Shown in pieces: positions 1 through 34,597 of a DNA stretch of 34,597 nt. Source of the DNA: an uncultured Alphaproteobacteria bacterium (GTDB taxonomy: Bacteria > Pseudomonadota > Alphaproteobacteria > Rs-D84); the NCBI GenBank assembly GCA_947053455.1, contig CAMRSV010000007.1, positions 1 through 34,597 on the forward strand, read 5' to 3'. The translations under genes were made by a program, and so were the position numbers. Below the pieces are notes generated by a model that had not been told where the DNA came from, searched no databases, and saw nothing but the letters and a program-made list of their open reading frames with translations. The first letter of the stretch is position 1. Every line of letters begins with the position of its first letter.

Positions 1-38
1 ATGGGTTACTACACCCATGCGCCGGGATTCCCTTTGCG
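1..38 (-). ncRNA. 5' part of a repeated leader RNA (copy F, cut by window edge)
   Basis: Read on the minus strand, the transcript should start near 38 with GCAAAGGG. It continues through GGCGCATGGGTGTAG and closes a 6-bp hairpin, ATGGGT with ACCCAT (13-18 with 1-6), loop GTAGTA. This is nearly base-for-base the start of the leader at 7311-7467, including the 7-nt spacing from TATAAT to GCAAAGGG. The switch and terminator parts and the regulated gene lie beyond the left edge of the window. It is named a leader only by similarity to the complete copies. Confidence 0.6.
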
Positions 39-44
39 GTATGA

Positions 45-72
45 ATTATAGCATATAATTTATAATTTGCAA
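45..72 (-). promoter_or_regulatory. Promoter of leader copy F
   Basis: On the minus strand there is TTGCAA (67-72), a 16-bp spacer and a perfect TATAAT (45-50), placed 7 nt before the conserved 5' end of the leader. The same arrangement precedes the other leader copies. Confidence 0.7.
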
Positions 73-141
73 ATATTTACTGGTTTGCTTCGTTTCACAG
101 GGACATACGCGTGCATTATTAGTGCCAAAAATCAACACAAC

Positions 142-163
142 AAAAAACCCGCCGTTTGGCGGG
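142..163 (-). terminator. Intrinsic terminator after the 93-aa membrane protein gene
   Basis: On the minus strand, CCCGCC pairs with GGCGGG around an AAAC loop and is followed by a run of six T. It lies directly after the stop codon at 171. Confidence 0.85.
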
Positions 164-170
164 GTTTAAC

Positions 171-452
171 TTAACGTACGCGGACTGTTGCTTCATTAAA
201 CAACGATAACCGCGCCGAATCCACAGGTTTAAAACCGTTCGCCTGATTTACCGGAACACATTGCCGACTTTTATTGCCATCATTTTGGTTCTTGTTAGAA
301 ATTAAAGCAATACCACTAATAGTTCCAATAGAAATCAAGAACGTACCAACCAGAACCGCCGGATCAGACGCGATAGCCCAGAAAACACCCTCTATACGAC
401 GCATCATGCGCTTATCAAATGTGGACGTTTTTTTATCCAGTTTCTTATTCAT
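171..452 (-). CDS. Small single-pass membrane protein of unknown function
   Basis: 93 aa. The start is taken at the ATG at 452 because AGCAGG lies 8 nt upstream; an in-frame ATG farther upstream has no such site and falls in the promoter-proximal leader. The N-terminus is Lys/Arg rich (MNKKLDKK to about residue 30). One hydrophobic segment follows (about 40-62, containing AVLVGTFLISIGTISGIAL), then a short polar tail with one Cys. The basic N-terminus suggests it faces the cytoplasm. It is a single-gene transcript: a strong promoter at 488-516, a terminator at 142-163, and divergent orientation from tig. No family was recognised. The coding case rests on the start signal, the promoter and the terminator rather than on homology. 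Confidence 0.6.
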   Translation of the reverse strand: MNKKLDKKTSTFDKRMMRRIEGVFWAIASDPAVLVGTFLISIGTISGIALISNKNQNDGNKSRQCVPVNQANGFKPVDSARLSLFNEATVRVR

Positions 453-487
453 ATTTATACCTGCTTTTTGGTTTATTTGCACGCCAA

Positions 488-516
488 ACTTTACACGACA
501 CTGCTCATTTTGTCAA
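488..516 (-). promoter_or_regulatory. Sigma-70-type promoter of the 93-aa gene
   Basis: Minus strand: consensus TTGACA (511-516), 17-bp spacer, TAAAGT (488-493). The same TAAAGT -10 appears before leuS. Confidence 0.7.
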
Positions 517-544
517 CACAAATAATTTTAGGTTAAGTTTGATA

Positions 545-572
545 TTGCGTTTACAAAAAAACCGTGTATAAT
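545..572 (+). promoter_or_regulatory. Promoter of tig
   Basis: TTGCGT (545-550), 16-bp spacer, TATAAT (567-572), followed by AGGGGA (595-600) before the ATG at 606. The TTGCGT -35 is also used by two of the leader RNAs. Confidence 0.7.
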
Positions 573-605
573 CACACCGCAATTCATATTTTTTAGGGGA
601 AAAAC

Positions 606-1919
606 ATGTTTAAAAAAGAAAAAATCAAAGACTTGCATTATTCTGTAAACGGCTTGATTTCCGCAGCGGATATTCAGGCGGCGGCGGACGAAATTCTGAC
701 CGAATACGGCAAAACGGCGAAAATGCCGGGATTCCGTGCGGGTCACATTCCATTGAACGTCCTGCGTCAGAAATTCGGTGCATCCGCCTATGGCGAAGCC
801 ATTGATAAATTGATGAATAAAGATTTAATCGACTTCACTTCGGAAAAGAAAATCCGTCTGGCCGGGGCACCAAAGGCTGATTTGGCCGGTTGGGAAATTG
901 GCAAAGATGCCGAATATTCATTGGAATTTGATATTCTGCCGACACTGCCGACGATTGATTTGGAAAAATTCACCGTCACAAAAAAGACCACCAAACTGGA
1001 CGAAAGCGAAATTGAAAAATCATTGGAAAACCTGCGCAAATCACGCAGCAACGCTGTAAAGCAGGGCGCAGATTATATTGCCGCCAACGGCGACGTTGCG
1101 GTAATCGATTTCAAGGGATTTATCGGCAAAGACGCATTTGAAGGCGGCGAGGCGAAAAAGCATCACCTGATTCTGGGTTCCGGTGCATTTATTCCGGGAT
1201 TCGAAGACCAGATTATCGGACACAAAGTTGGCGATAAATTTGACGTTAATGTAAAATTTCCTGACGCATATCATGCGGAAAACCTGGCCGGTAAGGATGC
1301 CCGGTTCGAAGTTGAAATTCATGAACTGCGCAAGCATGAATTGCCGGAACTGAACGACGAATTGGCAAAAACCGTCGGTCAGGAATCAGTTGATGCACTG
1401 CGTGAACATATACGCAAGATTATAAATGAACAGTATGAAGAGGCGTCAAAACGCGATATGCGCAACGAACTGCTGGACATACTGGCGGATAAGGTAAAAA
1501 TGGATTTGCCCGAAGTATTGGTTGAACAGGAACTGAACATGGCTAAATCCGAACATGACGCTCACCATGCACATTGCGGCGGTGACTGCAAATCGGATGA
1601 CCACAAATGGGACGAAAAGAAAGAACGCAAGGATGCCGAACGCCGTGTTAAGCTGGGGCTGATTCTGGCAGAATGGGGAACCCAGAACAAGGTGGAAGTT
1701 TCCCGCGACGACCTGCAGCAGGCCGTTTGGGCCGAGGCCGCGCGTTACCCTGATCCAAAACAGGTATTCGAATTTTACAACAAAAATCAAAATGCGCTGT
1801 CGATGTTGCGCGGCATGATCTTTGAGCGTAAGGCTTTGGATGAAATGCTGACACATGTCAAGCAAAAGGAAAAGGCCGTAAAGCCAGAAGAACTGTTTAA
1901 ACAGGCCGAGGTTCGATAA
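606..1919 (+). CDS. tig: Trigger factor, ribosome-associated chaperone and peptidyl-prolyl isomerase
   Basis: 437 aa, the usual trigger factor length. The N-terminal ribosome-binding domain carries the signature region with GFRAGHIPL (about residues 39-47). The FKBP-type PPIase domain spans about 155-240 (VIDFKGFIGKDAFEGGEA, then FIPGFEDQIIGHKVGD). The helical chaperone domain follows. It binds nascent chains at the ribosomal exit tunnel. Unusual here is a His/Cys-rich insert in the C-terminal domain at about residues 317-335 (HDAHHAHCGGDC then KSDDHKW), which could bind metal. tig often sits next to clpP-clpX in bacteria; here thyA follows. A 12-bp hairpin with a short T-run at 1927-1954 separates the two genes. 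Confidence 0.97.
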   Translation: MFKKEKIKDLHYSVNGLISAADIQAAADEILTEYGKTAKMPGFRAGHIPLNVLRQKFGASAYGEAIDKLMNKDLIDFTSEKKIRLAGAPKADLAGWEIGKDAEYSLEFDILPTLPTIDLEKFTVTKKTTKLDESEIEKSLENLRKSRSNAVKQGADYIAANGDVAVIDFKGFIGKDAFEGGEAKKHHLILGSGAFIPGFEDQIIGHKVGDKFDVNVKFPDAYHAENLAGKDARFEVEIHELRKHELPELNDELAKTVGQESVDALREHIRKIINEQYEEASKRDMRNELLDILADKVKMDLPEVLVEQELNMAKSEHDAHHAHCGGDCKSDDHKWDEKKERKDAERRVKLGLILAEWGTQNKVEVSRDDLQQAVWAEAARYPDPKQVFEFYNKNQNALSMLRGMIFERKALDEMLTHVKQKEKAVKPEELFKQAEVR

Positions 1920-1926
1920 CACCAAA

Positions 1927-1954
1927 CAAAAGCATGCCGCACGGCATGCTTTTG
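1927..1954 (+). terminator. Hairpin between tig and thyA
   Basis: CAAAAGCATGCC pairs perfectly with GGCATGCTTTTG around a 4-nt loop. The T-run is only four long, so it may be a weak or partial terminator that lets some tig transcripts read into thyA. No separate thyA promoter was identified. Confidence 0.6.
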
Positions 1955-1972
1955 TAATAACAGGAGAAAGCC

Positions 1973-2926
1973 ATGAAAGCATACTTGAATATCCTGAGAG
2001 AGATTGTAGAAGCCAAGTCCGATTTGCGCATGAATCGAACCGGCATACCCGACATAGGCATAGGGCATGGCGCCACCTTTGTCCATGATATGTCCACCGG
2101 GTTCCCATTGATTACAACCAAGAAAATGGGGCTGAAAACCATTGCAACTGAACTGGAATTTTTTATACGCGGTATTACGGATAAGAAATGGTTACAGAAT
2201 CGCAATTGCAAAATATGGAATGAATGGGGAAATCCGATAAAGGTTGAACAACGTTATAACGCGGCAGTAGCAAATAAAAAATTATCAAAAGAAACCCAAA
2301 CACAATTACACAATGCCATTGCAGATACGGAACGCGATTTAGGACCAATTTATGGATTTCAATGGCGGCATTTCGGGGGTGAATACGAATGGGACATCAA
2401 TCGCATTGAGAAAAATCCGACTGATAATTTCAATCCATCCAAACCAGGTGTTGATCAAGTTGCCAATGCCATTGATAAACTGAAAAATAATCCAACCGAC
2501 AGACGCATTTTAGTTTCGGCATGGAATCCTGTTGAATTTTCAAAAATGGCGCTACCGCCATGTCACGTTATGCACCAATTAGTTGTGCGCGACGGAAAAT
2601 TAAACCTGATATGGACACAGCGTTCATGCGACATGTTCCTTGGTATTCCGTTTAACATTGCAAGTTATGCATTATTGTTGCTACTGTACGCCAAAGAGGC
2701 AGGATTAAAGCCCGGCATATTAAAGGGAGAATTTCATGATGCCCACATATATAAAAATCACCTGCCGCAGGTAATGGAACAATTGACACGCGAACCATAC
2801 AAGTCGCCAACAGTGGAAATTCCAGACAACAATTGGAACGGTATGCTAAATTGGCAGGCGGACGGCGGTTTTGTATTAAAAAACTATGTCTGCCACGAAA
2901 AACTGCGCGGTGATGTCGCACGATGA
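1973..2926 (+). CDS. thyA: Thymidylate synthase (ThyA type)
   Basis: 317 aa. It converts dUMP to dTMP with methylene-tetrahydrofolate in the cytoplasm. Visible signatures are RTG (R22, phosphate binding), DRRIL (around R177-R178), the catalytic Cys197 in LPPCH, the nucleotide-binding stretch QRSCDMFLGIPFNIASYA, and the C-terminal region with DAHIYKNH. The length is between the short E. coli form (264) and Lactobacillus-type forms, because of an insert at about 90-120. The start has AGGAG at 1962-1966. It sits 53 nt after tig and ends in a symmetric terminator shared with the convergent gene at 2984. No dihydrofolate reductase gene follows in the window. Confidence 0.96.
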   Translation: MKAYLNILREIVEAKSDLRMNRTGIPDIGIGHGATFVHDMSTGFPLITTKKMGLKTIATELEFFIRGITDKKWLQNRNCKIWNEWGNPIKVEQRYNAAVANKKLSKETQTQLHNAIADTERDLGPIYGFQWRHFGGEYEWDINRIEKNPTDNFNPSKPGVDQVANAIDKLKNNPTDRRILVSAWNPVEFSKMALPPCHVMHQLVVRDGKLNLIWTQRSCDMFLGIPFNIASYALLLLLYAKEAGLKPGILKGEFHDAHIYKNHLPQVMEQLTREPYKSPTVEIPDNNWNGMLNWQADGGFVLKNYVCHEKLRGDVAR

Positions 2927-2932
2927 AATAAT

Positions 2933-2957
2933 AATCCCCCGTTTCGCGCGGGGGATT
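2933..2957. terminator. Terminator between thyA and the convergent Cys-rich gene
   Basis: AATCCCCC (2933-2940) pairs with GGGGGATT (2950-2957) around a 9-nt loop. The flanks have short T/A runs; the hairpin could serve both converging genes. Confidence 0.7.
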
Positions 2958-2983
2958 GTTATATAAAATTTGATTTTGCACGG

Positions 2984-3817
2984 TTATTTCGAATACTTAC
3001 ATCCGCCTTCATAAACAAAGGTGCCCGTTGCATCGCTGAATGTTTCATTTTCTGCAATGGCGCAATCTGTTATGGATGCCGCACCATCGCCGAAACCAGA
3101 TGTATGCCCGGGAACCGTTTCACCGGACATATTTACATATGACGGACATTGTTCACGCGAATTATTTGCCACGGAATAATATTCTTCGCCCACCGGTTTG
3201 CATGCGTATCCTGCATTGCCATCGTTGTCTTCATAATACTCATCATATTCGGTATTAATCCAATTTTCCGTTGTATAATAACCGTTTGCACATGTGGCCG
3301 ACTTTATATATTGGGTTCCATAAGAATATTCAATTACATCCAATGAAACATTTTGCCCATGCACAACAAAATTACGATAGCAGGCATCCATATCAACACC
3401 CCAATTATCCGCAGAGCCGGTATTCTCTCCGGTCTGTCGAAAACCGGTCGATAGCGGATAATCAGACGGACATTTAGTACATTCTGTTGAATTTGAATCC
3501 GCAAGATAGTAGCCATCATCACAAAAACATCCAGCCCCCCAGTAGAAACTTATATGCGGATCATCTGCGATATTACACACGCACACATCATCGGCAGGCA
3601 CGTACATATATTTAACCCCGGTAGCATCATCATATGCACGGACACCGCACATTTCCTCGTTCAATTTTATATCCACAGTATAATCTTTCCAAGCTGAACC
3701 GATGCCCCCATCAGCCGGACATTTATTTCCATAATAACCGTCGCACCCAGGAACTGCAAGCGCATCATATGCAATACCACAGCACAAAACAAAAACAATT
3801 ATAAATTTCTTAAACAT
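2984..3817 (-). CDS. Secreted Cys-rich protein of unknown function, leader-RNA controlled
   Basis: 277 aa. The start is taken at 3817 because an export signal begins there (MFKKFIIVFVLCCGIAYDALA, cleavage probably after ALA) and AGGGA lies just upstream. The reading frame stays open farther upstream, but that part overlaps the leader RNA. The mature protein is acidic and rich in Cys, Tyr, Asp and Gly, with scattered modules of the type CPxDYP, CANGYYTTE, CFCDDGYY and CTKCPSD. This resembles short disulfide-bonded surface repeats. No enzyme motif is visible. It probably acts in the periplasm or on the cell surface. The gene stands alone behind leader copy E (3846-4083) and its promoter, and ends at 2933-2957. 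No named family was recognised. Confidence 0.75.
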   Translation of the reverse strand: MFKKFIIVFVLCCGIAYDALAVPGCDGYYGNKCPADGGIGSAWKDYTVDIKLNEEMCGVRAYDDATGVKYMYVPADDVCVCNIADDPHISFYWGAGCFCDDGYYLADSNSTECTKCPSDYPLSTGFRQTGENTGSADNWGVDMDACYRNFVVHGQNVSLDVIEYSYGTQYIKSATCANGYYTTENWINTEYDEYYEDNDGNAGYACKPVGEEYYSVANNSREQCPSYVNMSGETVPGHTSGFGDGAASITDCAIAENETFSDATGTFVYEGGCKYSK

Positions 3818-3845
3818 TTTTCCCTCTGCTATGTAAATTTTAAGC

Positions 3846-4083
3846 AAAACCGCCAAGGATATGGCGGCCGGGGAGTTCAAAAAATCATAATCGAAAAAAT
3901 GACCCATGTGACCTTTACGCGACAAACGCGCTGTTATATAGTCACATGCTCCCCGGCCATGAATAAATCGGGGCAAAATAATGCGTTTTAACGTACGCAC
4001 TGTGGATGTGGCATGCGTTATGCACATGCCATTTCGATTATGGGCTTTTTGACGACCCCGAACCCAATATCCCTTTGGGTTCA
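3846..4083 (-). ncRNA. Repeated structured leader RNA, copy E, with attenuator-like terminator
   Basis: Minus-strand 5' UTR of the 277-aa Cys-rich gene. P1 is GAACCCAA with TTGGGTTC (4075-4082 with 4060-4067). P2 is a GGG/CCC hairpin whose loop contains CGTCAAA. The variable arm includes GGCATG/CATGCC. In the switch, GGCCGGGGAG (3949-3958) can pair 10 bp with CTCCCCGGCC (3866-3875), or in part with the upstream CCCCG near 3969-3973. An 8-bp helix, CATGTGAC/GTCACATG, lies inside. The terminator CCGCCA/TGGCGG plus TTTT (3846-3867) overlaps the downstream switch strand by 2 nt. This copy is the most diverged in sequence but keeps the same layout as the others. Confidence 0.7.
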
Positions 4084-4089
4084 GTTTTT

Positions 4090-4118
4090 ATTATATCCAA
4101 TGCTAAAATTAAACACAA
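4090..4118 (-). promoter_or_regulatory. Promoter of leader copy E
   Basis: Minus strand: TTGTGT (4113-4118), 17-bp spacer, TATAAT (4090-4095). The predicted start falls at 4082-4083, exactly at the 5' arm of P1. Confidence 0.7.
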
Positions 4119-4142
4119 CCCAAAAAATCCTGTGTATCAAAC

Positions 4143-4171
4143 TTGCAAAAGAGATAAACCGGCGCTACACT
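4143..4171 (+). promoter_or_regulatory. Promoter of the SlyB-like lipoprotein gene
   Basis: TTGCAA (4143-4148), 17-bp spacer, TACACT (4166-4171), with AAGGAG at 4192-4197 before the ATG at 4203. Confidence 0.6.
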
Positions 4172-4202
4172 AAAAAATATAACAAGGAGTTAAGGAGTTA
4201 AA

Positions 4203-4661
4203 ATGAAAAAAATTCTAGCACTATTTATGGCGGCGGCACTTACCGCGTGCGCTGCAAATCTAAATACCGACCGATATGAAACGTCGGCCGCCGGTCAAAT
4301 AAATTCCGTAGCCGAAGGCACCATAATCAATGTTCGCCCGGTTCGCATCGCAACAGAAAACGGCGGCATGGGTACACTTGCGGGCGGTGTTGCAGGCGGC
4401 GCCGCGGGTTCCATGATTGGCGGCAACAATGCGGTAAATGTAATTGGCGCGGTTGGCGGCGCGGTTCTGGGCAGCATGCTAGGCGCAAAGGCACAGGAAG
4501 GCTTGTCTGCGCAAAACGGATATGAATACATAGTAAAACTTAACTCCGGCAAGGCAATTACATTGACCCAGGGAACAGATGTTAAATTTTCCGTCGGACA
4601 AAAAGTTTATGTCTTGGACGCAGAATATGGTGAACGCGCCCGAATAATTGCCCGCGATTAA
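4203..4661 (+). CDS. Outer-membrane lipoprotein, glycine-zipper SlyB/Pcp-like
   Basis: 152 aa. The N-terminus is a lipoprotein signal (MKKILALFMAAALTAC) with lipobox LTAC and modified Cys16. About residues 58-100 form two Gly-rich hydrophobic hairpin segments (GGVAGGAAGSMIGG, then GAVGGAVLGSMLGA), the glycine-zipper pattern of the SlyB/Pcp/17-kDa antigen family. A C-terminal region follows with YEYIVKLNSGKAITLTQG and VGQKVYVL, also as in SlyB. It is probably anchored in the outer membrane and affects envelope integrity, as known for the family. It is a single-gene transcript with its own promoter and a 15-bp bidirectional terminator. Confidence 0.85.
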   Translation: MKKILALFMAAALTACAANLNTDRYETSAAGQINSVAEGTIINVRPVRIATENGGMGTLAGGVAGGAAGSMIGGNNAVNVIGAVGGAVLGSMLGAKAQEGLSAQNGYEYIVKLNSGKAITLTQGTDVKFSVGQKVYVLDAEYGERARIIARD

Positions 4662-4674
4662 ATATGCGACGCAC

Positions 4675-4711
4675 AATAAAAATCCCGGCCAATGATGCCG
4701 GGATTTTTATT
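4675..4711. terminator. Strong symmetric terminator
   Basis: AATAAAAATCCCGGC pairs over 15 bp with GCCGGGATTTTTATT around a 7-nt loop. It ends the lipoprotein transcript before the rpsA promoter. Confidence 0.9.
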
Positions 4712-4719
4712 GAAAAAAC

Positions 4720-4748
4720 TTGATTTTCAAAATAATAGCCGCTATAAT
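4720..4748 (+). promoter_or_regulatory. Promoter of rpsA
   Basis: TTGATT (4720-4725), 17-bp spacer, TATAAT (4743-4748). The predicted start near 4755 lies downstream of the in-frame ATG at 4692, which therefore cannot be the rpsA start. The 5' UTR would be about 90 nt. Confidence 0.75.
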
Positions 4749-4847
4749 TTGTGTGATTTTGCGGGTGGGCGCAATTTCAATCCGATTAACCCCACAAGTC
4801 CTTTGAAATCTGAATTCAAACGGCAAACTTTGTATGAACACTTTTCT

Positions 4848-6536
4848 ATGAAAGATTTATCCAAAGATTTATTTAATCCCGTATCCGGCGAAGACTTTGT
4901 CAAAATGTTTGATGAAAACTATGGCAAACAGGAAACTTTGCAGGGTTACGCAACCAAGGGCACAGTCAAAGATATTCGCGGCGATTTCGCGATGGTTGAC
5001 GTGGGTCTGAAATCCGAAGGCCGCGTTCCGTTAAAAGAATTCGGCGCATCTGTGCCAAACATTGGCGATATTATCGACGTGTTTGTAGAACGCTATGAAT
5101 CCCGTGAAGGAACGGCAGTTCTGTCCTATACCAAGGCGCGTGCTGAAAAAGCATGGAAAGACCTGGAAAAAACTGTTGCAGAAGGTATTGACCCAGAAGG
5201 CACGATTATCGACGTTGTCCGCGGCGGTTATACCGTTGACCTGGGCGGCGTATTCGCATTCATGCCGTCAAGCCAGGTTGACCACAAACCGGTTCGCGAT
5301 GCAAAATCGCTGATTGGGCTGAAAGACAAATTCCGCGTATTGAAAATGGATGCATTGCGCACAAATGCAATTGTTTCCCGCCGCGCGATTCAGTCTGACT
5401 CCATCGCCGCCGCACAGAAAGAAGCGATGAAGAACATCACACTTGGCGCAGTTATCGAAGGTACCGTCAAAAACATCACCGATTACGGCGTATTTATTGA
5501 TTTGGGCGGTATTGACGGTTTGCTGCACGTGACAGACTTGTCTTGGAAACGCGTAAATCACCCGCGCGAATTGGTTCACGTTGGTGAAAAAATCAAGGTC
5601 AAGGTTATTCAGTTTGACCCGGAATCACACCGTATTTCCCTGGGTGCGAAACAATTGGAAGATGACCCGTGGGATACCGCATCACGTGCATTCAATGTCG
5701 GCGACACGGTATCGGGAAAGGTTTCATCCATCACCGATTACGGCGCATTTATCGACCTGGGCAACAACATCGAAGGTTTGGTTCATATGTCCGAATTGTC
5801 ATGGACAAACAAGAACATTCACCCAAGCAAAGTTCTGCAGAACGGTCAGGATGTAAACGTTGTTGTTTTGGGTATCGATCAGGACAAACGTCGTATTTCT
5901 CTGGGCTATAAACAGCTGCAACCGAATCCGTGGAAAGAATTTGCCGAAACACACAATGTTGGCGATATAGTCACCGGTCCGATTAAGAACACAACCGAAT
6001 TCGGTCTGTTCGTTGCACTGACCCCGGAATTGGACGGTATGGTTCACATTTCCGACCTGTCATGGAACAAACTGGACGAAGAAGAACTGAAAAAGTTCGT
6101 CCGTGGCCAGGAAGTGACAGCAAAAATTCTGGACATCAATCCGGAAAAAGAACGCGTCACACTGGGTATCAAACAATTGACCGAAGGCGCGGACAGCAGC
6201 AATGTTTCCGTTAAAAAGGGCGCAGTTGTTTCCGGTACAGTTTCCGAAGTGACACCCGATGAACTGATTCTGGCATTGCCGGGCGATGCAAAAGGCATCA
6301 TCCGCCGCACAGATTTGTCCCGTGAAAAATCCGAACAGGACACGAACAAGTTCAAAGTCGGCGACACGGTTGAAGCGTCTGTTGTTTCCGTTGAAGGTAA
6401 CACGGTCAAATTGTCAATCCGTGCACTGCAGGTGACGCTGGAAAAGCAGGCGGTCAAAGAATACGCCAACCAGGCCGATAGCGGTTCTGTATTGGGCGAC
6501 ATCTTGGGCGCAGCGATTGAAAACAGCAAAAAATAA
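4848..6536 (+). CDS. rpsA: 30S ribosomal protein S1
   Basis: 562 aa, normal length for S1. Six S1/OB-fold repeats run through the protein. Recurrent signatures include GVFIDLGGIDGLLHVTDLSW, GAFIDLGNNIEGLVHMSELSW and RISLGYKQLQPNPW. S1 helps the 30S subunit capture mRNA. The start is set at 4848 (MKDLSKDLF) because it lies after the promoter and begins the conserved protein. There is no Shine-Dalgarno motif before it, only AC/T-rich sequence; rpsA messages are known in other bacteria to start without a strong one and to be autoregulated through the 5' UTR. The gene is followed by a clear terminator. A cmk gene often precedes rpsA, but is absent here. Confidence 0.96.
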   Translation: MKDLSKDLFNPVSGEDFVKMFDENYGKQETLQGYATKGTVKDIRGDFAMVDVGLKSEGRVPLKEFGASVPNIGDIIDVFVERYESREGTAVLSYTKARAEKAWKDLEKTVAEGIDPEGTIIDVVRGGYTVDLGGVFAFMPSSQVDHKPVRDAKSLIGLKDKFRVLKMDALRTNAIVSRRAIQSDSIAAAQKEAMKNITLGAVIEGTVKNITDYGVFIDLGGIDGLLHVTDLSWKRVNHPRELVHVGEKIKVKVIQFDPESHRISLGAKQLEDDPWDTASRAFNVGDTVSGKVSSITDYGAFIDLGNNIEGLVHMSELSWTNKNIHPSKVLQNGQDVNVVVLGIDQDKRRISLGYKQLQPNPWKEFAETHNVGDIVTGPIKNTTEFGLFVALTPELDGMVHISDLSWNKLDEEELKKFVRGQEVTAKILDINPEKERVTLGIKQLTEGADSSNVSVKKGAVVSGTVSEVTPDELILALPGDAKGIIRRTDLSREKSEQDTNKFKVGDTVEASVVSVEGNTVKLSIRALQVTLEKQAVKEYANQADSGSVLGDILGAAIENSKK

Positions 6537-6557
6537 TTCACAAATATGAATTATGGC

Positions 6558-6589
6558 ATTCCCGGCACACTTGCCGGGAATATTTTTTT
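6558..6589 (+). terminator. Terminator of rpsA
   Basis: ATTCCCGGC pairs with GCCGGGAAT around a 6-nt loop (6558-6581), followed by seven T. Confidence 0.92.
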
Positions 6590-6667
6590 ATGCTAAAATT
6601 ATAGACAATGGCAAAAAAAGTTTTACCATACATATTTGTAAAACAACCAAAGGGAAATTAAACCACC

Positions 6668-7222
6668 ATGAAAAAAGATATGATAATTCTTATGGGCGGC
6701 CAAGGCGTAGGCAAGGGCACGTTTTCAAAAATGCTGCGTGAACGGAGTGATTATAACTATATTGAAACGGGCGCAATGTTCCGTTCTTTACCCAGCGATA
6801 GTGAAATTGCAAAAATCATCGCACGCGGCGAATTGGTACCCGATGCGGAACTGTTCAAATTGGTTGAATCCGTAGTAACTGATGACAAAGACATGCTGAT
6901 TGACGGATTTCCGCGCACAACCGCACAGGCCGAGTGGCTGGTTCATGCATTCGCAGACAAATATAACGTTCACGTAATCTATCTAAACGTACCAGAAGAA
7001 GTAATGCTGGCTCGTATACAGAAACGTATTGATGCCGGTGGCGGCCGCGCAGATGACGCGGATGCGGCGGCTGTACGACGCAGACTGGACACATTCTGGA
7101 ACGTGACCATGCCGGCGATTGAATGGCTGCGCGGGGCGACGGGAATTAAATTTTCCGATGTTGATGTGACGGGCGAGGTTGGCGACAACTTTAATCGCAT
7201 ACTTGCGGCCATGGAAAAATAA
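6668..7222 (+). CDS. adk: Adenylate kinase, short type
   Basis: 184 aa. It interconverts ATP plus AMP and two ADP. The P-loop is GGQGVGKGT (residues 10-18). The AMP-binding part includes ETGAMFRS and the DGFPRT motif (about residue 80). The late Arg-rich lid/core region contains RIQKRIDAGGGR and AVRRRLDTFW. The insert that forms the long LID domain of E. coli Adk (214 aa) is missing, as in other short bacterial adenylate kinases. GGGA lies upstream of the ATG at 6668. The gene is monocistronic with its own terminator at 7225-7248; no convincing promoter was fixed in the A/T-rich gap after rpsA. Confidence 0.9.
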   Translation: MKKDMIILMGGQGVGKGTFSKMLRERSDYNYIETGAMFRSLPSDSEIAKIIARGELVPDAELFKLVESVVTDDKDMLIDGFPRTTAQAEWLVHAFADKYNVHVIYLNVPEEVMLARIQKRIDAGGGRADDADAAAVRRRLDTFWNVTMPAIEWLRGATGIKFSDVDVTGEVGDNFNRILAAMEK

Positions 7223-7224
7223 TC

Positions 7225-7248
7225 AATCCCGCGAAATGCGGGATTTTT
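7225..7248 (+). terminator. Terminator of adk
   Basis: AATCCCGC pairs with GCGGGATT around GAAAT, followed by TTT then GTTT. Confidence 0.9.
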
Positions 7249-7275
7249 GTTTGCGGCGCGGCAATCCAGTAATTA

Positions 7276-7304
7276 TTTGCATCCGACATTTTTTATGATA
7301 TAAT
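7276..7304 (+). promoter_or_regulatory. Promoter of leader copy A
   Basis: TTTGCA (7276-7281), 17-bp spacer, TATAAT (7299-7304), 7 nt before the conserved GCAAAGGG at 7312. Confidence 0.7.
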
Positions 7305-7310
7305 ACACAT

Positions 7311-7467
7311 TGCAAAGGGAAACCGGCGCATGGGTGTAGAAACCCACAATAGGAAACATTTACTCCAGTTTGGCTGGAGGCGTGCGATATATATAAATAA
7401 GCACGACTATACTATTGTAGTTTCTAACCTCCAGCCGTTTGGTTTTTGCCAAACGGTTTTGTTTTTT
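7311..7467 (+). ncRNA. Repeated structured leader RNA, copy A, upstream of an HTH gene
   Basis: This is the most compact copy. P2 is TGGGT/ACCCA (7331-7335, 7342-7346) with loop GTAGAA. P3 is CTCCAG/CTGGAG (7363-7368, 7374-7379). The competing P4 is GGCTGGAGG (7372-7380) with CCTCCAGCC (7428-7436), 9 perfect pairs. Inside P4 are two hairpins: CGTGC/GCACG (7381-7385, 7401-7405) and ACTATA/TGTAGT (7406-7411, 7416-7421). The terminator CCGTTTGG/CCAAACGG (7435-7442, 7449-7456), followed by TTTT, G and six T, overlaps P4 by 2 nt. P3 and P4 share the strand CTGGAG, so they exclude each other. Termination would be expected when P4 is not formed. Confidence 0.78.
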
Positions 7468-7494
7468 AATTAACCAAAAACATGGAGAATAAAA

Positions 7495-7875
7495 ATGACA
7501 ATGAAACTAAACCAGCGGACAGACGACACCGCACCGCGGGCATATCAATTGCAGCGTGCGGCAATTGGTAAATTTTCAAAGAAATTGCCGCCATCATTAT
7601 TGCTGTATCGTGCGCGTGAACTATTGGGTGTGTCGCGTCAACAAATGGCGCAGCATATGGGCATACCATCCAGTATGTTAAGCAAGTTTGAATATGGAAA
7701 ACTGCGTATGCCGAACAGTTTTCTGATAAAGATATTTATGTTTGGTCTGGATTTCTGGGCGGATGGTATTTATTGGGTTACAACAGACGAAGACCCGCGT
7801 ATAACAAAACATAAACAGAAAATTGAACGGCGGGCTAATTTGGCGGCAACAGGTGACGCGCAACGCGTCCAGTAA
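7495..7875 (+). CDS. Xre-type helix-turn-helix DNA-binding protein
   Basis: 126 aa. The central Cro/C1-type HTH spans about residues 38-85 (ARELLGVSRQQMAQHMGIPSSMLSKFEYGKLRMPNS), with helix 2-turn-recognition helix in SRQQMAQHMGIPSSMLSKFE. The flanks are basic and there is no obvious ligand-binding domain, so it is probably a small dimeric repressor or activator. The start at 7495 has GGAG at 7483-7486; a second ATG two codons later is possible. It is the only regulator-like gene found behind the repeated leader RNA. It may be co-controlled with, or control, the secreted-protein genes that carry the same leader; that link is inference. Confidence 0.8.
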   Translation: MTMKLNQRTDDTAPRAYQLQRAAIGKFSKKLPPSLLLYRARELLGVSRQQMAQHMGIPSSMLSKFEYGKLRMPNSFLIKIFMFGLDFWADGIYWVTTDEDPRITKHKQKIERRANLAATGDAQRVQ

Positions 7876-7884
7876 TCGTAAAAC

Positions 7885-7909
7885 AATCCCCCAAAACGGG
7901 GGATTTTTA
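7885..7909 (+). terminator. Terminator of the HTH gene
   Basis: AATCCCCC pairs with GGGGGATT around AAAAC, followed by further T. The convergent corA gene ends at 7941. Confidence 0.88.
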
Positions 7910-7940
7910 ATACCGTTGTATATTGCCGCATTTACGGGCA

Positions 7941-8825
7941 TCATATAATGCGTTTGCACATCGCGCCAAACATCGCATATCCAACCAACAATGCCATTAT
8001 CAGCACAAATATCACAATCGCCGTATTATCATACTGCGCCAGTGGCAGTTTCATGTTCATTCCATAAAAACCAACAATCACCGTCGGCGCCATCAAGATA
8101 ATGTTCCACATTGTCAAACGATTAATATACGTGTTTGAATCCATATTAATAACACTTTCAAATGTTTCCTTGATGGATTTTAGCATTTTGCTGTAACTGG
8201 TCACAACCTCGGTGGCCTGGGACAATTCAATACGCGCATCTTCGGCCAGTTCTGCGGCTTCGTCAGTCTTTACAAATCCGCGCACCTTTTCCAATTTATC
8301 CAACACCGCAACATTGCCCTTTATTCCCGCCATGTAAAGTGTGTAACTATTTTCAACCTCTAGCAACGCCATCAGTTCTTTTTTGCGAATGCGTTCCTGC
8401 AACGCCTTTTTTGATTCCAACACACGGCGGTTTAACTGTTTCAAAAACCGCAGATATGATTCCGCAATATAATAAATTATATTTAAAATAAATTCTTCAC
8501 GTGTGGTTTTTTCATCCTTTTTTATCTTGTCTAGAATATCGCACCGCTTGCGGCAAACGGTAATAACACGACCACCCGAATAAATGATAGACAGCGGTTC
8601 TGTGTGCCACAATGTATCCGTTTCCCGGTTCACTATGGGGAAACGAACAATTATAACCTTGTAATCGTCTTCAACCTCGAACCGTGGCTGTTCGTCGGGG
8701 TCTAAAATGTCGGAAATCGTGTCCTCGTCAATTTTGTATTCTGTCTGCAGTCTTTCAAAATCCGCATGATCAGGATTGCCAACATTGACCCAAGAGAAGG
8801 TTTTTAATTTTTCTGTGACAAACAT
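7941..8825 (-). CDS. corA: CorA-family magnesium/divalent metal channel
   Basis: 294 aa. The N-terminal cytoplasmic domain is acidic (MFVTEKLKTFSWVNV, then DEDTISDILDPDEQPRFEVED). A long helical stalk follows (about 120-225). Two transmembrane segments lie at the C-terminus; the first ends in the signature YGMN (residues 254-257, FYGMNMKLP). The protein ends in a basic tail. CorA forms pentamers in the inner membrane and lets Mg2+ in. GGGAG precedes the ATG at 8825, and the promoter is at 8878-8906. It is convergent with the HTH gene. The GMN motif makes the family assignment firm; the exact metal cannot be told. Confidence 0.92.
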   Translation of the reverse strand: MFVTEKLKTFSWVNVGNPDHADFERLQTEYKIDEDTISDILDPDEQPRFEVEDDYKVIIVRFPIVNRETDTLWHTEPLSIIYSGGRVITVCRKRCDILDKIKKDEKTTREEFILNIIYYIAESYLRFLKQLNRRVLESKKALQERIRKKELMALLEVENSYTLYMAGIKGNVAVLDKLEKVRGFVKTDEAAELAEDARIELSQATEVVTSYSKMLKSIKETFESVINMDSNTYINRLTMWNIILMAPTVIVGFYGMNMKLPLAQYDNTAIVIFVLIMALLVGYAMFGAMCKRII

Positions 8826-8877
8826 GGCAATCTCCCTTTTTTATAAGACGCGGGTGCGCGGTAAATTAATACGCATT

Positions 8878-8906
8878 ATTCTATACCCAAAAAAACAAAA
8901 TTGCAA
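8878..8906 (-). promoter_or_regulatory. Probable corA promoter
   Basis: Minus strand: TTGCAA (8901-8906), 17-bp spacer, TAGAAT (8878-8883). Confidence 0.5.
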
Positions 8907-8990
8907 TTTATTCTGGGAATAAAAATTCATACTTTACATAAATCCCGTATGATAAAATAAAACCGAAAAATTAATAAGGAGGTATCAACC

Positions 8991-9107
8991 ATGGCAAACA
9001 AAACACCACAGACAAATTCATTCACAATTGCACACTATATACTGCTGTTTCTGGTTGTGGCGCTATGCATTGGAATTATTGCATGGGTTATGGTTCACGC
9101 AAAATAA
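8991..9107 (+). CDS. 38-aa single-transmembrane peptide
   Basis: Very small gene with an excellent start signal: AAGGAGGT ends 7 nt before the ATG. The product starts with a polar stretch (MANKTPQTNSFTIAH). About 20 hydrophobic residues follow (YILLFLVVALCIGIIAWVMV), then HAK. It therefore looks like a one-pass inner-membrane peptide, with the N-terminus probably cytoplasmic or short. It lies between corA (divergent) and tRNA-Pro; the tRNA has its own promoter starting 8 nt after the stop. No toxin partner or antisense RNA was identified. Coding is supported by the ribosome-binding site and the membrane helix, not by homology. Confidence 0.65.
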   Translation: MANKTPQTNSFTIAHYILLFLVVALCIGIIAWVMVHAK

Positions 9108-9114
9108 AAAACAA

Positions 9115-9143
9115 TTGTAATTTTGAATATTATCAGCTATATT
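9115..9143 (+). promoter_or_regulatory. Promoter of tRNA-Pro
   Basis: TTGTAA (9115-9120), 17-bp spacer, TATATT (9138-9143), 11 nt before the mature tRNA 5' end. Confidence 0.6.
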
Positions 9144-9154
9144 AGCCCACATGT

Positions 9155-9231
9155 CGGGGTGTAGCTCAGCCTGGTAGAGTACTTGCATGGGGTGCAAGGG
9201 GTCGCAGGTTCGATTCCTGTCACCCCGACCA
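9155..9231 (+). tRNA. tRNA-Pro(GGG)
   Basis: 77 nt with encoded CCA. The acceptor CGGGGTG pairs with CACCCCG. The D arm has GCTCAGCCTGGTAGAG. The anticodon stem CTTGC/GCAAG encloses loop ATGGGGT, anticodon GGG at 9089+100 (9189-9191). The A32-U38 loop pair is typical of proline GGG tRNAs. The T arm is CAGGTTCGATTCCTG. It is followed by a terminator and by a tandem repeat containing its own 3' end. Confidence 0.95.
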
Positions 9232-9580
9232 AAAAATTCAATCGGCCGAAGTGCCGATTTATTTTTTGGATTTCGGGTGCGGAAGAGAACCTGCGACACG
9301 CAGGGTCGTCTGCAAAGTTGGCGAAAACAAGTATTTACGCAGTTTGAGCCTTACGAGCGGAAAGGGGCCCGCCGCAACATTTGCGGTGGGAATTACATTC
9401 CTGTCACCCCGACCAAAAAATTCAATCGGCCTTATGCCAGTTTATTTTTTTGGATTGCGGGTGCAAAAGAGTACCTGTGGCGCGCAAGTTCATCTGCGAC
9501 GTTGGCAAAAACAAGCTTCTGTGCGGTTTGAACCGTATAAGCCAAAGGTGTCAATTGGGTATAAATATCAATCACATATT
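9213..9580 (+). repeat. Diverged tandem duplication of the tRNA-Pro 3' end and its downstream sequence
   Basis: Unit 1 runs from about 9213 to 9396 and unit 2 from about 9397 to 9580, offset 184 bp. Both begin ATTCCTGTCACCCCGACC, the last 18 nt of the tRNA apart from its final A, then AAAAAATTCAATCGGCC. They stay recognisable through TTTATTTTTT, GGATT, CGGGTGC, TCTGC, GTTGGC, AAAACAAG and GTTTGA. The second copy cannot form a tRNA. The block fills most of the gap before acpS; open frames across it are treated as chance. Confidence 0.85.
9240..9267 (+). terminator. Terminator of tRNA-Pro
   Basis: AATCGGC (9240-9246) pairs with GCCGATT (9253-9259), followed by a T-rich tract. In the second repeat unit the matching hairpin is degraded. 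Confidence 0.75.
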
Positions 9581-9650
9581 TTATGCTTGCACGAATCGGA
9601 AAAAAGTTATTAGTATGCGCATGTAAATTCAAATATACAGGGGGCATTTC

Positions 9651-10028
9651 ATGATTATTGGCATTGGAATCGATTTGGTTGAATGCGGTCGTTTCTTGGA
9701 TTGGTCCGCGTTCAAAAAACAGCGCATATTTACAAAAAAAGAATTGGAATATGCCGATGCAGATAATGCGAACGCGGAAAAACATTTGGCAAACTTCTGG
9801 GCCGCACGCGAGGCTTGCTTAAAAGCACTTGGAACAGGATTTGGTGACGACATTGCGTTTTCCGACGTATCGGTTGTACATAACGACGCGGGTCGTCCGG
9901 AACTGTTAATAGCCGGCGGCGCCAAGGCCGCATTAAAAGAACGCGCCGGTGGCGATGCTCGTATTCACCTGTCTATAACAGACCAAGATGATTATTCCGC
10001 TGCAATCGTGGTTATTGAAAAAGAATAA
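9651..10028 (+). CDS. acpS: Holo-[acyl-carrier-protein] synthase
   Basis: 125 aa, standard AcpS length. It transfers 4'-phosphopantetheine from CoA to apo-ACP in the cytoplasm, which fatty-acid and lipid A synthesis need. Signatures: N-terminal GIGIDLVE with the metal-binding Asp8, then FWAAREACLKALGTGF (about residues 49-64) with the metal-binding Glu, and the C-terminal HLSITDQDDYSAAIV. GGGGG at 9640-9644 precedes the ATG. It is a lone gene between the tRNA repeat and a symmetric terminator. Confidence 0.95.
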   Translation: MIIGIGIDLVECGRFLDWSAFKKQRIFTKKELEYADADNANAEKHLANFWAAREACLKALGTGFGDDIAFSDVSVVHNDAGRPELLIAGGAKAALKERAGGDARIHLSITDQDDYSAAIVVIEKE

Positions 10029-10030
10029 TT

Positions 10031-10054
10031 AAAAACCGCCAAATGGCGGTTTTT
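10031..10054. terminator. Symmetric terminator between acpS and the convergent Cys-rich gene
   Basis: AAAAACCGCC pairs with GGCGGTTTTT around AAAT, giving a T-run on either strand. Confidence 0.9.
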
Positions 10055-10056
10055 AA

Positions 10057-10731
10057 TTAATTTTTATATGAACAATTTTCGGTTAATGTGTATTGCCCAA
10101 CCGTATCGTTTATATTAGTTCCTGATGGAAGGTAACAACCAGTCTTTAGCGTAGCCCCCGCGTTAGATGTACCATTATCCGGACATTTGGAACACCCGGA
10201 TGCACCATTGATTGATGTACCGTAATATCCCGCCGCACAACGATATTTTGTTGAAACCTTACATTCACCACATTCACATGTTCTAAAAATTTGTTTTTCA
10301 TAACCCGTGCCAAACGCAACCCATGCATCACTGGTGCAATTTGTACATGCCGGACATGAACATACACGCACAGCATTTTCAATATTCGTCTGATCAGATG
10401 AATTTAGAATATAAGTGCAAACTTTTGTTTTATCGCCATAATACGTATTACTTAAACTAACCCGTGGGGTAAGCGTACCTTTACCCTTGCACTTTGTGCA
10501 AGATGTTACATATGCAAAATTTTTCTGACTATAAGTTTTATAACTTGTGTCATTGATTGTCTTGGCACATGCCCAGGTGGCCTCGGCACAATTAGGAATC
10601 ATATAGTAAGATGAGTTTGCAGGCATGTCAGACGGACATTCAAAAAAACTACACGGCTCACCCATAGAATCTTGCGGGACTAATACCACCAAAGAAACAA
10701 GCATTAAATATATTCTTATAATTTTTTTCAT
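10057..10731 (-). CDS. Secreted Cys-rich protein, paralogue of 11104-11763
   Basis: 224 aa. The start at 10731 (MKKIIRIYLMLVSLVVLV) gives a signal peptide cleaved near SMG-EPC, and GGAG lies 8 nt upstream. The mature part has over 20 Cys in short motifs (CTKCKGKG, CSCPACTNC, CECGECK), then a terminal module with YRCAAGYYGTS, GCSKCPDNGTS and TGCYLPSGT, ending in ENCSYKN. The terminal module matches the neighbour at 11104-11763 closely (YRCAANYYGSS, GCRACPNGG, SCYLSTGT, GNCYYKQ), so the two are paralogues. The pattern suggests a disulfide-stabilised periplasmic or surface protein; no enzymatic residues are visible. It is transcribed alone from the promoter at 10983-11011 through leader copy C. 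Confidence 0.75.
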   Translation of the reverse strand: MKKIIRIYLMLVSLVVLVPQDSMGEPCSFFECPSDMPANSSYYMIPNCAEATWACAKTINDTSYKTYSQKNFAYVTSCTKCKGKGTLTPRVSLSNTYYGDKTKVCTYILNSSDQTNIENAVRVCSCPACTNCTSDAWVAFGTGYEKQIFRTCECGECKVSTKYRCAAGYYGTSINGASGCSKCPDNGTSNAGATLKTGCYLPSGTNINDTVGQYTLTENCSYKN

Positions 10732-10756
10732 CTCCAATTCTCCATACAATATCAAA

Positions 10757-10975
10757 CAAAAAACCACCAAAATTTTTAGTGGTCAGGAGGTTGAATACAA
10801 TTGACAGAATTGTGCTGCGTATTTTTTATATTTCGCAAGCCCTCCTGACCATGGGTCAGGAGTTTATTTTTCGCCAAAACAATAAAAATTGCATATAAGT
10901 ATATATGCCAAATAAATATTATGTTTTAGCGCTGTCATAGAGGTATTCACACCCCACCAACGGAAAGCCCGTCAG
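10757..10975 (-). ncRNA. Repeated structured leader RNA, copy C
   Basis: Minus-strand 5' UTR of the 224-aa gene. P1: ACGG/CCGT. P2: GGGGT/ACCTC (10951-10955 with 10940-10944), loop GTGAAT. The variable arm closes with CGCTAAAAC/GTTTTGGCG and has an inner GCATATA/TATATGC. P3: CTCCTGACC/GGTCAGGAG with a 3-nt loop (10854-10862, 10842-10850). P4: GGTCAGGAGG (10841-10850) with CCTCCTGACC (10781-10790), 10 perfect pairs. Inside P4 are TGCG/CGCA and ACAATT/AATTGT hairpins. The terminator ACCAC/GTGGT plus six T (10757-10783) overlaps P4 by 3 nt. Confidence 0.78.
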
Positions 10976-10982
10976 CATAAAA

Positions 10983-11011
10983 ATTATATATAATTTTGAA
11001 AAAACACGCAA
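10983..11011 (-). promoter_or_regulatory. Promoter of leader copy C
   Basis: Minus strand: TTGCGT (11006-11011), 17-bp spacer, TATAAT (10983-10988). Confidence 0.75.
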
Positions 11012-11078
11012 GAAAAATTCCATAAAATAGAACCTGATTACAAAATATGTACGAAACATTCATAAATTTTTTATCAAT

Positions 11079-11099
11079 AAAAAACCGCCCAGCGGCGGT
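11079..11099 (-). terminator. Terminator of the 219-aa Cys-rich gene
   Basis: Minus strand ACCGCC/GGCGGT with a 4-nt loop and a T-run. It separates the two tandem leader-gene units, so copy C is not simply read through from copy D. Confidence 0.85.
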
Positions 11100-11103
11100 T
11101 TTA

Positions 11104-11763
11104 TTACTGTTTGTAATAACAATTACCGGTATATTGATAAGAACCAGTCACATCAGAGGCACTAGTTCCAGTGGATAAATAACAACTTGTTATTGATGTG
11201 CTGCCGGCTTGGGATTTGCCGCCATTTGGACATGCACGGCAACCTGATGTACCATTAGTGGAACTGCCGTAATAATTAGCTGCGCAACGATATTGATAGT
11301 TTTTTTTACATACCCCGCAAACACAATACGCAACCTGTTTTTTTTGATAACCTGTATTACCTGCCGTCCAACTGCCATCTGAACAGTCTGAACATGATGG
11401 CGCAACACATTCATACATCCCAGTACTGCATGTAGCACCCTTATATGTTATGTCAATAGCTTTCCTTGTCGCGGCACCAGAACATGTATTGCACGATTTA
11501 AATCCAACATACGCACTACCATATAGTGAAAATGCCAAGTCAGAAGATAAAGCTGGATTGTTTACCCCCGGCAAAAGGAAAAATGTAGGCGTTGAACTAT
11601 AATTAGAACAACATGACGGAGCAGATACATAACTGCCCACCAAAGTATTTAAGCTGACCCCATCATTAGTTCGAGATATTTCCATACATCTGGCCGCAAA
11701 AGCCCCATTCATAGGCAGCATCTGCATCATAACCGCCCCAATTACAAACATTGTTTGCTTCAT
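11104..11763 (-). CDS. Secreted Cys-rich protein, paralogue of 10057-10731
   Basis: 219 aa. The signal peptide MKQTMFVIGAVMMQMLPM continues to a likely cleavage at AFA-ARC. GGAG lies 8 nt before the ATG at 11763. The mature protein holds a short central Cys array (APSCSDCSDGS, YCVCGVCKKN) and the same C-terminal module as its neighbour: YRCAANYYGSS, GCRACPNGGKSQAGS, SCYLSTGT, YTGNCYYKQ. The N-terminal halves differ much more than the C-terminal module, as if they evolve faster. A cell-envelope or surface location is inferred from the signal peptide and Cys content. Transcription is from 12005-12033 through leader copy D. Confidence 0.75.
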   Translation of the reverse strand: MKQTMFVIGAVMMQMLPMNGAFAARCMEISRTNDGVSLNTLVGSYVSAPSCCSNYSSTPTFFLLPGVNNPALSSDLAFSLYGSAYVGFKSCNTCSGAATRKAIDITYKGATCSTGMYECVAPSCSDCSDGSWTAGNTGYQKKQVAYCVCGVCKKNYQYRCAANYYGSSTNGTSGCRACPNGGKSQAGSTSITSCYLSTGTSASDVTGSYQYTGNCYYKQ

Positions 11764-11784
11764 TTTTACTTCTCCAATGATTTC

Positions 11785-11997
11785 AAAGAAAACCACCAAA
11801 AATTCGGTGGTCAGGAGGTTGAAGACAATTGATAGAATTGTGCTGCGTATTTTTTATATTTCGCAAGCCCTCCTGACCAAAGATCAGGAGTTTGTTTTTC
11901 GTCGAAAGAATAAAAACAGCGCAAAATACGCGCCATAAATAACAATTCCGACGCTACCATAGAGGTCTTCACACCCCACCATCAGAAAACCCGACGG
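11785..11997 (-). ncRNA. Repeated structured leader RNA, copy D
   Basis: Nearly identical to copy C from P3 to the terminator. P2: GGGGT/ACCTC with loop GTGAAG (11973-11977, 11962-11966). The variable arm closes with CGTCG/CGACG, replacing the C-copy pairs with different but still complementary bases. P3: CTCCTGATC/GGTCAGGAG, with one G-U pair. P4: GGTCAGGAGG (11869-11878) with CCTCCTGACC (11809-11818). The terminator ACCACC/GGTGGT (11806-11811 with 11792-11797) overlaps P4 by 3 nt and is followed by TTTTCTTT. Confidence 0.78.
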
Positions 11998-12004
11998 CAT
12001 AAAA

Positions 12005-12033
12005 ATTATATATATAAATAAGAAAACACGCAA
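12005..12033 (-). promoter_or_regulatory. Promoter of leader copy D
   Basis: Minus strand: TTGCGT (12028-12033), 17-bp spacer, TATAAT (12005-12010), the same hexamers as copy C. Confidence 0.75.
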
Positions 12034-12098
12034 GAAAAATCCCCCCGAACTTTATACCTGTTAACAAGGGGATAGATGAAACAAAAAGTAAAGATATT

Positions 12099-14111
12099 TT
12101 ATATCATAGGGTCAAAACATTCACCATCTACGCAACACGCAACGGTGCCACCACCCATATCGGTAAATGTTTCACCCGGACAGCATCCATACATATCAGG
12201 CATACCGCCGTTTGCACAGGCTGATGCTTCGTCAGAGGCAGGCTTATTTGCCGCATTATATTCCGATGCCGAAACAAACATTTTTTCAGGACTGGATACG
12301 CCATATGCCGGTTTGTTCACAACGGGTTCTGATACAACCGGGGCAATGGGCACCGCAACCGGTACTGGTTCAATTGTTGTTACGACCGGTTCCGGAATTT
12401 CATTCGGTACCGACACAGTGGATTCAATTTCTACAGATTCAACCGGTTCCGCAGGTACATCCGGCACAAAGTCATTAACCACAGGTTCCACCATAACAGA
12501 CGGGGTCGGTTCTGGCATAATTTCGTCGGCCTGTGGTTCTGTAACCGCCACAGATACAATAAACGGATCTGGTGCCACATTTTCCACCACCGTATCCGGC
12601 ACTGCAATGTCTGGTGTTGGCGCAACCGCCGGTTCCTTTGGCGCCATAGATGCCACTGACGCCGCCAAGTCAGGCGCGCTGTCACCAGTCGATTTCTGAT
12701 ACAGCCACAGTGTGAATATCGACATTATTATCAACATAATAAGCATAATATAATACAACAGTGTGGGTTTGGTGTGCGCACCAACTGTCCCCGTGGCCGG
12801 GGCTGTACCCGTAATTGGTGAAACAGGACGCAAAGCAGATGTAGCCGGCGCTGGGGAAATTTCCGGCATTGGTGCAGGCGCCGGTTCCGGTGCAACAACC
12901 GGTCGCGGCATAAATTCTGTTACAACAGTTTCAGATTCAGGCCCAGCATCCACCGCCGTTATAGAATCAAGAACCGGTGCAACACTAATCGGTGCAGGCT
13001 GCACGTTATTAACAACATTGTTATTTTCAGTCGGCGGCGTAAATGAAAGCGGTTGTACCGGTGCCGGGGTGTCATCATAAGAATTTTGAACAGCAACCGG
13101 GGCAGGTTCAGAAACCGCGCGCGCCTGGGGCACGGGTTCAACCGACGAAACATCAAAATCTATCGGTTTGAACGCTATCTCTTCATTCAAAATTTCTGGA
13201 TCTTTGTCAAATAAAGGTTTTACTTCTTCGTCGGCCATATTTTCCGCCTTTTGTTCTGATGTTATTATTGGTTCATCCGGCACCACGGGCGCGTCAAACG
13301 ATATAATTTCTGTAAATTTTGGCGCAATTTCCGCCGGTAAATTATCACGCGTTACAACGACTTCGTTCGCGGGCGCTATCATAATATCATGTGATGCCGC
13401 ACCCCCCGCAACAGGAATGCGTTCCAGAATCTCACGCGCACGCTGTGCGTCATCTTCTGCGGCAACTAGTCGTTTCTGCGCATTTGCAAGACGCTTTTTT
13501 GTACGCTTTATTTTTTCATTGGTTGCATCTATCTGCGCCTCTGTTCGTAAAATCTTTGACGCTGATTGCTTGGTCGGTTCACGGCCAACATCTTTGCGCT
13601 GACGCGACAGCTTTGTTTTTAATTCGCGTGTTTTCGTTTCCAGATCACCAATGGCCTCATTGGCCTTTACAATTGTTTCGCGCGTATTTGCGGCAATGAA
13701 TTCCGCGCTTTCCAAACGTTCAGAGGCGGCGCGCCGTACAGACGCATTTCTAAATTCCGCCAACGCAAGCAACGCATCGTCAATTTCGTTTCCAGATTCA
13801 AATCTTGCAATCAAATCATCATATATGGCAAGGCCGGAATACTCTATATCTAATTTTTGATATTTATTGTCCTTTTTCGGACGCACCGTTTCTAAATCAA
13901 CACCAAAATCATTGGCCAGCACATCATCCCATTTACGGTCACCCACCGGGTTTAGAACCAGCAAAACATTGGGCTTGTCAGCGGATGTCGTAGAATCAAT
14001 TACAAAGGCCAATTTATGACGCGCATCGTAATATGCACGAAACGCATTGCCGGCAATTTCATAGTCGCGCGGCGTTAAAATTGGCAAATTATTCTCTCTC
14101 TCGGACGGCAT
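12099..14111 (-). CDS. Large single-TM protein with coiled coil, Pro/Val-rich stalks and Cys-rich tail
   Basis: 670 aa, no named family recognised. About residues 1-130 form a mixed folded domain (PRDYEIAGNAFRAYYDARHK onwards). About 135-235 is a charged, heptad-like coiled coil (KTRELKTKLSRQRKD, IKRTKKRLANAQKRL). About 250-440 is low-complexity Pro/Ala/Val. One transmembrane helix lies near 450-472 (LLYYIMLIMLIIMSIFTLWL). A second Pro/Val/Glu-rich stretch follows. The last 40 residues are Cys-rich (CANGGMPDMYGCCPGE, then CCVDGECFDPM). With no signal peptide, the topology is probably N-in, with the Cys tail in the periplasm. GGGG precedes the ATG, 15 nt after gcrA, so it is likely in one operon with it. 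Length and composition suggest an envelope-spanning scaffold; that is inference. Confidence 0.8.
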   Translation of the reverse strand: MPSERENNLPILTPRDYEIAGNAFRAYYDARHKLAFVIDSTTSADKPNVLLVLNPVGDRKWDDVLANDFGVDLETVRPKKDNKYQKLDIEYSGLAIYDDLIARFESGNEIDDALLALAEFRNASVRRAASERLESAEFIAANTRETIVKANEAIGDLETKTRELKTKLSRQRKDVGREPTKQSASKILRTEAQIDATNEKIKRTKKRLANAQKRLVAAEDDAQRAREILERIPVAGGAASHDIMIAPANEVVVTRDNLPAEIAPKFTEIISFDAPVVPDEPIITSEQKAENMADEEVKPLFDKDPEILNEEIAFKPIDFDVSSVEPVPQARAVSEPAPVAVQNSYDDTPAPVQPLSFTPPTENNNVVNNVQPAPISVAPVLDSITAVDAGPESETVVTEFMPRPVVAPEPAPAPMPEISPAPATSALRPVSPITGTAPATGTVGAHTKPTLLYYIMLIMLIIMSIFTLWLYQKSTGDSAPDLAASVASMAPKEPAVAPTPDIAVPDTVVENVAPDPFIVSVAVTEPQADEIMPEPTPSVMVEPVVNDFVPDVPAEPVESVEIESTVSVPNEIPEPVVTTIEPVPVAVPIAPVVSEPVVNKPAYGVSSPEKMFVSASEYNAANKPASDEASACANGGMPDMYGCCPGETFTDMGGGTVACCVDGECFDPMI

Positions 14112-14126
14112 TAGCTTCCCCCAGAA

Positions 14127-14711
14127 TTATTGTTTTTTTTGCGTAAATTGATATGCCTGTTTGCAATGCTCATAACAATATGGTTTACCAACGAATACTG
14201 TTTCGCCGCAAAAATGGAAATTTTCCGAATCTGGATCGCCAATCGGCCACCGGCACTGGTTCGGTTTCAGGTTGGCCATTTCCAGTGAATGCTGGATAAT
14301 ACGTTGATGCATTGCCAGATTTTTTGTCGACGATTTGGATGTTTTCGGCGCCGCCACAGTAGGCGCCGGTTTCGCGGGCGCCGTTTTTTTTACGGACGCC
14401 TTGGGCGGCACATTCGTTTTCTTTGCGGCTGCCTTTGGCGCGGCGGCAGCTTTTTTAGGCGCAGCAACCTTTACCGGGGCGGCTTTTTTAGGCGTGTCGG
14501 CAACGGTCTTGGTTTTCTTTGGGGCAGGTGCGGTCTTTTTTGTGGCCGGTGCGCTGCCCGACGCCTTTAGATTCCAACCCAATCTGTTTAATTTACCAAC
14601 AACCGCATTTTTGGACAAGCCCAAGCGCTTTCCAATTTCTGATGTCGACAATCCCTTGCCAGTTAATGCTTTTAGTTTTTTCAATGTTGCGTTATCCCAA
14701 CCTTTACTCAT
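14127..14711 (-). CDS. gcrA: GcrA-type cell-cycle transcription regulator
   Basis: 194 aa. The N-terminal HTH (residues 1-48: WDNATLKKLKALTGKG, then LSTSEIGKRLGLSKNAVVGK and LNRLG) and the C-terminal Cys motif (CRWPIGDP, FHFCG, PYCYEHCKQAYQ) are diagnostic for GcrA. In alphaproteobacteria GcrA acts with sigma-70 at promoters methylated by CcrM to time cell-cycle genes. The linker (about 50-125) is an unusually Lys/Ala/Pro-rich, histone-H1-like tract. AGGGG precedes the ATG. The promoter at 14746-14775 faces the prepilin peptidase gene. The downstream 670-aa membrane protein is probably co-transcribed, which would tie it to cell-cycle control. Confidence 0.93.
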   Translation of the reverse strand: MSKGWDNATLKKLKALTGKGLSTSEIGKRLGLSKNAVVGKLNRLGWNLKASGSAPATKKTAPAPKKTKTVADTPKKAAPVKVAAPKKAAAAPKAAAKKTNVPPKASVKKTAPAKPAPTVAAPKTSKSSTKNLAMHQRIIQHSLEMANLKPNQCRWPIGDPDSENFHFCGETVFVGKPYCYEHCKQAYQFTQKKQ

Positions 14712-14745
14712 TTTACAAAACCCCTGTTATACATTATGATATATA

Positions 14746-14775
14746 ATTGTAGCACAGTTCCGATTCGAAAGGCAA
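14746..14775 (-). promoter_or_regulatory. Promoter of gcrA
   Basis: Minus strand: TTGCCT (14770-14775), 18-bp spacer, TACAAT (14746-14751). Confidence 0.55.
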
Positions 14776-14785
14776 GGGGGAAAAC

Positions 14786-15259
14786 ATGATTTATAACATA
14801 TGTGTTATAATATTGGCCGCGACGGCAATGTGGTGCGCGTGGCGCATCTGCGTTACAGACTTTCGCCGCCGCATAATTCCAGACGCGTATTTATGGCCGC
14901 TGTTGCTGATTGGAATGGTATTTGCCGCATGGATGCCAATGTGGCCAACGGATGCACAAACGGCCGCAATCGGCGCCGCAACTGGCTATGCACTATCGGC
15001 CGCCATCGGATTTTTATTTGACTGGCACATGCGCCGCCACGGCGCACAATCGGCGGCCCCCATTGGACTGGGGGATATAAAACTGATTGCGACAGGCGGC
15101 GTATGGCTAGGGACGACGGGAATGGCCGCGGCACTGGTGATAGCGTGTATAACGGGTATGGTCTGGGGAATTGCAAAAAAACAAAAATATATACCGTTCG
15201 CACCATTCTTTATATGTGGTGGAATTTTATCTTTGATTGGAATGCTATTTTTGTTATAA
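14786..15259 (+). CDS. Prepilin peptidase, A24 family, without methylase domain
   Basis: 157 aa, polytopic. The two catalytic aspartates are in DFRRRIIPD (Asp25) and in the GLGDIKL motif (GxGD type, about residue 97). Several hydrophobic helices surround them. The short form, lacking the N-terminal methyltransferase/zinc domain of PilD, matches the CpaA/TadV group, which cleaves Flp-type prepilins at the inner membrane. AAGGGGG lies 5 nt before the ATG. No pilin or tad gene is nearby; three secreted proteins of unknown function follow on the same strand with gaps of 20, 8 and -1 nt, suggesting one operon. Confidence 0.88.
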   Translation: MIYNICVIILAATAMWCAWRICVTDFRRRIIPDAYLWPLLLIGMVFAAWMPMWPTDAQTAAIGAATGYALSAAIGFLFDWHMRRHGAQSAAPIGLGDIKLIATGGVWLGTTGMAAALVIACITGMVWGIAKKQKYIPFAPFFICGGILSLIGMLFLL

Positions 15260-15279
15260 TAAAAATAGCAGGGACATAG

Positions 15280-16179
15280 ATGAGAATGAAAAATATCATT
15301 TTTTCAGCCGTTTTAATTGCGGCGGCGGTGGCCACCCCCACAATGGCGCCGGCGGCTGGCACGCCATTTTCCAAGTACGGTCAAATTCAGAATGTCCAAA
15401 ATTATTCATCAAACCCGTTCTGGAATCCAAACGGACCATATAATCAACGCATGCCGCAACCCATTTATGTCCAGGGCGCAGATTTGAACACCGGCGACTG
15501 TCAGCGGACGGTTTCTGCACTGGTCGCATCAGAATGCGCGACACGAAACAGGTGTGTGGGTGTTACATTATCAGATATTCGCCCATCTATAATGCTGCAA
15601 TTATCGCGCCTGCCGGGGCATAATTTCGCGACGGCATGTGCGGGCTTTATTGACGAGGCGTTCAACGATTATGTGCAAAATTATTCAAATGCGGCACCGA
15701 CGGGAAATGCAACGGCTTTTCCGACAGCGACAACAACTAACCCGTCATTAAATGAGTCGGAATTCAAGATAAAAAATCCATATACGCCCAAAGCCCCAAC
15801 ATGGAACGGCGAATCATGGTTTCTGGAAATGAAAGGGCGCGAGGAAGAGCTTAAACAATTACAATCTCAAAACGGCGCGGGCACTGAAAAACTGGTTCGC
15901 GCCGATTTTCCAACCACATATTCGGATTTATCATTTACCGAACGGATGGAAAATGAAAAGGCGGGATTCGAACCATACAAAGACGCCAAGGCGTATGTCC
16001 CACTTGGAAATATTGAAAGTTACGAGGATTATTTAGCGCGACGTGAACGCACCCAAAATTCGTATTGCGCATCACAACGTGAACGTTTGGCCATGCTAAC
16101 GGCAGATTTAGCAACATTGAAAAAATGCCGCGCGGCCGGGACATCGCTTGAGAATTGCAAATTACAGGGAACATATTAG
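15280..16179 (+). CDS. Secreted protein of unknown function in the prepilin-peptidase cluster
   Basis: 299 aa. An N-terminal signal peptide (IIFSAVLIAAAVATPTMAPA) is cleaved near AAG. The mature start is Asn/Pro/Tyr-rich (NPFWNPNGPYNQRMP). A middle part with paired Cys follows (DCQRTVSALVASECATRNRC), then a Thr/Asn-rich linker. The C-terminal helical part ends in a small Cys set (SYCASQRERL, KKCRAAG, ENCKLQG). AGGGA precedes the ATG at 15280; the ATG two codons later is an alternative. It lies 20 nt after the prepilin peptidase and 8 nt before the next gene. No family was recognised; an envelope component is inferred from export and context. Confidence 0.75.
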   Translation: MRMKNIIFSAVLIAAAVATPTMAPAAGTPFSKYGQIQNVQNYSSNPFWNPNGPYNQRMPQPIYVQGADLNTGDCQRTVSALVASECATRNRCVGVTLSDIRPSIMLQLSRLPGHNFATACAGFIDEAFNDYVQNYSNAAPTGNATAFPTATTTNPSLNESEFKIKNPYTPKAPTWNGESWFLEMKGREEELKQLQSQNGAGTEKLVRADFPTTYSDLSFTERMENEKAGFEPYKDAKAYVPLGNIESYEDYLARRERTQNSYCASQRERLAMLTADLATLKKCRAAGTSLENCKLQGTY

Positions 16180-16187
16180 GCAATAAA

Positions 16188-17240
16188 ATGAAAAAAATAC
16201 ATAGTTTCACAATTTTCTTTGCCTGTTGTTTAATTACGTGCAATGCAGCGTGCGCATTGACCAGTGATGATATTGGTGTTGCGCCGGCACAACGAATATC
16301 AGATCGCGCATTTGTTGATGGAAACACTGGAAAAAATATAAAGTTAACCCCTGAATACAAAGCCAAATTAAATACCACCATGGGGAATAATCAAGCGTCC
16401 GAATCTGCCGCACAAACGGTGCCGGCGGTTGCCGCAACGGGCGCAAATGCGGCGACAACAGGTGCCGCAACATCAGGTGTAACCGCCGCAGCCGGCGGGA
16501 AATCTGGACTGCGGAATGCCGCGAGCCAAACCGCCACAAAATGGAAGGGTATGTCCACAGCAAGCAAGGCGGGCAACGCAATTGCAGCGGTTGGTGGGGC
16601 GGCAATGGTATATGACGCAACATCGGGCGACACAGAACATTCATGGTGGGATGTTGCATCTGGTGCCGGTGGTGGCGCAACGACCGGTGCCGTCATTGGA
16701 AACGTTGTGCCGGTAATTGGTCCGGCAATTGGCGCGGCGGCCGGTGCGGTTATAGGTGGCCTGGCCAGTGGGTCACAGTTATTTTCCGAAACGGACTGTC
16801 TGCATGATCCGGTGACGGGACTATTTACATGTTGCAATACATTATTTAACGGCGGGCAACGAAATGTTGAAATTGGCGGATATATGTTCTGTGGCAATGA
16901 AAGCAGCACCCCAGAAAAAATTGCGCCAATGGTGCGTCAATGTCGCCAGGGCGGCAATGAAAACCCCGCATCGTGGTGGGACGGCTTATGGCTTGATGAC
17001 GCATGGGAACCGGAATGCGTAGTTAGATATTGCGCCGGCGTCACACCGCCACCGGAAAATTCAATTGTCCAATATATCCCAGATGCTGACAACATATGTT
17101 GGCGATGGGTGCCGACATCGTCATCAATAACTGCACCGAACGGACAGGTTATAAATGGGAACGACCCATATGCGGTTCTGATATATAAAATTGAAACCGA
17201 ACGAAACAATATAATATCCCAATGCGGGGATATGATGTGA
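16188..17240 (+). CDS. Exported glycine-zipper protein of unknown function
   Basis: 350 aa from the ATG at 16188, chosen because the signal peptide starts there (MKKIHSFTIFFACCLITCNA). An Ala/Thr/Gly-rich linker lies at about 65-110. About residues 125-200 contain Gly/Ala-rich hydrophobic segments of glycine-zipper type (AIAAVGGAAMVYDA, GAVIGNVVPVIGPAIGAAAG). The C-terminal half carries spaced Cys (DCLHDPVTGLFTCCN, YMFCG, ECVVRYC, NICWRW). The zipper could insert in or line a membrane, as in outer-membrane or effector proteins; this is not proven. The stop TGA overlaps the next ATG, so translation is probably coupled. Confidence 0.75.
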   Translation: MKKIHSFTIFFACCLITCNAACALTSDDIGVAPAQRISDRAFVDGNTGKNIKLTPEYKAKLNTTMGNNQASESAAQTVPAVAATGANAATTGAATSGVTAAAGGKSGLRNAASQTATKWKGMSTASKAGNAIAAVGGAAMVYDATSGDTEHSWWDVASGAGGGATTGAVIGNVVPVIGPAIGAAAGAVIGGLASGSQLFSETDCLHDPVTGLFTCCNTLFNGGQRNVEIGGYMFCGNESSTPEKIAPMVRQCRQGGNENPASWWDGLWLDDAWEPECVVRYCAGVTPPPENSIVQYIPDADNICWRWVPTSSSITAPNGQVINGNDPYAVLIYKIETERNNIISQCGDMM

Positions 17241-18916
17241 TGTACGGAAAATTTTCAGTTGCCTTTATTTGCATTTTATTTTCGAGCCTCTTGGGCGCGC
17301 TGGCCGATGTGCAACCGAGTGAAACCCAATGCGCAACAGGTGTGTTTGCAAACGCACTATATAAAAATTCCGCTGCAATTTCCGAAGACGCGTCTGAAAT
17401 TGATGTCCGCGAATGGATTTATAAAACTTTTGCCGCGCCTGATACATTACGGGCGGTATTATCGTGCCCAGAAATAGCCACGGCGCCGGATGATGCGACT
17501 ATTAAATTCCTGCCGATAAAACACAATTTTCCCGGCGGCCGCGAAATCAACATCAACTATGAAACACAGCCAAAGATTTTCAAACAACGGTTAAACCTGG
17601 CCAACAAGCGTACGGTTGGCGCACTGCCGCACAGTCCGCGCATTGGTGGGGCAAATGATGACGCCGAATGGTCAAATACGAATCCGGCCTGGTATGCCAT
17701 TATGGTTGTACAAAGTGGTGCCCTAGACAACTTTATCGGGGCGGGAAAAAACTATACGATTTCACTGGATTATATACGCGATAATATAGACACATTGTTC
17801 CCTGAAAACGGGCGCTGCACCGGCGATAGTGCACTGACTCTTGATAGCACGATACTGAATCGCGCGGTTCACAATATGGTGGATATTCCAGACGATACAA
17901 ACGACTATTATGTGGCAGGGGACGTTAATCTGCAATGGATTTCATACGCGGAAATTGCCGCAGATGTAGCAATAACCGTTGCAACAATGGGCGGCGGCGC
18001 GGTTGTTCTGGGGGCAACTAAATCTGCGCGCGCGGCACGAACATTAAAAAATCTGACAAGTCAAATTCGCACATTAAGTAAAATTGACACTGTTCGCGAC
18101 TATGTTCGCGCATCCCAATCATATACACGCGCCGCAAATGAATTAAAGAAAATAGACCGTGCACAAGATGCCGCCCAATACGCACGCAAATCCGAAGAGG
18201 TAAAAAACCTGTCAGCGAAAGTGCGCGAACTGGAACGCACCGATGAAAATGTCCGCAATTACAAACGTGCCACCGACAGTTTTAGTGAAATAAACAAATA
18301 TCGCCATGCGTTAAATGGAATACGACTGGCGCGGCGCGGCAATATCGTAACCCGTGGATTTCGCGCATTCAAGGCCGCAAACACCGGAAATAAAGCTATA
18401 AACAGCGGTGCAAAAATCGCGCGCAGTGGGATGCAGTCCGGACGCATTCGCGATTGGCTGTTTCAGGCGACACTGCGCAACACCGGAAAAATCGCAAAAA
18501 TGGAAGAGGCCGGTGGTCTGATATACGGTGGCATACAATTTTTGGGTAACATGTATGATTGGACAGAAACCAGCACCGGTGATTTTACCAGCGGCATTGA
18601 ATTTGCGCCATTGCTGCTGCTGTCGGCGGATGATTTAGAGGGCCAGGAAAATGTCGTTAACCATGGAATGTGGTTTTTATGGATGGGTAATTCAACCGAC
18701 CCGGCGGACGATGATGCGGCATACCTGTCGGCGATGGATACGGCCGCCAAATTTTACCAGGATTTGACCGAATTACAGGACGCCGAAAATGATTACCCGT
18801 GCGACATAGATATTTTTGTGGTACGTCCAGTTATTCGCAATCCCGGCGCCCCAGACGCGGCGCTATATTATCTGATTATGAATGATGAACCATGGCGTAC
18901 CGGCATGGCGGAATAA
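17240..18916 (+). CDS. Exported helical protein of unknown function, last gene of the cluster
   Basis: 558 aa from the ATG at 17240, which overlaps the previous stop (TGATG) with GGGGA 9 nt upstream. The signal peptide is MYGKFSVAFICILFSSLLGALA. An N-terminal domain of about 210 residues follows. Next comes a hydrophobic segment (about 245-265, VAITVATMGGGAVVLGA), then a long Lys/Arg-rich helical region with repeated NYKRA/SYTRA-like units (about 270-400), a second weak hydrophobic part (GGLIYGGIQFLGNMY), and an acidic C-terminal domain with FAPLLLLSADDLEGQ and DIDIFVVRPVI. The layout (exported head, hydrophobic hairpin, amphipathic helices) is like some secreted or pore-forming proteins, but no family was recognised. 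Confidence 0.75.
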   Translation: MYGKFSVAFICILFSSLLGALADVQPSETQCATGVFANALYKNSAAISEDASEIDVREWIYKTFAAPDTLRAVLSCPEIATAPDDATIKFLPIKHNFPGGREININYETQPKIFKQRLNLANKRTVGALPHSPRIGGANDDAEWSNTNPAWYAIMVVQSGALDNFIGAGKNYTISLDYIRDNIDTLFPENGRCTGDSALTLDSTILNRAVHNMVDIPDDTNDYYVAGDVNLQWISYAEIAADVAITVATMGGGAVVLGATKSARAARTLKNLTSQIRTLSKIDTVRDYVRASQSYTRAANELKKIDRAQDAAQYARKSEEVKNLSAKVRELERTDENVRNYKRATDSFSEINKYRHALNGIRLARRGNIVTRGFRAFKAANTGNKAINSGAKIARSGMQSGRIRDWLFQATLRNTGKIAKMEEAGGLIYGGIQFLGNMYDWTETSTGDFTSGIEFAPLLLLSADDLEGQENVVNHGMWFLWMGNSTDPADDDAAYLSAMDTAAKFYQDLTELQDAENDYPCDIDIFVVRPVIRNPGAPDAALYYLIMNDEPWRTGMAE

Positions 18917-18994
18917 TTATACAATTTTCCCTATTGTATTTGCCGACGAATTTTTCTATACTTTCATATATAATTCATACAAAGGGGGCGCATT

Positions 18995-19312
18995 ATGAAA
19001 AAAATACTGTTCGCAATTTTAATTGGAATTACGTCGGTTGGCAGCGCATCTGCATATCAATTGCTGTCGTCCAAGGAATTAGGGCGAAATGACGCGAAGA
19101 ACCAAAACGTCGTTGTAAAATGCACCACAGATACGGGCAAAGTTTCAAACCAGACATGTTCTTTGCGCAGATACGCAAAATGTACAGGTACCGGCCCAAA
19201 CAAGAAATGCAGCGGATGGCAACCATGGCAGGACTTGCGCAATCCGTCCGCAAAATATTCTGACTGGAAGGCTGCCGCATCCGCATGTTGCCGTGCCAAA
19301 GGACTACGATAA
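18995..19312 (+). CDS. Small secreted Cys-rich protein
   Basis: 105 aa. The signal peptide MKKILFAILIGITSVGSASA is cleaved before YQL. The mature part is basic, with Cys in VVKCTTDTG, QTCSLRRYAKC, KKCSGW and SACCRAKG; seven Cys in about 85 residues suggest disulfides plus one free thiol. GGGGG lies 6 nt before the ATG. A perfect TATAAT at 18969-18974 sits 20 nt upstream of the ATG, without a good -35. It is not preceded by the repeated leader RNA, unlike the other small Cys-rich genes here. It ends in a symmetric terminator. Function unknown. Confidence 0.7.
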   Translation: MKKILFAILIGITSVGSASAYQLLSSKELGRNDAKNQNVVVKCTTDTGKVSNQTCSLRRYAKCTGTGPNKKCSGWQPWQDLRNPSAKYSDWKAAASACCRAKGLR

Positions 19313-19340
19313 TAAAATCCGCCAAATGGCGGATTTTATT
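19311..19340. terminator. Symmetric terminator between convergent genes
   Basis: AATAAAATCCGCC pairs over 13 bp with GGCGGATTTTATT around AAAT. It overlaps the last bases of both flanking coding regions. Confidence 0.9.
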
Positions 19341-19653
19341 ATTCGGATTTTTGCCTGCGCACCCTGCGCGTCGCAACCGCTATAGAATCCCGAACATATT
19401 GATATTCCCGTTTAGCCCGTTCATATTCACGTTTTGTCTCTTCATAACGTGGACTTGCGGCTTTAAACTTTTCTTCTTGGCAATTGCTGTAAGTTATACA
19501 AAAGTACACCACCAATGTATAACTTACAGCAATACAAATAAAGTATGTTACACCCGCACACATAGCTAATGTTTGCTTCACCGGCACAGGATTGTCATTT
19601 TGCATCACTTTAATATATTCCATTATTTTTATATTCGTTCTTTTCTTTCTCAT
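19339..19653 (-). CDS. Single-TM protein with C-terminal coiled coil (pair member 2)
   Basis: 104 aa. The N-terminus is short and cytoplasmic-looking. One TM helix lies at about residues 30-54 (GVTYFICIAVSYTLVVYFCI). A charged helix follows (EETKREYERAKREYQYVRD) and a basic tail (ATRRVRRQKSE). It lies 10 nt after the 122-aa gene on the same strand, which has the same plan and a similar end (YVRDSIAV here, HIRDSLLT there), so the two look like diverged duplicates. No clear Shine-Dalgarno site precedes the ATG, so it may be translated by coupling. FtsL/FtsB-like divisome proteins share this plan, but there is not enough to assign it. Confidence 0.6.
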   Translation of the reverse strand: MRKKRTNIKIMEYIKVMQNDNPVPVKQTLAMCAGVTYFICIAVSYTLVVYFCITYSNCQEEKFKAASPRYEETKREYERAKREYQYVRDSIAVATRRVRRQKSE

Positions 19654-19663
19654 ACTTTACACT

Positions 19664-20032
19664 CTATCTTGTTTTTGACATTTCATTTCGATATACAGTC
19701 AACAGGGAATCGCGAATATGCTGCAGCTGAGCCCTTTTTTCGTCCAAATTTTGCTCAATTTGTTCAACTTCGCGCTTTTTGGCGGAATATACCGCATCAG
19801 ATTCAATATCACGTTCGCGCTGTATATAAAAAAGCAAAACTAACGTGAACATGCCGCCAAATGCAGCAATTTTTAATCCTGATTTAATCCGACCCATTGT
19901 TTTAAAAAACTTTTTTGCACGCGCCAGATATTCTTCGTTATAAAACTGTGAAAAATCATGTACATCCTTCTTCGTACATTGTAAATAATCACGTATTAAT
20001 TCTTTATCTTTGTCGGATAACACACTTTTCAT
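19664..20032 (-). CDS. Single-TM protein with C-terminal coiled coil (pair member 1)
   Basis: 122 aa from the ATG at 20032, where AAAGAGG gives a good start; the open frame farther upstream runs into tRNA-Val and is not used. The N-terminal helical cytoplasmic part (SDKDKELIRDYLQCTKKD) is followed by a TM helix at about 70-88 (IAAFGGMFTLVLLFYI) and a coiled coil at about 92-120 (REVEQIEQNLDEKRAQLQ). It starts 31 nt after the tRNA-Val 3' end with no terminator between, so it probably shares the Leu(TAA)-Val(CAC) transcript. Function unknown; a structural role at the inner membrane is inferred from the coiled coil. Confidence 0.65.
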   Translation of the reverse strand: MKSVLSDKDKELIRDYLQCTKKDVHDFSQFYNEEYLARAKKFFKTMGRIKSGLKIAAFGGMFTLVLLFYIQRERDIESDAVYSAKKREVEQIEQNLDEKRAQLQHIRDSLLTVYRNEMSKTR

Positions 20033-20062
20033 AAAATAACCTCTTTGAAAGAAATAATTTCG

Positions 20063-20139
20063 TGGTGGATGTGATTGGACTCGAACCAACGACCTCTTCG
20101 ATGTGAACGAAGCGCTCTAACCAGCTGAGCTACACATCC
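20063..20139 (-). tRNA. tRNA-Val(CAC)
   Basis: 77 nt with encoded CCA. Acceptor GGATGTG/CACATCC. Anticodon stem CTTCG/CGAAG with loop TTCACAT, anticodon CAC reading GTG. T arm GTTGGTTCGAGTCCAAT. It is second in the Leu(TAA)-Val transcript. Confidence 0.93.
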
Positions 20140-20162
20140 ATAATACGCACGTTTACTCTCTC

Positions 20163-20249
20163 TGGTGGGGATAGTGGGACTCGAACCCACACGGTTGCAA
20201 TAACCAAAGGATTTTAAGTCCTCAGCGTCTACCATTCCGCCATATCCCC
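20163..20249 (-). tRNA. tRNA-Leu(TAA)
   Basis: 87 nt with encoded CCA. Acceptor GGGGATA/TATCCCC. Class II tRNA with a long variable arm. Anticodon loop CTTAAAA, anticodon TAA. D-arm sequence GGAATGGTAGACGC is typical of leucine tRNAs. Confidence 0.93.
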
Positions 20250-20273
20250 GACGGTCCTCTGTGTGCGGAATAA

Positions 20274-20302
20274 ATCTTATCAGCAAGGAGCGGCGGTTTC
20301 AA
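20274..20302 (-). promoter_or_regulatory. Promoter of the Leu(TAA)-Val(CAC) transcript
   Basis: Minus strand: TTGAAA (20297-20302), 17-bp spacer, TAAGAT (20274-20279). It lies after the terminator of the upstream tRNA pair. Confidence 0.55.
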
Positions 20303-20326
20303 GCGAAAAAATTATGAAAAACAATT

Positions 20327-20351
20327 AAAAAACCGGCCGTGGCCGACCGGT
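20327..20351 (-). terminator. Terminator after the Leu(CAG)-Ala(CGC) pair
   Basis: Minus strand CCGG...CCGG hairpin (with an alternative inner GGCC/GGCC) followed directly by six T. Confidence 0.75.
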
Positions 20352-20357
20352 AAATTC

Positions 20358-20433
20358 TGGTGGAGCTGATGGGACTCAAACCCACGACCTCTACGATGCG
20401 AACGTAGCGCTCTATCAACTGAGCTACAACCCC
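20358..20433 (-). tRNA. tRNA-Ala(CGC)
   Basis: 76 nt with encoded CCA. Acceptor GGGGTTG/CAGCTCC includes the G3-U70 wobble pair that identifies alanine tRNAs. Anticodon stem CTACG/CGTAG with loop TTCGCAT, anticodon CGC reading GCG. Confidence 0.94.
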
Positions 20434-20440
20434 AAAACCC

Positions 20441-20527
20441 TGGTGCGGATAAGAAGACTCGAACTTCCAAGGTATTGCTACCACTAGTACCTGAAACTAG
20501 CGCGTCTACCAATTCCGCCATATCCGC
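20441..20527 (-). tRNA. tRNA-Leu(CAG)
   Basis: 87 nt with encoded CCA. Acceptor GCGGATA/TATCCGC. Anticodon stem CTAGT/ACTAG with loop TTCAGGT, anticodon CAG. Long variable arm. First in its transcript, 7 nt before tRNA-Ala. Confidence 0.94.
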
Positions 20528-20547
20528 ACGACGTTAAAGCAATGTGA

Positions 20548-20576
20548 ATAATAACGCAATTGTTTCCCGTTTGCAA
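20548..20576 (-). promoter_or_regulatory. Promoter of the Leu(CAG)-Ala(CGC) transcript
   Basis: Minus strand: TTGCAA (20571-20576), 17-bp spacer, TATTAT (20548-20553). Confidence 0.7.
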
Positions 20577-20618
20577 CAAGAAAAATTATGCCGCCGCCAT
20601 TTTTCCAACTACACATCA

Positions 20619-21554
20619 TCACAGCAGATAATCCGCATTTTTCGCAGCGACAGCGGCATAAAGACCTTCATATCCACGGATATATGACAACTCGAACAAA
20701 CCGTCGACATCAAATTTCATCATTGCTTGAAATACCGCTTGTTCAGTTGAAACAAGGCCATGTCGTATCATAATGCGGCGTACGCGTTCAAACGCGTCAT
20801 AAAATTCACGCGCCCGCTTTGTCGGAACAATAAAAGCGCCCGCCGGAACATCATAGTCTGCATTTATCATGGCAATGTCTGTCAAATCTTGACGCGCCAA
20901 ACTCTGCGCCGTCGCATCTGGAATCGGCCCCTTGACCCACCGATATATATCATAAACGAAGCGTGGAACAAAATGCGGACGTGAACGCCCCAACGTCGGT
21001 GCGATTGCAATTCGTGCCCGTTTCGGTTTTGCCGCAATAGCCCCCCCCCAGTCACGCCATATGCCAGAATACATTTCATTAAACGCGCCCGCATCAATCC
21101 ACATAAAATAATCTGATTTGTATTTGTTGTGCGCCGCAGCCCATTCAATAACAGCCGGCTTTGCCGCAATCAGCGTCATATAATTTAACCACTGAATTGG
21201 TGTTTTGTGGCGCAACAAAAAACCAACATTCCCACGCATTGATTCCAATATTTTAAGCCACGCATCCCGTTCCGAATAATGTGGCAGATCTGAAAATTTC
21301 ATAACACGCATGCTTATCTTTTTAGACAGCCCGCAATCACGCAAATATTGCGCGGTCTGCTCGTCACACCAAAGTGCCACGCGTTCAAACGTTTCAACCA
21401 TTTTTCGTAACGACGGCAAATAAAAATCTTCAAACTTTCTATCCATACGTTTCAATGCGTCTAGATTTCCAGCATCCGGCAACTTAAATAACATTGTGCA
21501 AAATGTTATATCTCTGCGTTTTTTATCATATGTTATTGCGGAATTTAATGCCAT
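20619..21554 (-). CDS. HtrL/YibB/WlaTC-like glycosyltransferase-type protein
   Basis: 311 aa, no signal peptide or TM helix, so cytoplasmic. The central motif DYFMWIDAGAF (residues 148-158) matches the acidic metal/nucleotide-sugar site of the HtrL/YibB family, which otherwise shows Y-F-V-W-I-D. Upstream is LLRHKTPIQWLNYMTLIAAKP; downstream are FIVPTKRAREFYDAFERV and STEQAVFQAM (T-E-Q pattern typical of GT-A folds). It may add a sugar to a surface glycan or LPS. AAGGGGG precedes the ATG at 21554, with a promoter at 21583-21611. It is monocistronic and divergent from the 865-aa exported protein. Substrate unknown; the family call is by motif only. Confidence 0.6.
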   Translation of the reverse strand: MALNSAITYDKKRRDITFCTMLFKLPDAGNLDALKRMDRKFEDFYLPSLRKMVETFERVALWCDEQTAQYLRDCGLSKKISMRVMKFSDLPHYSERDAWLKILESMRGNVGFLLRHKTPIQWLNYMTLIAAKPAVIEWAAAHNKYKSDYFMWIDAGAFNEMYSGIWRDWGGAIAAKPKRARIAIAPTLGRSRPHFVPRFVYDIYRWVKGPIPDATAQSLARQDLTDIAMINADYDVPAGAFIVPTKRAREFYDAFERVRRIMIRHGLVSTEQAVFQAMMKFDVDGLFELSYIRGYEGLYAAVAAKNADYLL

Positions 21555-21582
21555 ATTTGCCCCCTTTGGACAGGTTTATAAA

Positions 21583-21611
21583 ATTATGAATAAATGTGAA
21601 CTAAATAACAA
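21583..21611 (-). promoter_or_regulatory. Promoter of the glycosyltransferase-like gene
   Basis: Minus strand: TTGTTA (21606-21611), 17-bp spacer, CATAAT (21583-21588). Confidence 0.5.
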
Positions 21612-21655
21612 GAAAAATATTATTGCCCACAAGTGTCGTGGCGTTTAGATTTCGC

Positions 21656-21685
21656 TTGCCCTAAAATTCGCAATTTTGCTAATAT
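21656..21685 (+). promoter_or_regulatory. Promoter of the 865-aa exported protein; start almost at the ATG
   Basis: TTGCCC (21656-21661), 18-bp spacer, TAATAT (21680-21685). The ATG at 21696 begins only 10 nt after the -10, so the 5' UTR would be about 3-4 nt. Confidence 0.5.
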
Positions 21686-21695
21686 TTTATCAGAG

Positions 21696-24293
21696 ATGAA
21701 AAAGATTCTGAATTTTACCTTGATTTTCGGCCTCTGCATGGGCGGGGCAAATGCTGCCATACGCGACGGCAACACTGTGGCACGCCAAAATTCCGCGGGC
21801 AGCACACAACAACGCATATCAACAACCGTAAAAACAGAACGCGCCGCACGTACAGCATTGGTTCCAAACGCACAAAATGTCACGCAGCGCGGCGCAACAC
21901 AAACGACAACTTCACGTGCCGCAACCGCTACAGCGGCACGCAGCGCCAAACAGACCGCGGCGCAACGTGGAACGGTGCAAACATCCACATCAACACGTTC
22001 CGCACGCGCGGCAAATGCGCCAACCCAACGAACCGCAACGCCAACCGTTGCCGCACGTGCTGCAACCACCACATCAACCACACAAACCCGCACCGGCACA
22101 GAATACGAACAATGCAAAAGCGCATACTTTGCATGCATGGATCAATTTTGCCAATTAAAAAGCGACGACTATCGCAGGTGTTCTTGTAATGACCGCGTAT
22201 TAGAACTGGCCAAAACGCGCGAGGCAATAAAACAGGCCGGGGAACAGTTAACTGTATTTACAGAAAATCTGGATGTTGTTGGAATGACCGCCGCCCAGGC
22301 CGAGGCAATGCGCACCGCGTCAGAGGGTGAAAATGCACTTACGTCAGACACATCTACGTCAAAAGCCCTGTTGCAGGCGATTATGAACTCAATCCGTGGC
22401 GGTGACACGTCGGTCAGCGGCAAGTTTTCGGGTCTAAACAGTATAAACCTTGCGTTTGATACAACGAGCATATTTGGGGCATCTGATTCGGGTCAAACGC
22501 TTGCTACATATAACGGACAAAGCCTGTATACCGCTGTATACCCACAATGCCGCGATGCGGTAAAATCAGACTGTAACGATGCATCATTACAACGTGCGGT
22601 TACAGCATACCTGATGGCAATAGAACAAGATTGCAACACCGTTCAAACCGCATTGGCAGAAAAGCAAAAACAAATGAAATCCGCCATCCGCGAAGGCAGT
22701 GCAATGTTAGATTTGGCGCGCGTGGAAAACCGTAAAAATCATAATTCTGATAATATCGCGCAATGCATAAATAATGTTGAAAGCGCAATTTTAAGTGAAG
22801 AAGTATGTGGCGCAGGATATCATAAATGCCTGGACAACGGGCAATACATAGACGTAGACACCGGTGCACCAATCGCAGGTGTTGTAAAGTTCTATGAATT
22901 GGAAAATCTGCTAAAGTTTGCCGATGGGGTTGATGCCGCAGATCAGAAACTGTCCCAAAACCCCAATAATCGTATATTCGTGCAAAATTTTGAAAATCGT
23001 GTCAAAAAATTCGCCCAGCCTGCATTGGACAAGTGCACAGAGCAGTCTGACATTGTATGGACCGAATACTTGGATCGAGCAATGCTGGACATATTTTATG
23101 CCCAGAAAGCCAAGGTTGCGGAAATAAAGCAGGGCTGTTTTGATTTCGTTTCAATGTGCTATATGAATGGTGAGAAGGCATTAACAGATGCAATGAAAGA
23201 ATTGACTGGCAACAACGGAATTGTACTGCAGCCGAACAAGATTACCCTAGAAGCGCAGATGTGCAAAGATTACGTTGAATCTTGCGACAATATGTTCGAA
23301 GGTAATATCATTGCCGACTATATCCAAGAACGCCAACAGACAGATACAGTTGCCGCATGTTACGCAGTTGCAAAGCAATGTTTTGACAAATTCGGCGGCA
23401 CCGGGTATCAGAATTTCTATTACCCATATAGTGGATTATTTACAAAGGGACAGGCGGCCGACTGGTTTACACTATATAAATACAGCAACAACGGCCAAAC
23501 CAAGGAATATGTATCACAATGCGCAAAACAATTAACGCAAATTGACGCCTGTAACAACGACGAAATAATAGAGCAGGCCTTTGGCGGGTTTGATAAAATG
23601 AAGACGATACCAGGCACATCTACCAATACACTAGTTTACTATTATGATGAAGATGGCAAAGAAGAACGTTACGGTTTATTAAATCCCAACGACACAGGAA
23701 AAAAACAATTACGGCACAGGCTGTTGCGTTCAAGTGGCGCCGCGACCGAAGTATACAATCAGATTGTTGATACACTGACAGTACAATGTCTTAATCTGCA
23801 AGGACGTTTTGTAGAAATACAAAGCGTTAGAGATAACGCATACAATTTGACAACCGACTTATGCATATCTAATTTTGAACAATCACAAGAATATTCAAAC
23901 AAATTACAAAATCTAATGACAATATATGGAATAACCAAAAACGAAAATATGTGTCCACGTGACTATTCACTGGGTGTGGATACATTGTCATGGGGGGCAT
24001 GCTTGTGCTGGGAAAATGGCGGCCGCCGCAGTAAAGATGGCCATAGCGCAATGTGCGTTGCGACACTTCCAACACTGGCCCCCCCCCAGAACAAAGAATG
24101 CCCAGATTCAATCGATTACAAAAATCTAAATGGACACCAACCGGACAACTGGTGTACCCAAAAGCTGTTGTTGTCAACCGATAATCGCGTTTGCCCGATT
24201 GGAGGCCGGCTGTCTGATAAGGGCGAGTGTACAGCAATAATTGGTGATGTACCAATACTATTGGAGCAATTACCCGAGGCAATAACCAAATAA
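21696..24293 (+). CDS. Large exported Cys-rich protein of unknown function
   Basis: 865 aa. The start at 21696 gives the signal peptide MKKILNFTLIFGLCMGGANA; a GTG upstream in frame adds residues unlike a signal and lies before the promoter. About 25-135 is a low-complexity Thr/Arg/Ala/Gln linker. The remainder is a helical Cys-rich body with regularly spaced pairs (EQCKSAYFACMDQFC, RRCSCND, GCFDFVSMCYM, ACYAVAKQCFD) and a C-terminal Cys segment (LSWGACLCWENGGRR, CVATLP, RVCPIGGRL, GECTAI). The repeated C-x(3)-C pairs within helices suggest disulfide-locked helical hairpins. Probably periplasmic or outer-membrane associated. No Shine-Dalgarno is seen; it may be translated as a leaderless message. 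No family recognised. Confidence 0.8.
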   Translation: MKKILNFTLIFGLCMGGANAAIRDGNTVARQNSAGSTQQRISTTVKTERAARTALVPNAQNVTQRGATQTTTSRAATATAARSAKQTAAQRGTVQTSTSTRSARAANAPTQRTATPTVAARAATTTSTTQTRTGTEYEQCKSAYFACMDQFCQLKSDDYRRCSCNDRVLELAKTREAIKQAGEQLTVFTENLDVVGMTAAQAEAMRTASEGENALTSDTSTSKALLQAIMNSIRGGDTSVSGKFSGLNSINLAFDTTSIFGASDSGQTLATYNGQSLYTAVYPQCRDAVKSDCNDASLQRAVTAYLMAIEQDCNTVQTALAEKQKQMKSAIREGSAMLDLARVENRKNHNSDNIAQCINNVESAILSEEVCGAGYHKCLDNGQYIDVDTGAPIAGVVKFYELENLLKFADGVDAADQKLSQNPNNRIFVQNFENRVKKFAQPALDKCTEQSDIVWTEYLDRAMLDIFYAQKAKVAEIKQGCFDFVSMCYMNGEKALTDAMKELTGNNGIVLQPNKITLEAQMCKDYVESCDNMFEGNIIADYIQERQQTDTVAACYAVAKQCFDKFGGTGYQNFYYPYSGLFTKGQAADWFTLYKYSNNGQTKEYVSQCAKQLTQIDACNNDEIIEQAFGGFDKMKTIPGTSTNTLVYYYDEDGKEERYGLLNPNDTGKKQLRHRLLRSSGAATEVYNQIVDTLTVQCLNLQGRFVEIQSVRDNAYNLTTDLCISNFEQSQEYSNKLQNLMTIYGITKNENMCPRDYSLGVDTLSWGACLCWENGGRRSKDGHSAMCVATLPTLAPPQNKECPDSIDYKNLNGHQPDNWCTQKLLLSTDNRVCPIGGRLSDKGECTAIIGDVPILLEQLPEAITK

Positions 24294-24313
24294 GCATTAT
24301 TTGCAAAATGATT

Positions 24314-24349
24314 AAAAACATCGGGTAAAATCATTTACCCGATGTTTTT
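24314..24349. terminator. Symmetric terminator between the exported protein gene and lpxB
   Basis: AAAAACATCGGGTAAA pairs with TTTACCCGATGTTTTT around ATCA, a 16-bp stem with T-runs on both strands. Confidence 0.93.
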
Positions 24350-24374
24350 TACGACTGTTACGGTCAAGCTTTTA

Positions 24375-25526
24375 TTACATATCGCGACACCGCGCATCCG
24401 AACGCACACCGTCCGCAATCAACTGCGCCGGGGCACCATCGGGTCGACGCCACAATTTATCTGCCGCGGACAATTCCTTTATCATTTTTTCACGAACCGT
24501 CGGCACGGTCAGGCGTCCAAACGCGAATATTACATTGTCGCACCGGGCGTCTGAACCCAAAAATTCCGGGTAAACCCCACGGTTTAACAATATGTTAACC
24601 AATGACACCCAACGTATGCGTATGACCTGGCGAACCAGCCAAGTTGTTACCGGGTTCATTTTATAAATTACAATCGCCGGTATATGCATCATCGCCAATT
24701 CTGCCGAAACAGTCCCGCTGGCGACAATTGCAACAAAGGTGTTAGAGTATAATTCATAACGCGCAGACGACGGTACCAGGGTGGGGCGCACATCCCATTT
24801 TTTAGTTTCACGCCGCACATAATCCGCCGTTGTTTCAACCGTCGGAATAACAAATTTATATGCGCCACCACTGCGCGACAATATCTGTGCAACACATCTA
24901 AATATCGGCATCAGACGCTTTACCTCTGACATGCGGCTGCCTGGGACAAGCGTAATCACCTTGTCACAAACTGGGTTGTCCGACTTATATTTGCCAATTA
25001 TACCATCCGCAATTGGGTGACCAACCGCAACAGTATCAAGGCCATACTTTGTGAAATAAGGAACCTCAAAATCAAAAAATGCATAAAGTTTATCGAATAT
25101 TTTGGCGTATTTTTTTGCGCGCCCCGGACGCCATGCCCAAACCTGTGGGGCGACAACATGGTGAAAACGCAAACCATGCGAAATAAGTTCACGACCTTGC
25201 TTTGACTTGCGAACCGCCTTTATAACACTTTTTGCAAAACCCGGCGCATCAATCGTTAAAACAACATCCGGCTTTTCATCAATTATTGCGCGCGCAGTCT
25301 GGGTAATACGGTGCGTCAATGTACGTGCGTGCATCAAAACCTCAACCACACCCATAACCGCCAAATCAGACATGGGAAACAAAGATTTAAGCCCCGCCGC
25401 AATCATGTTTTCGCCGCCAATACCGATAAAATCCGCATCCGGCATTTGGGACATTATGCGCGCCCCAAGCACATCGCCGGATACTTCGCCGGCAATGACA
25501 AAGACCTTTAATCTTTTATTCCGCAT
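24375..25526 (-). CDS. lpxB: Lipid-A-disaccharide synthase
   Basis: 383 aa from the ATG at 25526 (MRNKRLKVFVIAGEVSGD), which overlaps the 3' end of lpxA by 11 nt; the longer frame into lpxA is not needed, as LpxB proteins are about 380 aa. Signatures: AGEVSGD near the N-terminus, GIGGENM, VLTIDAPGF, VAPQVWAWRPGRAKK, LVPGSRMSEVKRL, IVASGTVSAELAM. It joins UDP-2,3-diacyl-GlcN and lipid X to form the lipid A disaccharide at the inner membrane. It is directly after lpxA in the same operon; lpxD, fabZ and lpxI/H are not in the window. Confidence 0.95.
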   Translation of the reverse strand: MRNKRLKVFVIAGEVSGDVLGARIMSQMPDADFIGIGGENMIAAGLKSLFPMSDLAVMGVVEVLMHARTLTHRITQTARAIIDEKPDVVLTIDAPGFAKSVIKAVRKSKQGRELISHGLRFHHVVAPQVWAWRPGRAKKYAKIFDKLYAFFDFEVPYFTKYGLDTVAVGHPIADGIIGKYKSDNPVCDKVITLVPGSRMSEVKRLMPIFRCVAQILSRSGGAYKFVIPTVETTADYVRRETKKWDVRPTLVPSSARYELYSNTFVAIVASGTVSAELAMMHIPAIVIYKMNPVTTWLVRQVIRIRWVSLVNILLNRGVYPEFLGSDARCDNVIFAFGRLTVPTVREKMIKELSAADKLWRRPDGAPAQLIADGVRSDARCRDM

Positions 25527-26313
25527 TGCAGGATGTTCCAATACCGCGTTTTGAACGATTTTCAATAAAATCAATTGCATCCATCGCGTATTTGTTGTTT
25601 TTTACTTCCTTGCGAACCTTGGCCAGGCGTTCCGCCACCGTGCCCTCGGTTCCGCGAAATACGGCGGAATAAACTGCATGAATTGCGTGCATATCATCGT
25701 TTGTAAATCCGTGACGCATCAATCCGACACGGTTAATTGTACGATATGTCGCACGGGCACCATCATATATAGCATACGGTAAGACATCGTTTCCAACCCC
25801 AGACATACCGCCAATAAATGCGTTACGACCGATACGCGCAAACTGCAACACCATAACGCCGCCCGATAATATTGCAAAATCTTCAACCTCTACATGACCG
25901 GCAACCTGAACCAGGTTGGACATAACCACGCTGTTGCCAATTTTGCAATCGTGCCCGACGTGCGCATTGACCATAATCTGACAATCATCACCAATTACCG
26001 TACCATCTGACGCAGGCGTTCCAGAATGAATCGTAACATATTCGCGAATTTTACAACGTTTGCCAATGCGCAGACCAGTCATGGCCGCCTCGTCCTGCCA
26101 TTTTAAATCTTGGCTCATTACGCCAAGAACCGCGAACGGGTAAACAATGGAATCATCACCGATTGATGTCTTGCCATCTATTACAACATTTGAAATCAAT
26201 TCAACGCGATCGCCCAATACTACGTTTGGCCCGACAATGCAAAACGGACCGATTTTACAATCGGCGCCCAGTTTTGCGCCTTCATGAATAACTGCGGTTG
26301 GATGTATAGTCAT
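25516..26313 (-). CDS. lpxA: UDP-N-acetylglucosamine acyltransferase
   Basis: 265 aa (E. coli 262). The left-handed beta-helix is built from hexapeptide repeats: IHPTAVIHEGAKLGADCKIG, then VVLGDRVELISNVVIDG, IGDDSIVYPFAVLG. The catalytic His is in NAHVGHDCKIG (H121, equivalent to E. coli H125). A helical C-terminal domain follows. It transfers a 3-hydroxyacyl chain to UDP-GlcNAc, the first step of lipid A synthesis. AAAGGCG precedes the ATG; a TATAAT at 26355-26360 (minus strand) is a likely -10. It is the first gene of lpxA-lpxB. Confidence 0.96.
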   Translation of the reverse strand: MTIHPTAVIHEGAKLGADCKIGPFCIVGPNVVLGDRVELISNVVIDGKTSIGDDSIVYPFAVLGVMSQDLKWQDEAAMTGLRIGKRCKIREYVTIHSGTPASDGTVIGDDCQIMVNAHVGHDCKIGNSVVMSNLVQVAGHVEVEDFAILSGGVMVLQFARIGRNAFIGGMSGVGNDVLPYAIYDGARATYRTINRVGLMRHGFTNDDMHAIHAVYSAVFRGTEGTVAERLAKVRKEVKNNKYAMDAIDFIENRSKRGIGTSCNAE

Positions 26314-26394
26314 AATATATCGCCTTTTTATTTTACATATCCTGGCAATAATACATTATAACACCTAAAATTTGTATTAAATAAATATAACGAA

Positions 26395-27429
26395 TTATAA
26401 CAGAAAACGTCCGGCCTTTGCACACACACCATGGGCAAGTGTTGTCCAGCATATAATCCCAACAGCCGTAATTACCGGCATTATTGTTACAACCCCGAAC
26501 GCGCACAACAGTGCCGCCCAAACCATTTTATCCAATTTTGCAGGAACCCTTTCCGCATGCCATATAGACATAGCAAACATTGCGAATAAAATCACAACCG
26601 TTCCCAGAAATACCGGCACGGATTCAGTCATCAAAAACAGCGCAGCACACAACGCCGCCAGAAAACGCGTCATCCATTTTAATTTTATATATGCAGACTG
26701 GTGTATCCGTCCTTTGGGCTTTATATTTCGCAAAGCCAGTGTCGCCGCAACCAATGCGCCGCAAATTAGCAATGCCACCATATGAATCAGCGTTAAATTA
26801 CCCAACTGACCAAACCGGAAAAATTCCGGCTGCATCAATAATATTGTTACCACCGCCAATATAATTATGCTTGTCGTTAAAATAGCGCCAACATCACGCC
26901 GCATTGCGCGTCCAATCAACGCACCGCATAGTACCGCCGACGCCTGCAGCAAAAAGCCGAAAAAATTCGGTGCACCAAACAGTCCCGCAAAAACCGCGAC
27001 CAACGCCACAAATCCCAAACGCATCGCACGCGGATGGCGGCGGAATCGTTCAGGGACACATTCCGGCATCGGTTTATTGATTGTGCGCAAACCACGAACA
27101 ATTAGCGCCGACAGCACAAATAAAATAACGGCAATCGCATACGGCAGCAACGATACACCATCACGCAAAACACCGTAATTGCCCCCCATTACAATCACCC
27201 AACCAAAAACCATGACATAAAATATCAATGAATAATTAAACAACGCGTTTTTCTGATTGCCGAGTCCCGGCCAAACCGTTTGATTTTCAATAAAATATGC
27301 CCCACAGGCATAAACCAACCAAAACAACGGCAACATTAAAAGCCCAACCCAAAAGAACATTGGCGCCGCCAATGCCGCGTTATTAAACGCACTGACCGCA
27401 CTTTGAACAATAATCGCATCATTAAACAT
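26395..27429 (-). CDS. Polytopic inner-membrane protein of unknown function
   Basis: 344 aa from the ATG at 27429 (MFNDAIIVQSAVSAFNN), chosen because AAAAGGCAAG lies upstream and the longer frame collides with the divergent methyltransferase. About nine to ten hydrophobic helices (e.g. PMFFWVGLLMLPLFWLVYAC, ALFNYSLIFYVMVFGWVIVM, AGLFGAPNFFGFLLQASAVL, TRFLAALCAALFLMTESVPV) with short basic loops. No cofactor-binding or transport motif was recognised. The gene lies between lpxA and the divergent methyltransferase, and its 3' end is 81 nt from lpxA. Confidence 0.8.
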   Translation of the reverse strand: MFNDAIIVQSAVSAFNNAALAAPMFFWVGLLMLPLFWLVYACGAYFIENQTVWPGLGNQKNALFNYSLIFYVMVFGWVIVMGGNYGVLRDGVSLLPYAIAVILFVLSALIVRGLRTINKPMPECVPERFRRHPRAMRLGFVALVAVFAGLFGAPNFFGFLLQASAVLCGALIGRAMRRDVGAILTTSIIILAVVTILLMQPEFFRFGQLGNLTLIHMVALLICGALVAATLALRNIKPKGRIHQSAYIKLKWMTRFLAALCAALFLMTESVPVFLGTVVILFAMFAMSIWHAERVPAKLDKMVWAALLCAFGVVTIMPVITAVGIICWTTLAHGVCAKAGRFLL

Positions 27430-27433
27430 AAAC

Positions 27434-27461
27434 TTGCCTTTTGATTTTGTTGAATTATTAT
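27434..27461 (+). promoter_or_regulatory. Promoter of the methyltransferase operon; transcript nearly leaderless
   Basis: TTGCCT (27434-27439), 16-bp spacer, TATTAT (27456-27461). The ATG at 27470 starts 9 nt after the -10, leaving about 2 nt of 5' UTR. Confidence 0.5.
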
Positions 27462-27469
27462 ATATTGGT

Positions 27470-28153
27470 ATGACCGAAAAACAAGAAATTTTTACCTTGA
27501 TGGATGGGCGCATTAAAATGCGGCGCGGCCGATATAATCCTACATCCGACGCGGTATGGCTGGCGTCATTTATATCAAGCACCCCAAAAACTATTTTAGA
27601 TGTTGGAATCGGAACAGGCGCCGTCGCACTATGCGCGTCGGTGCGCAACCCATCGGCGCAAATAACTGGAATTGACGTGTCAAGCGAAATGCTGACCGAG
27701 TGCGCGTCAAACGCGGCGCTAAATGGAATCAATATAGAACTGATTCTGGGCGACATATTAAACTGGAAAACCGACCGGACATTCGACCTGGTAATGACAA
27801 ATCCGCCGTATTTCAAGGGCTCGCCGGCGCATCATAACGCGCATCACAACGCAGATTTAGGCGCATGGACGGCTCGATGCGTCGCACGCGTACGGCCACG
27901 CGGTACATTTATTACAATTGTTGATGCGGCATGCACCGCAACCGTAATATCCGCAATGACGCACGCATGCGGTGATATTCAAATTTTTCCACTGTTTGGT
28001 GCAAAAAACACGGCGGAGCGCGTACTTATCGGCGGCCGCGTCGGTACCAAGGGCGGCAGCAAAATATATCAGGGGCTGTCCATGAATACCGACGCAATTT
28101 TACGTGACGGCTTGACTATTGATGCAATATTGGCTATGCTGGGGCAGTCATGA
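27470..28153 (+). CDS. TrmN6-like N6-adenine tRNA methyltransferase
   Basis: 227 aa from the ATG at 27470 (MTEKQEIFTLMDGRI). Class I Rossmann methyltransferase. SAM motif I is ILDVGIGTGAVAL (about 42-54), with GIDVSSEM as the acidic loop. The catalytic NPPYF (about residue 108) is the N6-adenine/amine type. The N-terminal DGRIKMRRGRYNPTSDAVWL fits the YfiC/TrmN6 group, which methylates A37 of tRNA-Val in E. coli. The gene overlaps the M23 peptidase gene (ATGA), so it leads a four-gene operon. No Shine-Dalgarno is present. Confidence 0.85.
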   Translation: MTEKQEIFTLMDGRIKMRRGRYNPTSDAVWLASFISSTPKTILDVGIGTGAVALCASVRNPSAQITGIDVSSEMLTECASNAALNGINIELILGDILNWKTDRTFDLVMTNPPYFKGSPAHHNAHHNADLGAWTARCVARVRPRGTFITIVDAACTATVISAMTHACGDIQIFPLFGAKNTAERVLIGGRVGTKGGSKIYQGLSMNTDAILRDGLTIDAILAMLGQS

Positions 28154-29427
28154 TTAACTTTATAACACGATATTTTACATCACTATGGGCGTTTATAACG
28201 TCGCCGGTTCGTGCGATATGGCGCATAATTGTGCGTTTTTTTCCGCCCCGCGAATTTACCGTAATGGACACCCCACGCGGCAATGTGTATACATTCCGGC
28301 AAAGTAGTTTTTGGCGTTTTACAAAATTCTGCGGCAAAATAGGGCTGATTATATGGGCGACATGGTCCACATATGTATTCGTATATCATCGCCCATTGCT
28401 GCAAAAGCGCACCCAGCAACTAGAAGAAGCACGCACCGCACATACCCGTCAAATGAGTGATTTACAAACCTATTTGAAAAAATACAATGATTTGACACGC
28501 GAACTGAATGTCATTGACGACAAGATATTAAATACGAAAAAATTGACCGACGCAGATCGCGAAAAATTAATGGATGGGCGTCTAAAAACATGGGGAGAGC
28601 TGGACTTCTTGCGGGCGCGGCTGACTGAAATGTTCACAAACGAAGATTATGCCCCGGAATACACGAAACTATCGGAACTGTCGGCGGAATATGAGCTGAC
28701 ACGTGCCGAAAACGAAGAATTAAAAAAACGCAACGCCCAAGTAATTGAAAACATGCAGTCTGTTGCGGATGCAGACACCCAGATTGTCGATTTAGTATCA
28801 AAAATGACGTCTGAAAAAACAGATGAATTGAAAGCAAACCTGAAAAGAATCAACAGTTCAATCGCCAGTCTGGGGTTAAGTCAAAATATACTGGTTAAGA
28901 ATGCCAATAAATATTCCAGCCCATTAGTCGGGGCGGCATTTAATCCGCTAGAGATAGACAAGGAAATGGATCCAAAATATCAAAAACTGGCGGACGCATT
29001 GGAATTGTGGCACGGGCTGGCAAAACTGAAATCAATTTTGCCGATTGGCGCACCGGTGGCGAAAATGCGTGTCACATCAAATTACGGAATGCGCAACGAC
29101 CCATTTAACGGAAAACCAAAAAAACACCGCGGCATTGATTTTGCCGGGAAAATAGGTACCGAACTTATGGCGGTTGCGCCGGGGCGCGTTGTATCCGCTG
29201 GCGAACGCGTCGGATATGGCACAACGGTTGAAATTGATCACGGACTCGGATTTTCAACATTGTACGCGCACTTGTCGCAAATAACGGTTTCGCGCGGCGA
29301 CTGGGTCAGACCCGGAACCGTCGTGGGACTGGGCGGTTCATCGGGTCGTTCAACCGGACCGCACCTTCATTATGAAATACGGTACAAGGGAACGCCGTTT
29401 GACCCAACAAAATTTGTAAAGGAATGA
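28150..29427 (+). CDS. M23-family (LytM) murein endopeptidase with N-terminal TM and coiled coil
   Basis: 425 aa. A basic N-terminus, then one TM helix at about 73-90 (GKIGLIIWATWSTYVFVYH), a coiled coil at about 95-240 (LLQKRTQQLEEARTAH and further heptads), and a C-terminal LytM domain at about 310-420. Zinc ligands visible: H326 and D330 in HRGIDFAG, and HLH at 405-407 in GPHLHYEIRYKG. It should cut peptidoglycan cross-links in the periplasm. It sits 4 nt before the bactofilin gene; in other alphaproteobacteria an M23 peptidase (LmdC) next to bactofilin works in cell shaping. The paired order here supports the same job. Confidence 0.93.
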   Translation: MINFITRYFTSLWAFITSPVRAIWRIIVRFFPPREFTVMDTPRGNVYTFRQSSFWRFTKFCGKIGLIIWATWSTYVFVYHRPLLQKRTQQLEEARTAHTRQMSDLQTYLKKYNDLTRELNVIDDKILNTKKLTDADREKLMDGRLKTWGELDFLRARLTEMFTNEDYAPEYTKLSELSAEYELTRAENEELKKRNAQVIENMQSVADADTQIVDLVSKMTSEKTDELKANLKRINSSIASLGLSQNILVKNANKYSSPLVGAAFNPLEIDKEMDPKYQKLADALELWHGLAKLKSILPIGAPVAKMRVTSNYGMRNDPFNGKPKKHRGIDFAGKIGTELMAVAPGRVVSAGERVGYGTTVEIDHGLGFSTLYAHLSQITVSRGDWVRPGTVVGLGGSSGRSTGPHLHYEIRYKGTPFDPTKFVKE

Positions 29428-29431
29428 TAAA

Positions 29432-29788
29432 ATGCTGGCATTTACAAACGCAAATGAAAAACAATCTCCGACAATAATCGGTGCCGGATGCAAATTGACC
29501 GGTGACATAAAGACGGATCACACCGTTCAAATCCACGGCCAGGTAAACGGAAACATAACCGCGGACACAGTCGTAATTGGACGTGGCGGATGCGTGACGG
29601 GACGTATCATAGCCGCAAATCTGTTCTTGCATGGCGCACTGGATGGGCCGGCCACTGTAAATATCGCAAATGTGTTTAGCGCAGCGCAAATGACCGGAAC
29701 ACTGTCATACCACACGTTAAATATAACTGGTAACACGGGATTGGAATGCAAATTATCAAAGCGCAAAGACAAGGAAAAAGCCGCATGA
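29432..29788 (+). CDS. Bactofilin
   Basis: 118 aa. Bactofilin core of short right-handed beta-helix repeats: TIIGAGCKLTGDIKTDHTVQ, IHGQVNGNITADTVVIG, RGGCVTGRIIAANLFLHG, then a basic tail KLSKRKDKEKAA. Bactofilins polymerise without nucleotides and place cell-wall enzymes at the inner membrane. It lies directly after the M23 peptidase and overlaps rpiB (ATGA). Its likely partner is the neighbouring peptidase. Confidence 0.93.
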   Translation: MLAFTNANEKQSPTIIGAGCKLTGDIKTDHTVQIHGQVNGNITADTVVIGRGGCVTGRIIAANLFLHGALDGPATVNIANVFSAAQMTGTLSYHTLNITGNTGLECKLSKRKDKEKAA

Positions 29789-30228
29789 AAAACACATCAA
29801 AAATTTATATAGCGGGCGACCATCGCGGGGTGGGGCTGAAACTGTACTTGATTGAAATGTTGACCGCGGCGGGATATATGGTAATAAACATGGGCGTGGA
29901 TGACCCAAACACACCGGTTGATTTTCCGGACATTACGGCGGCCGTTGCCGATGCAATGTTGGGTGATGAAAGTGCGCGCGCCATTTTGATTTGTGGAACC
30001 GGCGCCGGTGTTACAATTGCCGCGAATCGCTATCGCCATTTGCGCGCGACACGCTGCGACCGCCCCGAACAGGCACGCGCAGACCGCATTCATGATGATA
30101 TAAATGTATTGGCCTTGGCGGCGGATGATATTGATATAGAAGTTGCATTCATGTGCGTTCGGGAATTCTTGGAAACACCATTCGACAGCAGTGAACGCCG
30201 CATCCGCAGATTACAAAAAATATCATAA
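29785..30228 (+). CDS. rpiB: Ribose-5-phosphate isomerase B
   Basis: 147 aa from the ATG at 29785, overlapping the bactofilin stop, with AAGGA upstream. RpiB signatures: IAGDHRGVGLK (Asp12, His13), catalytic Cys70 in LICGTGAGVTIAANRYRH, and ATRCDRPEQARADRIHDDIN (Arg and His phosphate/ring-opening residues), NVLALAADDI. It interconverts ribose-5-P and ribulose-5-P in the cytoplasm. It is the last gene of the operon, followed by a strong terminator. Confidence 0.92.
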   Translation: MKNTSKIYIAGDHRGVGLKLYLIEMLTAAGYMVINMGVDDPNTPVDFPDITAAVADAMLGDESARAILICGTGAGVTIAANRYRHLRATRCDRPEQARADRIHDDINVLALAADDIDIEVAFMCVREFLETPFDSSERRIRRLQKIS

Positions 30229-30264
30229 AAGAAACAGCGCCGAAATTATGGCGCTGTTTCTTTT
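30227..30264. terminator. Symmetric terminator after rpiB
   Basis: AAAAGAAACAGCGC pairs over 14 bp with GCGCTGTTTCTTTT around a 10-nt loop. It serves rpiB and possibly the convergent leuS operon. Confidence 0.92.
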
Positions 30265-30281
30265 ATGCCGGCCGACGCCGC

Positions 30282-30755
30282 TTACTTTAACTTTTGCAAA
30301 TTTGCCGCCAATATTTTATTAACATGCGGGTTATATTTAAACTGACTCCAAGAATCACCAATTACATATTCAGATAACGGGCGCCCATAACTGGCAACCT
30401 CTTGCTCGTGCACCAAATCCAAACTGCGAATATCCGGCACCGGCAGCCGATTTTTTAAGACAAAGCGCTGAACATATGCGCAACAACCCGGAACCAGATA
30501 ATCGTTTTTCAAACTTTCAAAATTCAATTCGCCACCATTATGAGCCTTGCACCCAGCCACACCCGTTCCACGACGCCCAACATCTGAACAATAGCATTTG
30601 CATTTTCCGGTTTCTAAATCCAGATTATCACACGCCACCCGTGTTAAGAAAACATTTCCATCAGTATCAATATACTTTACCAGACAGCAAAGCCCACACT
30701 TGCGGCACACTTCCTCCCATGCTGGACTGCCGGGAATTATTTCATTCTTTACCAT
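30282..30755 (-). CDS. CxxCxxCC metal-cluster-type protein, YcgN/YkgJ-like
   Basis: 157 aa. N-terminal PAWEEVCRKCGLCCLVKY gives Cys17, Cys20, Cys23 and Cys24. Further Cys-rich parts are VACDNLDLETGKCKCYCSD and VPGCCAYVQRF. The order CxGxCC - VACxxLD - C - CAY matches the UPF0260/YcgN branch of zinc- or iron-binding Cys-cluster proteins, whose function is unknown. The middle part is diverged (VGRRGTGVAGCKAHNGGEL). It starts 7 nt after the leuS stop with no good ribosome-binding site, so it is probably translated from the leuS transcript. Confidence 0.75.
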   Translation of the reverse strand: MVKNEIIPGSPAWEEVCRKCGLCCLVKYIDTDGNVFLTRVACDNLDLETGKCKCYCSDVGRRGTGVAGCKAHNGGELNFESLKNDYLVPGCCAYVQRFVLKNRLPVPDIRSLDLVHEQEVASYGRPLSEYVIGDSWSQFKYNPHVNKILAANLQKLK

Positions 30756-30762
30756 GACAAAC

Positions 30763-33162
30763 TTATTTCTTTATAACAAAATTAACCATCTTTTTAGGAA
30801 CGACAATTGTCTTTATTATTTCCGCACCCGCCAATTTTGCGCCGGCCACATTTTTTGCCGCGGCAACCAATTCAGGTTCGGCAATATCCACCGGTATTCT
30901 AAAATCAGTCACACGTTTTCCGTTAACCGACACAACAACCGTCATTTCCGTTTCAACCAATTTTGACGCGTCAAAGGATGGCCATGGCGACACGGCCAGC
31001 ATTTGCGAATGCCCAATCTTTTCCCACATTTCTTCGGTCAAATGCGGTGCAAACGGGTTCAAAACCTGCAACAACGCCTCATAGGCGGGGCGGGGCATTT
31101 TACCCGGAAATGCATTGATATATTCCATCATTGCCGAAATCGCGGTATTAAAACGCATCGCGTCAATTCGTTCTGTCACATCTGCAATTAAACGGTTTAT
31201 CAAACGTTCCTGATTAGCATCTGGCGCACCGTCCGTTAAATTTTCCGCCATTGCCTCTACACGTTTAAGGAATCTTTGAACACCGGCCAGGGCACCCTCG
31301 GACCAATTGACATTTGAGTCCCACGGTCCCAACGACAATACCGTTGTTCGTGCCGCATCGGCGCCAACAGCCGCAATTTTTTCATCAACCTGGAACCCAT
31401 TGCCAGACGATTTTGACATCTTTTTACCGTCACTGCCCATCAACAAACCGTTTGTAGTTCTTTTTTTATACGGTTCGGGCGTATTTACCACCCCCAAGTC
31501 AAATAAAGCCTTGTGCCAAAAACGCGAATAAATCAAATGACGCGTGTTGTGTTCGTTGCCGCCGTTGTAATGGCTGACCGGCATCCATTTTTCCATTTGC
31601 GATTTGGAACAAAACGCATCATTGTTATGCGGATCCAAATAACGCATGTAATACCACGACGAACCAGCCCATTGCGGCATTGTATCCGTTTCACGCCGCG
31701 CAGCGCCCCCGCATTTGGGGCAGGTGGTGTTAACCCAATCTGATGCGCGTGCCAATGGCGATTCCCCATCGGCGGTTGGACGAAAATCCTCCATATAAGG
31801 CTGCATCAAGGGCAATTCGGAATCCGGCACAGGAACCCAGCCGCATTTTTCACAATTAACCAACGGAATCGGTTCCCCCCAATACATTTGGCGCGAAAAT
31901 CCCCAATCACCCATTCGAAAACGAACTTTTGGGCGCGCAAAGCCGTGCGATTCACCAAATTTAATGGCGGCATCAATCGCATCTTTTTTGTCCATGCCGT
32001 CCATAAAACCTGAATTAATATGCGGTCCATCATCCTCCCATGCGCAATCGGAAACGTCGCCGCCGGCCAAAACCTGAATAATCGGCAAATTGAATTTTTT
32101 CGCAAAATCGTAATCGCGGCTATCATGCGCCGGCACCGCCATAATAGTCCCATGTGCATATCCGGCCAAAACATAATCCGCAACAAAAACAGGTATTTCG
32201 CCCCCGGTAAACGGGTTTACGGCCATTATGCCATCCAATTTTACACCTGTTTTTTCCTTGGTCACGTCCGTACGGTCAATTTCGGATTTTGCCGCCGAAC
32301 GACGGATATATTCACGCACTTCGTCCGCATTTGAAATACGTCCATCGTTTAGCCATTTCGCCAATAATTTATGTTCCGGCGCAATGGCGCAAAACGTAAC
32401 CCCAAAAATTGTATCCGGACGCGTGGTGTATACAGTCATAATGTCTTCGCCAACTTTGAAATCGACATCGGCACCTTGTGATTTACCAATCCAGTTTATC
32501 TGGTCACGCTTTACCTTTTCTGGATAATCAACCAACTTCAAATCTTCAAGTAATTTATCAGCATACTTTGTAATAGCCAGATTCCACTGCATTTTTTCAC
32601 GAATCTCAACTTCGCCATGACAACGGTTACACTTGCCATCTTCCAGTTCTTCATTGGTCAATGTAGTGCGACAATTCGGGCACCAATTCATCGGCAACAT
32701 TGATTTATACGCCAACCCGGCATTAAAGAAGCGAATAAACATCCACTGGGTCCACTTGATAAATTCCGGATCTGATGTCGCAACCTGGGAATCTAAATCA
32801 ATCGACCATCCCATATCCATCATATTTTTAGTAAAGCGCGTTATCAATTCGCGAACAACAACGGATGGGTGCCGCCCGATTTTCGTTGCATAATTTTCCG
32901 CAGAAATCCCCAAAGAATCAAACCCCAGCGGAAACAGAACATCATATCCCTGCATGCGACGAAAACGCGCCATTACATCACACCCTGTGTAATTCAACAT
33001 ATGCCCACCGTGCAACCCGGAACCAGACGGGAAGGGGAACTCGGCCAGCATATAAAACGGCTCTTTTTTCCCGTCGTTTTGTGGCGTAAAAACACGCGCT
33101 TCGCCCCAGCGCTTTTGCCATTTCGCCTCGCGTTCATGAATTTTCTGTATATCATCCGCCAT
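30763..33162 (-). CDS. leuS: Leucyl-tRNA synthetase
   Basis: 799 aa. The class I signature is HGGH at residues 51-54, within EFPFPSGSGLHGGHMLNYTG. Zinc-type Cys sets: NWCPNCRTTLTNEE and CNRCHGE, then CEKCGWV and CPKCGGA. The CP1 editing domain has TTRPDTIFGVTF and MAVPAHDSRDYDFA. WAGSSWYYMRYLDPHN follows, then KMSKS in SDGKKMSKSSGN (about residue 580). The end KKMVNFVIKK is typical. It charges tRNA-Leu and edits mischarged products. AGGAA precedes the ATG, with a promoter at 33201-33229. The protein is shorter than E. coli LeuS (860), with a compact C-terminal part. Confidence 0.97.
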   Translation of the reverse strand: MADDIQKIHEREAKWQKRWGEARVFTPQNDGKKEPFYMLAEFPFPSGSGLHGGHMLNYTGCDVMARFRRMQGYDVLFPLGFDSLGISAENYATKIGRHPSVVVRELITRFTKNMMDMGWSIDLDSQVATSDPEFIKWTQWMFIRFFNAGLAYKSMLPMNWCPNCRTTLTNEELEDGKCNRCHGEVEIREKMQWNLAITKYADKLLEDLKLVDYPEKVKRDQINWIGKSQGADVDFKVGEDIMTVYTTRPDTIFGVTFCAIAPEHKLLAKWLNDGRISNADEVREYIRRSAAKSEIDRTDVTKEKTGVKLDGIMAVNPFTGGEIPVFVADYVLAGYAHGTIMAVPAHDSRDYDFAKKFNLPIIQVLAGGDVSDCAWEDDGPHINSGFMDGMDKKDAIDAAIKFGESHGFARPKVRFRMGDWGFSRQMYWGEPIPLVNCEKCGWVPVPDSELPLMQPYMEDFRPTADGESPLARASDWVNTTCPKCGGAARRETDTMPQWAGSSWYYMRYLDPHNNDAFCSKSQMEKWMPVSHYNGGNEHNTRHLIYSRFWHKALFDLGVVNTPEPYKKRTTNGLLMGSDGKKMSKSSGNGFQVDEKIAAVGADAARTTVLSLGPWDSNVNWSEGALAGVQRFLKRVEAMAENLTDGAPDANQERLINRLIADVTERIDAMRFNTAISAMMEYINAFPGKMPRPAYEALLQVLNPFAPHLTEEMWEKIGHSQMLAVSPWPSFDASKLVETEMTVVVSVNGKRVTDFRIPVDIAEPELVAAAKNVAGAKLAGAEIIKTIVVPKKMVNFVIKK

Positions 33163-33200
33163 TTTTTATTCCTATTGGTTAAAAATTTAAATCAATGAAA

Positions 33201-33229
33201 ACTTTAGACGTAATCGCGCATAAATTCAA
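33201..33229 (-). promoter_or_regulatory. Promoter of leuS
   Basis: Minus strand: TTGAAT (33224-33229), 17-bp spacer, TAAAGT (33201-33206). Confidence 0.6.
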
Positions 33230-33269
33230 GCTTTTTGTATAAAAAGACATTCGGATTTATATTATATTC

Positions 33270-33299
33270 TTGATTAAGAATTAACAAATGCGCCATAAT
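33270..33299 (+). promoter_or_regulatory. Promoter of leader copy B
   Basis: TTGATT (33270-33275), 18-bp spacer, CATAAT (33294-33299). The predicted start near 33306 coincides with the first base of P1. Confidence 0.55.
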
Positions 33300-33306
33300 T
33301 TAATTG

Positions 33307-33490
33307 ACGCGAAGTGTTTTCGCGTTGGGGCGTCGAAACCTCTGAATCTGGATATCCGACAAAGCGGATATAAAAACAAAACTCCAATCTGGAAAACTAG
33401 GTTGGAGGAGGTGTAATATCAAACGAATAAACCCGCTATACCAGATTATAGTTTCGAACCTCTAACCACCTGATTTTACGATGGTTTTTT
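33307..33490 (+). ncRNA. Repeated structured leader RNA, copy B
   Basis: P1: ACGCGAA/TTCGCGT (33307-33313, 33319-33325). P2: GGGG/CCTC with loop CGTCGAAA. Variable arm: ATATCC/GGATAT (33352-33357, 33366-33371). P3: CTCCAA/TTGGAG (33382-33387, 33402-33407). P4: GGTTGGAGG (33400-33408) with CCTCTAACC (33459-33467), 9 pairs with one G-U. P5b: GCTATA/TATAGT (33435-33440, 33447-33452). The terminator is weaker than in other copies: ACCA/TGGT then six T (33465-33490), overlapping P4 by 3 nt. Copy A and this copy differ at several helix positions but still pair. Confidence 0.72.
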
Positions 33491-33492
33491 AT

Positions 33493-33720
33493 GCAGAGAA
33501 AAATATATACTGTTGGTGCAAAATGACATGGCCGGCACTTTCAAACTGGGTTACAGTTGGGCACAGCTCATCCTGGAGCACCGCTTATAAAACAACAGAC
33601 GAATGCCTGCAAAAATGCGCAGAAAAATGTGCTGATTTTTCGAGACCCTCAACAATGATTAATAAATATAAAGCAACCATAGAAGAAGCCAACCAAATAG
33701 AATATTTTAAAAGGAAAAAA
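33493..33720 (+). pseudogene. Remnant of a Cys-rich protein gene, 5' end lost
   Basis: One frame immediately after the leader B terminator reads like a real Cys-rich segment: EKNIYCWCKMTWPALSNWV, then SSWSTAYKTTDECLQKC and AEKCADFS. It has no sensible start: the only upstream ATG lies in the terminator T-run. The frame loses any domain character before it runs out of phase into the next gene. It is best read as the surviving tail of an older secreted Cys-rich gene once driven by leader B. A short functional peptide starting at an internal codon cannot be excluded. Confidence 0.35.
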
Positions 33721-33721
33721 T

Positions 33722-34012
33722 ATGAACAAAACAATAACTTATTTTGCTTTTTTTATTATTTGCACAAACACGTCTTATGCGGCACCACCGTCAGAAAATT
33801 GCCCAAACGGAATGATAAAAATAGAAAACAGCCTTTTAACCATTGCCTCAGACACATGCCCCACAGGACATACAACCATTGGGCAGGGTGCAACATCATG
33901 CCTGGCCACAACATCATTACAGGCGAAATGCACAATGTTTGCCTTAAAAAACACACCTTATTCAGACGATACTGGAATATATGAATATACATCAATATGC
34001 CCATTAAATTAA
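33722..34012 (+). CDS. Small secreted Cys-containing protein downstream of leader B
   Basis: 96 aa. The signal peptide MNKTITYFAFFIICTNTSYA is cleaved near SYA-APP. The mature part is short with Cys in SENCPNGMI, SDTCPTGHTT, TSCLATT, AKCTMF and SICPLN. The repeated C-P-x-G motif resembles the other leader-linked Cys-rich proteins. AAGGA lies 7 nt before the ATG. It is the first intact gene after leader B, with the 228-nt remnant between them, and ends in a strong terminator. Function unknown; periplasmic or surface location inferred. Confidence 0.7.
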   Translation: MNKTITYFAFFIICTNTSYAAPPSENCPNGMIKIENSLLTIASDTCPTGHTTIGQGATSCLATTSLQAKCTMFALKNTPYSDDTGIYEYTSICPLN

Positions 34013-34019
34013 GAAAACT

Positions 34020-34054
34020 ATGCGCTTTAATTTCCTTTAAAGCGCATGTTTTTT
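34020..34054 (+). terminator. Terminator of the 96-aa secreted protein gene
   Basis: ATGCGCTTTAA (34020-34030) pairs with TTAAAGCGCAT (34037-34047), then G and six T. Confidence 0.92.
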
Positions 34055-34371
34055 CCACGACAAATACAATAAATAAATTTAATAAACCAAACCAACAATT
34101 TGATTATAGTTAATATATTTATAAATAAATTTATTTGACCCATTCACAAACTCCCAACACAACAATATCATTAACAAAAATCCATTTACCACACCAAAAT
34201 ACCTTTAATCATTACAATAAGCCCAAAACTTTATTTACACACATTCTGCACCGTATCGCCCCATCAACAATATATAACTATACATAATATACATTATGCG
34301 CCTTTGGCATTATATAGAAGACGAAATGCCCTGCGATATAAAACCAAGAAAAAACACACAAGGAGGAAACA
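34055..34371 (+). other. A/C-rich, G-poor non-coding gap
   Basis: No gene is seen. Between the G at 34137 and the G at 34221 there are 83 consecutive bases without G, and only about seven G in 34081-34260. Long unstructured C-over-G tracts are known loading sites for Rho. No repeated leader copy or tRNA is present. The right end has an A/T-rich stretch that may hold a promoter for the 52-aa gene, but no paired hexamers were convincing. Confidence 0.5.
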
Positions 34372-34530
34372 ATGCCAAAAACAAGCAATCACACAAAGCA
34401 TAATAAGAAAAATGAAATTCAATTAAAATTATGCAAAATCTGCCAACAATTCATACAAAACAAAAATTTACAATCAAAAGTAATAAACATCATTAAACTA
34501 CACATTAACCCAGACAACAAAATGCCATAA
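34372..34530 (+). CDS. 52-aa basic peptide with a CxxC motif
   Basis: Very short gene with a full AAGGAGG 5-6 nt before the ATG. The product is Lys/Asn-rich and carries KLCKICQQFI (Cys21, Cys24), followed by a possible helix (NLQSKVINIIKLHI). There is no signal peptide or TM segment, so cytoplasmic. One CxxC could be half of a zinc site if it dimerises, but that is only a guess. Base use is as G-poor as the flanking gap, unlike most genes here. It lies near the window edge, and its transcript partner, if any, is not visible. Confidence 0.5.
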   Translation: MPKTSNHTKHNKKNEIQLKLCKICQQFIQNKNLQSKVINIIKLHINPDNKMP

Positions 34531-34597
34531 ACACATTCTATACGCCCCGAATCGATTAAAACCAAATAAGACCACCGACGCTGATTTTATATGCGGT

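Follow-up and report, generated by a model that had tools for sequence, protein, structure and literature searches.

The 34,597-nt stretch of DNA analysed here (the window) corresponds to contig C7 in a 915,330-base, 21-contig genome (96% complete) of an uncultured alphaproteobacterium. It carries six copies of a structured leader RNA, and the genes listed behind them encode secreted proteins and a small helix-turn-helix protein (Table 1). An earlier note on the window had placed six copies in these 34.6 kb, on both strands, and all of them were indeed present at the positions it gave. Four full copies, 7311-7467(+), 10757-10975(-), 11785-11997(-) and 33307-33490(+), form one subfamily, and the copy at 3846-4083(-) is diverged: it was missed by R1, our covariance model of the RNA core, and found by the Rfam model RF02221. 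The sixth copy is cut at the contig end. Contig C18 and the window begin within one and the same RNA copy, at an identical base (window 1-38), and several further contigs end in or near copies, so that the family breaks the assembly.

Table 1. Leader RNA copies in the window, their parts and the genes behind them.
Feature	Positions	Strand	Evidence and remarks
Sigma-70-like promoter, TTTGCA-17-TATAAT	7276..7304	+	10/12 match, extended -10
P1, 5' hairpin at transcript start	7312..7329	+	Sequence; equivalent to first hairpin of phage P1 c4 leader and RF03163
P2 hairpin, loop with target a (7337-7343, TAGAAAC)	7331..7346	+	a pairs with a' 7420-7426
Target b (CAATAG)	7347..7352	+	Pairs with b' 7412-7417; copy-specific helix
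P3a, sequestering strand, partner P3b	7363..7368	+	P3a:P3b in 40/45 MFE folds
P3b, 5' strand of core stem	7371..7380	+	R1 core match 7371-7437; covariation
P4 hairpin, conserved AU-rich loop	7381..7405	+	Two-sided changes in 5/5 pairs
P7 hairpin (ACTAT..ATAGT type), presents antisense element b' (7412-7417)	7406..7421	+	Covariation, pairing
Antisense element a' (GTTTCTA), complement of a	7420..7426	+	Pairing
P3c, 3' core-stem strand, whose end forms the terminator foot	7428..7437	+	P3b:P3c covariation; terminator overlap
Intrinsic terminator hairpin, then T tract	7435..7456 (scan: 7433-7458)	+	Terminator scan
Gene behind 7311-7467 copy: small HTH_3 (XRE/Cro-type) protein	7495..7875	+	ORF; Pfam HTH_3 24.5 bits, cut-off 23
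Cut copy, 5' end only	1..73	-	Promoter 73-45, P1 37-19, P2 with a 11-5; remainder lost at contig end
Diverged sRNA-Xcc1-type copy	3846..4082	-	RF02221 37.6 bits, E 4.5e-5; a/b - a'/b' complementarity
Parts of the 3846..4082 copy	P1 4082-4060, P2/a 4059-4042, b 4042-4033, core 3958-3866, terminator 3867-3846	-	
Gene behind 3846-4082 copy: secreted protein, start placed at 3817	2984..3817	-	ORF; signal peptide by eye
Copy, R1 68 bits	10762..10976	-	P1 10976-10956, a 10949-10943, b 10937-10932, core 10850-10781, terminator 10784-10762
Gene behind 10762..10976 copy: secreted Cys-rich protein	10057..10731	-	ORF; signal peptide by eye; no Pfam above cut-off
Copy, R1 68.3 bits	11791..11997	-	a 11971-11965, b 11959-11954, core 11878-11809, terminator 11812-11791
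Gene behind 11791..11997 copy: secreted Cys-rich protein	11104..11763	-	ORF; no Pfam above cut-off
Copy, R1 54.8 bits	33306..33490	+	P1, a 33333-33339, b 33345-33351, core 33400-33467, terminator 33464-33490

The promoter and fixed 5' end described in the earlier note were borne out by the wider set of copies: the -35/-10 score was 9.5 against a background of 7.1, reaching at least 9/12 in 39 of 47 copies (background 7%), and the distance from the -10 box to element a was constant at 32-34 nt (47 copies), the box ending 33 nt upstream of a. The two 5' hairpins, the variable arm, the terminal switch and the intrinsic terminator were likewise present, with pairings that go beyond the first description. 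In the core, a 9-bp P3b:P3c stem encloses the hairpins P4 and P7. R1 was built on this core, with 68 positions, 19 pairs and 42 sequences, all from the own genome, and the core covariation is overwhelming. Standard pairs filled 97.7% of the core pair cells, two-sided changes occurred in 11 of the 19 pairs and in 124 cells, compared with 28 ± 8 in shuffles (0 of 500 as high), and the covariation score was 0.458, versus 0.189 ± 0.012 for shuffles and below 0.08 for slid controls. RNAalifold, unprompted, gave the same core fold. The variants seen at the innermost P3 pair are GGAGG/CCTCC, GGAGT/ACTCC and GGAGA/TCTCC, a pattern that supports P3c rather than P3a as the partner of P3b. The P4 loop gains insertions in other families.

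Element a, 7 nt in the P2 loop, has its complement a' just 5' of P3c, while element b, directly after P2, has its complement b' in the P7 loop. The b:b' helix contained a mean of 6.9 Watson-Crick pairs (4.3 with permuted partners) and extended to at least 6 bp in 41 of 48 copies, as against 4.8 of 48 after permutation. A joint fit of a and b was obtained for 36 of 48 copies with themselves and for 12 of 2256 non-self combinations, several of the latter matching an upstream unit to its downstream tandem neighbour. The position of a in the own genome was set in part by how well it matched a', so the a:a' count there is biased, and the unbiased joint tests are those on 29 canonical RF02221 loci, on a2b2 and on 29 class loci, described below. 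The self-limited joint fit indicates that specificity is private to each copy. The earlier note had suggested a large regulon. Many genes indeed carry the leader, but a single shared signal is doubtful since the pairing parts are copy-private, which suggests many separate self-circuits instead.

A terminator scan detected intrinsic terminators at the three full copies of the main subfamily within positions 1-12100, and a terminator appeared in 41 of 45 MFE folds. T runs behind the core were mostly 5-7 long in the own genome, versus mostly 1-3 at canonical RF02221 loci. P3b has two alternative pairings, P3a:P3b and P3b:P3c. Folded without pseudoknots, about 40 of 45 leaders adopted as their MFE the closed form, comprising a:a', b:b', P3a:P3b and the terminator, and forcing P3b:P3c cost a median of 8.6 kcal/mol (45 leaders). 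P3c shared at least 2 nt with the terminator arm in 38 of 47 copies (mode 4); since P3b:P3c and the terminator overlap by just 2-5 nt in most copies, their mutual exclusivity could be partial. Overlapping strands (1:2, 2:3, 3:4) followed by an intrinsic terminator are also the arrangement of trp-type attenuators, whereas here antisense pairing, and not the ribosome, seems to decide. No conserved leader peptide was seen by eye in the own leaders.

An iterated nhmmer nucleotide profile yielded 51 copies of at least 13.9 bits over all contigs (915 kb), and R1 also gave 51 copies at E<=6e-4 in the whole genome. Six extra copies of a second type, found by RF02221, lie at C1:189038, C5:41687, C2:48059, C17:1339, C12:22787 and window 3858-3958, and two cut copies at contig ends are additional to the 51 and the 6. 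At a total of about 57 copies, or roughly one per 16 kb, the system would rank with the densest known forms of RNA-based control relative to genome size. Seven sets of copies stand in tandem. At C2:5136-5516, C2:57878-58520, C8:13561-14148 and C1:123898-124249, each tandem unit has its own promoter, and the upstream a'/b' fits the a/b of the next unit in three of these sets and, by eye and with a G-U pair, in the fourth, as if an upstream tandem RNA could act on the downstream leader.

The covariance search of genome and relatives proposed in the earlier note returned many more matches, and not only in the own genome: R1 matched 129 of 142 searched genomes of the order Rs-D84, with 1 to at least 35 copies per genome; 35 was the ceiling of that search, and the counts in relatives are lower bounds because of such filter caps. 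Exact pattern matches in named genomes came exclusively from MAGs, whose labels were Alphaproteobacteria, Rickettsiales, proteobacteria or just 'bacterium'; among them was Ca. Enterousia, the genus indicated by these name matches. Ca. Enterousia belongs to the order Rs-D84 and has reduced genomes from animal guts (PMC12306168). Another large expansion was seen in a 1.6-Mb genome of the same class (G329), with 38 RF02221 matches.

In most own-genome copies, a gene starts 10-30 nt after the unit. Half of the genes downstream of the leaders encode secreted proteins, with signal peptides judged by eye, and half encode small HTH-like regulators, among which Pfam recognised small HTH_3 and HTH_31 proteins; a trypsin-like protease, a GT8 glycosyltransferase and outer-membrane barrels were also found. 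The secreted Cys-rich downstream proteins gave no Pfam match above cut-off. They include a large family (window 10057-11799 and many genome loci) with a common C-terminal RCAAGYYG...C..CP..G....CY domain, itself without Pfam above cut-off. Genes behind the RNA in other families encode secreted, pilin-like and HTH proteins. A GRSMVEMLG-like prepilin N terminus opens the product of the downstream gene in families f95 and f53 (L193, L194, L200, L208, L209, L217), and short (50-90 aa), helical-looking non-HTH proteins lie behind the RNA at L110, L152, L171 and L187.

The earlier note had held that the RNA fits no known class. This does not stand: the 3' half matches RF02221 (sRNA-Xcc1), a family known from Xanthomonas integron cassettes, upstream of symE, with one copy above the curated cut-off, and the layout is that of the phage P1 C4 immunity region. 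The Rfam comparison that the note had proposed thus led to a known family. The sole own-genome copy above the RF02221 gathering cut-off of 53 bits lies at C1:189038-189127 (55.5 bits); the window copies all fall below it, with 37.6 bits at 3858-3958 and no match at 7311-7467, and a window Rfam scan at gathering scores returned nothing but tRNAs. At lower thresholds, the RF02221 match in diverged copies coincided exactly with the P3b-P3c core (L215, 45.5 bits; L204, 45.4; L201, 43.5; window 3858-3958, 37.6), and RF02221 also matched two R1 copies of the own genome. The R1 and RF02221 alignments agree in topology, with the 9-bp stem, a hairpin with an AU-rich internal loop, a second hairpin and then about 6 nt. 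Conversely, R1 found canonical RF02221 loci outside the class (best E 6e-8; 7 of 29 at E<0.003). An Rfam scan of one strong R1 copy alone gave chance-level matches (Trp_leader, rimP) only, so the Rfam link is visible only in diverged copies. No Rfam riboswitch match appeared in the scans run. Because the models match in both directions and the a/b - b'/a' layout is common, the family is a branch of the C4/sRNA-Xcc1 antisense RNA superfamily (RF02221, RF01695, RF03163).

RF01695 (C4; gathering cut-off 45 bits) itself had no match in the own genome, and R1 scored at noise level against the phage P1 C4 RNA; the link to C4 proper therefore runs via RF02221 and the common layout. RF01695 scored 22-26 bits at RF02221 sites in other Alphaproteobacteria, and the P1/P2 region of L215 weakly matched RF03163 (C4 target a1b1). 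The annotated phage P1 record lists a promoter, a1 (7 nt), b1 (8 nt), C4 (77 nt) and then a2 and b2 before icd. Our family has in common with phage P1/P7 C4 the order of parts, the target sizes and the a'/b' positions in a three-way core, and, as in a C4 module, an a1b1 target complementary to a' and b' lies upstream on the same transcript. Phage P1 differs in two ways, since it has a2b2 and lacks a terminator between C4 and icd, the own family being the opposite in both. Indeed, a2b2 over the ribosome-binding site was seen in just 2 of 38 own copies (permuted, 1.1%). Without tandem units, a2b2 showed no enrichment near own gene starts, and the apparent b' excess there probably comes from tandem neighbours. 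In most copies P3b starts with GGT or GGC, resembling the GGW/GGC RNase P site of C4-type RNAs (PMC5320573). The Group 1 sRNAs of Acinetobacter baumannii comprise many C4-like RNAs per genome, with variable a', processed from longer transcripts (PMC5320573), but they were presented as sRNAs with unknown targets and not as attenuating leaders before secreted or HTH genes.

With sRNA-Xcc1 the family shares the core of P3b, P4 with its AU-rich internal loop, P7, a' and P3c. Published work describes sRNA-Xcc1 as a stand-alone sRNA (PMC2996969); the RNA is named a trans-acting sRNA in the title of a 2011 paper and was placed upstream of symE in a 2025 survey (PMC12444791). Among 29 RF02221 loci drawn across the phylum, nearly all have a hairpin located some 70-110 nt upstream of the core, and its loop together with its 3' flank matches the a'/b' of that core; the joint a/b score was 14.1, versus 6.7 ± 0.8 (max 8.2) after permutation. 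An a2b2 site at the downstream start site or ribosome-binding site was found in 18 of the 29 (permuted, 4.8%), two of the genes being a Bro-N antirepressor and SymE by Pfam and others looking, on inspection by eye, like antirepressors or small proteins of phages. In distant Alphaproteobacteria, from about a dozen families and mostly with 1.1-2 Mb genomes, a/b was retained in 29 of 29 loci, with a joint score of 14.9 versus 5.4 ± 0.9 after permutation, and many of these loci have a T tract. Canonical RF02221 loci thus mostly have a2b2 at the downstream gene start and no T tract, whereas the own branch has an intrinsic terminator without a2b2. The lack of a2b2 and the long T runs of the own copies suggest that the control point in this branch seems to have moved from translation start to transcription termination.

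We therefore propose, with a probability of about 0.6, that the leader is a C4/sRNA-Xcc1-type self-targeting antisense RNA turned transcription attenuator. One promoter-driven 5' leader would carry both the antisense RNA and that RNA's own target. Pairing of a/b with a'/b' within the transcript would favour the form with P3a:P3b and the terminator, and the gene would be off; formation of the C4-like core (P3b:P3c) would occupy the terminator foot and let transcription run on. RNase P-type cleavage may release cores, which could bind a/b on other transcripts of the same gene or on the next tandem unit and thus shift the balance, turning the gene either on or off. The regulatory sign, trans action, processing and attenuation decision are what we infer here.

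The same module may work with the opposite sign, a reading that we hold to be quite possible though short of probable: the C4-like fold with a/b contact would be the default, and a free core would bind a/b in trans and cause termination, as negative feedback. Such a course has precedents, since termination in phage P4 immunity is caused by the CI RNA, which base-pairs with seqA/seqC in its own leader (PMC4825925), and C4 is annotated as a repressor in the phage P1 record. P4 CI RNA and Gifsy-1 IsrK also share with our family a leader-borne RNA that acts on its own transcript in a termination/read-through choice (PMC4825925), a likeness in the way of working only. Folding, however, favours the closed, terminating state without a trans RNA, and a trans competitor is thus expected to open the leader. 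It is unlikely that the unit simply makes a terminated, trans-acting sRNA for other mRNAs, the gene behind being incidental. The stand-alone description of sRNA-Xcc1 (PMC2996969), the many processed C4-like sRNAs of A. baumannii (PMC5320573) and the unit's own promoter and terminator would fit such a role, but the match of a'/b' to a/b within one transcript is far above chance in the own genome, in other families and at canonical RF02221 loci, and most units stand 10-30 nt before a gene start.

A metabolite riboswitch, in which the P4 loop and a P2 pseudoknot would form a pocket for one ligand governing the whole regulon, is improbable. Its appeal lies in the aptamer/terminator look, the conserved AU-rich P4 loop and the dozens of copies before genes of similar function. 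Against this, the elements that vary and covary are copy-private pairing arms, contrary to what a conserved ligand pocket would show, the P4 loop tolerates insertions in other families, and the core is homologous to an sRNA family whose loci have a1b1 and mostly a2b2 targets. We give very little credence to a MITE-like mobile repeat that spreads with its own promoter and has no regulatory role: although tandem arrays, contig ends within copies and copy numbers that differ strongly between genomes (from 1 to at least 35) recall one, the copies are diverged, keep covarying pairs and lie on the coding strand at a short distance before genes.

On the attenuator reading, a device of phage-immunity type seems to have been turned into a control system spanning the whole tiny genome of a gut bacterium; in the literature searched, we found no regulatory RNA in the Rs-D84 gut lineage. 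Tentatively, these bacteria may possess, genome-wide, dozens of antisense attenuators that recognise themselves and are orthogonal to one another. Each would serve a single surface or regulator gene as a private, immunity-like channel and could hold heritable on/off states, and the widely scattered sRNA-Xcc1 RNAs may be the same self-targeting device in other bacteria, misread as free trans-acting sRNAs. One module would link phage immunity RNAs, integron sRNAs and the bacterial secretome. sRNA-Xcc1 would thereby gain a concrete, testable target, namely its own leader and the start of the next gene, and the copy-specific pairing would provide a natural set of orthogonal attenuators.
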